The translations under genes and the position numbers were made by a program. Below are positions 1-64,000 of a stretch of DNA of 64,000 nt, one piece after another. The notes under the pieces were generated by a model. That model saw only the letters and a program-made list of their open reading frames with translations, was not told the DNA's origin and did no database searches. The stretch is from Tricholoma matsutake. Its lineage: Eukaryota > Basidiomycota > Agaricomycetes > Agaricales > Tricholomataceae. Positions within the stretch are counted from its first letter, which is position 1. The number at the start of each line of letters is the position of its first letter. The stretch is taken from positions 3,348,001 to 3,412,000 of the forward strand of contig AP026542.1 of NCBI GenBank assembly GCA_026075535.2, read 5' to 3'.

Positions 1-292
1 TACAGCTTATATACGGTTCTGGAGTATGTATCATCCAATCAGAATGTAAGATGCCTATCAAGTAAATATAGAAAGAACAATAGAACAACAAGCCTCATGC
101 CAAGCATGAGGCGTCCAACATCACAGATCTGATGTCAAGGGTCCAATGTCATGGAATGCTGCGGCACAGCATGTCAGTTGGGGTGGGTCTCCATCAGAAA
201 TGAGTCAAGTCGGATGTGAAAGAAAAATAAAGTACCCGGCCTTGCCGGCGTACATCTGGTTGTCCTGGGTTACGATAACAAAATTCGTAACA
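1..292 (-). mobile_element. Partial LTR, 5' end inserted in a pogo transposase gene
   Basis: Read on the minus strand, this begins TGTTACGAATTTTG at 292 and resembles, in order, the 625-bp solo LTR at 15,885-16,509. Shared blocks include TGTTAC-AATTTT near the start, GCCTCATGC..GGCATG, TACTTGAT.GGCATCT and GATTGGA.GATA. The rest of the LTR lies left of the window. Its right edge interrupts the C-terminal part of the transposase reading frame that begins at 293. Whether this is a solo LTR or the end of a full element cannot be seen here. Confidence 0.75.
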
Positions 293-2309
293 GTATCAAT
301 ATACTTATTAATGACAGAAGCTGCCTGAAGCACTTTGTGATGCATAGAAGATGGCTCAATGGCAGATGAATCATCATTGACATCATCATCTCCGCCATTA
401 ATCAGTCCCTCTTCCTGCGCTTTTTTCGCATCCAACACAGCCTGGCATATTTCTTTGTCTGTTGTCTCTTCTATTACCCACAGCAACTCATCAGCCAGGT
501 TGAGCAGTGCCTCAATATCCATCCTGTTGCTTGGCTGAAGTACCCCAATTGATTCCAACTCATCAAGAGCATGAGTAAGCTGCTTCTCAGCATGTGTGAC
601 TGGATCTTCAATACCATGGGTGTTGTTGCCATTGAGGAGTGATGAGACAGGAATGCTCAGATTGGGAGCTGGTATGGGAGAAGCAAGGGGAAGAATACTC
701 ACCTTATTCCAGCAATTTCTGACTGTAGTCATGTCCACCTCATGCCAGGCTGCATCCACAAGCCACATTGCCTGGAGTTGGTCAATATCATAGATTTTGG
801 AGGGAGTGACCCCTTCTTCATAATGGTCAATGGCGCATTGAATGTAATTTGCACGGTAATGAGCTTTGAAGCATCAGATGATTCCCTGATCCATTGGCTG
901 GACATGTGCAGTGAGATTTGGCTCCAAATTCTTGACACAGATGTTCTGAAGACCATCTGGGACAATGTGACCAGAGAAATTATCTTGTAAAAGAAGGATC
1001 TTGTAGTTTTTTTGCCTGTAGTTCAGAATCCCACTCCTGAATCCATTCTTGATAGAGCACCAAAGTCATCCAAGCCTTTGCATTGTGCCAATAGTAAAAG
1101 CCGAGCTGTTTGCTTGACTTCTTTTGGAGCACTTCACTTTACCAATAATGATAGGTGGTAGTTTCTCAGACCCATCTGCACTAGATGTAAACACATAGGT
1201 AAGTCTGACCTTTTGGCCCTTCACTCCTGAACGTTTCTTGTCTGATAACCCTTGATCTGGAGGCAATCTATTTCTGCAATCAGTGTGTTTCAAACTAGGA
1301 AATTGGTATGGTGCATACACATAGAACAACCCAGTCTTGTCCATGTTGAAGATATCCTACAGCTCATAGCCATACTTATCGATAAGCTCCTGGACATGTT
1401 TTCACACTCTCTTCACTGTTTCCAGATCTTCTGATGCTGTATCACCATGGTGCTTAAATTGCTTCAAACCAGTCCAGGCCTTAAAATGACTCAACCAACC
1501 ATCACTTAGATGGAGATGTTCATCCTGTGGGACACCCACCAGGTCTCCAAACTTTGCCCACTTCTGGTCCAGGACCTCACCCATGAGCAGAACACTTTCT
1601 GCCATTGTCTTTGACACCCATAGCTCCATCATTTCTGTGACTTCTGGATGCTGTGTTTGATGGGCCTGTTTAGCTGTGTGTCCTCTGCTGCTATGTGCCC
1701 ATTCTTCCTGCCATTTTGCTTCACCCTTTACCCATGCAGAGACTAGTGGCTGATTCATCTTTAGGTTCGGATATATTGCATCAAAGTGTTTCACTCTTTT
1801 TGACTGGTTTTTGCCATTCTTATGATACTAGTCTAAAATTTCAATGTGCTAGGCAAGCGTCACATTCTTCTTCTTGGTGACAACAGGTGCACTACATTTC
1901 TTATTTGACATTTTCTTCTTATTGGGTTCTTTAGCTTTGGGTTCAGATCCTTTATGTTGGTTCAATGTTACTGCAATGATACTTGAGCTGTAATTGTTCA
2001 TGCACTGTTCCACTTCTTTCCTACCACCTTGCTCAGGTCACCTGCCACCTCCCATAATCTTCTTATGATGCCCTTTTGTGTCTCATCAAGTCTTTTGCAG
2101 CCCCTCTCATAATCTGAAGCATTTTCCAGTGTGTCCAAAACCCATTGCTCATCCACCAAATTTGCCTCATTGTCAAGCCAATTCTCATCAAGTGATGATA
2201 TTGACTTTTTTGCATGCAGCTGAGCCTGTAGCTTCTCTTTCTTGGCTTTAACCTGATCCTGCAAGATTTTCAGCCCCCTTTTGAGGAGCTCAAGAGGCCT
2301 TAATGGCAT
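293..2309 (-). pseudogene. Pogo/CENP-B-like DDE transposase, degenerate
   Basis: Fragments of one transposase lie in order on the minus strand. A coiled, charged N-terminal block is at 1998-2309. A CENP-B/Tc5-like helix-turn-helix region is at 1402-1794. The start of the DDE domain, with motif FNMDKTGLFY, is at 1066-1344. The rest of the DDE domain, with LQDNFSGH and VQPMDQGII, is at about 830-990, followed by a C-terminal tail down to 293. These motifs supply the three acidic catalytic positions of the pogo group of Tc1/mariner transposases (DDE_1 family). Several frame changes and stops separate the blocks, and the 3' end is cut off by the LTR ending at 292, so the gene is dead. I did not find its terminal inverted repeats. 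Confidence 0.8.
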
Positions 2310-2505
2310 GGGTAGCTGGAATTTGAGTATTGAGAGAGTAAGTTATATGTTTGTGGCACATCAAAGTTGACACAACCAACTGCACTAGTATATATATGGT
2401 AATAAAATGTATGGGTTTTGCCTCAGAACAGGTATGTTATGGGGTATCAGGGAGTATGGGTTATGGGTTCAAATCCCCTGCCTACCAACTTGGTGGATCA
2501 AAAAA

Positions 2506-2973
2506 TGTATGGGTTACAAGGGAGTATGGGTTATCAGGGCTATATAAGGGCAACCTCAGTAGCAAAGGGAAATCTGAAGTTAAAATTATACTACATATTA
2601 CAGGGATTGGAGGTGCACCTAGCAAAGGGAAATCTGAAGAGAAAACTCTAGGGACCCCTTTGCCAATGGCCAGTATATGTGAAGACTGCAAAAATCAAAT
2701 AATAATCTAAAAATAGAAAACACAGAGATAGGCAGATCAAGGCCACTGAATGACATCACACCAAGGGGTAGATGTCAGAAGGGGTGCTCTGCCTCTAAAT
2801 ATAAAACTGTCAACATGCACAAATGTGATAGAAAGGGAAATTAGTAATAAAATAAGGAAAAATCATAGAAAATGAAGAATAGAAGGAAATGAAGTGAGGA
2901 AAAATATAGGATGAACTTAAAAATGGGAGAAACACACAGGGCACCCCCCTGAGTGCCCCCTAGTCCCCTTACA
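2506..2973 (-). mobile_element. 3' LTR of gypsy element 1
   Basis: The block 2541-2973 is repeated in direct orientation at 8409-8831 with only scattered differences. The outer end reads ACA in plus orientation (CCCCTTACA), so the LTR starts TGTAAGGGG on the minus strand. The low-coordinate end is uncertain: similarity between the two LTRs stops near 2541, and 2506 is only the nearest TGT. A cluster of imperfect GTATGGGTTA repeats (2410-2540) lies at this edge. Confidence 0.8.
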
Positions 2974-3049
2974 TCACCTTCTCTTTAAGATGCATCACCC
3001 TGATGCATTCAAAATCGCATACAACCAAAGTCACTGACTTGAATGCGAT

Positions 3050-3620
3050 GCGGTGCAGGAGTGTGCTGTCGGTGGAATTCCTTGACTAACTGAGGGGCAT
3101 TCACATTGGATTCTTCAACCCATGAGTTCTCCTCATAGCCCTTTCAGTGCACCAAATACTGGAGTTTTCCTCAACACAACTGGCTGTCCAAGATCAACTC
3201 AACTTTGTACTGGGATTCTCCCTTGATCACTGTAGGTGGTGGTGGTGGATGTGAATGGCATCCCGGGAATGGATTTGGGGGAGCTGGAAGGAGTTTGACA
3301 AAATGGAAGACTGGGTGGAGTCTGGACATGGAGGTTGGGAGGCATAAATGATAGGCATGGATTCCAACACACTTGACAATAGGGAAAGGTCCCAGGAAGT
3401 GATGAGCAAGTTTCTTGGATGGACACATAGTGGAGATGTCCCTGGAGTCAAGATAAACTCGATCACCAACCTTGTACTGAGGGGTTGGAGAATGGCATTG
3501 GTTGTAAAAGCATGCCATGTCATCCTTTGCCTTTGCCTCCTCCAAGCTATCCTGCATGTGTTCTGTGAACTCATTCACCATCTCGATGTGTGAGGGAGTT
3601 TGGCATGGTTTGAATCCCAT
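3050..3620 (-). pseudogene. Integrase C-terminal GPY/F region and chromodomain (gypsy 1)
   Basis: This continues the integrase in a shifted frame. YKVGDRVYLDSRDI and the following LGPF-type stretch are the GPY/F module. After the nominal stop, the same reading continues near 3055-3175 as a chromodomain with YLVH.KGYEENSWVEESN. A stop replaces the tryptophan expected after YLVH. In chromoviruses this domain is thought to guide integration to particular chromatin. The start codon at 3620 is only an internal methionine of the polyprotein. Confidence 0.75.
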
Positions 3621-3629
3621 GCATGGATG

Positions 3630-5182
3630 TCATCTGGTGTCTAAGAGGAAAGGGGTCTGTTGAGTGGAGGGATGGACATGGTTGTTGTATCCAAACTCAG
3701 CCAAGGGAAGAAGATCATCCCAATTGTCCTGGCACTCATTGACAAAGATGCGGATGTACTGCTCCAGTTCCTGGTTGACTTGCTCAGTCTGGCCATCAGT
3801 TTGTGGGTGATAGGCAGTTGAAGCAAGGAGTTTGATCCCCAGAAGTTGGTACAGCTCCCAAGTGAACTCTGCCATGAACTGAGGGCCATGATCAGAGAGG
3901 AAATGCCAGGAAGTCCATGTAATTTCCACACATGGTGGAGATAGAGTTGGGCGGCACCCAGGGTGCTGACAGTGGTGTGAGTGGGAATGAAGTGAGTGTG
4001 TTTTCCCACTGAATCAACTGTGCACATCACCACATCAAACCCATTCGACTCTGGCAACTCCACCACAAAGTCGACACTGACAACATCCCAACAACTCTCT
4101 GGAACAGGAAGAGGGTGTAGCTCACCAATGGGTTTGCGATGAGGAATCTTGGTGCATAAGCAAAGGTCACAAGTACGACAATACTGACCAATGAGTCGTG
4201 ACATTTGTGGCCACCAATAATTCTGCGAGGTGAGCTCCAAGGTCTTCCAGCATCCAGGATGACCAGCAATCCATGAGTCATGGTGTTGGGATATGATACA
4301 CCGGCAAAGGTCTGGGTCATTGGGGATGTAGATGCAATCCCTGAAATACAAGAAGTCTTCCTTTTCAGCCCACTCTGCTGCATGCAAGGAAAGGGTGGAT
4401 CCCTTCCTCAGTTCTTTAACAGCTTGGGCAACAACATCCTTGTGTAAACCGCTATGGTTTGCATGATGAATGTTGTGTAGAATGTCCTGCTCCTTGCCCT
4501 GGGGTGCGATGCCTTCCAGTGCCTGAATGGTGTACAAGTCTGGCTGCAACAACACAATGTTTTGATTGTCATCGCTGCCATCCCCATGGTCTGCATGTTG
4601 GGAGAGGGCATTGGTCTTCCCCATGCTGCAACCCAGATGGTGGTGCAAGGAGAAGTCAAATCTGGATAGATACAGGGACCAATGAGCTTGACGATGGTTC
4701 AATTTCTTGGCCGTCATAAAGTACTTGAGATTCTTGTGATCCGTCCAAATGTCCACCTTGTGTTGGGCACCCTCGAGGAAGTGTCTCCACTCCTCAAGTG
4801 CACGCTTTATCGCCAACATCTCCTTGTCATGGATCTCATAGTTTTGCTCTACAGCACTAAGGCTTTTGGAGTAGAACACAACAGGATGCCACTTCTGGTC
4901 TTCCAGAGACTGCTGAGACAACACAGTGCCCATCACAAAGTCAGAACTGTTGGCTTCTACATGAAAAGGGCGTGAATCATCAGCAAAGGTAAGAATGGGA
5001 GTGGAAGTGACCATCTCCTTAAGCTTTTCAAATGCCTCCTGTTGTGCATTATCCCACCTCCATGCCTCCTTTCCTGTCAAGTCAAACAGTGGTTGTGCAT
5101 GATGTGAGAAATCCTTGATTAGATGCCGATAGAACTTTGGCCAAGCCGTGACACCATTCACCTTGATAGGATCCATCTCCAC
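3630..5182 (-). pseudogene. RNase H and integrase of gypsy element 1
   Basis: The reading frame 3641-5182 holds, in order, the RT connection and RNase H domain (FHVEANSSDFVMG, IWTDHKNLKYF), the H2C2 zinc finger of integrase (HHDSW..GHPG then CRTCDLC), and the integrase core start (DVVSVDFVVELP). The core continues in another frame at 3630-3929, with FLSDHGPQFM and YHPQTDGQTEQ. The first RNase H position usually occupied by aspartate reads VEAN, a further sign of decay. The frameshift lies near 3930. Confidence 0.85.
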
Positions 5183-5275
5183 ATGACCCTCTGAGATAAT
5201 CAGGCCAAGGTACTTGATCTTGGTCTTCTCAAACTCGCACTTGTCCTGACAAAGGTAGAGTTTGTACCATCAAAG

Positions 5276-6109
5276 TCATTCTAGGACGAGGCATGTGAGG
5301 CAATGGTGCTCTTCAACTGTGCGAGTGAAGATGAGGATGTCATTGAGATAGATACAAACAACACCTTTGAGGATGAGTTTGTGGAAGATGTCATTCATCA
5401 TGGTCTGAAAGGTGGCAGGACTATTAGTAAGGCCAAAGAACATGATGAGCAGTTCAAAAATACCACAGTTGGTATGAAAGGCTGCCTTCCACTCATCTCC
5501 CTCCTTTATCCTCACATTATTGTAACCCCAATAGACGTTGAGCTTGGTGAAGTATCGGGCTCCACGGAGCTGGTTCACAAGTTTGGAGATGAGGGGTAAT
5601 GGGTAGTGATTTTTGACCATGATGTTGTTGAGCCTTCTGTAGTCTTGAACTGGTCAAAGTGAGCCATCCTTCTTCTTGACAAAGAAAAAGGGAGAGGCCA
5701 TGGGTGACTTTGATGGTTGGATACATCCAGAGGCCAGGTGCTCATCAATGAACTGGTCAAGCTGTTGCTGTTCTTCAGGAGAGAGAGAATAGACCTTGCA
5801 GGATGAAGGGGTTGCACCAGGGGTGAGTTCGATCATGTGATCCCATGGCTTGTGCACAGGGAGAGAGTTGAACAATTCCTTGGAGAACACATCCCCAAAC
5901 TCATGGAGATGAGGAAGCAAGGAATCAGTAGAGGATTTAGCAGCATTGTTTTTGTGGATAGTGTTTTGAGGTCCAGTTGGGTTGCAGTCTTTTGCAGTCT
6001 TTCTAAAATTTAAACTGCCTCCTACTACCTCAAACAATAAGATAAAATCATTAAAATATTTTAGCAGATAGATCTGGCCAAAGACCAGGGGGTCATCTCT
6101 GGAACACAA
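5276..6109 (-). pseudogene. Reverse transcriptase of gypsy element 1, active site lost
   Basis: The N-terminal palm and finger region (YSLSPEEQQQLDQFI, FFFVKKKDGSL) is in frame 5654-6109. The rest ([13 protein letters not shown] to YLNDILIF) is in frame 5276-5620, with a frame change between them. Two catalytic aspartates are replaced: motif A reads [10 protein letters not shown] where FTKLD is expected, and the YXDD box reads YLNDI. Both are Asp to Asn, a single G-to-A change each. A reverse transcriptase with these changes should have no polymerase activity. Confidence 0.85.
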
Positions 6110-6590
6110 GGATTCTGGTCAGTGATTGTCAATAGAATCATGGATAGAGAAGTGAAAATAATGGGGGGTCCTCTCTTTGATGAAATGATTTCATCCAGTC
6201 ATTGCTGAGATACAGCAAAACAGCAAAAGACCAGACCTTGAAACACTATAAATTGTGGAAGGCCTTGGTGAGGTGTTTGGATATGTTCAATGTAGCACAC
6301 ACCTCGTGCAATGGATGAATTGCATTGTAGAAGATCTGATCACCTTCCTCCACTTCCTATGGCTCCTCCTCCTCATCATCTGAGTCTGGCATCAGATCAG
6401 GAACCCCTTCCAACTCCACTTCAGGTATAGGCAGGGGTCCGGCACAACACTTCTGAGTATGTTGTATTGAGGCCCTTTGTCCACGACATTCTTGCCTGGC
6501 TTCTGTGAAACAAGTGCAACAGCGGGATGGACACCAGCTTATTGTAACATCCCTGGTATGCCAGTTGACCTCTGGGTTATGGTCTCGAAG

Positions 6591-6890
6591 CTATGGATAG
6601 CCCAAAATCACCTTCTGCTTTCCTAATTGAGTGACAGCAAAAAGGGCACACTCACTATGATCTTTGTAATGGAGGACCAGATCTACAACCTCTCGGATGG
6701 CACCAGCTTTGTTTGGGGACCCATCCACATTATAAACAGGTATCAGATGCAAGAGTGAGCGAGTGTTCAGGTGGTGTTGTTGTGTGAGATGGGCATCGAT
6801 GAAGAGACCAGTTGCACCAGAGTCCAGGAGCACAGAGACACCGAGTATCTGTCCAGTGTCGGTAGTCTGTAGTTCAATTGCTAGGTTCAA
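6591..6890 (-). pseudogene. Aspartic protease of gypsy element 1
   Basis: This segment contains VLLDSGATGLFID, the flap-proximal active-site motif of retroviral-type aspartic proteases, followed by a conserved GYP-type end (VILGYP). In the intact element it would be part of the gag-pol polyprotein and cut it into functional units. The triad DSG is preserved here, unlike in the second gypsy element. Between 6110 and 6590 the coding sequence is broken. Confidence 0.8.
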
Positions 6891-7117
6891 GGAATGTGTA
6901 GAGGGAGTGGATGCAACAATATATTTGCATGGTAGTTTGCACTTCCATTATTTAATTTTGGGGTATGCAGCAGAGGGAGAGATGGGAAGAGCAGATATGT
7001 CTTCAGCCAACTTTGAAGGGTCAGAGAGGGGAACAGTCATGGAAATAGATTCATTCTCTGGGGATTCAATTGACAAAACTTCAAAGTGGTTATGGACAGG
7101 CAGTGAGGGCATATGAT

Positions 7118-8349
7118 TCACTCACTGCAAATAGAAAAATCCTGCTCCTCTACAACTTCTGACTTGATCTCCTCTGCAACCTGATCCTTTGCTTCCTCAA
7201 CATCTACAAGTACCAACAGGTCTTGGAGGAGTTCATCTCGCCCCTTGGGGGTGAGCACATGGATATCCAGATGATGGGGACATGCTCCAGCCCTGTGCCC
7301 AGTTTCCCCACAGCAGTAGCAGAGATCCAACCAACACGTACAGCTGAGGGCCACATCAACATCCATTGGTACTGGGACATTGACAGCTGGTGCAGGAGTC
7401 TGACAAACAGGAATGGGGTTATGGTGGGGAAGGGTTTGATTGAAGGTGTAGGGTGCATGAGTGGTAGCTGGAGCATGGAATGCAGCATTAAACACCGCAT
7501 TCGTGAGTCAGTTCTCATCACAGAGTGAAGCAGCTTAAGCAGCTTCATACCAAGCATAGTAATCATCGTCCACCAGGCGCCCTTCCAACATCTGTCCAAT
7601 CTGGTCCTCAATTTCTCAATTGAGGCCCCTTTGGAACTTCACCACCACTGGTAGCCCACTCCCATAGCCTGCCATGTCCACCAAATCCTTAAACTTGTCG
7701 ATATAATCGTCCACGGATTGACATGCCTGATGGGAAGAGGATGACTCGAGCTGTGTCACTGCTCAGTGGCGCTCATTGAGGGGACAAAAGTGGCATACAA
7801 ACTCTGCTTGAAAGTCACCCCAAGTGGAGAAAAGTAGTGAACTGAGCTCTTTAGTTTGGTGCAGAATACAGTCCATGTAGAGATAGGTGTGTTCAGATTT
7901 CATGTATGTGAAGGCCCAATAAATTTTTGCAGCATTGTCGACAAATTGATGTGACTGGAGACTGATGTACAACTCACAGGAATTAAGGAATACATGCCCC
8001 TGTGCATGCACACCATTGAATTTGGTGGGGGGAGATGGTTTGATCTGGGCGCATCCTTAGTGGGCATGTTAGGTGGCATGTCGTTCTTGGGCACACTTGG
8101 AGTCACAATGGGTGAAATATTGGTGGTGGAGCTAGTCTGAAGGGTTCTGACAAAGTTTTCAATTGTAGATTTAAGTGAATCGATTTGTGTGCGTATTCCA
8201 GTAATGTTGCTTTCAAGTGCATCAAGGCACTCTGATGCATCCATGGTGCTAGGAGGCACATTAGGCAAAAATGGGGGCGCACTAAAGGCAGGACTGTCAG
8301 GAACAGTGTAGGGAGTCTGTGGAGCTTTGGGAAGCATTGTCCACTCCAT
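7118..8349 (-). pseudogene. Gag with CCHC zinc knuckle (gypsy 1)
   Basis: Three overlapping frames (7900-8349, 7763-8011, 7118-7495) together carry a proline-rich N-terminus with a coiled stretch, a capsid-like middle part (WGDFQAEFVCHF) and a zinc knuckle CYCCGETGHRAGAC, a canonical C-x2-C-x4-H-x4-C. Gag would package the element RNA. Frameshifts lie near 7760 and 7500. Confidence 0.75.
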
Positions 8350-8370
8350 ACCTGCCTATCTTGGGCAGCA

Positions 8371-8831
8371 TGTTTGCGATTTTGGGCCTTAGGAGAGAGT
8401 TTTCTACTATAAGGGTGACCTCAGCCTCTAGCAAAGGGAAATCCAAAGTTAAAATTATACTACATATCACATGGATTGGAGGTGCACCTAGCAAAGGGAA
8501 ATCTGAAGAGAAACCTCTGAGGACCCCTTTGCCAATGCCCAGTATATGTGAAGACTGCAAAAATCAAATGATAATCTAAAAATAGAAAACACAGAGATAG
8601 GCAGATCAAGGCCGCTGAATGACATCATACCAAGGGGTAGATGTCAGAAGGGGTGCTCTGCCTCTAAATATAAAATTGTCAACATGCACAAATGTGATAG
8701 AAGGGAAAATTAGTAATAAAATAAGGAAAAATCATAGAAAATGAAGAATAGAAGGAAATGAAGTGAGGAAGAATATAGGACAAACATAAAAAATAGGAAA
8801 AACACATGGGGCATCCCCTAGTCCCCTTACA
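8371..8831 (-). mobile_element. 5' LTR of gypsy element 1
   Basis: 8409-8831 is the direct-repeat partner of 2541-2973. On the minus strand it begins TGTAAGGGGACTAGG at 8831. The inner boundary near 8371-8409 is uncertain, because the two LTRs differ left of a TATAAGGG block. The differences between the LTRs are few, so the insertion looks younger than the amount of coding damage alone would suggest. Confidence 0.8.
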
Positions 8832-9922
8832 GATACCTGCCAGGTAAGCATCCAGCAACCCCCATACAGGTGCCACATCAACCCCAAAACAGACAACAAT
8901 GAGAAAATGAGTGCCAGGACCCATACTACAACCTACCACAGTTATGGACTACACACCACCCAACCCCAGCCCCATGAGCAACTGCTTGGGGGGTGGATAC
9001 AGGTGGATACAGGAGCCCCCAACCAGAAACCATGCTCAGGGCCCCCAAATAACAACACCCACCCCCAGCCTCACAAGCAACTGCTCATGGGGTGGATCGT
9101 GAGTGGAATACAAAGAGGGGGAAAATGAGGATGATGACAACAGGGGAGCAATGTGGCAATGACAACAGGGGGGAGCGATGAACAGGGGACAACAATGACA
9201 ACCCCCACAACAACAACAACCACCCTAGTCTAGTTAATCTTCCTAGTGAAAGTAGTACTCATTCCTACCAGAATCCACCAGGAATCCACCAGGAATCCTG
9301 GTATTCCTCCAGGACTGGGTAGGATCCTACCAGGAACAGGTGGGAGAGTGTAAAGTTTTGCTTGCTTGCTGCATTCAGCCTGCTAGTACCAGCTGCCCCC
9401 CCCTGACTTCTGTCTTGGTTGACCAGGAGCTGATATTGCCAGACTGAGAGCCTCCATGCATGCATGCAATGAGCATGGACACAGAATCTCTAATTGTGTT
9501 GACCTTCTTGGTTTGGTACCTTGAGAGTCTCCTACTCTGCATCAGGAAATTAATGAAGAGTCTTACATACCAGACATGTTGAGTAGATAGAAAACTGTGG
9601 TTTGAAGAGGGAAAGAATCGGTGCAATGATGGAGGTGATAAAAGCAATGATTGATAAGTGCCCAAGGCATCCTGGAAGCAACCCTCAGGGTCACACAAAA
9701 TCTTGTGAGCCCTCCAGAGGATTACTGCTGCCTTAACATTATATAGAGAGTCAATGAAGGTGATGGTATGCAGGTGAAGAGCAGCTGTTGGGGACGCAGG
9801 CCCACAAGTTTAGTTGGGCATGTGTGCTCATCATAAATATATTGTAGTACACTAGGTAGTACAACACATGATGCACATAAAACTTACAAGAAATGTAAAA
9901 GACTCAGATGCTCCATAGATAC
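8832..9922. other. Low-complexity stretch, no gene seen
   Basis: No convincing coding region. A block of about 40 bp (CCCCAGCC..AGCAACTGCT..GGGGTGGAT) occurs twice about 102 bp apart (near 8958 and 9060). 9120-9230 is rich in GACAACAGGGG and CAACAA repeats. 9268-9345 has short ACCAGGAATCC repeats. Reading frames here are short and of biased composition. Confidence 0.6.
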
Positions 9923-10228
9923 TCAAACACTGCTATCCAGACATTGCAATGCAGCTTTGGTGAGACGAAGGACATTGTTACTCATCAAACATTCAGGTTC
10001 CTCCTCAGGCTCTTGTACTGGGGCATCCTCCTCCTCAAGACTAGTCTCATCCATTAAATTACTATCCCCAGTACTGGATCCTGAGGTCAAGGGGACATGC
10101 AAGTCTTCAGATTGAGCTGGCAGTTTGATGGATTCATCATCATCTGAGAGTGCATACTCAGGGATGCCCTCTTGCTCAAGAAAGAAAGTCCCACACATTT
10201 TGAGATAAAGGCAGTGGAACCAGAACAT
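9923..10228 (-). pseudogene. Acidic ORF fragment, unrecognised
   Basis: A 101-codon frame with a very acidic middle part (DETSLEEEDAP, EPEEEPE) follows a leucine-rich start. It may be the C-terminal tail of a transposase, since acidic tails of this type are common there, but no diagnostic motif is visible. Just beyond it, ACCTCAGTGATAGAACAGCACT-type sequence occurs twice, 103 bp apart (10,251 and 10,354), which suggests a small local duplication. Confidence 0.25.
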
Positions 10229-10599
10229 GGGAGTGGATTAATAGGAAGAAACCTCAGTGATAGAACAGCACTATATTGAGTACTATGTACCTAATAGGAA
10301 GAACTACGAAATAGTAAGTATCAACAGAAATAGTATAGCTAAAGAATGACTTACACCTCAGTGATAGAACAGCACTGAGGTGTTGTAGAATATTTGACAA
10401 CATGTAATAAGAAGAAATTACATAATGTTATTACTGTATATGGATGTCAATGTTCAACAACACATAGCCTACATACTCATCAGCCTCTTCCACATGCAAC
10501 TGTGTCACCACTGCCTCCTCTCTGAGGAGATTCAGGCCTCTTTCACTCAGGTATGTGCCACTCATTCCTTGGCAAACAGGGTTTCACACCATGGACATG

Positions 10600-11210
10600 C
10601 AGTAAAAGTTGTTGAGGTGCAATTCTTTGCACTTTAGAGATATGTGATTTGGCAAACTGGAGAGAATTATGGTTACAGGAAAGGCAAAGATACTGTCAAT
10701 GGGTGCATACCAATTTGCCCCATGGAAGTTGATAGGGCTTTTGCAAAGCATGGTTCTTCTTTGGTGTAAGGGTCTAAGATGAATGGCAAGTGGGGTGAGA
10801 TGTACTTGACCTTTGTAAGCTCAGGCAGTGAATCACTTCCATGCATGTTCTGTAGAGGTGATGTTGACATGTGTTTGGGTGTTGTTGAACTTGTCCTATT
10901 CCACAATCAGTCAGGAGTGATTATTGATCATCTTTACCTTCAGTGCTTGTGAACCATGGAGCACATCAACTGTCCAAATCCATTTTCCCCTCTTGTCTTT
11001 GATACTTTCAACAACCTTGGCCATCATCTTTCAGATTATACCTCAGACTGTGCTCATTGGGAGGTCGAATTCTTCTGCAATACCTTGGGCAGTAGTGTGG
11101 CCTCCCTGAACAGTGTTGTAGAGGAGGTTGACACCAGTACCAAACCAATAAATGCTGATGGTAACTATTTCTGCAAATGATATGGTCTTTGCTGAACATA
11201 TTATGCCAGA
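10600..11210 (-). pseudogene. Tc1/mariner-like transposase fragment
   Basis: On the minus strand, with stops, one can read a helix-turn-helix of the type found in Tc1 transposases (TAQGIAEEFDLPMSTV then GII.KMMAKVVES), followed by a basic stretch (RPLHQRRTM) like the second DNA-binding helix-turn-helix region. The DDE core that should follow is not recognisable. I call it a fragment on pattern alone. Confidence 0.35.
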
Positions 11211-11231
11211 CCCCTCAATGACATCAATAAT

Positions 11232-11600
11232 GTGGAAACACTTAATCAGACTGGAAATCTCCAGCAGTGTCCACTACATTGCCACCACCATCTCAAACAC
11301 CCATTCTCTCCTACAAACATGTCACTGTCTAGCTTCCACAAGGTATGCAGAGGAGAGTACCACACTGTTAGATTGTTTACAGTTCTCAGGTTTACCATCC
11401 ATCAAAGAGCAGCATTACCACTACCCATGGATGATGGCCAAAACCTTATGGAATACATGGATTGTGACCCCCTCTCCCAGCATCACATTGATAATGTCTT
11501 TTATCCTTTTACAGATCAATCTGAATGGGAGTTGGCTAGTTGGCTCACAAGTACTCCATTGATGCAGCAAGAGATTCAGAAGTTCCTGAGGCTCAATTAG
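11232..11600 (+). pseudogene. Plavaka-like transposase N-terminal fragment
   Basis: The last third of this frame reads FYPFTDQSEWELASWL and then QQEIQKFLRLN. This resembles the region just before the catalytic part of Plavaka transposases, a basidiomycete group related to CACTA/EnSpm, where a '.PF....W..A.WL' block precedes a short leucine-rich helix. Nothing of the later domains follows, because sequence typical of a LINE begins by about 11,690. The upstream part of the frame is not recognisable. Confidence 0.45.
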
Positions 11601-11693
11601 GTACAAGTTTGTTTTTCTGTGCACATTTCCAACTGACTCTCAAAATGGATAGGTCAAATCACACCCAGTGTCCTTCACTTCAGCTCAAGACAT

Positions 11694-12797
11694 TTGCCAG
11701 CCACATACACTACAATCACCCAACAACACATACCCATGGCACACCTAACTGTAATCACAAGAGGAGAAACAGATGATAAGCAGATCTTAATTCAAAAGGA
11801 CACAAACACTAACAACAACACTCTAGAAAGCCTAACAGAGAAAAATCTAGTAGTGAAAGCAAACACGGCCCTAGACCTAATGGGAATAGAGCCAGCAGAC
11901 TGGCCCAAAGATACAAAATTTGTTGGCACAAAGAAGCTATGAACAGAAATGTACTATATCAACTAGACTTGGCAGAAGCAGCAAAATGGCTACATCAATC
12001 AGAGGTACAGACAGCCTTCATGGAATGCTATGGAGGTATGTCAAATATCCAAAATAAACTGTACTACAGTAGTGGAATTTGTTCTGACCACCTTTGATGC
12101 AGGGACCAACTATGTGCACCTATGAGTGGAACAATACAATGCATTAATGACAGCCACCATGGTGTACTCCAAGTACATCAAGCTGCAACCTCTCTGTGCA
12201 AGCAATCAAAAGGTAGCACATGTCATAATCAGGTTCAATGCTCAGAAAATGGCAAACCAGGCCATTGAACATGGTCTATTCATTGAAGGAAAGCAGGTAA
12301 TGATACACAAACTATTATCTGAACTGAAAAGATGACTGAAATGTCAGATATTCAGGCACTACATTGCTGACTGCAAAGCATAGACAGACATACGTGCATG
12401 ATGCAGTAGTAAGCATCAAACTGTGCAGTGCATAGCTATGGATGCAGAGGAGATTCAATGTGCAAACTGTACTGACAATGAAAAAGGCCACAGCGTGGCA
12501 GACAGAAACTGCCCAACATATCTCAAAGAAAAAGATAAGCTTCATGAGCACATCCCAGAAAAAAAGTACAGGTTCTTCCCCACCAACAAACCTTGCACAT
12601 GGCAACTCTTAAACCAACCACAAGGCTACACAAATGACCAAGAACTCACATGGCAGCAAGGAGCAGACTGGGCAACAGCAGCTAGGAATGCACAAATAGA
12701 TAAAGAATTCACAAACAACAGGAGGACAATAATACAATGCAGAGGTAGACAGCCTACAGCAAACGAGCAAAACCAAGACAGGGAGCACTACAAATAA
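11694..12797 (+). pseudogene. LINE ORF1, gag-like RNA-binding protein
   Basis: Three frames in succession give parts of the ORF1 product of fungal Tad1-type LINEs: an N-terminal helix (11,694-11,942), an RRM-like stretch with VAHVIIRFNAQKMANQAIEHG (12,126-12,335), and a zinc-knuckle region with CANC....GHSVADRNCP followed by KYRFFPT (12,423-12,797). In intact elements this protein binds the LINE RNA. Frameshifts near 11,945 and 12,340 disable it. Long antisense frames over this stretch are shadows. Confidence 0.7.
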
Positions 12798-13079
12798 TAC
12801 CAAAACAGGGCAAGGCATGAAGGACACATGCAAACAAGGGATGACAGATGGCCAACAAGGCCAATACAAGCATCCATAGACAACTGCTTTGGAACTGCAA
12901 GAACGCAGGATAAAATGAATGACCATGACCAGCTGCAGGGCTGACACAATATGTGGTGGAGCAAACAGGACCCAAACAACCAGGATATAGGTCCAGTCCC
13001 ACAAAGAGACAATACCCCCCCTCAAATATGTCTAACCACTGCACAGGAAACAGACAACACACAATACACATCTGACAAC

Positions 13080-13510
13080 AAAACACAAACAAATCACTCA
13101 TAAGCCAACTCAACCTACTCCAAAGCTTAGGAAGAAACAACTATGACATCTGTCTAATTCAAGAGCCATACATCGACTTTAGAGGTAAAACCAGGGCCAA
13201 CTGCAACTGGATCACCATATACCCAAATATGCACCAACAGCATCCAGATAACACAAGGTCAGTAATACTTGTCAATGCTAACCTATCTACAGATTCATGG
13301 AAAAAAATCAACCTCAAACACCCTGACATTACTGCAATAGAAATGCAAGGGCAATATGGTACATTACAAATTATGAACATATACAATGATTGCAACAACA
13401 ATAGCTTGCTAACACACCTATCTGCATACATGCGAGATCAAGAACTTTAACAGTACACAGCTGGCCCTTTGAACACAATGTGGATGGGGGACTTCAACTG
13501 CCACCATCCA
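13080..13510 (+). pseudogene. LINE ORF2 endonuclease domain, truncated
   Basis: The reading includes IQEPYIDF (endonuclease/exonuclease/phosphatase family motif II type) just before 13,180, VILVNANLS within 13,229-13,450, and MWMGDFNCHHP at 13,480-13,515, which matches the GDFN(xH) catalytic signature of target-priming endonucleases. The frame then passes directly into gypsy gag sequence. It would have nicked target DNA. A stop at 13,448 and the lost C-terminus disable it. Confidence 0.7.
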
Positions 13511-13514
13511 ATGA

Positions 13515-14085
13515 AGAAAGGTGGTCAAATCACAAAGTATAACGTTGATTTCTGGGAGTTAGCTTCTAGAGTCAACTGGAATGAAGCTGCCCTTCGCGAC
13601 CACTATTTCCGTGGTCTTCCTCTCTGCCTTCGCATAGAAGTTCTTTGGGGTGGTAAACCCAATACTCTTGTGGAACTATGCTTGAAAGCACAGGACAGGG
13701 ATGACATCTACTGGATACAAGAGGAAGAAACTTGCCTTGAAACAAAGAATTCCAGTAACTTTTCTAACCCTGGCCAGAAGGACACTTCCAAAAGTCCTTC
13801 CTCATCTACCAACCAATTCTCCTCAAACTCTGCCCATGGTAACACCTCCAACCAGCTGTCTTCCACAACAAAGAACACTCCCCAGGACAAGCCCAAGTTG
13901 TCCATCTCCAATAAGTTGGGGAAGAATGGCAAGCTTACTGGGGACAAATGAGAATGTTGCATGAGAGAACGACTTTGTCTCTACTGTGGGGAGGAAGGGC
14001 ATGTAGCAGGAAACTGCCTGAAATCCAAAGCTGCAAAAGCCTGTGCTTCCGCTGTCCTTTCCAACACTGTGGACTCAGAAAAATA
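13515..14085 (+). pseudogene. Gag of gypsy element 2
   Basis: The gag reading begins at about 13,515 with a capsid stretch (FWELASRVNWNEAALRDHYF then GLP), which is characteristic of basidiomycete gypsy gag. A Ser/Thr/Asn-rich linker follows, then, in another frame, the zinc knuckle CLYCGEEGHVAGNC near 13,980-14,020. The ORF starting at 13,469 is a chimera whose first 15 or so residues come from the LINE. A frame change lies near 13,950. Confidence 0.75.
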
Positions 14086-14099
14086 GTCTGCAACCCTCA

Positions 14100-14600
14100 G
14101 GAAACAGCCATTGGGGCTGGGGGTTGTGTTGACCTTAACCATTTGGCTGCCTATGTTCATCTCAATGTGTCCAGTCTTTCCGACCCTGACTCCCTCACCA
14201 TCTTTTTGACCATTCCCAACTATTCCACTCACATACAAACCCTTATCAACTCTTGCTCCTCCCATTGCTTCCTTGACTCCTCTTTTGTGTTGGATAACCA
14301 ACTTATCATGGAATCCCATTAGCCCGATCAGACTATGGCTCTTTGATGGATCTTGCAACTCCACCATAACTCAAGTCGTCAAACTTCCAGTCACCTTTCC
14401 TACCAGTGAAGTGTTCAATCTGTCATTCTATGTAACCTCGCTCAACTCTTCCTGTTCCACCGTACTCAGTCATAACTGGCTGAAGCAATACAATTCATTG
14501 ATTGACTGGTCTTCAAGCCAAATTGCTTTCCACTCTGCAGATCATAGAGGTCCAGCACCCTTGATGTCACCCATGTCCCCAAACCTTCCAGTAGAAACCC
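14100..14600 (+). pseudogene. Protease of gypsy element 2, active site lost
   Basis: The region that aligns with the retropepsin motif reads LINSCSSHCFLDSS (about 14,240-14,290), where LIDSGSSHCFID would be expected, so both the catalytic aspartate (Asp to Asn) and the following glycine (Gly to Cys) are changed. Downstream, LSHNWLKQYNSLIDWSS is the conserved end of the protease-RT spacer in this group. A frameshift lies between the two parts near 14,290. Confidence 0.65.
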
Positions 14601-15879
14601 ATGATTCACCCGCACCTTCAGAACCCCCCATTCCACCTAAGCTATCTCCTCCCAACATTTTGTTCATCAATGCTGCCACATACGTGCACACTAGCAAACT
14701 CCCTGGGGCAGTAGCCTTCCAGATGACTTTTGCACCAGAAGGATTATCTGCCCGCTCTGCTCAACCCTCAAACCTGGTGGATCTTTCCAACATTCCCGCC
14801 AAGTATCATGAATCCGCTGATGTCTTTAATAAGACTAAAGTGGATACCCTTCCTCTGCATCACCCTTACAACCTCAAGATAGAGACAGAAGATAATGCTC
14901 CCCCTCCTCTGGGTCACTTGTACTCTCTCTCTCCCTCTGAGTTAGAAGCCTTATGAGTTTTCATTGATGAGAACATCCACTCAGGTTTCATCCACCCCTC
15001 TAAATCCCTGCATGGCACTCCAATTCTCTTTGTCAAGAAAAAGGACAGAAGCCTTTGACTTTGTGTCGACTACCAAGGGCTCAACCATCTCACAAATAAG
15101 GACCATTACCCACTTCTGCTCATTTCTGACCTGCTTGACTCCCCCCAAAAAGCCCGCTTGTTCACCAAGATAGACTTGCGGCATAGTCTGCATTGCGGAT
15201 GGTGACAAATGGAAAACTACTTTCTGCACCCACTATGGATCCTTCAAGTGGTTGGTGGTTCCATTTGGCCTCACTAATGCACCTGCAGCCTTCCAGCGGT
15301 TTATGAATGACATCTTCAGTGACATGCTGGATGTCTGTGTCATCGTCTACCTCGATGACATCCTGATCTACTCTGACGACAAATTGCAGCAGGGAGCTCA
15401 CATCAAGGAAGTTCTTCAGAGACTGTGGAAGAATGGACTTTACGCTTCACCTCAGAGATGTGAGTTCCACAAAGACACCACTGAATATCTAGGTTTCATC
15501 CTTTCACTGGATGGACTGTGGATGTCTGAGGATAAAGTCAAAACCGTGCTCAACTGGCCCGAGCCTAGGAAAGTCAAGGATATTCAATCCTTCTTCAACT
15601 TTTACTGCCATTTCATCAACAGCTATTCCAACATTGTCATCCCACTCACCCACTTGACATGGAAAGCCGCACCCTGGGGCTTCAACAAGAAGTGCCGCGA
15701 CTCTTTTGAAATGCTCAAACAAGAATTCACTCACACTCCCATCACTCACACTCCCATCTTAACTCAATGGGTACCTGACTCCCAAATGGTACTTAAAATG
15801 GACGCTTCCGATTATGCCCTGGTGGCTATTATCTTGGTCTACACAGCGGATGGTGAAATTCATCCAGTTGCTTTCCATT
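14600..15879 (+). pseudogene. Reverse transcriptase of gypsy element 2
   Basis: The frame includes the linker (YHESADVFNKTKVDTLP), the RT start (YSLSPSELEAL), a segment with stops at 14,953 and 15,056 and a small deletion near 15,185, and then an open stretch from 15,252 with FGLTNAPAAFQRFMNDIF and the intact YLDDILIYSDD active site. Motif A is also intact (FTKIDL). A 12-bp direct duplication gives THTPITHTPI near 15,735. RNase H begins with LKMDASDYAL and is cut at 15,884 by a solo LTR. Confidence 0.85.
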
Positions 15880-15884
15880 CCTGC

Positions 15885-16509
15885 TGTTACAATTTTCCTT
15901 GTAACTCATGGAACCCGACTGACCCAACGATCCTGATGATCCCCTCCAGACAGGAGGCACTCCCTGACTCATGCCCGAGGCATGCCCTTGACATCAGACA
16001 CACACACGACACATGCCGACAACATGCATTTGATCCCCTTCCCATGGAAGGCACCCTTGACGCATGGTGACTCCATGCACCTGAACCCACTCCCACACAT
16101 GCTGTGATACGACAGCCCCTTGACATGAGGTCCATGACATCGGATGCCTCATGCAAGGCATGTGGCTTACTGTTTCTACTCTTACTTGATATGCATCTAC
16201 ATACCTTTCCGATTGGACGATAGGGACCTCCCTCCTAGTATAAGTACTGCGACTTGTAGTAGGGATGTCCTTGGTTTATATCTAGGCAATCTACAGCTTT
16301 AACTTGTGAACTCACGAACTCACTTGAAACCACTAAGGAAGCCCCTTAGTGCATGAACCCAAACAACTCTACACAGAAGGCCTGCTAGAGTGCACTACCC
16401 ATCTTACGTCGGATGCTCTGAGTAAGACTAGTGCCGAACAACTCGTCGAGGAAGCACCTCGTCGAACAACATTGACTAGATCGAGTAGTTGAGGCTTTGC
16501 CCTTAACAC
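15885..16509 (+). mobile_element. Solo LTR with 5-bp target duplication
   Basis: It begins TGTTACAATTTTCC and ends CCCTTAACA, flanked by CCTGC on both sides (15,880-15,884 and 16,510-16,514). If it and one CCTGC are removed, the RNase H frame closes exactly, from VAFHSC to SFNPAELNYDTHD. It contains a TATA-like AGTATAAGTA at about 16,238. It belongs to the same family as the partial LTR at 1-292. Loss of the internal region by LTR-LTR recombination is the usual origin of such solo copies. Confidence 0.93.
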
Positions 16510-17508
16510 CTGCTCCTTTAATCCTGCTGAACTGAATTATGATACACATGATAAGGAACTTCTGGCCATTTTCAAAGCCTTCAAACATTGGCGGCAATAT
16601 TTCAAGGGTTCCACAAACCCGATCATTGTAGTCACAGACCACAAAAACCTTGAGTACTTCAGCACCACTAAATTGCTCACCCGCCGCCAAGCCAGATGGT
16701 CCAAGTATCTTTCACAGTTCAATCTCGTTATCCGCTTCTGCCCTGGAAAATTAGGGGCCAAGCCAGACACACTCACAAGACATTGGGACGTCTACCGCAA
16801 AGGGGGAAATAGCGACTTTGCCTCCGTAAACCTGACCAATTTCTGACCTGTATTCACACAGGAACAACTTACCTCTTCTCTTTGCACCACCTACCTTGCA
16901 ACACCTGTCATCTGACAAGCAGTAATCATGGATGTCAAGAAACTTCACAACAACATCTGCACCTCCCTACTCCTTGACCCGCTATCATCTGCACACCTTC
17001 CAACACCTACCAACCCCAATTGGACTATAGACAAGGCAGGATTCCTCCACCATTTTGACCAGATCTATGTTCCAGATGTTGCAGATCTTTGTCTCAAGGT
17101 CCTGCAGTACAAACATGGTCACATTCTCTCTGGCCACTTTGGACAAAACAAAACCCAGCAGCTTGTCCACCAGGAATATGTCTGGCCAAATCTCCGCACC
17201 TTCATCCAGGAATTCTGCAAGTCCTGTACCACTTGCAAGTGATCCAAGTTGCCTTGACACAAACCCTACAGGTTCCTGAAGCAACTTCCTGTTCTGGAAT
17301 GACCTTGGAACTCAATCTCCATGGATTTCATTGAGCAATTACCTGACTCCGACGGCCACACCGCTATCCTGGTCATTGTTGACTGACTCACCAAACAAAG
17401 TAATTTTATCCTGACTGTTAACAAAATCACAGCCCAAGAATTAGCCAACCTGTTCATCCTCCACGTCTTCTCCAAGCATGGTGTACATCTGGAAATCAGC
17501 AGGGGTCC
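16510..17508 (+). pseudogene. RNase H and integrase of gypsy element 2
   Basis: After the solo LTR, the RNase H continues (NYDTHDKELLAIFKAF, VVTDHKNLEYFS). The integrase zinc finger (GHILSGHFGQNKT to CKSCTTCK) and the first part of the integrase core (SISMDFIEQLPDSDGH) follow. Stops at about 16,845, 17,241, 17,256, 17,291 and 17,385 are all TGA where arginine is expected (for example VD.LTK). The sequence ends at FSKHGVH before the second catalytic aspartate, where a satellite begins. Confidence 0.85.
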
Positions 17509-17806
17509 GGTATGACTAGACAGATTTGATCAATGATTAACACTCCGCCATCAGTAGATAAGATTTTATCTAGCCTTAAAACATCATCCAACACAGATGA
17601 CAATGGGTCAGCCGCTGACACTTTTTCTGACAGAATTGCAGTGAATGATAGGGATCTGGTATGACTAGACAGATTTGATCAACAATTAACACTCCGCAAT
17701 CAATAGATAAAATTTGGGCAGGCCTTAAAAGATGGTCAAACAAATATCAAGAGGAGTCAGACACTTTAACAGGATTGTGCTGTATGATATTGTTAGTTAT
17801 ATCATA
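17509..17806. repeat. Two copies of a 149-bp repeat
   Basis: GGTATGACTAGACAGATTTG begins at 17,509 and again at 17,658. The first halves of the two units are nearly identical (also AATTAACACTCCGC), while the second halves diverge. Their ends (CAGAATTG.A..GAATGAT) resemble part of the 169-bp satellite that follows, so both may come from one family. Confidence 0.75.
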
Positions 17807-17809
17807 GCA

Positions 17810-18400
17810 TACAATTGTTCAAGCACAAGAAATGATTTTAGCTATCATTTCCTCGGAACAACATCCTTTCTAGAGATTATCCAGACCTTAAAATGTGCTA
17901 TCATCCTTCCTAGAGTTTGTAGTTTGCTGACCAGATACTCAGATACTTTCAGGAAATGTTCAGGAACTGATGCTTGTACTCCCAGAATTGGAATGTATGA
18001 TTTTTGTATATCCCAACATGCAATTGTTCAAGTGGAAGAAATGATTATATCTGCCATTTCCTCTATATCTCATTCTTCCTGGATCCTACCACTTGCTGGT
18101 AAGATACTCAGATACTTGCAGGAGATGTTCAGGAACCAACATTTGGACTAACAGAATTGGAATGTATGATTTTTGTATATCCCAATATGCAATTATTTGA
18201 GTGGAAGAAATGATTTTATCTGGCATTTCCTCTATATCCCATTCTTCCTGGCAGCTACTACTTGCTGATAAGATACTCAGATACTTGCAGGAGATATACA
18301 GGAACTGACGCTTGTGCTAACAGAATTGCAACATATGATTTTTGTATATCCTAACAGAGAGTTGTTCAGGTGGAAGAAATGATATTATCTGTCATTTTGT
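17810..18400. repeat. 169-bp tandem satellite, about 3.5 copies
   Basis: AGATACTCAGATACTT occurs at 17,933, 18,102 and 18,271, exactly 169 bp apart. Each unit also holds GGAAGAAATGATT.TATCTG.CATTTCCT and CAGAATTGGAATGTATG. A further partial unit (GAAGAAATAGTTTTATCTGC) appears at about 18,562, after the SINE-like sequence, as if the SINE had landed in the array. Reading frames in it are incidental. Confidence 0.8.
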
Positions 18401-18434
18401 AATGATCTCTGGTATGTCTTGAGGAATGACAATA

Positions 18435-18560
18435 CATGTTGTTGGTGTAATGGAAAGGGGCACCTAGATGACAGATGCCATGTCGAGCTCCTCAGTTCAA
18501 ATACCCCGCCCATTGGAGGACTCGGAGATAGAGGGGGGGAGGAGATAATTGAATGCGACG
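18435..18560 (+). mobile_element. tRNA-derived SINE-like sequence, copy 1
   Basis: TGGTGTAATGG (18,443-18,453) fits the RNA polymerase III A box, and GTTCAAATACC (18,495-18,505) fits the B box, 52 bp apart, as in a tRNA with a long variable arm. The flanks are shared with the second copy at 20,425-20,720 (GGGGCACCTAGATGA, AGAGGGG-GAGGAG..AAT). It sits within satellite sequence. No tRNA cloverleaf could be drawn with confidence, so I favour a SINE over a functional tRNA. Confidence 0.5.
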
Positions 18561-18699
18561 GAAGAAATAGTTTTATCTGCTACATCTCATTCTTCCTGAA
18601 TATGGGCCAACGTCGTGAATTCATTCCTGGCCTGTTTCGCGAAAGAAAGAAAAAAGAGATGATATTTAACACAATGTACCTTTAGGGCGAAACAATCAC

Positions 18700-19250
18700 C
18701 TTGAGCCCAAACTACTCGATTTCTTTGATATCATTGCAGGGGTTCTCACCTGTGCTGACATCCTCTTGGGGCGGCCATCGCCGATAGCATACACTGGCCA
18801 GCCTTCTCATCCCATCTCAATGTTGTTCAGCATAACAACTGCCGCATTCCCGCACCACTCCTGCATTGATTGTTGGGATCCAAATGAAGGACAACAAGCT
18901 TGCAGGGTATTGTAGTGTAAAACAGGTCATGATGGTGCGTGTGACATCCAGGATGACTCAAATGTGAGACAACCTGGGCCATCACACCACCCCACATTCC
19001 CTGGCAATGCACTACAGTCTGGAAACTCATAATGAGGCGAAGGAGTGACAGAACCGGGCCAGGTACAAGGAACTTTGCTATGAAAGTCAAGTTCAATAAA
19101 GAAAACTTTGGCAAGGCAGAATCACAAGCATACCAGTGTTGGACCGATGCCACCCAGGCTGTTCCCTGTGATATCACCTCCGTGTCTGACGAACTCCACA
19201 TCCAAGCCAAGTTATTGGGTTATTCTGAGCTTGCAATGAAAAGTTTCACG
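18700..19250. other. No supported gene
   Basis: Overlapping frames exist on both strands (18,827-19,210 minus and 19,032-19,322 plus), but neither has a recognisable domain or a plausible splice structure, and each may be a shadow. No repeat was noticed. Confidence 0.4.
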
Positions 19251-19269
19251 TGCCAAATCCGACTCAAGA

Positions 19270-19640
19270 TGGGTCATTTGCATCATCGGCCATGGCTATG
19301 GGTGGGAGCGAGTTTCATTTGAAGGCTTGATCTTCTTCTTATGAAAGCAGATCTGGCGGTGTGATCAATAAGTAGTAGCATCGATGCAGAATAGGTATAA
19401 AATGATAAAGAAACACATTAAAATGCAAAATTCGTAAACACACCTAATAGCCCAGTCCCTAACATCCTGCATCACATCAAAGCATCGACAAAGAATAGGT
19501 ATAAAATGATAAGGAAACACATTGAAACACAAAATTCGTAAACACACCTAATAGTCCAGTCCCTAACATCCTGCGTCGCATCAAATTCAGCAGTAATATC
19601 CATCCTGATGTGCATTACTTAGAGGGCGCACTGATGAAGA
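19270..19640 (-). CDS. Small spliced gene with a tandemly duplicated exon, unrecognised
   Basis: On the minus strand a start codon near 19,603 opens an exon MHIRMDITAEFDATQDVRDW that ends at a GTGTGT donor. A 104-bp unit (19,377-19,480 and 19,481-19,586) is present twice, so the exon end (DVRDW.IR) and the intron after it occur twice, each copy bordered by GTGTGT and an AG acceptor. After the second intron, at about 19,355, a basic exon (SAFIRRRSSLQM) continues the frame. Whether the transcript uses one or both exon copies cannot be told. The function is unknown. Confidence 0.35.
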
Positions 19641-19699
19641 ACACCGGGCTATATGACTCACTGAGCACTTGATAGCACTGTCTTATGCAAATTCAATGG

Positions 19700-20183
19700 A
19701 TTCCAATTAACTACAGTCAGGCTTTTTAGCTTCCGGTTCACAATCAAAAATGCAAATTTCTATCTATCTGCGGGGCCCAGCATTAGACGATCAATGCCGA
19801 GGGTACCAAATGAAATGTGATGCTCACCAGCCGAACCTCACTATATCCAACAATGCATACACTGCATCCTTCCCATCGTCGTCGAATACAACGAGGCCTC
19901 CAATGCAGATTTGCTTCAAAAGAATGGTCAGAAAAAGCCAATGGAATATTATAGAGGCTTACCACTCATTCCTTCCACTCGCCTCGTTTCTTAAACCTTG
20001 GTAGAATCTGGTAATCATATCTACGAAATGTGGCTTTGCACCATTGATGGTTTCTATACACCTCGACCCGATGGCCATGCTGCAAAGAGCCGACGATTAG
20101 ATAAAGTAAAAATGGAATAAAATGCTTACTCTGAAGGGTTGAGGGTGTTCAACAATTGGCATTCCAGAAATCCGATGCGCCAT
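19700..20183 (-). CDS. Spliced gene or pseudogene, unrecognised
   Basis: A start at 20,183 gives an 18-codon exon (20,130-20,183). A 50-nt intron (20,080-20,129, GTAAGC..CTTTGCAG) joins it in phase to HGHRVEVYRNHQWCKATF and on to a TGA at 19,966. Three nucleotides after that stop lies another GTAAGC donor, and after TTTTGAAG the frame resumes with ICIGGLVVFDDDGKDAVYAL, ending at a GTGAGC donor. The TGA is thus the only break in an otherwise good three-exon model. I do not recognise the protein. Confidence 0.4.
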
Positions 20184-20424
20184 AGGTGATGGTTGTGGTT
20201 AGAGATGGGGAGGGAAGATTGAAGCTGTGCTTAAGAGGTTGGAAGTATGGAGGGTGGTTAGTTAGAGCAGTGGAGAAATGGTAGGGGTTAAGGTAGAATA
20301 AAAACAACTCACAAGTGGCAAGGTAGTACAGGGTAAGTCAGAGAGTGCAGATTCTTGTTGGTCATGGTGGTATTCCTAGTTTTGTTTGATGTTGTATTTA
20401 GATTGAACTAGAAAGTTAAAGAAA

Positions 20425-20720
20425 ACTGGTTGGTCTAATGGAAGGGGGCGCCTAGATGATGGGCACCTCGTCCAGCTCCATCTTTTTTCATACCTATGTA
20501 CTGATGTGCCGAGGTATGGACTGGATATACGTATACCCATACCTCCTTACATTGTCACTCATTGAATTACCACACTCCTTTATGGACTCTTGGGTGTGGC
20601 GGATAGCTGCTAGCAATATGACGATATATAAAAAGTGTCAACTGATCAGATATCCTCAGTTTGAATACCTCGCCTGTGGGGTGAGGCAGAGGGGAGAGGA
20701 GGCAATCAAATGTGATCGCC
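20425..20720 (+). mobile_element. tRNA-derived SINE-like sequence, copy 2, interrupted
   Basis: The A box TGGTCTAATGG is at 20,431-20,441 and the B box GTTTGAATACC at 20,659-20,669. Copy 1 at 18,435 has these boxes 52 bp apart. Here about 174 bp (roughly 20,480-20,653) separate GTCCAGCTCC from TCAGTT, so an insertion splits the promoter. The rest (GGCGCCTAGATGATGGGCACCTCG, AGAGGGGAGAGGAGG, AATGTGATCG-type tail) matches copy 1. Confidence 0.45.
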
Positions 20721-20739
20721 CAGTGGCGCCATTGGCTGT

Positions 20740-21430
20740 GAAGAAAAACTGAGAGGGATAGCAGCCTTTTCGAGCACCATCAGATGTGCTTGCAAGGGAC
20801 TCTCGAAAACTTCAGTGATGAGGCCATCCAGTGTCTGATATGTGAATATAGAGTGATATAGGACATATATGTATTCATAGGGTCAACTAGCCAGCCATCA
20901 ATTGAATATCAATGCTTTGTGCTGCATCTCCAAGTACACCTATGAGTAGTCAGACGTGGCTCTTTCAGAATTTATGCACAGCCAACCGACCATCAACATC
21001 ATGATCGTCCAGCTCATTACGAAGAACTAACAATGGCAAATAATATAAAAGATCATTCAGATGGTAGATGTGGAAGCTTTTTTGACCTGCCAGACTTTTT
21101 CTAGGGCCATAAACGACTGTATTACATTGTTTAGCTACTGCATGTGTGATACGTGTACGCTTCAGGTAAGGGGAACACTGGAACCTCAAGCATGACGTCA
21201 AGCTGATGGTAGATGCATTGCGAAGGGGCTGAAGAAGAGGATGATTCCCTCCAGCTCTGCAGAAAGAAGTTTAGTAAACAATACAGTCCAAATGAGCGAC
21301 CGAGTCATTTTCTAGATAAACGGCGGGGAGCATAGTATCATACCAGCAACCAAGTTCATTCCTGCTCCCCAGCAGTCACCATATCGCAAACTTGAATGCA
21401 GTCAAACTCAGTTAATGGGGTGATGAATAG
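20740..21430. other. No supported gene
   Basis: A 78-codon minus-strand frame (20,965-21,201) is followed by a TACCTGAAG-type border and may be an exon, but it shows no known motif. No repeats were noticed. Nothing else could be supported here. Confidence 0.35.
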
Positions 21431-21439
21431 TTTGAAGGC

Positions 21440-21914
21440 CTGAGCGCAACTATGCCTGGGCTTTTAGCCAGTTGCATCTGATGTGGGAAATATGGATGCC
21501 CTTTGGAATGAACTTCGATTAACTAGACTAGAAAATGCGTCAGCTTTCGATCTTTGATTGCCCAACACCCTACAGCCACGCGTCGCTTGCACCAAATTCC
21601 TGGGCATGAGTAAAGGGTGGGTGTTGCATAGCCCATAGGGCAGGGTAAGCAAAGAGGCTCTCACCGTGTGGGGCCATCCGACGTGTTGAGAAGTGTATCA
21701 TCGCCACTACATCAAGCCAACACCTCTGCATACCCCTCACACCAGATGCCATCCGATGGAAGCTAGTGCACGCTGGCTGGAGGCAGACTAGAGCATGCTC
21801 GATGATTTTCACCGCTTGACCAAGGGTTTTTTGCGGGGTGCAACAGCGTGAGCACGACAGTCTACTAGCCAAGGGAATACTAAGTGGCAAGGCCAGCCTG
21901 AGGCAAGGATGCAC
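21440..21914 (-). pseudogene. Fragment of the 'QRCWLDV' multicopy family
   Basis: The frame 21,570-21,914 contains KIIEHALVCLQPACTSFHRM and GVRGMQRCWLDVVAM, which matches the gene at 49.4-51.5 kb (VKMIEHGLVHLGL, GVRDVQRCWLDVMAM). It then ends in RRMAPH at a GTGAGAG donor. After an intron the second exon (GIWCKRRVAVGCW, then AIKDRKLTHFLV) reaches about 21,520. The same MAP..G plus KDR.LTHFL arrangement occurs three times at 63.2-64.0 kb. The function of the family is unknown. Most of the protein is missing, so this is a remnant. Confidence 0.6.
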
Positions 21915-22084
21915 CGATGATGTAGATAAAATGTTGAGCCTTCAGGGCGCCACAAGAGACTCAAATGGCAATCTCCATTAGCAGGACATCCAAGAGGATA
22001 TTGCCCTTAGCGCTGTCAAGAGCTTCAGGTCAGGCTGCCAGTGCTGATAGGTTCAAGGGGCCAAAGGCAAAGCATAGGGTTGCA

Positions 22085-22125
22085 TGACGAAAAGTCAGAC
22101 ACAACCGGGCAGGTGATGAAAGTCA
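22085..22125 (-). promoter_or_regulatory. TGAC-N5-GTCA site pair
   Basis: TGACGAAAAGTCA (22,085-22,097) and the degenerate TGATGAAAGTCA (22,114-22,125) lie 29 bp apart, about 170 bp upstream of the minus-strand remnant that begins at 21,914. The same paired palindrome precedes four other genes in the window (see the sites at 51.7, 52.0, 60.7 and 63.1 kb). Confidence 0.5.
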
Positions 22126-22395
22126 GACCTGCAGAGCCAGGAACTAGAGAGCAGCACTGCCAGAATGAAGAAAGACAGTGAGGGAACAGAAGAAATTCCG
22201 AGTCAACTTGAACTTGAAGTTAGGAGTTTCTCACACTAATGTTTGAAATCCTATTAGGGTTAAGTAGTACACAGCCACCGACTCAGGTTCAGGTTCAAGT
22301 TCACTGATGGACCAGCCTGCCAAGCGACTCAGACGTCAAGCTTACCATGAGTGGACACAGGTGATCCCCTATCAAATTAAAATTGTCTTTCTCAA

Positions 22396-23140
22396 TTAAG
22401 ACCAACATCTGTCCACACCGCCACTGATGTCGGACGACAGGGACAAGCACCGGAGGAATTGTGTACAGCCAGGGTATAACTTATCCAGATTGCATGTCAA
22501 CAAATCCCTTACCGTAGTTCTCCTCCTTTTGAAACCCATGCTCAGGCTCAACCCATCTGAATAGCCTGCCTTGGAGACCCTGGCCAGCCATGGCAAAGGA
22601 GTACCAAATCTCATGTGCCAGTGGTTGGATGGGGAGGTTTGAGTGGCCGCTGATGAGGCTGAGGGAATGATGATTGATGCCCCAGCCTGAGAGGAAACTC
22701 GATAACAATGCCAAGCTCCCATAGGACAAGGTGGGTACTGCACCATGATGTTGAATCTGAAAACTTTTTGCTAGGTTCGTAAATGTAGTGGCTACTTGAA
22801 AGAAATGATTCACTAGTTCTCGAACACGGTCACAAACTCACCAAAGTCAGCCACCACACTGAGTCGTTGCACCATTCATTGTAGAGCCATGGATTTGATA
22901 ACAGGATGTCATTCCCAAAGTACTATATGCACCAGAATGGGGAAATGTAGGGCATTCGGTATAGTCAAATTGTGATGATTTGAAGAGGATGTGTTTATTG
23001 CAAGGGACGGGTCTCCCCCAAAGTCGGGTTTGACACAATAAGCATCTATGTAAATCTCTGCAGCATAACCGCTCGACTTTGTCCCCTCAAAGGGTTGGTG
23101 AGTGAAAATTCTTGCCAATGAGTGGCCTACTAGTAACAAA
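22396..23140 (-). pseudogene. 2OG-Fe(II) oxygenase pseudogene, 3' half
   Basis: In shifting frames, this matches the C-terminal half of the oxygenase at 61.2-62.7 kb: HLVLWELGIVIEFP-type sequence, GHSNLPIQP, and LFRWVE..HGFQKEE. The distal iron-ligand histidine (GHSN) is still seen. The position of the 2-oxoglutarate-binding arginine, expected in E-R-YSF, is tryptophan (EIWYSF, TGG at 22,604-22,606). There is a frameshift near 22,690, an insertion after YSF, and no recognisable first half, so the copy is dead. Minus-strand frames between 22,850 and 23,350 may be decayed upstream exons. Confidence 0.7.
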
Positions 23141-23389
23141 TGTGGAGGGGAATTCTCAGGCTATTTCTGGTGTGACTTGATGTCGAGCACAGTGCCATGA
23201 TAGGTACTACAAGGCTATATATGGTGCGTTGAGACCCTGATATTATTCCATAGCAGCGGTAAAACCTATAAGAGCAAAAATATGAATTAGACCAGGTAGA
23301 CCTCCATGACAACCAGATAAAGAAAGTGCAAACAAATGCTACATACATAGATGTCCAATCTGAGCCGACACATGTTAAGAGATGTACGC

Positions 23390-24304
23390 CTAGTACATCC
23401 CAGTAAAATCTTCAGGCTCTCCTTTGTCTTCTTCCCCCTCCCCATCCTCTACATCATCCATTTCAATGTTGTCCCACCCTTCCAAGTCAAGGTCTTCCAA
23501 ACACAGCTCTGGTTTGTCTGACTCATAACCCATGTCACTACCTCTGTCGTTGTCCTGTGCAAGAGACTCTCCCAATGCTTCCTGCAGCCCCAGACCTGGA
23601 GCCTGAGTTTCTTGGGCATCCTCAGTCAGATTGGAAATGCAGCCTGAAGTGAGTGCTGACTGATGTGCATGAAAGTGGCCAACACCCAGCCCCCAGTGGT
23701 AGCGCATGAGAAGATCCCTGTCAGAGAACCTAGGGGAACAGAATGAAATCAGAAGTAGCAAGTAAGCAATAAACACACCGGTTAACATAGTATTGATTGT
23801 AATCTTTACTATCCTTGGTGCAGCGCAAGATGCCAATCCCATCCGCTCGTCATTTTCCTTTTGCAAAGGCTGGTAAGATGTCACACCCATGCAGGACATC
23901 TTTCGGATCCACAAAACTGAAAGAACAATTTTCGTTCATAGGAGGGAAGCAGACAGAGTCTAGCTTGGAATTACTCCACCCTGAAGACCCTGGATTAACG
24001 ACCTCAAACCATCGCACCCACAAAAAATTGAAGCGGCGAGCTTCAAAATCATGCATGCCAGGCCCAGTATAGATCGCATTTATGTGATATCCACTGAGGA
24101 CCCGTGCATACAAGAAATGATGCAGATTCGAACTCTCCACATCATTGGCAAGAAGCATGATGTTACAATGAGATGTCCCTGGGTTAACAATGTCAGTCCC
24201 ACGCTGAACGTCATAAGTGGTAAAGTGGAATCGAATAAGCTTGTGGTGGTATATGCAGTCATTCTTCAAGAACACAAAATTGCATGCATTTCTGTCACAA
24301 CTCT
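23390..24304 (-). pseudogene. Plavaka transposase gene, 3' part, cut off by the 20.7-kb insert
   Basis: From 24,304 downward the frame reads ESCDRNACNFVFLKNDCIYH, then FTTYDVQRGTDIVNPGTSHC, ARVLSGYHINAIYTGPGMHD, FLWVRWFEVV and FVDPKDVLHGCDILPAFAKG. This is the conserved C-terminal part of Plavaka transposases. A stop follows, then RADGIGILRCTKDSKD, an intron of about 50 nt (GTGTGT to CCCCTAG, near 23,736-23,790), and the terminal FSDRDLLMRYHWGLGVGH with an acidic tail ending at 23,390. The 5' part of the same gene begins again at 45,015. Nothing of this gene lies between, so it was one gene before the insertion. Confidence 0.88.
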
Positions 24305-24407
24305 CAGTGACTTTAGACCATTATATATGGACTAACTAATGGTGGCTTTAGGCCATATTTAATGGTCCAGCTAATGTGGGCCCATAGACTGTAATAGACC
24401 ATAGAAG
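24305..24407 (+). repeat. Left terminal inverted repeat
   Basis: It begins CAGTGACTTTAGACCATTA and aligns without gaps to the reverse complement of 44,912-45,014 over about 103 bp, with some 18 differences by eye. It starts within the triplets that would continue the Plavaka frame, which marks the point of insertion. Confidence 0.8.
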
Positions 24408-24800
24408 ATGTGTGGGCTCATCTGGCAGGTATAAGTTCATTTAAATAGAATGGGCTCATGGGTGAAATAAGTAGAGCTTTATACCACATGTGATGGGTGG
24501 GCCCATGGGATATGTTAGTATTGGAATAGACCATAGATGATGGGTGGGCTTATAGGACATGAGGACTTAGCAGTAGACCATGGATGATGGGGTGGGCCCA
24601 AGTGTAATTTTGGGACTGGTATGGATCATGTATAATGGGTGGGCCTATGTGATATGTTAGCATTGGAGCAGACCATGGCTGATGGGTGGGCCTATAGGAC
24701 ATATTGAAGCAGTAGACTATGAATGTTATGGTAGGCCCATGTAGGTCATGTTAGCAGTGTATTAGACAATGAGATGAGGCTCTTACCATTGCTACATCTT
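24408..24800. repeat. Left subterminal repeats
   Basis: About six degenerate units of the form AGACCAT.GATGATGGGTGGGC(C/T)(C/T)AT follow the left inverted repeat. Related units in inverted orientation occupy 44,690-44,910. Subterminal arrays like this are binding sites for the transposase in several DNA transposon groups. Confidence 0.7.
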
Positions 24801-24884
24801 AGCCTTCCAAGAGACTACATGGTAGCAAATGCCCATATTACATATCAGCATCATAGATTCATAGTAGACCTTGAATATTTATTT

Positions 24885-25085
24885 GTCCTCTACTTGTGGC
24901 TGGATTGAACCATCGGGGTGAGTACATCAGGATTGAACCATCTCGGTGAGTAGATCTTGATTGGTCCATCGGGGTAAGAATGTCGGGATTGAACCATCAG
25001 GGTAGGTACATCGGGAGAAGATTGTTCCATTGATGTAAGTCCATTGTGTTGGAATTTCATTGAGGTTAGTACCATTGGAATTGGT
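24885..25085. repeat. Tandem repeat of about 30 bp
   Basis: Degenerate units with GATTGAACCATCGGGGTGAG and TACATC repeat six or so times. A reading frame through them (minus strand) is spurious. Confidence 0.65.
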
Positions 25086-25270
25086 TCATCAATGTGGGAA
25101 CATCAGATCAGAACATCAGTATATTTCCACTTTTCTATACTTTTGTTGGACTGTTCCAGCCTAATATATTTAAGTAGTGTTAGTGTCAGTGATAATATAA
25201 TTCACTCTGATGTACTCATTCCTGCTTCAAGCTTACATCCCAATATTGGCATTCATTAAAATAATGTAAA

Positions 25271-26586
25271 CTACAACTCAAATTTTGAATTGTTAGCTAC
25301 ATATGTCTTGAGGCAATCATGCAGTTGTTCAACACCAGCTGCAAGATATAACTCTGCTTCCAACAACCTGGAGAGCAGGATGGCCTGCTTTTCCTTTGCT
25401 GTTGTCCTTACCTCAATGCCTCTTATTGCCTCTCCACTTCCACTTTCCAAACCCAAATCCTTCATCAACTCCTCGATGCCAGGCCACAAGAGGAAGGAGC
25501 AGACTGAAGCCGCCGACTCTTCAATCATTCCTTCCCCCCAATCCTCTACTGCTCTCCCCTTTCCCTTCACCACTTTCCCAGATCCCAGCATGATGTCATC
25601 CACTTCCACTATCCCCACCATCTCCTGCAGATTCTCCTCCTCCACAAACTCCACGTCATCCGATTCATCGCCACCATCATCCCCCAGCTGGTCCACCTGC
25701 TCCTCTTCCTCAGTTTCTGGTTTGGGTGATCAATTGTCTTCAGAGGTTGGAGAAGGCGGTGTATGAGATCGTGGCCATTTCAGGGATGGCTGTTCCTCGC
25801 TGCATATTGTCATTCCGACGTCATAGTCAGGTGTAGAAGCAAAGTCGATGGGGTAGGAGGCTGGAGATGACAGAGTTTTCGGGATGGTGACAATTGGGGG
25901 TGTTGGTGGGTGAGGAATGAATACAGGCCTTGTCCTGAGAGGAAGAGGCGGGGGCAGCAATGGCAGTAATGGCAGTGGAAGTAGCGAATCCAACTTAACA
26001 TTTCCTTCCATAATTCCTTCCATCCGGTGCTTGTTTATAGTCGCCTGTCGTATGTGGAGTGGGGTTCCCTCCTCCAGTGGACTCTTGAACCTCACATGTC
26101 TATCATCACCCTCCTCAACATATCCACCAAGTGGAAGTGTGGGCGCCGGCATGCCATAGAATTGGGAAGATGGAATGAGTCCCCCCACAGAACCATCTTG
26201 AAATTGGGGATGGATAGCTGGCAGTCTCATCATGGCTATTGGAACCTGAGGAGGTGCCAGTGTTTCAGGGAGGGTGGAGGTACTGGTGACCATTGATCTG
26301 CTCAGTTTCAGATGAGTTCTCAGTTTTGAAGATGGCTGAAATCCAGAATGAACCATCGGAGGCTCGATTTCAGCAGTAGAAAGAGTTAGCGGAGCTGTGT
26401 TGGGGTTGGGGACAGCAGATGTACTGCCATCCGAAGATAAGTCCAACTTTCGACGCTTTGTCAGTCTGGATGAGGGTTGGTAGTCCGGCATAGAGGGAGC
26501 AGGTTGTTTTGATTTTGGGACCACCTGAAAACAATGTAATTACAACTAAATTAGTATTACAATTCACTTACCTTGATCTTTGGCAT
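25271..26586 (-). CDS. Low-complexity cargo protein, two exons, one internal stop
   Basis: The start ATG at 26,586 gives MPKIK (exon 26,572-26,586). A 47-nt intron (26,525-26,571, GTAAGT..TTTTCAG) joins it in phase to VVPKSKQPAPSMPDYQPSS. The protein is rich in Pro, Ser and Thr, has a basic TKRRKLDL motif that could be a nuclear signal, and after one TGA at about 25,728 ends in an acidic stretch and a helical segment (LSRLLEAELYLAAGVEQL). It lies head to head with the plus-strand gene at 26,767, some 180 bp away, so they may share a promoter. I do not recognise the family. A DNA-binding or accessory role is only a guess. Confidence 0.55.
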
Positions 26587-26766
26587 TGGAATATTGGTTT
26601 CGGGGATGTTCAAATTGTTTTAGTACACAAGTTCTCGATCAATCAATTGACTTACCATGTGGTTCCAATCAGATTCTCGCAAACAATACTGATCCAGTAC
26701 TTCAACATTGTTCACTCAATCAATTAACAATACTTTGCCCTTCAGCTTCAGATATCAACTCTGCAA

Positions 26767-29015
26767 ATGCCTTCCTACAATCAAGTTGCTGAATCTTACA
26801 TCAACGACATCCTCCCTTCCATTCAACGACATCTCCATGGATCCATCACAAAGGCCATCTTCGGAGGTGATGAAGATCTTTTACTACTCCTTCAAGAACT
26901 TCCAAACTCACCAGTATGTCTGTTAACTATCCAAATTTCATCCTATAACATATCATTTCTATCAAATCAGGGATTAAATACCCTCATTGGGCAACAGTTG
27001 TTGGTATGGATTGATGAGTGCAAGCTGGAGATTGTTCTTCTACAACATGGCTGAGGCTATACAGTAAATGAGGAAAAATTGAAGAGTTGGATTGTACGTT
27101 AACTCAATTTACCTGTCAATGAGTTTCTAACTGTACTTCCTAGTACACTACTTCATTGGGTGCTCAAGATGTACCAGAATGTGAGGGAGATGGCAGATAT
27201 GACTTTGTCCCATCTCGTCTGCTCATCAGCGCGGCGTTGCAGCTTGACCGAGCTGATACTCAAGGAACGGAAGTCGACTTTGGCAAGATAAAGCGGGATG
27301 ACCCCTTGTTGTGGTACCACACGATGCTTTCAGAGGAGGGCAGCAGTACTCGGGAGTGGTTTTCAGAAGGGCGTCAGACACCAGGTAGGTTTCACTCAGT
27401 TTAGCTTGAATTATCTACATATTGAATCACATATAGTACCTCGTGCAGTTCGGAACAGAGTAGCTGCCTCTATAATAAATCCAATCGTCATCCCAGGCAA
27501 CATCCAGATTTGTTCGAGGGATGAAATGTTGCAAATTATTCCCCCACCGCCCACTTCAACTGACCCGGCTTCAAGTCATTGTAGCATTCCTTTGGCCAGA
27601 ATGACAGTGGATCCATCAACACAATACCAGCTTTTGAAAATGACTCCCATGGGACAGAGGAGCCATTCACAGACTCGTATCAAAAGCAGTGAGTATGTGA
27701 ATGACTCTTCTGATGAGATAAAGGAAGAGGCCTGGTTGTAAGAAGCAGGAGAGAGAGGGCAGAGCAGGATGAAGAAGGTGGATGTTAAAGGAAAGCAGAA
27801 GGATACAGCAGAGGCGATGGATGTGGATTTGGAGGAGGTCGACCAGCCTGCGGAGGGGTCATCACAACCCTCAAGAAGATCACAACCCAAGGCAACAACG
27901 TCAAAATCAAGCATGAAGCCTGGAACAGAGACCATGCATCCGCCGAATTTGGGCAACACGGAGGCTTGTGCAAGGTGTGTGAAGCTGGAGGTGAGATGTG
28001 TGTATGCGGGCAACACTGCTTGTTTGTCATGTTGAGGTCGCAAGCAGAAGTGTACAAAGTTGTTGGGGAGTGGCAGACAAGAGGGAAAGCGACAGTGACG
28101 AAGGAAGGAAAGACACAGGTCATCAAGTCAGAACCAAGAGTAACCCCAACAACACCTGCATTGGGTGATGAAAACATGTTGGAACCCTCCCCATCGAACC
28201 CAAGCCTACGCTGATCAACCAGGACCCGAAGCACTTCAAGGCCACCTGAGGCAGCTAAGGCTTCATCAACCCCAAGCAGGGGATCAACGCCAAAGCCACC
28301 AGTGACACCAAAGAGAGGGACGACTTCAAAACCAACAAGGGCAGCAGTGGCGACACCAAAGGCGAAAGGAAAAGCAAAGCCAAGAAGTCGATCCAAGTCG
28401 AAATCCAGGAAGACGGATGAGGATGAAGCCATGTCAGATGGTGGAGAGACTTGCCGAGGGAGTCCAGGGGTGGTAACAGTGCATCCATTGGGGCAGGTAC
28501 CATCGGAGTACCTTTACTTCATAAATCGGAAAGGGGAACAGGTCAGTGAGGCTGTCCGAGTTGTCAACAATGGTGAGGCGAGTGTTGAGGGAAAAATGGC
28601 GATGGTGCAACAGCTTCAATAGGAGAATAACCGACTGACTAAGGAGGTCACAGAGATGCGAGAGGAGATGAGGAAGATGAAGGAGATGATGGTAGCAATG
28701 GAAATGAGCCAAAGGGTGCTTATCAGCAACCACAATGCCCATACTGCACTCCTGGAACAGCATCGGCAAACGTTGACCAAAGTCATGTCCCAACCTACAA
28801 TGCCCTCTGACCGCCGAACACCTGAGGATGGAGGTGCCATGGAGAGTCTCAGCATGCCACCATCCCGCTTTTCATCATCACCCTATCCCTCACATTCTAT
28901 GAACATTGTCCCATATCCCTCCCTTATCCCCCTAATGATTTCACATCACCCATTATCACTCCGAGGAGTTCAAGAGTCTTCAATGACATTATTCAGCCCA
29001 GCATGTTACAGCTGA
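26767..29015 (+). pseudogene. Zn2Cys6-like cluster protein with coiled coil, broken by stops
   Basis: Exon 1 (26,767-26,913) and a 57-nt intron lead to GLNTLIGQQLLVWIDE. A TGA follows at about 27,052, with further exons on to 27,740. At 27,930-28,060 comes CARC-VKLEVRC-VYAGNTAC-LSC-(stop)-GRKQKC, whose spacing C-x2-C-x6-C-x7-C-x2-C-x6-C fits fungal zinc binuclear clusters. A basic Lys/Ser/Arg stretch (28,300-28,410) and a coiled coil (ENNRLTKEVTEMREEMRKMK, 28,620-28,690) follow. The stops at 27,052 and 28,033 are TGA, with C-to-T at CGA as the likely cause. It was probably a DNA-binding protein of the element. Confidence 0.5.
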
Positions 29016-29505
29016 ACAAACTCAGGATTACACCAAGTCTGAATCCTTCCAGTCAGTATCATCGAACCTCTGATGCTGCAATGGAGGAAGAATGACCTGT
29101 TGTGGGACCATCGCATGCAGCTTTGGCGAGTGGACAGGATGTATGAGAGATGGCTTCACAAATGGTAGCCCCGGAGGTTGCATTGAATACCATGCCAGAG
29201 GTTGAGACTGTAGATGAGAGTGATGGCGCAATAACAAAGGAACAGGAGGCCGAGAGACCTAGGATGGTCATGCCCAGGATAATGGAATCTCCGGCATCAG
29301 GAATGGAAGATGAATAGGATAGAGATTCTTTTGCCATGGCAATCAACAAATCCGATGAAGAATTGGACAGGGATCGTCAGTATAACTGGGAAACATTACT
29401 GTAGTGTTAAAATGATTATTGTCAACAGCTTTGGTAAGATAGGCGTTCATGGATTACTGCATGCAAACTAGTACATAACTGAGGTGACAAAATGATGATG
29501 GGAGA
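29016..29505. other. No supported gene; possible 3' end of the previous gene
   Basis: Short frames continue the acidic, Met/Glu-rich character of the preceding gene (29,040-29,390), with stops. From 29,505 the 13-bp minisatellite starts. Confidence 0.35.
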
Positions 29506-30215
29506 AAACGACCCGACAAAATGACCCGACAACATGACCCGACAAAATGACCTGACATGATCTCAAGAAATGACCTGACAAAATGACCCGATGACCTGAC
29601 AAAATGACCCAACAAAATGACCTGACACAATGAACCGACAACATGACCCGACAAAATGACCCAACATTTTGTCGGGTCATCTTGTGTCGGGTCATCTATT
29701 GTCGGGTCACAATACTTATTTGATCAATTTGTCGGGTCCTTTAGTCAGGTCATTTTGTCACATCCTCAGGTTACTTGGCTAGGTGATCATTTTGTCGGGT
29801 CATTTGTCGGGTCATCTGGTGTCGGGTCATCTAGGGTGGGGTCGCTTTGGTCGGGTCATTTTGTTGGGTCATTTTGTCGGGTCGTTTTGTCGGATCATCT
29901 GGTCGGGTCATCTACTGTAGGGTCATCTGGTGTTGGGTCATTTTGTCAGGTCATTTTGTCGGGTCATTTTGTCAGGTCATTTGTCAGGTCATCTAGTGTC
30001 GGCTCGCTTTGGTCGGGTCATTGTGTCGGGTCATTGTGTCGGGTCGTTTTGTCGGTCGGGTCATTTACTGTCGGGTCATTTTGTTGGGTCATTTTGTCGG
30101 GCCATTTTGTCGGGTCATTTTGTCGGGCCATTTTGTCGGGTCATTTTGTCGGGTCATTTTGTCGGGTCATTTTGTTGGGTCGTTCTGTTGGGTCATTTTG
30201 TCGGGTCATTTGTCT
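29505..30215. repeat. 13-bp minisatellite (TGACCCGACAAAA), two head-to-head blocks
   Basis: 29,505-29,665 carries units as TGACCCGACAAAA, and 29,665-30,215 carries the complement (GTCGGGTCATTTT), so the array turns round at about 29,665-29,680, where ACCCAACATTTTGTCGGGT forms a hairpin. Variants swap GTCGGG for GTTGGG or GTCAGG. Long open frames in it (VGSFCRVILSGHF repeats) result only from a unit length that keeps stops out. A related array occupies 40,237-41,145. Confidence 0.9.
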
Positions 30216-30431
30216 ATAGTGAATGCTCAAAAATTCCAAACAAAGACCACTATGCTTGTCTGGATACTATTCTACATTTACATTTTCCTTCCCTTTTGTT
30301 TCTTCATCTCTGCCTTCTTTGGAATTATCTTTAAATTAGGCTGCTCACTTATTGGTACTGGTTTTTCATTTGTGTTTTGAGTAGACCGCCTTTGAGGGGG
30401 CTTCAAAACTGCAGGACATTTCAATTATTCA

Positions 30432-32518
30432 TCATCTTGGACAAAATAGACCAAGCTTACCCAATGACTGTGAATAAGCAGGTACATCGATAGAAACTTT
30501 TGGCTTCTTCTTCGGTGGTTCCTTTATCTTCTCAGCCAACCTCGATTTCATCACCTTTCCTTTCTGCATCATCTCTGGTTCTTGCTGATCCCCCCCATGA
30601 ATCTCATACTCATTTGTCGCAGTGTTGGCACTCTTCCCAGCATCCACGGCCCTACCAGTCTGTTTGCTTAAAGGTCGCATCGTACTCTTTTGAACAAGTT
30701 CCGTCGCCAGGCTGAGCTTCTGCCCTTTCCTAACTGGATGCATCTTGCTATTTCTGGAATTTCCTGTGATCAGAATTGGTGTCTTGCTTGGCCCGCCCTT
30801 CAGTTGTCCGGACTGCATTACATCTTCCTCTTCCGATGACTCCATCTGATCGACCAATGTGAAATCAAACACTTCACCCGATTCCTCAACCTCGTTTAAT
30901 GTGGGAGCCCTCCATTTACGCCTTCTTGAATCTGGAACAATATGGTCAGTCCACCTTTCCACAGGCTTCTCCACCCTCTTTTCCTTGCCTTTACCCTCCC
31001 TCTCACTCTTCTTGGTCCTTGGGCAGCTTGGGCGGCTTGGTGTTTTGGCATCGGAATCAGCATCGGAATTGGAATTGGAATTGGAATCATCTCTTGATCT
31101 CTTCTTTCCCTTCAATTTTTTGTCCTGATAGAATTTGAAACCAAAACCATCACTTTCCTGATTAGAGTACCAAAATGTCAAAATCTCCTTGATCTGGTGG
31201 TCCTTCATCCTCGATGGATCCATAAGCTTGAAACCATCAGGAACCTGATCCGCCCCAAAGTACTTATCTGCATCTTCAATGAACGACATCCAAGGAGGGA
31301 TTGCACGTTCATTACTGCAAGCCAGACCTGACAAGTCATCCGGGATGAGAATGAAAGAATGATTGCTGACCCACTCACAATATGCTGACCTGACATATGA
31401 CCTGATTAACACTTTCTTATCCATCCCTTTGCTCGGCCAGTCAGTCGGCTCAGGAAGCAATGGATTCCCATTGGCATCCGTATCCAACTGAACATATGGT
31501 TTTCGACTTGAGGTTCCAATAGGAACTTGGAACTTTGCTTCTTCAGCTGCAGCTAACAAAAGACAATTATTTTGAATCTTTCCGATGAGAAATTATCCAT
31601 TTACAATACATCTCCTTTGCATGCATGTTTAGAAGCCCCATGATTGGCTTGGTATCCCAATCTTTGTTTGCTTGGAAGAAAGACTTCCCTCCGAGATCTC
31701 CCATAAATTCATGCCTACAAAGAAAAAGGTTTAACTGGCAGAAACAAATTCAGACAGTGAACAGACTTAATGCATTTGTGACAAGTACTCCATTCACTTC
31801 CTTGTGGCATGTTAATACCAAACAGTCCATTCCACAAGACTTTTTCATTTGCTTGCAGAAGGACTTCACATGCTTATGAGCCTGTTTTGCATTCCTGTTC
31901 TGCATTAGTATTGATAATACCAATATTCAACGTGAATGACCTACCTTGCTTGCTCCTCAGCTGGGGGACCCATTTGATTCCATATATCGGCCAGGTCCTC
32001 CATCTTCCTTTTCTCTGCTTCCGATGTCTTCCCCCAAAGGTTACTCAACTCCTTCTGGTATGTGCCAAATGCCTTTTGATTGTCTGCCTTGCATGAAGTA
32101 TCTTCTACCCATCCACCCATTTTTCCTTGAATTGTTTCCTTTAACTCCCCTTTTGCCTGAACACCGAGAACCCTTCTACCCATCCATTTCTTGATCCCCT
32201 TAAATTTCTCAGATGATTCTCTAGTTCTTCCATATGTATGGAACCAAGCATATACACCCTGTTTAAAAATGCCCTGTTCAAAGGCATTGCAAAATACTTT
32301 CCAATTCATGAACTGACCTTCTTCCTCAACTCCTTATCTTCCCTAGACCAGTGGGGATTCTTTTTCTTCATTTCATCATAAACTTTCTGACCAATTCTGT
32401 TCCACTGTGAATGATCTCCCTCTCGCCATTGTTCCTTTCTGGCTTCTAGGATTTCCACATCTTCCCCTGTCAGCTTAAAGTGGACGAGTTTGGGAGGAAC
32501 ATGGGCTTCAGCTGGCAT
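30432..32518 (-). CDS. Multi-exon cargo protein, unrecognised
   Basis: The start at 32,518 gives MPAEAHVPPKLVHFKLTGED. The following exons, with GT-AG borders near 32,330-32,285 and 31,940-31,890, give KFKGIKKWMGRRVLGV, QKELSNLWGKTSEAEKRKME and a later MGDLGGKSFFQANKDWD. The last long exon (30,432-31,559) reads PYVQLDTDANGNPLLPEP, then WMSFIEDADKYFGADQVP and a long charged, Ser/Asp/Lys-rich tail. The middle region resembles proteins often seen near KDZ transposons in Agaricomycetes, but I know no function for them. The frame seems largely intact. Confidence 0.55.
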
Positions 32519-32599
32519 AGCATATAGTGATGTAATGTATGTGATGTGATGGTGGATAAGTGTATTTTTGGTGTTGTGGTATTGAAACAAGTACAAATC

Positions 32600-33400
32600 A
32601 GGATGCAGGGGAAATCATTTCATTATGGAATCAATTATACCGATCATTGTCGATCATGGTCGATCATGGTTGATCAATTTTGATCATTGTCGATCATTGT
32701 CAATCATTAATTAATCCATCGATCCTGAGTCTTGAAAAGCCCCTAATTGTATGAGTCCAGTCACTGATCACACATATTGACCAATATGCTCCAAGGAATG
32801 CTCAGAAATGCTCAGAAATCATATCAGTGATCATTTGGAGACCAATCTTTCAGTTTAATCAAACCACTTGTCAACTTTCTTTTTGTCACCTAGTATGAAG
32901 TCATATATTCGAGTCAGTTGGCATCACTTCTAGATAGTTTGGTTGTAAAAAGGCATAAGAAAAAAAGCACTGTCTAAATCATAAATCCCCATAATATACA
33001 TTCTTCAAAGATAAGATGAGATCATGAGGAACAAGTGTCGTTGGTTGTTTCATGGTTAGAAGTTTCTGATCTAATGTAAATTGTGGTTCGTACATCACCA
33101 TCTACTTATGTTCTGAACAAAGCAAAACTTGGAGTTTTTGAGTTAAAACCTTAAATTCTTAACATGTCTAACAATGTATTCAGAACTTATGGAGTTAGAA
33201 TATTGTACAAATGTCATTTGTGTGATAGACTTGATATGTCATGATCATGTAGTCATGTGATAGCCATTAAATCTCCCTACCATCTTCTTCAATACTACTT
33301 GAATACTACTACTACTACTACTACTAGCTTTGCATTCTTTGACCTGACATTTTGACCAGTTTTTTAATGTTTACCTGACTTTGTTGACTTGCACCTAACT
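32600..33400. other. Gene-free stretch with short repeats
   Basis: 32,636-32,712 has a degenerate tandem repeat of CGATCATTGT. 33,303-33,326 is a (TAC)n microsatellite. The stretch lies between divergent genes (30.4-32.5 kb minus and 33.5 kb plus) and may hold the left end of the nested Harbinger element, whose inverted repeats I could not identify. Confidence 0.5.
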
Positions 33401-33486
33401 ATCATGTGACTGAAAAATTTCCTTTTTTACAGAGGGTAACCTGCCAGCGGGTGCCAAAAGACTTCGTTCTCTGCCTCCCTCCCGCG

Positions 33487-34975
33487 ATGTCTCTAGGTTT
33501 CGATTATATGCCGATTGATAATCTACATCAACACATTCTTCACTATGCAGCTGCTGCTGTACAGATCCGTCTCCCTATCCTTATGGATGTGCTCCCCTCC
33601 ATCAATGCTGATGATGCCACAACATCTGAAGCAGTGAAGAGTCAAGCGAAGAAGTGGTCAGATCAAGAAATTGAAGACCTCGTTGCTTTCTTGTACAACC
33701 ACCGTTCTGAAGCCAGCTCTCCAGGGAACTTCAAGCCAGTTGTCTGGACAGCAGCTAAACTGCATCTTGACACCAAGCACCCACATTCTCTGCAAACAAT
33801 AGCTGCCATCAAAGCCAAGTTTACTATGGTGCGTGATATAATCATTCTACATCCTTTTCCTCCATTTTACCATTCTACTAGTACAAAGATATGTACAGGG
33901 TGGTTGAGGATTACTATGGAAGGTCGGGAATGGGTGCAATGCCTGCTGGATCAGGTATCTGGGCACAAACGAGTGCCGAGCTTCAACATTACAAGGATTT
34001 TGAGAAGAATTTAGGGAAGGAACAGGTACGTTCCTATTATATTGTTATTTTCATATGTATCTAACCTTCAAATCACAGAAAAGGTACTGTCGTCAGCTCC
34101 TCAATGCATCATTTCCACAATATGCGAAAATGCAAGCGATCATGGAGAAATCTATCACGAAAGGTCAATTTGCACACAGGGGCACTGCCCAAGCCCCTCC
34201 CAACCTCTTGATTGATGGGAATGGTGAGGTTAATGAGACTGGGCATGCTGCCCCTTCGTCTTCAGCCAGGATCATCTTTCCTGCCACACAAGATGGCTTG
34301 ACTTTCATGGATGTTGTTGATCCAGCCCTCCCATCAACGTTGTCACGTCCTTTACTAGGCCAACTACCTGCAACAGCCTCATCTTCACTCTCTATCCTAT
34401 CAGTCCCGACAACGACTCCATCCTCAGCCCCTCTTGCTTTGGCATTCTCACAGCCCCCTTCGCATCCCCTTACATCAGCATTCTCACAGCCCCCTGCTTC
34501 GGCATCTTCACATCCCCCTATGTCAGCATCCTCACATCCCCCTACCCCGGCATCAGCTCCTAGCATGCCCTCAGTGAAATCGAAGTCATCAGGAAAACGC
34601 AAACGGGCATCAGGGGATGATCACATGCCCAATCGGCCACCATCCAAAACTGCTTCAAAGCCACAATCAAGTGTAACGACATCGACGAAGACCAATACAA
34701 GCATCTCTGCTCTCGTTGGAGCAACTGGGGCCATCAACAATCTTAATATGACTATGCAACAAAGCCTGTTTCAATCGGATGCGCGGTGAATCGAGTTGGC
34801 AATGGAGCTGATCAAAAATGCAGACCATATTGATGATAATGAACGAGGTGCTCTTTCATTCTATTATAGCAATAATCCAAATGCTGCCGGTAGTCTCATA
34901 GCCATGTCTGATGTGCAGCGGGAAAATACATTGCATTATGCTCTCCAAACGATCTTGAAGCCAGCTGTATCCTAA
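33487..34975 (+). pseudogene. Myb/SANT-like DNA-binding protein of a Harbinger element
   Basis: From the start MSLGFDYMPIDNL (33,487), the first exon carries KKWSDQEIEDLVAFLYNH, then VWTAAKLHLD and IAAIKAKFTM. A GTGCGT..CTACTAG intron leads to YKDMYRVVEDYYGRSGMG, the end of a trihelix/SANT-type fold. A second intron (GTACGT..TCACAG, about 34,026-34,078) leads to a Ser/Pro/Ala-rich part with AFSQPP/SASSHPP repeats (34,440-34,550). The frame is open to a TGA at 34,787 and then continues with IELAMELIKNADHIDDNERG to a TAA at 34,973. PIF/Harbinger elements carry exactly such a Myb-like partner for their transposase, and that gene is next door in convergent orientation. Confidence 0.75.
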
Positions 34976-35037
34976 ATTTTTGTACACTAACTGTACTGTA
35001 CACTGTATTACTCTACATCTGTATTGTACAAAAATTC
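34974..35037. terminator. Inverted repeat between convergent Harbinger genes
   Basis: AAATTTTTGTACA (34,974-34,986) is mirrored by TGTACAAAAATT (35,025-35,036). It spans the stop codons of the two convergent genes. It could mark shared 3' ends, but a polyadenylation role is only an inference. Confidence 0.3.
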
Positions 35038-36384
35038 ATCAACATCGTCACTGGCCTCGCATTCTCGCAAAATTGCCTGATAGCTATTCCACATTGACTG
35101 TGCAATCTTGTTTCGCTGACCCGCAACCACCCCATTTGGGTTGTTGTCTTCTACATTGCTGGCTTGTTGCACAAAGCCATCACCAGTGTGGCCACCTTGG
35201 TTTGGGTATTCTTCACTTGCAAGTTCTTCTTTGTGATGATCATGAATGTGAATAAAACTATGTATAGCACACAATGCTGCCGGAATTTGTGCTTGGATTG
35301 TCATGTCATATTCTGGGCCAATCAAAAGTATGCGAAAGTGCTTCTTGAGAACTCCAAAAATGCGCTCGATTACATTTCTTGCCTGAGCATGACGCAAGTT
35401 GAAAAGCTCCTCCTTATTTTGTGGTCTGGACATTTCATGAATTTAGGCATGCCTTATACTGAAAAACACAAACATACCGTAATGAGGCATGCCCCCATTC
35501 AGCAAGATGATAACGGATGCTGCAGTAGGGAACAAGAAGCTCCTTGCAATGTGGGAAGCCTGCATCGGCAAGGAGATACAATCCCTCAGGTACAATTAGA
35601 TCATCAGAGATCGCACTTTCATAAACTCAGGCATCTGATGCAGAGCCCTCCCATCTGGTAAGGACATATGTGAAAAGAAGATTGAACAAACAACTGAACA
35701 AGCAGTTCTGTGATATGAAGCCCTTCTGGTTGCGCCACGCTTCATGATACTCAGCATGAGCAGTGGCATGGATGTGGCTACCATCGATTGCCCCAAGGGC
35801 AGATCGGAGAAAAGGCCATAATTTCGGATTGTTGAAAAGTCTTGATGAAGGTGGATCATTGGGGGATATTTGTTTTATGTATTTGGAATTGAAAGGAGCA
35901 AATGCAAAGATATGAGCCATTTTATGGAAGTATCTGTGAACCTATGAGTCCAAAATGATGATAGCAGAAATAAATGAATTTTTTACACAGATATCGTCTT
36001 GGGAGCATGTTGAAACCTTTCCTCAAGATGGCGGATAGGAAGACCAGTGACACAACAATATAGAAAAATAGCAAGATGCTCTTCAAGAGTGATGTACTTG
36101 GAATCCCCATGGCCCATCCCTCATAATTCAGACACGAGAGCCCTGAAAACTTGCTTATTCATTCCAAGAGCTGTGTGAATGCACTTCGGATGACCATGGA
36201 GTAGTTCATTGACCCAAGCCTGCCCTGTGAGAATTGACATGTAATATGGCTCCTTGAAATAATACTGCTGTATAATCTTCAAGGTTTCAGGAATGACAAT
36301 GTTGACGATCAGAACAACAAGTTGCTGAGCAATTTGAGCAAAAAGCTCTTGCTGTGAGGAATTTTGCTGATGGGGAGGAACCAT
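35008..36384 (-). pseudogene. PIF/Harbinger DDE transposase
   Basis: The first true methionine (MVPPHQQ, 36,384) starts the protein. Motifs in order are YITLEEHLAIFLYCCVTG, APKTIS|VHRYFHKM across a 47-nt intron (35,942-35,988), FLRSALGAIDGSHI (first catalytic Asp), FTYVLTRWEGSASD, VPEGLYLLADAGF (second Asp), then across another intron HASLRPQNKEELFNLRHA, and ARNVIERIFGVLKKHFRILL (third acidic residue, Glu). This is the DDE_Tnp_4 architecture. Two in-frame stops (about 36,123 and 35,627-35,629) are both TGA. At the latter, arginine (SDARVYE) is expected. Otherwise it is complete and forms a pair with the Myb/SANT gene. Confidence 0.85.
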
Positions 36385-36549
36385 GGTGATGATTTGCACA
36401 TTTCATTGGAATGCTCTCGAAATACTATCATAGGCATCTATCGATCAGTCGATATCGATAATCACGAAGTGATCCATTAAGAGCTATGAGTGAATGAATT
36501 TCTTCAGCACCACCGGCAGGTCTGAATTGCCCTGGGACCCTCGCATCCG

Positions 36550-39500
36550 ATGATTGATGGTTATTCAGCAGTTCACACAAGCAACCAACATCTCATGCCT
36601 ATCAAAAAATTCAATCCTAATCTCAGAAATATAGCCAGTGGTGACACTCTAATTATCAGCACTACCAGCCATTACACAGCTCGAGGCCTGGTGAAGAAGA
36701 TGAAAGTTAGCAAGCAAAATTCACACTCCTCCATGTCCCCATCCAAGTCCCCTTCCAAACCTATCAAAGGATTGACTCCCTCGGTTTCAGTTGAAGATGA
36801 ACAAAATATTAACTTTGACAATGTGCTCTTAGAACCCCTCCAACTTCCAAAGTCTAAGGTGAGAGCCTTACCCATTTGGCCCTCGATACCTTTTTGACCT
36901 TTTGTATTCAGTCACAAAATGACTACATGAGGGATTACCTGCATAAAAGGAAGTTCTATTTAGCACGTATTCTCTCATCTGAGGTGCCTCCGATCAAGAT
37001 GCTTTGCAGCAGCTGTGGGTCATCAGGAGACTGGCATTGTTTGGACTGTCTTGGATGTCTGATGTTTTGCAAGGACTGTTGTCAGAAGGCTCATCGGAAC
37101 AACCCCTTTCACAAGATTCAACACTGGGAAAATGAGTACTTCAAAGATTCCACCCTTCTACAGGCCGGTCTTACCCTTCACTTCGGTCATGGTGGGAAGC
37201 TATGCCCCTCAAACCCCAGTGATGACTCCCACCAAGAAGAGGGTGAGGATGAACGGCTGTTTGGCCTTCCTGATCTCCCATCCGAGTTATTGGATGATGA
37301 TGATGACCTCGAGTTTGGCTCAGTTCCTTTCTCTCAAATGGAATTGGAAGATGATGGATCATTGCTGGAGAGAGATGTTAGGGATAAAACTACCTATGCA
37401 AAGAATGTACTAGTCATCATTCATAGCAATGGTGTCCACCATCTTCTGATCCAATGGTGCAGGTGCCCTGGACACATACCTGATGATATACAGGCCCTTG
37501 ATCTGCACTTCTTCCCTGCCTCCTTCAAGCAAGTCAAGACCTTGTTCACATTTGAAGGTCTAGATTCCTTCCTTGCCGAAAACCAGGAGTGCAAATCCTC
37601 TGCTTGGCATTACTACCAGAAGCTGAGGAGATTTACCTCCACATGCTTTCCCGAAACTATTCCAGTAAGCTCCATCCCACCAATTGAAATACTGATCATC
37701 ACAACACTGATACTCATGTAATCTGCCAGGACCGATATCGGGAACTTCTCCGATGTACAAGGCAATTCTGGAACCTCAAACATCTGAAGTGGCATGGATT
37801 TGGGCATAATGTTGAAAGTCCAGGACTCGGGGATCTCGCTGTCCTTTGCCCCGCCTGTCCACAGGTTGGGATTAATTTGCCCGAAGATTGGAAGAATGAT
37901 GAAGAACAGCAAGCACTACTTTTACACCAAGTCCCCGATAAACACTAAAGATATTTTAGATGGGTTTATACTCGGTCTTTTGCCATTGATGGGAATTTTA
38001 CAGCTTCTCATCAACGTCAGAAATGACCCGAGGATGACGTGCCACTGACAAATGGCCAGAGCTTTATGACAGAGAGCTCAGATTATAAAGCTCACCTCAA
38101 GATAGCCAGGGAATTCAAGCAGCCTCCCTGTACATGCAACGAGTTCAAAGCTGATCGGAATGTCAATGTTGCTGGCTATGATGCAACTGGTATCAGATCG
38201 GTGGTTTGTCTTCGGCATGGATTTTTTCAACCTGAGGCCACCATTGACTTTCAAAAAGGAGAGCAGTAAGTCTCTTCCCATCACGAATCCTCAATTTACA
38301 AGCCCTTTCATCTGAGTTTACAGGCAGAAAAACATCGACTATGCAATTTGTAAAGCCCTGAACAGCAAGATGATGAAGGGGATCAATCGATTGCTACTCA
38401 TATACGACATCTTTTGTCAGTGGATAATCAACTTTCACCTCCAAGTGAATCAGTCACCCTTTCTGTCTATCCCAGAAGGTCTTAGGATCACAGGAGCGAT
38501 CGGGGACTTTCATGTGGTAGGACACGTTGATGATTGCCTTCCTAGATATACATTGGTGTATGTGCCAGGGAGTGGTGTAATTGATGGCGAAATTGTGGAA
38601 ACTTTGTGGGCTGTCTTGAACGAAACATCCCGAAGTGCCAAGAGTGCAACTATGGCCCATCGGAATGAAATTCTGGATGACCACATGAATCACTCGAACT
38701 GGAAAAAGCTAATTGGCATGAGTAAATGTCTCATCATCCTTCCCCTACACTGAATATTGACTGTGTTACTCAATGTAGAATCATCGTTGGTTTGGAAGAT
38801 GAAACGGGCAATGAATTTGTTGAAGGGGTTGGAAGAATCCTATAAGAAACTGACTGAGTCAGCGGCACCAGCATATTTAGAAGCTTGGAGAGAGGGTGAG
38901 ATGACGGCGCAACAAAATAGGGATGAAAATGTCAAGAGTATGGATTACTATGCCCTGAAATGCAAACAAGGTACTGTCCTCTTCATTTCTTATTTCCAAT
39001 CTCCTGAACTCAAGCATTACCTGGATCAGCCCCAGGTAAAGCCGAGATGCAGTTACAATTGAGCTGAGAACAGCCTTCAGGCAAAGTCTCTTCAGTGGAA
39101 TTCCTTTTGGAAGGGATCTCAATTCAAGAGTCTCAGTAAGCATTTAGTAAAGCTATTGTCAGCATTTTCACTCCTTTCTTGGGATAGGCTGTCATTACAA
39201 AGTTACCTGAGACAGGTTGGTGGTGTCCTGACGATGACCAAGCAAATCGAAATTACTAAGAAACGAAGTTGGCTTCTCACAAGAATCTTGGATCATCAGA
39301 GGAAAGCAAATCACTTTCTCCGACCTGACTCATCATCGGAAAATATCAGTTCCTCCTATGAACCCTCCAAAGTCTTCGTCACTGATGACGATGGTGAGAT
39401 TGATCTAATCTCTTGCCCTGTTTCATCCAACCCATTCAATGATGTGGGACCGGGGAACAGGCCTGAGACTTCCATCATTGCATTGCCATCATCTCTGACT

Positions 39501-40218
39501 GCCAAAGCAATCAGAGAGAGAGGGCTGGTGGAGCTGGCAAAGCTTGAGACAGAACTTCGGAGTGGGCAGTGCAACGACAACCTCAAAGGGATCAGGCTCA
39601 TGCTGGGAAAGAAAGCTTTCTTGTTCATTATGAAGATCCGACTCAAGGGACCTAAAACAGGAAAAACAAAATCTTGGGATGGTATTCACTCTACCGACCA
39701 GGCCTTACGACTCTATGCTCAAAACTATCGGGCTGGTAGGGAAGCCCTGGTGTCATTGGGAGCTTCAAAAGAAATGCTAGATCAATTCCAAATCCTTGAT
39801 CAGAGCCATCTAAAGACGAGTACTACATTGATAAACCCAAAGGAGTCTGGATGGAAGCATGATTCATTGCCATGGTTCTGGTATATGGATGTCGAGGGTG
39901 ACAGTTTGTCATCTAATTATATGAAAGAATGTGAGTGGATGAAAGATTGACTGATGTGTAAAACTAAAGATATATATGTAGTTCACCAGGTGAACTGGCT
40001 GAGAGCAAAAGCAGCATTTGAATGAGCGACGGAGGAAAACACCCTTGTTCAGTATGAGATGAAATGGACAACAGCATACTTCAATCATCAGGAGGAAGAG
40101 AAAAGAGGCTGATTACTCTCATGGACATAAGATCTATGCTGCACAACAGGAGGCGATGTGGGAGGATTTTGCTGATACAGCAAGGAAGTCATTTATTAGA
40201 TTGGGGGTGAATATTGAT
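36550..40218 (+). pseudogene. KDZ transposase with CxC2 cysteine cluster
   Basis: An N-terminal Ser/Lys-rich region precedes a cysteine cluster (CSSCGSSGDWHCLDC, CKDCCQKAHRNNPFH), the CxC2 module of Kyakuja-Dileera-Zisupton transposases. Then come DLHFFPASFKQVKTLFTF, CPACPQ, and the catalytic parts: SFAIDGNFTA (first Asp, about 37,987), LLLIYDIFCQW (second Asp, about 38,400) and VIDGEIVETLWAVLNE (Glu, about 38,585). The C-terminus has KGPKTGKTKSWDG and VNWLRAKA..YEMKWTTAYFNH. At least six introns of about 50-65 nt fit. Stops occur at about 37,947 (TAA) and 38,024 (TGA). The catalytic signature is intact, so it died recently or the stops reflect errors or missed introns. Confidence 0.85.
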
Positions 40219-40236
40219 TAGAGTAGTAGTACATAA

Positions 40237-41145
40237 GTGTCCCGACCCGACACTAGATAACCCGATGAAATGACCCGACAAAATGACCCAGCGAAATGGC
40301 CAGATAAGTATTCCGACCTGACACTAGATGACCCGACACTAGATGACCCGATAAATGACCTGACAAAATGACCCGACAAAATGACCTGACAAAATGATCA
40401 GATGCAATGACCTGACAAAATGACCCAACAAAATGATCACCTGACAAAATGACCCGATGACCGGACAAAATGACCCGACAAAACGACCCAACACAATGAG
40501 CCAACACCAGATGACCCGACACTATGACCCGATAAAACAAGTCGTTTATTGGGTCATAGTGTCAGCTCATCTGGTGTTGGCTCATTGTGTTGGGTCATTT
40601 TGTTGGGTCATTTTGTTGGGTCATTTTGTCGGGTCATTTTGTTGGGTCATTTTGTTGGGTCATTTTGTTGGGTCATTTTGTTGGGTCATTTTGTTGGGTC
40701 ATTTTGTTGGGTCATTTTGTTGGGTCATTTTGTTGGGTCATTTTGTCGGGTCATTTTGTTGGGTCATTGCATCGGGTCGTTTTGTCGGATCATCTGGTCG
40801 GGTCATCTACTGTCGGGTCATCTGGTGTCGGGTCGGAATACTTATCTGGCCATTTTGTCCCGACACCAGATGACCCGACACAATGACCCGACAAAATGAC
40901 CCGACAAAATGACCTGACAAAATGACCCGACAAAATGACCTGACAAAATGACCCGACACCAGATGACCCGACACCAGATGACCCAACAAACCGACAAAAT
41001 GACCCGACAAAATGACCCGACAAAATGACCCAACAAAATGACCCAACAAAATGACCCGACAAAATGACCCAACAAAATGACCCGACACCAGATGACCTGA
41101 ATACTTATCTGGCCATTTTGTTGGGTCATTTTGTCGGATTGATCT
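40237..41145. repeat. 13-bp minisatellite, second array, several inverted blocks
   Basis: Blocks alternate in orientation: TGACCCGACAAAA units at 40,245-40,540, the complement (mostly GTTGGGTCATTTT) at 40,545-40,855, the first orientation again at 40,857-41,095, and a short reversed piece to 41,145. GAATACTTATCTGGCCA lies at or near three of the turning points (about 40,300 in reverse, 40,840 and 41,100). It begins directly after the KDZ gene. The unit is the same as at 29.5-30.2 kb. Confidence 0.9.
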
Positions 41146-41406
41146 CACTTTCATTTTGCAGGGTGGTTTTATATTGTTGTAATCGTTTCACATACATTCA
41201 AATATCTTTCATGGTCCAAATGTAAATAATGATTATCCAATATATAATTCCATAGGTAAGCCTCTCTCCATTATCTCAAATCATCCTGTATAGCTGCCCG
41301 AATACTAGCCACTCTTGTTTGACTCTCCAACATGTTTCGATATCCTGCCATCATAGCAGGTAGGAGTTCCCTTGGAAGTATAGGATGGTGTTGCCTGGTG
41401 GTTTCA

Positions 41407-42847
41407 TCACCAGTGATGTTCTAAGATGATCACAATGAGCATTGTCCAGTTACATTTAAAATTAAATCCAAGATGAAGAGGATCACTCACAAATTCTCTA
41501 TGTGCCTGAAGTGCTTGCTCCAGACTCATACCCCACTGGTTGTTCAAAGATATTGAGAACCAGGGCTGTCTTTTCTGGCCACTAGTGGTGGGATGTTCTT
41601 GTAAGTAATTAGAATGCAATCCTCTAATCTTTTCAAGGAGTCCAAGGAGCTCTTCTTCTGCCTTGACAATATGATGCATTTGCTTATAAACTTCTGGAAC
41701 TATAATGTGGAAACTCTTCAGATAACATTTCCCCAGGAATTGTCAACCCGCAGCCTGTCCGATTTTGGAAAACCGAATGAAATGACAGCTCCCATTGGTT
41801 CACTTACCGATTCTTCTCTAATCATTTGCAGATATTGCAATTTATGCTCCGTTGAATGATTACTATCGGGACAGATTGCTGCCATGAACAAACTCTGTGA
41901 GCAGAGAAGATCCATGAATTCCTGTGCTTCGGTGTTGTTCGAAAAGGGGAAATCAATGACACCTTCATGGATAAATGCTGGCAATACATTCCAGTTGATG
42001 CTCATGGTTGGTGATTTGACCACAAGTAAATATATCCAATGTTGATCGTTACATAAGTTGCATAGCCATAAGCAGACTTCCAATCATCAAGACTCCATTA
42101 TCTACTTTTGATCACCGGGTTAAAGGCAAGGTAAGTCGGACTGGACATTCCACATTGGAGACCTCCTCATCATCTACATCTTCCCTTTCTATCAAGAGCT
42201 CTCCCACAGCCACATGTACCATTCCCAATGCCAGCAACGAGTCCTGCTGACTTTGGCTGACATCAAGCAAAACCTTGATCAGAAGGAAGGGGCAATTTCA
42301 TTGACACCTGGCCCCACCTGTTATCAATAAAAAATATTATCATTCTAGTATCTAATAATGAGATGTAGTGCTACATACCACGTTCTGGAATCTTGGTACA
42401 TCTGGGAAAAGGTCTGGATTGATGACCATGGGAGTACTGATGATCCACCAAGGATCGAGGTATGGTTCCACAATCCTTGTCAAGTCGATGTCGGTAGTAG
42501 CCTCCCTGAGCGACAAAAGGCTTCCCTTGAATGTGCCGATGTCCGAACTTGATACATCCATGACCAAGGAGTGCAATCTTTTTTGAAAAGGGGTGAGATA
42601 AAGGAACTTGTTCTCAAGGATCATCCATCCAAGTATAATTTCCAGAATCCCCTAACACTGGATAAAAATGTAGTTATGTAGGAGTAATGCAACTTACAAG
42701 TTCTTGCTTCATCCTGGCTTTCCAAATATGATAATACTCATTGAGACCCGACTGACGATGAGGCTGTTTAGCTTCAAGTGTCACTGCTCTAGCCTGGGAG
42801 CAGAGATAATCAACAACTGCCTGGCATGTTACTTTCGGAGCACTCAT
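41407..42847 (-). CDS. Multi-exon cargo protein, unrecognised
   Basis: The start at 42,847 gives MSAPKVTCQAVVDYLCSQAR, then EYYHIWKARMKQEL and an intron. The exon 42,352-42,624 reads FLYLTPFQKRLHSLVMDVSS and YLDPWWIISTPMVINPDLFP. Further exons down to 41,407 contain LPAFIHEGVIDFPFSNN, LQYLQMIREESVSEP and WFSISLNNQWGMSLEQALQA. The exon order is consistent, and short introns with GT-AG borders can be placed, although the segment 42,090-42,340 is unclear. It is head to head with the TET/JBP-like gene, 304 bp away, which suggests a shared promoter. No known domain was recognised. Confidence 0.5.
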
Positions 42848-43150
42848 TGTCGGGAGTAATGATAGATATTGATGAGAATGATTAGAGAAATCAACATCTA
42901 TCATTGATTGCTTATCGGTATCGGAGATCAAAGTCACTGATGATGTTCAGATGATGTTCATAGATGAAAGATAACATCAATCGGGATCAGGATCGGGATG
43001 GACAACAATCACAGCGACATTTCATTTCACTGGACATTCTTGACAATTGGAATGTCAGATATCAGATTGATTTGAGTGATCAGTAGATAAAGGCCCCTCT
43101 GATTTATATAAATACAATCTGTTGTCTATGTCAGATTCATCAGATTCAAC

Positions 43151-44530
43151 ATGTCATTACCATCTAACTCGCCTTTCTTCTTGACTGACACTGTTTCGGA
43201 CTACCTCCGAGCCCGATTTTGGTGGGTGATTTCAAGGAAGCTCCATGAGAATCAGAACGTTCCCGATCTTGCAAAGATGAAGGCAATTTGGCCGATCTAT
43301 AACCAAGAGAATCCTGGCCCACTTCCTCCACTTTCACTATCAGTTCAACTTGCAGTTGACTGTGAACAAATGGCAACAATGGCAGCTGATGCTTATTGCA
43401 ATAGAAGTAATATTTAGATTTTGTCAATTTGAAATTTCTGGCTAAATGATTTCAGTGAAATTCGATGATCTTGATGTGCAAAGATACGACTCAAACATGT
43501 TATCAAAGAGACCGACTGGTCAGAATGACTCCAAGGAGGATTCCTTGATCGTGACAAGCCGTTATGGTGGACAGAGACTACTTACCCAGCCGATCATTGT
43601 CCTAGACATGCATGAACGGATCCTACTTTGGTTCCTGCCTGGCATCCTGAGCCCTGAAAGACAGGTGAGAACTTGTTGATGTAATAATACCCCCCTCTGA
43701 TTCATTCGACTATCACTTGGCTTGTAGAGAATTCTTTGGGAGGCTGCACTGAAGATGGATCAATCTCTCAGAGGATCTCTTACTCTGAATCCGACTCGCA
43801 CAAAATGGCGTTCAGATCCTCAATATTATAAATCTCCTGGAAAATGTCAGCCTTATCCTGGCAATATCAATCTCTTGCCAGCTTGGTTCCAGCAAGCACA
43901 CAATGTAAGTTGAAGGTTTTTATATTTCAGGGCCTTTAATTCTATCTTCTGATTGTTCTAGACTCCTAAATTCAAGCCCGAGATTTCAAAGACCTTGAAG
44001 GCAAGATCGGAGAACCTGAACACACTTGGATGGCTGAAAGAAACTTCGGAATTGTTCGCACTGATGGGTGCCTTGCTCAGCATTGTTCATCCTGAACTGT
44101 ATGAGATTGGTCGGGGGGTGCTGAAGAAGGTGGGAGATTCTCCGGACATGGTAAAGGATGGTGAGGAGGTGCTAGAGGTTTTACAGCTGTGGACAACACC
44201 TTTCTCAGGATATGGTTTGATCAGTAATTGCATCACCCTATGCATCGGGACAACAATTCCCAAGGCTCATGGTATGACTGTTTAACGACCATCGGAGATT
44301 ATGAAAAGGGAGCTTGGTTGAAACTCAAGAACCTTGGATTGGAGCTGGATTATCCTTCGGGAACAATGGTTTTCCTGCTGGGAAAGGTAATCCGACATGG
44401 AATTTCAGAGATTAATGGGAACTGGGTATGTATTGCCCAATATATGAGGGATAATGTTCATGAGAGGATGAGGATGAGATCGCCTGAGTGGACGACAGTG
44501 ACCAAGACTTTCTCATCTGTGCCAGTCTAA
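43151..44530 (+). pseudogene. TET/JBP-type 2OG-Fe(II) dioxygenase with a frameshift
   Basis: Four exons fit: 43,151 to about 43,406, then MKFDDLDVQRYDSNMLSK to SPERQ, then RILWEAALKMDQS to LPAWFQQAHN, then TPKFKPEISKTLKARSENL onward, joined by GT-AG introns of about 50-60 nt. The catalytic domain has HRDNNSQGSWYDCLTTIG (H-x-D iron ligands), GTMVFLLGKVIRHGIS (distal His) and VCIAQYMRDNVHERM. This layout fits the TET/JBP group, which oxidises 5-methylcytosine or thymine in DNA. Two defects stand out: a one-base loss just before HRD at about 44,243, and tryptophan (TGG, 44,423-44,425) where the 2-oxoglutarate-binding arginine is expected. The protein is probably inactive. Confidence 0.75.
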
Positions 44531-44689
44531 AATTGGAAATACAAATCATACTGGGTGACAAATGAACTTTTGTATGGTTATCTTCTGATGTAATGATGTG
44601 GAGCTAGCACTTCAACATATTTTGACCAGCATGCCCAACAGAGAACATAACCTTTGAAGGATGCCATGCACCAATACATGTGACCTTGG

Positions 44690-44911
44690 GGAGACCCTTG
44701 TGTGTCTTCCTTTGACCCATGGGCCCATTCATCATATGGTCCACTGCAGTATTAATATATATAACCCATGGGCCCATCCATCATATGTTCCACTATAGTG
44801 TTGACATGACCCATGGGCCCATTCATGACAAATGGCCTATAGCAGTACTCATATCACCCATAAGCCCATCCTATTTCCATGACCTTATATCTACCACATG
44901 AGCCCACTTAT
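44690..44911. repeat. Right subterminal repeats
   Basis: Four units of about 47 bp start (T/A)(C/A)ACCCATGGGCCCAT. In reverse complement they match the left subterminal units (GGGTGGGCCCATGGG). Confidence 0.75.
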
Positions 44912-45014
44912 CTACTATGGTCTGTTATAATCCATGGGCCCAGATTAGCTGGACCATTTCAAACAGCTTAAAGCCACCATTAGTTGGTCCATTTGTAATG
45001 GTCCAAATACACTG
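44912..45014 (-). repeat. Right terminal inverted repeat
   Basis: On the minus strand from 45,014 it begins CAGTGTATTTGGACCATTA and matches the left repeat at 24,305. The Plavaka frame runs up to it as DGNSPFS. Confidence 0.8.
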
Positions 45015-48000
45015 AAGGGGCTGTTTCCATCGGGGCTATGAAATAGTCCAGTATCTGAGCCTGTTCTGAAGCTGGAAGGCTCTGAAAGCGATTCAGCTTC
45101 CCGGAGCAATGCTGTTTGGATTCGGGGAAGTAGATGCTCTCTTAACTTTGGTAAGAAATTCTGCATGAGGGGTTAGTACAAATCAGCAGAAGAATACAAA
45201 GATTGTTCACCTTGATTGTGGGATCACCCTCATTCTTTTGTAGGAAGGTCGGTATGTGTACAGAACATTTCTAGGACTTTCCTATGTTGTACTGTACCCC
45301 AGGGTCATGTGTAACATCCTCTGGCTCTATTTCTGAGGATGGGCTAAGGCGTTAACGAACCAGCCTCTTGCGGATCATGCTGATATGGCGCTCTCGTCGC
45401 TCAATCCTCGATATTTGCTGTGGTATTGATCAGCCACTAGACCGAAGTGACCGAGTTTTGGACGTTCAGTGCTCGAGCTCGCTCTGATGCCCACCGCCAC
45501 CATAAGCAATGTTACACAAAATATCATGTAAAAGCTTACTGATTGAGTGGAATATGAGTCAGTTGTACCAAAGCGCCGGATGGTGTCAACATAGTTGCCG
45601 AGTGCATGGTACTTATTAGTCCTCAGATTGAGCTTCTTCTGCTTCCATGCATTACTGCTGGATGCCGTAGGTCCTCTTGATCCGGACACCACATTAATTG
45701 CAGATTTCTCCTGACGTTGTTGCCAAGCAGCACGCTCGCATTCCAACTCTTGAGTCTCGAATGCTTCACATGTCTTTTCCTCAAATGTGCATAGGCTGTT
45801 TCCCAGAGATGTAGTGACATGGGATAAAATTTCCAGAGTCGCATCCGTGTGCATGCTGAGCTTGGCAAGACCATGCCAGTGGGCTAATTCAAATAAGAGC
45901 TTGAGAACATATGTATTGTGGGGTTCAGGCAGAAGACCATCAAAAATGGATATAGCACACTATGTGAATAATATCAGTCAAGTTGAGAATACTAGCAATA
46001 ACACCCATTTGTAACATATCCTCGTAATCATGAGCAGTCATCTTCTTCAATTCTGACCAGTTTGACCTTATTTTTCTTATGCCATCAACCCCGAAAGGAG
46101 GAATCTCTCGAAATCTAATGGAAATATCAGTACCAAGCCTTCTGAGGCTTCGAACGATGCTTGCCATCTATCTAACTCGTGCTTGAGGCTTTCATTTTGG
46201 CAATCTAGAATGCGTAGTAGATGTATGAAAACTGCCTTCCAGACACCGAGCTCAACCTCATGCATGAGATCCACAGCGAGCATGCCGAACGTGTTGAAAC
46301 CAAATGGCACCAGATTGCTTGAAAATCCATTCTGACAAAGCATGAGCATTAAACTCAACCATCAGAGAGGTAAGAAGGTCATACTGCTGTTGGAACAAGA
46401 GAATCTTCTTGTAGGAGATCTTCCACTGCCATACTATCAACCACATAACCCTGCTCATATATCTTCTCGCACGCTGTCTCAACACGATTATGCCATTTCA
46501 CATCATCAATCCGGGCGAGAGTCCTGTGCTGTGTCATATCTTGATGCATCCCCATATTGGCAACATGATCTAACAGTATGAGACAACGAGGACAAGGGCA
46601 CTGACCAAGATTATGAATGCTAGCTATAAGAATTCTTTCAAAACTTTGATTTAAAGATGCCAGGATTCAAAAGAATCTTGGCTTACTTCTCCTTGTAGTC
46701 CACAGAATATATAAATATACGAGGGTAAAAGCGACGCCAAATGCCATCGCAACACATAATCACGATTCCATGCTCATAAGCTTCCAGGAATTCATTATCA
46801 AGGATGATCTCCCACTGAGCGTTATAGATTTCTCGATGACAATGGGCCATGAATGCTCCGTTTGGGCCCTTTCCACCCAGGTGCTCTGTGGCGAAGGCTT
46901 TAAATGCATCTGGGAGCTGTCATTCAAAAAGGAATGAGGATCACATACTAGCGCAAAGTTAATGAGGTCCTACTCACTGTCTCTAGGTAGGTGATGTGCT
47001 CAAATGCTTGACAGGAGGGCTTTGACCTTCTGTCCTTCGACTCATTCCCCATCGCAAGATAAATTGGCCATAGTTTAGCGGTGCTGAACGCTGAGAGCTG
47101 AGTACCATCTGAGGTGAACATAAGACCCACCACAACTCTCTGAAGGTTGCATCCCGGCTCTCCGGGAGAATCCTGAAGGTCATGGTGAGCCTCAATGAAT
47201 GCCTCTGAAGTGTAGAGTTCTCCGTGAGCTTTGACTGGTTTAGAAGCTTCAGTTGGTTGCCAAAATAACTCATATGGCTCGAAATGGAGGTGTGGATGGT
47301 TAGAGGGATGGATAATTTTCTCCCTAATCACTGACACCAGCTTGCAGTGATGAAGCATTCCCACGTCAAACTCCTTTTGCCCTGGATACAGCGACCTTGT
47401 GGGGAATGGAACCTTGATCTTGATTGGGGTTTTAACCCACCCACTGTTATCCTCTTTGTCCTCCCAGCCTTCATCGTTCGAGAGGGTTGCATGGCTGATC
47501 TCCACTCAGCTGTGCATTAATAAGCCGCCAGTTTGTCCCTGAAACATCCTCAGGTTGAAAGTTTGGATGCCCGACTATCTTGATGAGATCCTGAAAGCCA
47601 GATTGCATTTTCTTTAACCCACCATTCCAATACCATTCTCCTAGTAAAAACAACAACTGATTCAGATATGGGTGGTAAGAGTCAGCTGGATGGTCAGGGA
47701 AAGTATCCGGGGATGTATCCATCAGGTCATCACGTGTTATATTCTCATTGGGATCGTGGCCTAGGAAATGAGTTGCATGATACTGCCAGAAAAGGCCAAA
47801 TTTATTCTGTATGGATTTCAGCAGTCTCCTGACACGGGAATGAGCATTTGGGGGTTGCTCGGATGAGGGTGATGCTGGTATGGTAGCTGGATATGCGGTC
47901 AGTGCACATTCTGATGCTTCTGGTTGAGGAGCTGGAGGAAGTGCTGCTGGAGGTTCAGGTAGTATATCCCAGTAGCGCGTGGGTAGTTGGCGGGTTTCCC

Positions 48001-48962
48001 GGCAACCCCTGCGCTCTGCCAGTGGTTGATCCAAGTCTTTGTCATTCATGGAGGCACTCTAACCAGTATAATAGCGATTCAATGAGCAATGAGCTGCACC
48101 AACATCATAAGTCTTACTTCATTTTGCATGGCGAGTGCAACATTGTTTAATTCTTGTTCAACAGCTACATTTTGGTCTGCAGGGCTTTCCGCAGTTGTGC
48201 TTTGCATTACTTCCATTTTTTGATGCTTCTTGGCGTCATTCATGGAGGCACTCTAACCAGTATAATAGCGATTCAATGAGCAATGAGCTGCACCAACATC
48301 ATAAGTCTTACTTCACTTTGCATGGTGAGTGCAACATTGTTTAATTCTTGTTCAACAGCTACATTTTGGTCCGTAGGGCTTTCCGCAGTTGTGCTTTGCA
48401 TTACTTCCATTTTTTGATGCTTCTTGGCGTCATTCATGGAGGCACTCTAACCAGTATAATAGCGATTCAATGAGCAATGAGCTGCACCAACATCATAAGT
48501 CTTACTTCACTTTGCATGGCGAGTGCAACATTGTTTAATTCTTGTTCAACAGCTACATTTTGGTCTGCAGGGCTTTCCGCAGTTGTGCTTTGCATTACTT
48601 CCATTTTTTGATGCTTCTTGGCGTCATTCATGGAGGCACTCTAACCAGTATAATAGCGATTCAATGAGCAATGAGCTGCACCAACATCATAAGTCTTACT
48701 TCACTTTGCATGGTGAGTGCAACATTGTTTAATTCTTGTTCAACAGCTACATTTTGGTCCGTAGGGCTTTCCACAGTTGTGCTTTGCATTACTTCCATTT
48801 TTTGACACTTCTTGGACTGCCAGACCTCTTTAGCTTTCTCCAGACCGCTGGAAAGCTGTTTCTTTGTCTTCTGGCAACTACGCTTGTGAAAAGTATAGGC
48901 TTGTAGTACAGAGAACGTGCGCCCACAAAACAGACTTGACACCAGGCTGGCGGCAGGTCCAT
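45015..48962 (-). pseudogene. Plavaka transposase gene, 5' part
   Basis: The start is near 48,962 (MDLPPAW), with a frame slip inside a zinc finger (CGRTFSVLQAYTFHKRSC). Four tandem exons follow (48,045-48,820). Then come LPTRYWDILPEPP, FGLFWQYHA, EPYELFWQPTEASK, DGTQLSAFSTAKLWPIYLAM, GGKGPNGAFMAHCHREIY, CCDGIWRRFYPRIF, GQCPCPRCLI, FGFNTFGMLAVDLMHEVELG, FGVDGIRKIRSNWSELKKM, LHWHGLAKLS-type sequence, HALGNYVDTIRRFGTTDSYS and MQNFLPKLREHLLPRI. This is the conserved order of Plavaka, a CACTA-related basidiomycete transposase. Stops and frame changes occur at about 46,405-46,360. The gene is cut at 45,015 and continues at 24,304. Confidence 0.88.
48045..48820 (-). repeat. 194-bp tandem repeat = quadruplicated exon plus intron
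   Basis: TTCATGGAGGCACTCTAACC starts at 48,045, 48,239, 48,433 and 48,627, exactly 194 bp apart, with very few differences between units. On the minus strand each unit is a 135-nt open exon (SASMNDAKKHQKMEVMQST to ALAMQSE) followed by a 59-nt intron (GTAAGACTTATG to ACTGGTTAG). 135 nt is 45 codons in phase 0, so each copy adds 45 residues without shifting the frame. The array lies between the N-terminal zinc finger and the rest of the Plavaka protein. Confidence 0.88.
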
Positions 48963-49049
48963 GGCGAGATAATGAGAATGGTGGTGGGCAGAACTCTGCT
49001 AACAGTGCGACGTCCAGAAACCTCAGCCTGATTGGAGGGCTCAACGTGA

Positions 49050-49430
49050 GAAAATGATTGCTAGCATGTATGAGTCAATTTATGAATTGACAGTCCGAGT
49101 CCGATATTGCCAGATTAGTAAAAGGCCATAAATGTTGGGCGCGCTACGGAGGCATTGTATTAGAATGAGGAAATGTTCAAGTTAATGCTAAGGGATGAGT
49201 GAGCTTACTGTTGTCATTCCCATCAAACTTGCACTTTGAAGTTTCCTATTTCAAATTATCCCAAATCATCGGTGGATATCATCAATAGTTGTAGCACCAT
49301 ACCTTTGCTTTGACCATGTATGATGGGTTATACTAAAATGACTCAAGCTGGAAGTTGGGACAATGTGGGGACTAATAAAACAGAAGGATGTTCACAGATA
49401 ATAAGATTTTACAAGATATACTATACATAG
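49050..49430. other. No gene seen
   Basis: AT-rich spacer between the Plavaka start and the 3' end of the next minus-strand gene. No repeat or conserved site noticed. Confidence 0.5.
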
Positions 49431-49434
49431 GTAA

Positions 49435-51505
49435 TCATGGAAGCTGGGTAGGAACAACTGCGGCACAGCCAAATAAACAATAGAAAGTTTGCATATAAAA
49501 ACGAGTGATGTGGTCCTCGAGTTGCTGGACATCTGCTTCAGTATACATATTATGTGAGGCCAGATCAGGTAGTAAAAGAGGCGTCGGCTTTGGTCCATCC
49601 CAATCCCTCATCAATGCCCTCACCACCAGCAAAAATGGTAACCTTTCTCGCCAGTCATGAGCTTGCAAACCAAAATTTGCCTGCTGTACATTGGTGACGA
49701 CTAGCGAAGGTACATCAAAACACTTTAGCACCATAGCCTGCTGCTCATGTTCACCCCAGTGGGGTGACAAGCCTGAGGCATGCGTGTCAAGGGCCAAAAG
49801 CTCAAAGCAGAAATTAAGCTCAGTCAATTCCCATAGAATTTTCTGTGCCTCATCAACTGGCACTGTGGGACAACTGTCAGATGGTGGAGGACAAAGGTCA
49901 ATCTGGAGTTCATCCAAAGCATCTGCAAAGATGGCCTTGACTTGTTCACGTTGACAAATTAAACTTGGCTCATGGCTGCGTGCCACAAGCCATCAAGAAG
50001 AAAATCACACCACTGTTGACCGGACAAGGGAGATGCTGAGCTTTCTGCTGAAAATACTCGTAAGATGCAGGCAGGTTGAAATACTTTCCATGTGGCAAAG
50101 AATTTTGCACGGTGAGCCTCGTTGGTGGAAGCAAAAATCGCTGCCTCAGGAAATAGATAACGCGTGTGATAAGATGCTGGGGGTTTGTCCCTTTTAACCG
50201 CCTTCAACATATCACACCAGGCAGGAATTGGGAGTGGCATGAGGGGGCTCTCGTACACATCAAACTTGTCATGGCCCGTTGGCGGATTTGAAGATTTCCA
50301 CTTATTATCTGTTGTGGGAGGGTGAGTTGACGGATGACAAAACAACTCTGGTTACTTACGAAGAACTCCTTTTCCCTTACCCTTGTTGGCACCGTATTGT
50401 TGGCTAACTCCCCCAATGGCCCTGGCGCCTGGTCTGTCTTTTGATCTTACTAAGGCTTCTACATGTCCTGATGCGGATGTATTCATTTCGCTGGCATGGA
50501 GGGCGAACAGATCCGGATAGCGCAGGAAGTTGTGAGCATACAGTAAGATTGCCTCATGCTTGTGATGAGAACTAGCCAGGCCCCAGTATATAATAGGATA
50601 ATTGAAGCGGTGTGGCTCAAAGCAGATCCCATAGTGGCGCGGTACCATAAGTGGGATGACTGCGAGTATATTTGTTTGGCCAAGGTCCGAGGCTGGCCGT
50701 GTCAACCAGAATGGAAGGCCTGCATGGAAAAAGTCCTGTGCAACGCGAATATCATTGGTGAAAACACCAACAGTGTCAGCAACTTCGACTGACGGGGAGC
50801 CCACTCCCAACCTAGTTGAGTCCATCCGGGGTTTGTACACCTCCATGTAATCCAACATCGCCATTACATCAAGCCAACACCTTTGCACATCCCTCACGCC
50901 AAACGCCATCTGACGGAAGTTTGTCCATACCAACCCAAGATGGACAAGGCCATGCTCGATCATTTTAACCATTGGTCCAAGGGTAGGCAGCGCCCGAGAT
51001 TTGGATGAATTCAACATGAATGCTTGGACCCGAGATAACAAAATCGACACTGAACACTTCAGCTTGCCCAGCTTCGAATCCGATAGCTTGCCAAGGCCCC
51101 AAATAGGGGATGCTGGGTCCCTCAAGGGTATAAAGTCCTCGTGCATAGGTTCCCACCATATAATTAAATGGGCGGAAAGCGATTTAGCCCTAGGAATTGC
51201 ACTGTGGTGACAGTTAAACACATTATAAGGCTGTGGCCAGAGAATAGGATCGTCATCTGCATAGAGGCTGTCGGTGCGCATCATTACTTTATGGTCTCCA
51301 GCTGGCAGTTCAGGGATGAAGGTTCGATTAGGAGTGGTGACAAAATATTCTCTGTCGAAGAGGAGAGCCCCAACTTTGCCATCTGTCGCACCAATGGGCC
51401 CTGTAAGAACACATTCAGTGGGGAAGCCATCACAAACTCAAGATTCAACACACTATAATCAACTTGAAACCTCAGCAAATCATCATCCACAAGCATGGCA
51501 GTCAT
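49435..51505 (-). pseudogene. 'QRCWLDV' multicopy family gene, frameshifted
   Basis: The start at 51,505 gives MTAMLVDDDLLRFQVDYSVL. The frame changes near 51,284 (DDPILWPQPYNVFN). The long part holds VKMIEHGLVHLGLVWTNFRQ, RDVQRCWLDVMAMLDYMEVY, ADTVGVFTNDIRVAQDFFHA and FWLTRPASDL. A GTAAGT..CACAACAG intron near 50,300-50,360 leads to HDKFDVYESPLMPLPIPAW, YLFPEAAIFAS and FATWKVFQPACILRVFS, and after another frameshift at about 49,985 to ILWELTELNFCFELLALD and WRERLPFLLVVRALM, with the stop at 49,435. I know this layout as a highly repeated Agaricomycete family without assigned function. A paired TGAC-N5-GTCA site lies 160 bp upstream. Confidence 0.6.
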
Positions 51506-51559
51506 TTTGATGAGTTCCTGCTAGCCATGAGAATACTACTTAGTACTAGTAAGAGAGGT

Positions 51560-51790
51560 ACAGGCAAGGGCTTACAAATGATGTAAATATAGCGTTGAGC
51601 CTTCAAGTTCAAGGTGCCAAAGGCATCCACAGACAACTTGACAGAATCCAAATGTAGGATTGAGTGACGAAAAGTCAGACTCAAGGCAGGTGACAAAAAG
51701 TCAGACCTGCAGGTGATGAAAAACGAGTAGGAGAAAATGGAGCGCGGAAAGAAGCAGCAAGCTTCAAGTTGGAAATACACTTCAAGCTTT
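51560..51790 (-). repeat. Left copy of an inverted repeat (partner 60,660-60,930)
   Basis: Read on the minus strand, this segment (TTCCAACTTGAAG, TTTCCGC.CTCCATTTTCTCC, the two palindromic sites, CAACGCTATATTTACATCAT) is repeated on the plus strand at 60,660-60,930 in the same order. The pair encloses the JmjC and deaminase-like genes, 9.4 kb in all. Confidence 0.8.
51665..51703 (-). promoter_or_regulatory. TGAC-N5-GTCA site pair upstream of the QRCWLDV gene
   Basis: TGACGAAAAGTCA (51,665-51,677) and TGACAAAAAGTCA (51,691-51,703), 26 bp apart, sit 160 bp before the minus-strand start at 51,505. Each is a perfect inverted repeat of TGAC with a 5-base spacer, the kind of site bound by a dimeric factor such as bZIP or TALE homeodomain proteins. 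The factor is unknown. Confidence 0.5.
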
Positions 51791-52012
51791 CAAGTTCAAG
51801 TTCAGGCTCAGGCTCTTGAACTTGAAATGTCTGACTCAGCTGTCTCAAGTTCTCATGCTAATGTAGGGTTAAGGTTAACCACGGGCAAATCTTACACAGC
51901 CACCGAAATTCAAGTTCAAAGTGGCGGCAGCCCTTGTTCTTGAAGCTTAAAGTCCAAGTCTCATTCTCGTCGTATCTTGCCATATTCCTGGCTGCAGTTA
52001 AAAGTGCTGGTC

Positions 52013-52057
52013 TGACTTTTCGTCACCTGCACTGGTGTTGAGTCTGACTTCTTGTCA
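52013..52057 (+). promoter_or_regulatory. TGAC-N5-GTCA site pair upstream of the 52.1-kb gene
   Basis: TGACTTTTCGTCA (52,013-52,025) and TGACTTCTTGTCA (52,045-52,057) end 47 bp before the start at 52,104. Together with the pair at 51,665 they lie between two divergent genes. Confidence 0.5.
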
Positions 52058-52103
52058 CTCAAGTGCCATAACTTGAAGCTCAAGGTTGCAGTGCTAGGCC
52101 AAA

Positions 52104-53350
52104 ATGGCCAACCAGGAGAAATTTCGTACCACAAGCACCTTTTTCAAAGACATTCCTTGGAAAATGGATGTTGTCTCTGCCCCCGGTGGTTTTGATAAAC
52201 TAGAAACAGCGGTATCTAATGTGTGTGTGAGTTGACTCACTTTTCAATTATTTTCTGTTAATGCTTATTCTGCTAAGGTGTACTTGGGTGTGATTTGTGA
52301 GCAGGAGAACTTGTGCCAATCCAGGTCAACATACTTTACAGGAATGGAGAACTTGATGGTCCTGCGAAGATTTTGTCTAACCAGTGACTTTCCTGAGAAA
52401 AAGGCCGACATACTTGTGAAGGAACTTCTGAAGTATAGCCTCCTGGATGTAGTCGCATTTGTTTTTGATACATCAGAGAGCAATTCCAAAGAAAGGGGGG
52501 AAGTGCCATTCATTGATAAGATTGTGCATCTCTTTTTCTCTGTAACACTACTTGCCTGTTTAAAAATATACCTCTCAGGGCCATGCAACTATGGGTGACT
52601 GGCCCAAAGTCATCAAAACTGTGATCGGAAGCATGGAATCTGATAGCACATATATGTTTCTTAATGCAACGACTGTTGATGATCGGCTCTCTGCCTGTTA
52701 TCACGCGGTTTGTCATGCCACTGGGAATGTTCACAGGGCGAAGATTATCCAAAACTTTGCGGCTGCTGCATTTCATCTGTCCTATCTTCTCCGAGTACGT
52801 GTGCCGCACTCTCCATTTTTTTTCCCCCAACACTTTAGTCATCAGGGTAATTTGTACTTGCCCAATGACAAGAACGATCTCAAGGAGGCACTTGGAAAGT
52901 AAAGGCATAATTTCATGACAGACCTTTCCTAATGTTCACAATGTGTCAGATATGGTGTTTCAGTAGACCACAAGAATTTTGACATAGTGCCAGAAATGTT
53001 ACAAAACCCTTTATTTATCGCTCTTGCCCTTTCACCAGTATTCCTCCTTGTCAATCGTTCGTTAATAAACATGTCTTTTGGGAAGACGAAAATGTTTGAG
53101 GTATGAGAGCACTTGAAACTGGAAGGATGCCACTGATTCCTAAACATTATTATAGCTCTGGAAATCATTTGGTAACAAACGACCCACCATAATTAGAAAG
53201 GTTGAAAAACGACTATTAAGAGTTATATTTGATATTGCCACCACAAAAACAACCGTAACAATTCCAGGGTTGTTGGTGGAAGCATTCACAGATATCTCTG
53301 AGATGGGTGTACATGATATATGTAATAATGATGCCAGTTGGTTCACAGCT
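52104..53350 (+). pseudogene. Multi-exon gene, unrecognised
   Basis: The start at 52,104 gives MANQEKFRTTSTFFKDIPWK. A donor near 52,230 (GTGAGT) and an acceptor near 52,300 lead to PIQVNILYRNGELDGPAKIL, a frame change, then EKKADILVKELLKYSLLDVV, an intron (about 52,535-52,578), then MGDWPKVIKTVIGSMESDST and KIIQNFAAAAFHLSYLLR. A later exon (about 53,165-53,355) has KRPTIIRKVEKRLLRVIF and TIPGLLVEAFTDISEMGV. No known domain is apparent. It may be a separate gene or the 5' part of the JmjC gene that follows on the same strand. The shared TGAC palindromes stand just upstream of its start. Confidence 0.4.
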
Positions 53351-53445
53351 GGTGAGACCTTCTTATATTATCTATGGACCGACTTTAATTCGATTTCTCA
53401 GATATCCGAATACTAAAGGTCCCCATTGTTACCTCTGAATATCGT

Positions 53446-56400
53446 GTGAACCATCATGTGGAGTCTCCTAATTCCTTTGCACGTGGTGCAACCTCTGTAC
53501 GTGGTGGGCCTGGGCCTGCGGTGGATAAAGAAGAGGAGGAGGAGGAGGATGGTGATGAGGACAAAAAACACATTTGCGAAGGATTGCGCCATCTTGGAGG
53601 TAGGAATTCTGAGGAAGATGATAGCCGTGGACAAGGAAATAGTGGCACTGTGAGAGGGGCTTATCGACACCAAAATGACCAAGGAAGTGCTCAACCAGAA
53701 AGGCTCACTGGCAACTCTGGCATGGATATTGCCATGGATAGAGCAAGTGATGTGGATAGAGCAGGCATCGCACAGCAAGTAGAACAATCAGGAAGATCTG
53801 GAGGTGAGGACGAGAATCCTAGCGCAATGGATGTTGACGTGGATACAGGAGATGTTGCAAACCGAGGAGAACAATCTGGTGCGGTGGATGTGGACATGAG
53901 AGAGGGCAGTATGAATGAGCATGACAAGGCTCCAAATGGCGCAACTCCAGAATCAAGCCCCCACAAGATGCCTTCACCCTCAGATGATTCACTCTCCACT
54001 AAAAAGGACAGTCCAATTGCTGGAGAAAAGCGAAAGAACCCGACGTGAGAGGCAAAAACAAAGACAACAGACCAATTGCCCCTTCCACCACCAAAAACAA
54101 AGTTAAAGTCAAGGTCAAGGCCAAGGGCAAAACCAAAACCAAAGCCTGAATCAAAAATTCAATCTGGACTGCAGTCTGTAGATGCCGTGGAGCGCAACTA
54201 TTTTGAGGAGATCAAATTCGGAGGTGTTAGTAGACTTGTTGATATCATCGACTTAATGCAGGATATGGTCAGTCATTTGCCATCTTAAAAGAACACAATT
54301 TATTGTCCTTTGCAGATTAAACCTGAAAAACCAAACCTTTCAAGAACTCGAAAGGCATGCACGTTTATATGTATTATAATTCATACCTAATAACTCATAT
54401 TCCATCTATAGAAATGATTTGTAGGCAAATCAGTATCGCTATGGGCTCCTGGGAAGGATGACCCAGTTACATACACCCCGTCATTCCATGTAAGCTCTAC
54501 CTAGACTCATTTGCCACAATATAGTGACTTTCGGCACTCCCTTAGTTTGCTGATGAGTGCTCCATGTTCAAAATTATTCACAGTGCTGTCATAGCGGGCT
54601 ATAAAGACAGCCAACCTCTGTGGATGGTTTGTCCGGAGGAGAGCACATTTTGTATACTCTCAAAGCAGGAACTCGGGAGCAAGAGTGACCAAGAGATACA
54701 AGCAATATTCCACTGAAAACATGTTGTAATACATGACCAATTTGAGCCTACACTCACTTTTGATGAAAAGGGTTTGAAAACATTAGGGGACCTGTACAAG
54801 TCTGTGATGATTCATGGTGTGTTTGAAGCATATTCTTGTTGTGTTTGGACATCCTAATTATGTGCCAGATTACTCAATTGAAAACTCCTTCGAAGCCGAA
54901 TCATCTCACCACCTGAAGGGTACTTTAGAAGATATGCTGAGGTGTCATAGGGAGAAAAGTAAAATCCTCAATGCACTGGACTTCCCAATGCTGTCTGCCC
55001 CTCATCCTCCCACATCATTTGCTTCTGATCTTGCAGCGTTCAGTGCCACCATCGATTTACCGATGTGTAGCCAGGCTATTTCATTTCCAATGGCAAGTAC
55101 TAGATGGGGCCTTGCAGCAACATCAGGTGCCCACCATCTCTGGCATATTGATTGCAACGGCTTCTGCACTTACATCGACACCCAAACTGGCATGAAATGG
55201 TGGATTGTTGCAAAGCCCAAACCTGGGTCGATGCATTTCTCTGATGCTATGCTATTCACTGAAGAATACAATATTTCTGCTGCCAATCTGGAGAAGTGGG
55301 ACCTTGAGGCAGTCCTTCTTTGTCCCAGATCCCAAATGTAAGTTGTGTCTGCTTGGCACCCCCATATTCATAACCATTGTCCTATAGGTTAATGCGGCCA
55401 AACACACCGCATTTTGTTGTGACACCAAAATCTGCAATTTGTCATGGAGGTCATTTTTACGCAATGTCCACAATCCAAGACACGGTTTTCGGGCTTTATC
55501 ATATGTTTGTTGCTAGCGAGAGGGTGACGAACATGGAACACAGTCATGATGTGCATCTTCTACTTCAAAGGATGGTTACTTATCTTCACTATGTCCTTGT
55601 CAAGCGCAGGTCTAAACTAGATTTGTCGACGCCACCGCCCACTTGTCATATTCCCGATGTCTCCACCTTTGAAGGGGTGCTTGACCTGTTCATGTCATGC
55701 GTCATCATGGAACTTGGGGATCTCATCAACCCTCTGGCATACAGGAAGAAATATCGACATGGACCTAAACATGACCATGATTGGCTGTGCACTATCCATG
55801 CCCATGGGCTATCTAGGGACCTTCGTCATTGGTGGTGTGCACGCTATCTGTTTCTCAACCCCGAGAAGGAATCATTCATCGATGGTGGCCTCGTATTCAA
55901 GGACCTACTCTCCCAGCATATTGTAGCACTGATCTCGTATACTAAGACTATGGCAGAAGAGAATGATGCTCAAGGTGAAGTGTTGGAGTGCACAGCAGAT
56001 GTTCTGATGGATTTACTGAAGAAGTATTTCCCTTATGATCTACATTTTGGGGTTAGCAAGGGCTTTGAGTGGGCGGGACCAAGATACATTGTTAAGGCTA
56101 GGGCAGGAGTGTTATCCTCATACACGAGATGTAGGTATTACACTTTCTTTAAACACAATCTACTTACAAAGACGTTGCAGGCTATGATATCCTGAGCCTC
56201 GGGGCAACTCCTGTGGACCTGGACTTTGTACAGCAGTACAACGATCTGGTTATGGAATCAGATTCTGACATGAATTCCTCAGATGACTCTGACCGCGACA
56301 GTGAAGAAAGCGATTCAGACACTGATGATGAAGACCAGTCCAGTAGTGATGATGATGGTGATCTGAGCAACTCAGATGATGATGGTATATCCAACGTTCA

Positions 56401-56500
56401 GACTGTCTTCACATGCTCACTGACAGATGTCATAGCTGATTGCTCATGTCCATGCAAATGCAGGAGATGCGGCACCCTACCATCATTACAGTCACTTTAG
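53446..56500 (+). pseudogene. JmjC-domain protein
   Basis: A disordered N-terminus (Glu-, Asp- and Gln-rich, with NPSAMDVDVD) and a basic Pro-Lys part lead to SRLVDIIDLMQDM. Exons at 54,546-54,816, 54,869-55,337, 55,388-56,130 and 56,181-56,500 join in phase over introns of about 50 nt. The JmjC core has STRWGLAATSGAHHLWHIDC (HxD iron ligands), TGMKWWIVAKPKPG, LMRPNTPHFVVTPKSAIC and HGGHFYAMST (distal His), and the C-terminal tail is acidic. JmjC enzymes are 2OG-Fe(II) oxygenases, many of them protein-lysine demethylases. The only clear break is a TGA at 54,714, where arginine is likely. All metal ligands are present. The gene may be recently dead or even functional if that codon was misread. 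Confidence 0.75.
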
Positions 56501-56509
56501 CATTGTCCA

Positions 56510-57545
56510 GTCCCTCTACGAGGTATCAACACTTGCTCATACTTGTACAAGGGTCACGAGTCTAAGGCTGTTGTATCATGATCACTGCAGCCAGTGTGAT
56601 GGTGAACTTGAAGACCCAGTTCAGTGATACTCCCATAGGCAACATTTCTTCTATTTCAATCTCTGTGCACAGGTAGCATCTTTCTATATAACAGATTTTC
56701 TATGTATTTGTCTTCTTTCAATATGTCAGCTTGGCCTAGGACATTGAACTTGAATTTTGGGACCGTGCCATCAAATTTCAGTGGCTGTGTAACATTTGCC
56801 TGCGGTTAGCCTTAACTCTAACATGCTTTCAAATACAAACTGCAAGTGTATTACTAAATTACTAAGCATCAAATTGTTGTGCAAGATTTTCCCAGCATGA
56901 GCTCATTCTGCTGGCTTTATGCTGTTTCTTTGGTCAGCTATAGATTTGTCGTGTTCAAATTTTCAATGTTGCCGTGGCCCCCTAATTACTAGTCAACGCC
57001 ATCAGCCTAACCTTTACTGTACTCCTGACTGTTTTTGGCTAATAATTGAATCTTGTGTTCTTATAGTCTTCTCATGCTCATTTTCAGTCATACTTTATTT
57101 TAAAAAAATTCGCCGGTCAGATTGGCGGCTATACAAAAGGAGCAGCCACTAGGTGACCCACTCCATATGTATGTAGTTACGAGGAAAAGACTCCGAGTCG
57201 GAGATTCCGGCATTCTGGTTCATCGCAGCAAATGATATCATCTCACGATATAGCGATATACACGAGACAGCGTGAGACTTGGACATTATAACTTATAAGT
57301 AGCCACCAGATCATGATCATATGATATATCACATACTTACTACCTCTCACTACATGATTCTACCCTATGCTTGGCAGATCAGGTGCATTTCCATCTTAGG
57401 AACACTGGAGCTTCGCGGTAGCAGAGAGTCCCAGAGTCTTTTCTCACATTCATATACAGTTTATAACTTGAACAGTGACTCCGAGTCGGACGCTGGTGTC
57501 CATTGTCTCAACCCATCATTGTACCACCACCTCTTTATTTCAGTT
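56510..57545. other. Spacer with palindromic sequences
   Basis: No convincing exon. CTCCGAGTCGGAG, an almost perfect inverted repeat, occurs at 57,191, and CTCCGAGTCGGA again at about 57,480, both upstream of the gene starting at 57,548. Frames from 57,321 are probably 5' leader sequence. Confidence 0.45.
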
Positions 57546-57547
57546 CC

Positions 57548-60018
57548 AATGACCACCAATTCAGCACAGATACTTCAAAGCTCTCCTAATCAGGCAGAGC
57601 CTGACTCAGACTTGAATTTGGCGCTTCATATGAAATTTCGAAATCTCACCCTTCTTCTCCGCTTACTCACTACTATCAATCAGGAAAATGCCATACTCCC
57701 TGCCACAGATGCTTTTCCCATCCAGAATCTACCAGTCCGCAGAAAGGTTGATGCAGTGACAACTATTCTAGTGTGTAACGAAGAAGTCCTTGCCACTACA
57801 GCATACGCTTCCAGTGGATGTCTTGTAGTGGCCAGTGCGATGTCCACAGAAGAAGCTCACTCTGAAGAGGATGATGATGTTGTCACTACTCCTTACACCA
57901 ATCAAACACTGAATATCGCTGCTATCGCCAATCCAGAGCGCAGTAATTCTGCAAAGGGCATCAGATTGGCTTCAGGCAAAGATTTGTGGTCTCACTTTGA
58001 TCAAGATGATTGTTGGAAATTGATGAGAAAGTGAGCTTCTACCGGTACCTGGCATCACATCCTCATTGCTTATCATGTATCCAGGGTCAGACAATCTACA
58101 CTGGCAGACCATACAGAATCTGTATGTTCCTATCTCAATACATACAAGATTTCTGAGCCTTCTGCACGACCCACTGAATCCAGGCACTTTTCCCGCTTTC
58201 TCATTGTGCAGTGTTGGAAGAGAATGAAATGACAGATTTTCCATTGGTCATCGCTTGGGATTCTTCACATGCTAGACAAAGCAACCGACTCCTTGACAAA
58301 GTCAATCCAGAAGCATGAGTGGACCAAACCTGTTTGTGACCCAAGACTGGCTCGATATCTCGACCCAATGGACAATTTGAGAATGAAAGTTTTGGTGAAG
58401 TACTCCCAGAACAAGGAGGACACGGCTGATAAATATTTAGAGGTGCTATGCTCCAAGGAGCGATTAGCCTCATTCGAGATATACTGCAAGGACACTGTGA
58501 CAACATTCCACAACTTCCTCTTGGCCATCCTGGTTGGCTATGCAAGTGCCCTCCTGAGGTTGGAAGTGGCTATTGCTGCTAAATCATCATCATCGGTATC
58601 CATGAAGCATCTGAGGTCGAGGAAGAAGGATGGCCAGAAGGAGGCCAAACTCAAGAAGGATGACCAGCAACTTATGAAGGATGTGTCAAATCTGGTGCAT
58701 GGTGTCACTTTCTATGCCAATGCTCTTGTCTGCATTGCACACTCCAATGCGTTAAAAGAACATCTCCAAGTTCTATTCCCGGGTGAGATGTTGCCTTCTA
58801 TAGCGTTCAGGAAAGATGAATATAAGAAATGGGCCACATTGTACATCGGTAATGGTGGAGTCTACAAAGCGGCAGATGACATCCAAGTCGACAAAGTGGC
58901 AGATGGTGTTGGCAGGGCAGCGAGCAGCATTGGCCAAGTTGCCTTGAAGGACGAGGAGGGGGATGACAAGGAGGGGGAGGATGATGAGGAGGGGGAGGAT
59001 GAGGAGGAGGGGGATGGTGAGGAAGGCAATGATGGCAAGGAGGGGGAGGGGAGGATGGCAAGGAGGGGGAGGATGGCAAGGAAGGCGAGGAGCAGACAGA
59101 AGTGTCTAGATCTCACATAACCATGATCAATTTCCAGACTGTCCAGAAATGGATCATGGCATTTGTTGGGCACTTCTCAGCACAGCATGCCTTGGAGAAA
59201 CATGTTGGTGGTCTCCCACCTAGTGAACCCGTCCATCTCGATCTCCTCATTATGCCCCGCTCTAGGGTGAAAATCAGTTCCTGGCCCTACATGGAGGGTT
59301 TAATCGAGGACACATTGAAGGCCCATTCGGTGAACTATAAAATAATGATGGCGAAGTACATCCACGAAGTTAAAAACCATGTCCTTGGAGCTGATACCAG
59401 TGGCAATTGGATGGACCAGATTAGGATATTCTCGATATTCCAGAACCTGGTGAAGAATGGTGCCCACCCCGAGTCATCATTGGAGTTTCCTGGAGGCACA
59501 CATTGCGAGGCTATTTTGGCTGCTTTCCTTGCCTACTGTAATGTAGCGACTTTGGAAGAGAAGGACGAGCCCAAATCTAAAGAGCTTAGCCAGGTACTTG
59601 ATCCACTTACCTTGAGGTTTAAATTCATTATTTTAACTTGTTGTGCAGAGACTGAAGTTTCATGATCAATGGATTTCGGTGTCAAAGCTATGCTGTTCTG
59701 TTTGCTGGGAGTTGATAAAACTCGTCAAAATTGAGGATATCTCAGATCAGGCATTTAAAGTCCGTGGTCGTCATGCCAATCTTTACGATGTGGAATTGCC
59801 AGAGTGGCTGCCTCATGATATTTTGGAGGTGATTATACAGAAATTTCAACTTTTCGTATATCAGCAACTTGAAATCCTCGATGCCCGTGACTCATCAGTG
59901 AACACTGGCCGTGGACACACCCGTAACCTCTCTCACGAAAGTAACATGAGCATCAAAACTGCCAGTAGTGGTGTATCAATACCAGACCCTGACGAGGACG
60001 TTGAATTCCTCCATAGGT
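57548..60018 (+). CDS. Deaminase-like zinc protein with acidic repeats
   Basis: The start MTTNSAQILQSSPNQ begins the first exon, which ends at KLMRK (about 58,031, donor GTGAGC). The next exons include VRQSTLADHTESV, EWTKPVCDPRLARYLDPMDN and VSNLVHGVTFYANALVCIAH. A run of GAGGAGGGGGAGGATG-type codons (58,950-59,090) gives an acidic repeat where the frame changes to that of TMINFQTVQKWIMAFVGHFS. The end holds FPGGTHCEAILAAFLAYC (H-x-E), a GTACTT..TTGTGCAG intron, WISVSKLCCSVCWELI (C-x2-C) and VRGRHANLYDVELPEWLP. HxE plus CxxC fits the nucleic-acid deaminase fold of the OTT_1508-like group that is amplified in fungi. Activity is not shown. Confidence 0.6.
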
Positions 60019-60640
60019 AAGCATTTTTATCTTTTTCGATCCCAACCATCTGCTATAGCCAATTTTAGCCAACTTCTGTCTGACCACTGAGTTGAATGAA
60101 TGGTCGAAACCTGCATGGAGGCCTTTGGGTTGTATATGATGCTTATTATCTTGTTGAACGAGCTTTTCAGAGTTTTGTTTTTCCTGTGCAAGTACTGTGT
60201 CTCCCATCTTTCAGTCTGAGTCGCAGTAAAAAGCAGCACATTTTTTTCATTCCAGCCTCATCTTCCCACCGTTCATGTATAACCATGTGCATCATTTATT
60301 TCATACTTTCTGCTTATGGTTCCCCCTGATAGTTCAAGCAGGAATGTTCAGGTTCAGAAGTAGTTGTCATTGCATCGCTGGTTGGGTCTTCATTTCAAGT
60401 TTATGGATTGTTTTTTTTTCTTCCAGATCCAGCTCATTTTGTATGCACTTGTACTTGCTTGTCCTATGTTGTACTGCAGCTCCAACACATTGTTTCAACT
60501 ACAAGTTCAACTTGCATGGAAGGAAGACTCCGAAAGCCTGAGTGGTGTAGAACAGTGGTTGGGGGTGTACTTCACTGGCAGGCACCCAGGGTCTGGCATT
60601 CTGGAGCACTGCCACTACAGGGATTATCCGAGTCTGCTGG
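60019..60640. other. 3' region without a clear gene
   Basis: A GTAAGC donor at about 60,017 suggests one more small exon, but no convincing one was found. The segment is T-rich (60,400-60,425). Confidence 0.4.
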
Positions 60641-60659
60641 TGTTGGATGTCAAAGTTCG

Positions 60660-60930
60660 CTTTCTGACCTTGTACTTCCAACTTGAAGTTTGCCACTTCT
60701 TTCCGCACTCCATTTTCTCCTACTCATTTTTCGTCACCTGCAGGTCTGACTTTTTGTCACCTGCCTTGAGTCTGACTTTTTGTCACTCAATCCTACTTGT
60801 ACATTTGGACTTGGATTCCGAACCTCAGCTTTAAGTTGCCTGTGGATTTCTTCTGAGTCCTCCCACCTGCTGTTTGGGTTGCCTTTGGTGCCTTGAAGAC
60901 TCAACGCTATATTTACATCATCTGTACAAC
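60660..60930 (+). repeat. Right copy of an inverted repeat (partner 51,560-51,790)
   Basis: It has the same block order as the left copy but reversed, with a short extra stretch between CAATCCTAC and GTGCCTTGAAG. A third, more diverged relative lies at 62,990-63,190 and a fourth (inverted) at 22,040-22,200. Confidence 0.8.
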
Positions 60931-60982
60931 TCATCTGTTCTCTCCTACATTTCTGGTCGCCTGCAGGTCTGACTTTTTGTCA
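60747..60982 (+). promoter_or_regulatory. Three TGACTTTTTGTCA sites upstream of the oxygenase gene
   Basis: Perfect copies of TGACTTTTTGTCA lie at 60,747-60,759, 60,773-60,785 and 60,970-60,982. The last is 91 bp before the likely start at 61,074. Each is preceded by GGTC or GAGTC. The copies lie in non-coding DNA. Confidence 0.55.
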
Positions 60983-61073
60983 CTCATTCAACGGATCACC
61001 CGGCCGACACAAAGGTTCAGGTAAGTAACAAGTTAAACCTATCAACAACTCTTTCAACCAATCCAAGTGTCAG

Positions 61074-62736
61074 ATGGCCCCTCGAGGTGAGATCCCCTTT
61101 CCAATGTTTCTACTTCACTGGCAGTTGACCCCAAAATCCATTCATATGGAAAAAAAAGTATGAATGAATATTTCTTACATCAGAGAAAGTTGGCTGAAAT
61201 ACTTTGGCACAGGACAAACCTTGGCCCACCCCCATCAGTGCCCATGACCCATCATTTGATTTCAAGTCAGCAATTGCATTGAGTATCAAAAGGGAGGAGA
61301 TGTTTGGCTATTTAGACAGCGGGAAAATAGAACACGGCCTTTTTAGTGATTCTCCCCTCACCACGCCGGAGCCTACTCTGCCTCCCTCACCTACTCAAAA
61401 ACTGACTTCTTTGGATGACCACAATCTCCCCCCAGATCCCCAGTCGGTGCCAGGGGAAACCGCTTCAACCTCGGCTGGTCAGCTGGAAAATGCGGGTAAG
61501 AAGTACAGCAGCAACAAGCAATGGAGCCACGCAAAGCAGAAGCGCGACAGAGCTGAGCAGCAGAAGGAGCGTGAGGCCGGAGTGCATGCTTACAAAGTTT
61601 GGCCTTCCACCTGCCAGAAATTGCATAACCCGAACTCAAAGGCCATTGATGCCAAGCTCGATCTCATGTATATTTTGATCTCAGCCCCTGGGTACATAGG
61701 TCTATGCGACACTGAGGAGTTGAAGGATAAGACTGCATACGAGTTGGATGATCTGGTTGGAGAGAACTCGTGCTTTAAATTTAAGCTGCAAAAGTGGGAT
61801 GGCAGGTAAGCTAAGTCACTTTTGTGTCAATTCCTATAGCTGGAACTTGAATTTGACAGAAAATCAATCCCCATCAAGGATCACACCAGCCAGATTTTCT
61901 GTGTAGGCATTGGGCAGCCAGATGACAGTAACCAGCTGGAGGAGCAAAAATGGTCGAAGGGAATGGCGGATGTGGAGAGGGAGATGGAGGAGGCCAGCGA
62001 GCAATGCTCCTTTGATTCTAAGGACTTGAATCATTGCTGTGGGTCTTTCCCAGCCCTGGCAGCTGGTGTATCATTTGGTGGTGGACAAGTGATCCCAGGC
62101 AACCTTGCACACAACCGAGCGAATCGCAGAGTTTTACGAAAACTCCTCAGCTACCCGTCCTTTGTCCGCATCTCCAAATTTGCGAATGGTGGATTTGCAG
62201 CTTGGTTCCCCAAGCTTTATAAATATTACCATGAAACTCTTGGGGCCTTGTACGAGCAGGACAAAGGCCTCGAGCGCCTATTTCTGGATAGCATCTGGGC
62301 AGCAATTTCTTTCAACTTTGGCCCAGCAACTTGGTGCTATCGGCATACAGATTGGGGGAACCTCACCTTCGGAGTCTGCATTATAACCAATGTTGGAAAG
62401 TTTGATTCAACGCGCAGCAGCCACCTCATCCTATGGGAGTGTGGCATTGTTATCAAGTTTCCTCCAGGCACGTCCATCATCATTCCCTCAGCTGTCATCA
62501 GCCACTCGAACCTCCCCATCCAACCCCATGAGATTCAGTACTCCTTCACGCAGTACGTGGCCGGTGATCTATTCCGATGGGTTGAGCATGGGTTTCAGAA
62601 GGAGGAGAGCTACACTAATGGATCTTTGGCAGCCGAGCATGCGGCAGAAGAGGTTCATAGGGCAGCACATAAGGATTTTGGTCTTTCTTTGTTTTCTACG
62701 ATGGATGAGCTGCGTGCAATGGCGCAACAGAGCTAA
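61074..62736 (+). CDS. 2OG-Fe(II) oxygenase-like protein (multicopy Agaricomycete family)
   Basis: A possible 13-nt start exon (ATGGCCCCTCGAG, 61,074) precedes a GTGAGA donor, but the phase does not fit exon 61,213-61,805, so the true start is unsettled. A 54-nt intron (61,806-61,859) joins QKWDGR to KSIPIKDHTSQIFCVG. The N-terminal part has the motif APGYIGLCD..ELDDLVGE. The catalytic part has GVSFGGGQVIPGNL, FVRISKFANGGFAAWFPKLY, YRHTDWGNLTFGVCIITNVG (HxD), IIIPSAVISHSNLPIQP (distal His) and LFRWVEHGFQKEE. The fold is a double-stranded beta-helix oxygenase, close in layout to TET/JBP-like families. Glutamine (CAG, 62,536-62,538) stands where arginine for 2-oxoglutarate is expected. The frame is otherwise intact. 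Confidence 0.7.
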
Positions 62737-63092
62737 CTTAGTAGCCGCTGCATTGTACCAGTAAACTGGCAATCAATGCTACTTCATGTAAAATTACAAT
62801 TGGACCCATTCATCTGCTCAGTAATATATTGTCTTTTGCTTCCTAGCTCCTAGTACAATGAGAACATGGAGACTCCAGTGGCCTGATAGAACCTCCAAGC
62901 CTGAACTTGAAGCTTGAAGCTTGAAGGCTTGTCTGATCTCGATGTTAGGACATGTTTACACCCTTACATAATTATAAACAAGTCACAGGAAGTTCAAGTT
63001 GAAGTGGCAGTGCTCGACTTCTTGTTCAAGTTCTCCCTCTCGTCCTTCCTCACTTCTGCGTGTGCTGCTCTTACTTCCTGGCCCTGCAGGTC

Positions 63093-63134
63093 TGACTTTT
63101 TGTCACCTGCCCGGTTGTGTCTGACTTTTCATCA
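63093..63134 (+). promoter_or_regulatory. TGAC-N5-GTCA site pair upstream of the 63.2-kb units
   Basis: TGACTTTTTGTCA (63,093-63,105) and the variant TGACTTTTCATCA (63,122-63,134), 29 bp apart, lie about 95 bp before the ATG at 63,230. Confidence 0.5.
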
Positions 63135-63229
63135 TGCAACCCTACATTTGGGTTACCTCTGGCCCCTTGAACCTGTCAGCAGCTTGCCCTAGAGTCCTTG
63201 ACAGGAATTTCAGTACATCCAAGTGTCAG

Positions 63230-64000
63230 ATGTCCCCTCGAGGTGAGATCCCCTGTACCCACTATATCAGTTACACAATGCCTGTCCATTGCTCATGCCC
63301 AGGAAATCGGTGCAAGCAGCACATAGCAACAGGGTGGCAGCTGATAAAAGATCGAGAGCTGACACATTTTCTACTTTGGTTCATCCTGAAGCCCATTCAC
63401 CTCCACAAAGGTGTCAATGTTTCCTATATCTGACGCGGTTGGCTGAAGTACTTTGTTCCAGGGGTGCCCGGTCAAGCTGCTTGGCGGACGCACCTCCATG
63501 TATGCACCGGTGTTGGCTTGATGTAGCAGTGACAATAAGCTTCTCAATGCGTCCGATGGCACCTCAAGGTGAGAGCCTCCTTTCTTACCCTGCCCTGTCA
63601 AATATGCAATGCCCACCCTTGACTTGAGCCCAGGAAATTGGCGCAAGCAACGTGTAACTGTATGACAGCAGGCAATCAACGATCGAGAACTGACACATTT
63701 TTTTATTTACTTTAGTTCATCCTGAAGCCCATTCATCTTGACAAAGCTGTTAATCCTTCCCATATCTGATGCAGCATTCGGCATTCAGGGTATGCGTCAG
63801 TGTTGGCATGAGTAGTGGCGATGACTCGGATGGGCTTCCCAAGGTGAGAGCCTCCCTTCTTACTCTGCCCTGTCAGGTATGCAACGCCTGCCCTTTACTC
63901 GAACCCGGGAAATTGGCGCAAGCGACGTGTAGCTGTATGGCGGCATGTAATCAAAGATCGAAAGCTGACGTGCTTTCTAGCTTAGTTAATCCCTCAGCCA
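63230..64000 (+). pseudogene. Three tandem copies of a two-exon unit, related to the QRCWLDV family
   Basis: Each copy has a short start exon (ATG TCC CCT CGA G at 63,230, ATG GCA CCT CAA G at about 63,558, ATG GGC TTC CCA AG at about 63,828), a GTGAGA donor, an intron of about 75 nt ending in GCCCAG or ACCCGG, and an exon that reads GNRCKQHIATGWQLIKDREL-like sequence with THFL. The first copy is open to a TGA at 63,432. The others have stops. RCWLDVAVTISFSMRPMAPQ before the second copy links the units to the family at 49.4 and 21.4 kb. The third copy runs past the window end. Confidence 0.5.

Follow-up and report, generated by a model that had tools for sequence, protein, structure and literature searches.

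The window, a stretch of 64,000 nucleotides of Tricholoma matsutake DNA (contig AP026542.1, positions 3,348,001 to 3,412,000), contains an element delimited by fixed termini, which carries genes A to G and likely an eighth, gene H (minus strand, ~41.4–42.95 kb), as judged from open frames by eye (Table 1). Gene F matched the Pfam KDZ profile in two exons (E 7.8e-26 and 1.7e-07) and the CxC2 profile (2.1e-20). The initial annotation had described it as a KDZ transposase with an intact signature; the assignment and the catalytic residues stood, but the gene is interrupted in the window copy because of an in-frame TGA. The same position is CGA in one other copy, CAA in two and TGA in one. Stops at 37946, 38751 and 39060, between the open KDZ pieces, are common to every covering copy, and we take them as lying in putative introns. 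The TET/JBP-type dioxygenase proposed for gene G was supported by Pfam Tet_JBP matches to two halves of the gene (1.8e-06 and 5.5e-06, each below the curated cut-off) and by the TET domain of another copy, whose best PDB match was CcTET (7vpn, E 4e-19), but the gene is frameshifted in the window copy. The CcTET match suggests that this TET could be of the AG type.

One of three proteins previously regarded as unrecognized, gene E, proved to be a PIF/Harbinger-type transposase by Pfam (DDE_Tnp_4, E 5.3e-07 on the last piece). The Zn2Cys6-like character suggested for gene B agrees with a cysteine-rich stretch near 27.95–28.03 kb, but no Pfam match was obtained for the frames scanned. Neither gene C, which has relatives with up to 66% identity, nor gene H had a Pfam match above the cut-off. 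For P0010, a relative of gene D, a scan of viral contigs found none.

Table 1. Features of the element and its flanks in the window
Feature	Position	Strand	Remarks
Whole mobile element	24296..45023	+	20,728 bp; defined by terminal motifs, paired ends, 7-bp duplication and empty sites
Target-site duplication, left copy	24289..24295	.	7 bp, TTTCTGT
Left terminus CACAACTCT	24296..24304	+	identical in 33/34 paired copies; TACAACTCT in 1
Left subterminal inverted repeat	24304..24535	+	232 nt, 78% complementary to right arm
Gene A	25274..26539	-	in-frame TGA 25730-25732 in window copy; CGA in 6/6 other covering copies
Gene B	27742..29012	+	stops at 28212 and 28620 in window copy
13-bp tandem array, unit TTTTGTCGGGTCA	29464..30224	both orientations	
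Gene C	30435..32518	-	pieces ~30435-31592, 31944-32333 and upstream to ~32518, by eye
Gene D	33388..34786	+	Myb/SANT match very weak (E 0.13, under the cut-off)
Gene E, PIF/Harbinger-type DDE transposase	35011..36384	-	in-frame TGA 36121-36123 in window copy
Gene F, KDZ transposase with CxC2 cluster	36595..39947	+	multi-exon, start by eye; TGA 38024-38026
Second 13-bp tandem array	40229..41113	.	
Gene H, tentative	41410..42946	-	multi-exon, open frames by eye; divergent from TET gene
Gene G, TET/JBP dioxygenase	43151..44527	+	1-bp deletion in window copy vs other copies
Right subterminal inverted repeat	44784..45015	+	232 nt, imperfect
Right terminus AAGGGGCTG	45015..45023	+	identical in 32/34 paired copies; AAGGGGCTC in 1, AAGGGGGCTG in 1
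Target-site duplication, right copy	45024..45030	.	7 bp, TTTCCAT

The inverted ends and subterminal repeats noticed in the initial annotation were borne out as imperfect arms, which begin directly inward of the outermost 8 bp of the element. The ends themselves had been placed at 24305 and 45014; fixed termini do exist, but the position of the 7-bp duplication sets both of them 9 bp outside those positions, and the former boundaries were rejected. The duplication of the window copy is imperfect, with five of seven positions matching. The element ends are CpG-free and made up largely of ~45–49 bp repeats, so their letters are not independent. The 13-bp arrays, which are located between two of the gene modules, are CpG-rich.

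The window element is one of dozens of copies in the genome. The terminal motif gave 104 genome matches, compared with none for a reversed-pattern control. The expectation that the end repeats would occur as inverted pairs was supported: 34 of the 60 left ends had a right end in inverted orientation no more than 60 kb away, which makes at least 34 pairs among the matches listed. The span was 16.8–29.1 kb in 28 of the 34 and 19.1–22.0 kb in 17, while 26 of the 60 left ends and 12 of the 46 right ends used had no partner among the matches listed. One further pair was found at C1:401056-423557. The 7-bp duplication was perfect in 29 of the 34 pairs, and matched at 6/7 positions in two, 5/7 in two and 2/7 in one; the copy at C5:186399 has no duplication. 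Among the 32 pairs whose right terminus is the standard one, 27 matched at length 7 and none at any of the lengths 4–6 and 8–11. The mismatched-pairing control gave 2 perfect 7-bp matches in 1,122 pairings, which is expected, because two C1 copies both have TTAGGGA. All pairs but one end in CA..TG (33/34), the exception being a 7.1-kb derivative with TA..TC. This derivative, which has neither TET nor KDZ, is flanked by a perfect duplication; of the copies read whole, two without the KDZ gene have perfect duplications.

To look for sites without the element, the sequences on both sides of the window copy were joined (700 nt) and used as a query. The junction was crossed in all 40 scored places (the best 40 of 52 candidates), and 37 of these matches extended from position 1–7 to 698–700 of the query. 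The four empty sites that were read contained TTTCTGT (two), TTTCCGT and TTTCCAT. Conversely, paralogous empty sites of the copies at C3:13329643 and C3:10766937 lie inside the window. These sites, which lack exactly the element, are paralogous and not allelic. The opposite pattern, with ends occurring mostly alone, no pairs and no exact empty site, was looked for and not found. The paired ends could also be thought to reflect a segmental duplication of part of a chromosome instead of a transposon, and the identical immediate flanks of two C1 copies are what such a duplication would give. However, the immediate flanks of the other pairs differ, and the perfect 7-bp duplications together with the junction-crossing empty sites led us to reject this explanation, the probability of which is negligible.

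The gene content of the copies was compared using five internal probes. The data showed that 199 of 200 scored places (the best 40 per probe) were inside the family and on the same strand. This was the case for 40/40 matches of the TET probe (best 40 of 59 candidates), 40/40 scored matches of gene B, 39/40 counted matches of gene C and 40/40 matches of gene E (best 40 of 72 candidates, each of these 40 with at least 94% identity). The gene C search returned 41 rows, one of which (C7:10682551) was the second piece of a counted place, so 40 were used. All five probes were present in at least 15 of the 34 pairs, in agreement with the cargo that such pairs had been predicted to enclose. Fixed ends, long imperfect inverted repeats, 7-bp duplications, paralogous empty sites and a gene set common to many copies define a unit, and the inverted pairing, the duplications, the empty sites and the common gene set support the original claim of a whole mobile unit. 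Very probably, the window element is a large DNA transposon of the Kyakuja (KDZ) type, which moves by cut and paste with TET/JBP and other genes as fixed cargo, and this copy of it has decayed.

The decay of the copies is concentrated at CpG. Transitions in the window copy were found at 81 of 626 CpG positions versus 51 of 8,116 other C/G positions, and across nine copies, with the 7.1-kb copy excluded from the count, they amounted to 7.8–25.5% at CpG versus 0.6–3.1% at other C/G positions, an 8–22-fold excess. Copy-specific in-frame stops were found in genes A, B, E and F, and at four of the five examined, one or more of the other copies have CGA. The excess of CpG transitions may be a mark of past methylation. 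Between two subfamilies, the non-synonymous to synonymous ratio was 0.23, 0.26 and 0.35 for the KDZ exons, 0.27 for gene C and 0.40 for gene A; the counts were thin for the second piece of gene C (1 synonymous, 2 non-synonymous) and for gene H (3 and 7). Purifying selection was not seen, among few changes, in TET (1 synonymous, 4 non-synonymous), E (2, 8), B (4, 14) and D.

Gene E and its neighbor D could together represent a Harbinger transposon that inserted into the KDZ element long ago and became trapped there, with no working role in it; the chances of this seem slightly better than even. Nuwa-type Harbinger families encode a transposase and a Myb/SANT protein (PMC12730594), to which the very weak match of gene D could correspond; nested insertions are reported to be fixed among copies of the giant KDZ elements of Ectocarpus (PMC12477816), and the substitution counts of gene E point the same way. 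On the other hand, comparison of 32.4–33.5 kb with 35.9–37.4 kb gave one weak 15-of-20 inverted match and no clear terminal repeats, the 40 scored gene E matches all lie in the family at high identity, and gene E is wholly or partly covered in 7 of the 9 other copies read, in both subfamilies. About 0.2 kb separates its start codon from the probable start of KDZ, and the two are divergent, as judged by eye. Tentatively, the element may instead be a modular transposon with two transposases, its eight genes grouped as four divergent pairs and the 13-bp arrays set between two modules, where the Harbinger-type DDE protein and its partner would be residents driven from the short divergent promoter of KDZ, and TET would remove the methylation that erodes the copies.

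It could also be considered that TET is a passenger useless to the element, and that copies spread via the KDZ transposase alone. The TET frame is broken in the window copy and its catalytic part is open in two of the four other copies examined; few changes and no visible purifying selection separate the subfamilies in this gene, CpG decay is strong despite TET, and the derivative without TET and KDZ retains a perfect duplication. Even so, this explanation appears unlikely, as all the best TET matches fall in the family, and TET was acquired by 11 transposon lineages (PMC12730594).

The reading of the element as a Kyakuja-type transposon was compared with known systems. We infer the name Kyakuja from the termini and the length of the duplication rather than from a phylogenetic tree. 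Kyakuja transposons that carry TET and have defined ends were published in December 2025 (Kojima 2025, PMC12730594), and those of Laccaria bicolor and other Agaricomycetes have in common with the matsutake element the KDZ gene, a CcTET-like gene, the 7-bp duplication and 5′-CA..TG-3′ ends. As for terminal inverted repeats, which two Laccaria Kyakuja families are stated there to lack, the outermost 8 bp of the matsutake element are outside its arms, but imperfect arms of 232 nt come next inward. The matsutake element also carries several further genes, which the cited part of that report does not mention for Kyakuja. Zisupton elements of the KDZ group have an 8-bp target-site duplication (PMC12730594), a length common to none of the 32 standard-terminus pairs, whereas 7 bp is common to 27. 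The 7-bp duplication of the whole element also differs from those of PIF/Harbinger, which are 0, 2 or 3 bp (PMC12730594). KDZ1 of Cryptococcus neoformans is likewise mobile and of the KDZ type, and its inverted repeats are also long (241 bp), but it is ~11 kb long and has an 8-bp duplication and CxC1 instead of CxC2, with no TET gene mentioned in the cited part of the report (PMC12810828). Giant KDZ elements of algae are similar in size (up to 30.3 kb in Ectocarpus and 31.7 kb in Chlamydomonas), and those of Ectocarpus also have extra genes, fixed nested insertions and a transposase that is often a pseudogene, but they belong to algae, and TET cargo is not mentioned in the part cited (PMC12477816). 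Starship elements of Ascomycota are also large fungal elements with cargo, but they use a tyrosine recombinase and reach ~700 kb (PMC12134995). The literature search found no paper on this transposon family in T. matsutake; Tricholoma is absent from the main text of PMC12730594, and the words KDZ and Kyakuja do not occur in PMC6980582, PMC10211490 and PMC10627285. This comparison would fit a new, large TET-carrying member of a group whose TET-carrying Kyakuja with defined ends are already known (PMC12730594).

In the proposed mechanism, the KDZ transposase would recognize the ends and make 7-bp staggered insertions, and it would be supplied in trans to copies without the KDZ gene. The host would methylate CpG in the copies, which would then erode through CpG transitions and acquire stops at CGA codons. 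The TET enzyme would, on balance probably, oxidize 5-methylcytosine and thereby counter silencing, and TET genes of the CcTET-like type would have multiplied in the genome because they are carried by the transposon. A whole high-copy TET-carrying transposon, with its ends, duplications and paralogous empty sites, is available in one chromosome-scale genome and gives a direct view of how TET genes become numerous in the genome of a mushroom. With dozens of similar copies to rank by their methylation, their CpG decay and the state of their TET frame, the protection of a carrier by TET becomes testable.

The genome (161,040,721 bases in 13 contigs; contig:position labels such as C3:13329643 give places in it, and the window is C5:3348001-3412000) was searched for the ends of the element; the telomere-to-telomere assembly of T. 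matsutake is described as 161.0 Mb in 13 sequences (PMC10211490). A 35-nt motif from the left arm had 104 matches with up to three mismatches, while its reversed control had none. The 100 listed matches comprised 60 of left type (0-1 mismatch) and 40 of right type (three mismatches), to which six right ends from a separate search were added for pairing. Among the ends listed, 34 of 60 left ends had a properly oriented right end within 60 kb, leaving 26 left and 12 right ends unpaired. Twenty-eight pairs spanned 16.8-29.1 kb (17 of them 19.1-22.0 kb), two spanned 7.1 and 12.0 kb, and four spanned 34-58 kb, so that the paired inverted ends looked for by the initial annotation were found. In the flanking sequences of the 34 pairs, which were all read, each terminus proved to lie 9 bp outside the reported end, with a 7-bp duplication next to it, and the window element is therefore 24296-45023. 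The defined inverted ends proposed at 24305 and 45014 exist, but were placed 9 bp too far in, and the arms, taken as about 100 bp, are 232 nt long at 78%.

Coordinates of features in the window
Feature	Position	Strand	Remarks
Empty site for C3:10766937	2543-3000		paralogous; crosses junction, query 1-461 of 700
Empty site for C3:10766937, second match	8408-8829		paralogous; crosses junction, query 39-461
Empty site for C3:13329643	3726-4424		paralogous; 700 columns, 92%
CpG-depleted region	1-16000		very strong; observed/expected 0.08-0.22 (4-kb steps)
Element	24296-45023		20,728 bp
Inverted arms	24304-24535, 44784-45015
CpG-free end runs	24296-24913, 44494-45023		two longest in window copy
Gene A	25274-26539	-	TGA 25730
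Gene B	27742-29012	+	TGA 28212; TAG 28620
13-bp array	29464-30224		CpG observed/expected 0.95
Gene C	30435-32518	-
Gene D	33388-34786	+
Gene E (Harbinger-type)	35011-36384	-	TGA 36121
Gene F (KDZ)	36595-39947	+	TGA 38024; shared stops 37946, 38751, 39060
13-bp array	40229-41113		CpG observed/expected 0.80
Gene H	41410-42946	-	tentative
Gene G (TET/JBP)	43151-44527	+

The 7-bp duplication was perfect in 29 of 34 pairs, and matched at six of seven positions in two, five in two and two in one. The standard right terminus is present in 32 pairs; 27 of these match at length 7, and none at lengths 4-6 or 8-11. Mismatched pairings used as a control gave 2 perfect 7-bp matches in 1,122. The window copy has TTTCTGT as its left flank and TTTCCAT as its right one; its four paralogous empty sites that were read have TTTCTGT (two), TTTCCGT and TTTCCAT. 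The simplest reading of these sequences is an ancestral TTTCCGT, whose CpG would have turned into TpG in one flank and into CpA in the opposite flank. The same pattern occurs at C2:3893167 (GGAACAG/GGAATGG), and the duplication also differs at C7:8882945 (CACAAGC/CACGAGC). CpG transition leaves the mismatches at C8:6561803 (TATGGTG/AATGGTG) and C5:186399 unexplained. Two copies, C1:12404489-12425575 and C1:18975019-18996082, share their immediate flanks and duplication, as from segmental duplication.

When the two flanks of the window copy were joined into a 700-nt query, the junction was crossed in all of the best 40 of 52 candidate places (83-96% identity), 37 of which span from query position 1-7 to 698-700. 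Sites lacking the element, as anticipated by the initial annotation, thus exist, but they are paralogous, not allelic. Two open frames of the surrounding host repeat had no match in a Pfam scan. The window also contains paralogous empty sites for two other family copies (see table).

The sharing of cargo between paired ends, also expected earlier, was borne out using probes from gene B, gene C and the Harbinger-type, KDZ and TET genes (best 40 of 55-72 candidates in each search). All but one of the 200 scored places were on the right strand and within 60 kb inward from a family end, the exception being C9:713408 with the gene C probe, and all five probes lay inside at least 15 of 34 pairs. Ten copies, including that of the window, were read whole. 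Measured against the 20.7 kb of the window copy, the nine others include two that align over more than 20.2 kb, five over 13.0-16.7 kb and one over 4.4 kb, with identities of mostly 88-97% in the aligned pieces. A 7.1-kb copy retains little beyond the ends and array-like repeats, while the 12-kb derivative C6:3394847-3406801 has both ends, an array and the region of H and TET, together with a nested insertion that its open frames and direct repeats, judged by eye, mark as an LTR retrotransposon. Both lack the KDZ gene and have perfect 7-bp duplications, as expected from movement in trans.

Pfam matched KDZ with CxC2 in gene F and, below the curated cut-off, TET/JBP in gene G, in agreement with the first description of the cargo, but one protein listed there as unrecognised, that of gene E, is a DDE_Tnp_4 Harbinger-type transposase (its last piece scored E 5.3e-07, which passes the cut-off; two other pieces matched weakly). 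The TET protein of another copy aligned with CcTET (PDB 7vpn) at E 4e-19, including the HRD motif. The Myb/SANT resemblance of gene D was very weak (E 0.13), and pieces of A, B, C and H gave nothing above the Pfam cut-off. In a large protein set, gene C had seven relatives and gene D six, all nameless or "hypothetical". Read from open frames, the genes stand in the divergent pairs A/B, C/D, E/F and H/G; these are approximate gene models, with H a tentative one.

The D..D..E signature of the KDZ transposase was previously described as intact; the catalytic residues are there, but gene F of the window copy is interrupted by a TGA. The four copy-specific TGA codons (A, B, E and F) each correspond to CGA in one or more other copies, and the TAG in gene B is TGG in all five other covering copies. 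Three further KDZ-gene stops, between open pieces, occur in every covering copy and were taken to lie in putative introns. The TET stretch has 568 nt in the window copy and mostly 569 in others, and the catalytic frame is open in two of four other copies examined. Given its own stops and this length difference, the window copy can probably no longer act as an autonomous element, although its ends are whole. Other copies bear stops of their own.

CpG decay was measured relative to a majority consensus of up to nine copies, which included the copy being scored. The window copy had transitions at 81 of 626 CpG positions versus 51 of 8,116 other C/G positions; over nine copies the values were 7.8-25.5% versus 0.6-3.1%, which is 8- to 22-fold. 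Between two subfamilies, non-synonymous changes were fewer than synonymous ones in the KDZ exons, gene C and gene A, with no such deficit in TET, the Harbinger-type gene, B and D, where changes were few. The end runs of the window copy contain no CpG in 1,147 positions, where base composition predicts 51.7 and the interior non-coding rate (0.39) about 20, but these ends are made of repeats, whose letters are not independent. In several other copies the first CpG is closer to the left end. The 13-bp arrays (TTTTGTCGGGTCA), sited between convergent gene ends, have one CpG per unit and CpG observed/expected ratios of 0.95 and 0.80, versus about 0.4 elsewhere in the element.

TET-bearing Kyakuja families have been reported from mushrooms, among them Laccaria bicolor; their duplications are of 7 bp, their ends read 5'-CA..TG-3', and CcTET is stated to be close to their TET (PMC12730594). 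Tricholoma is absent from the main text of that paper. In algae, giant KDZ elements that carry additional genes have been described (PMC12477816). Because of these published features, we provisionally file the matsutake element with the TET-bearing Kyakuja, as a new member that is large and high in copy number, unusual in its subterminal inverted repeats and fixed Harbinger-type gene.
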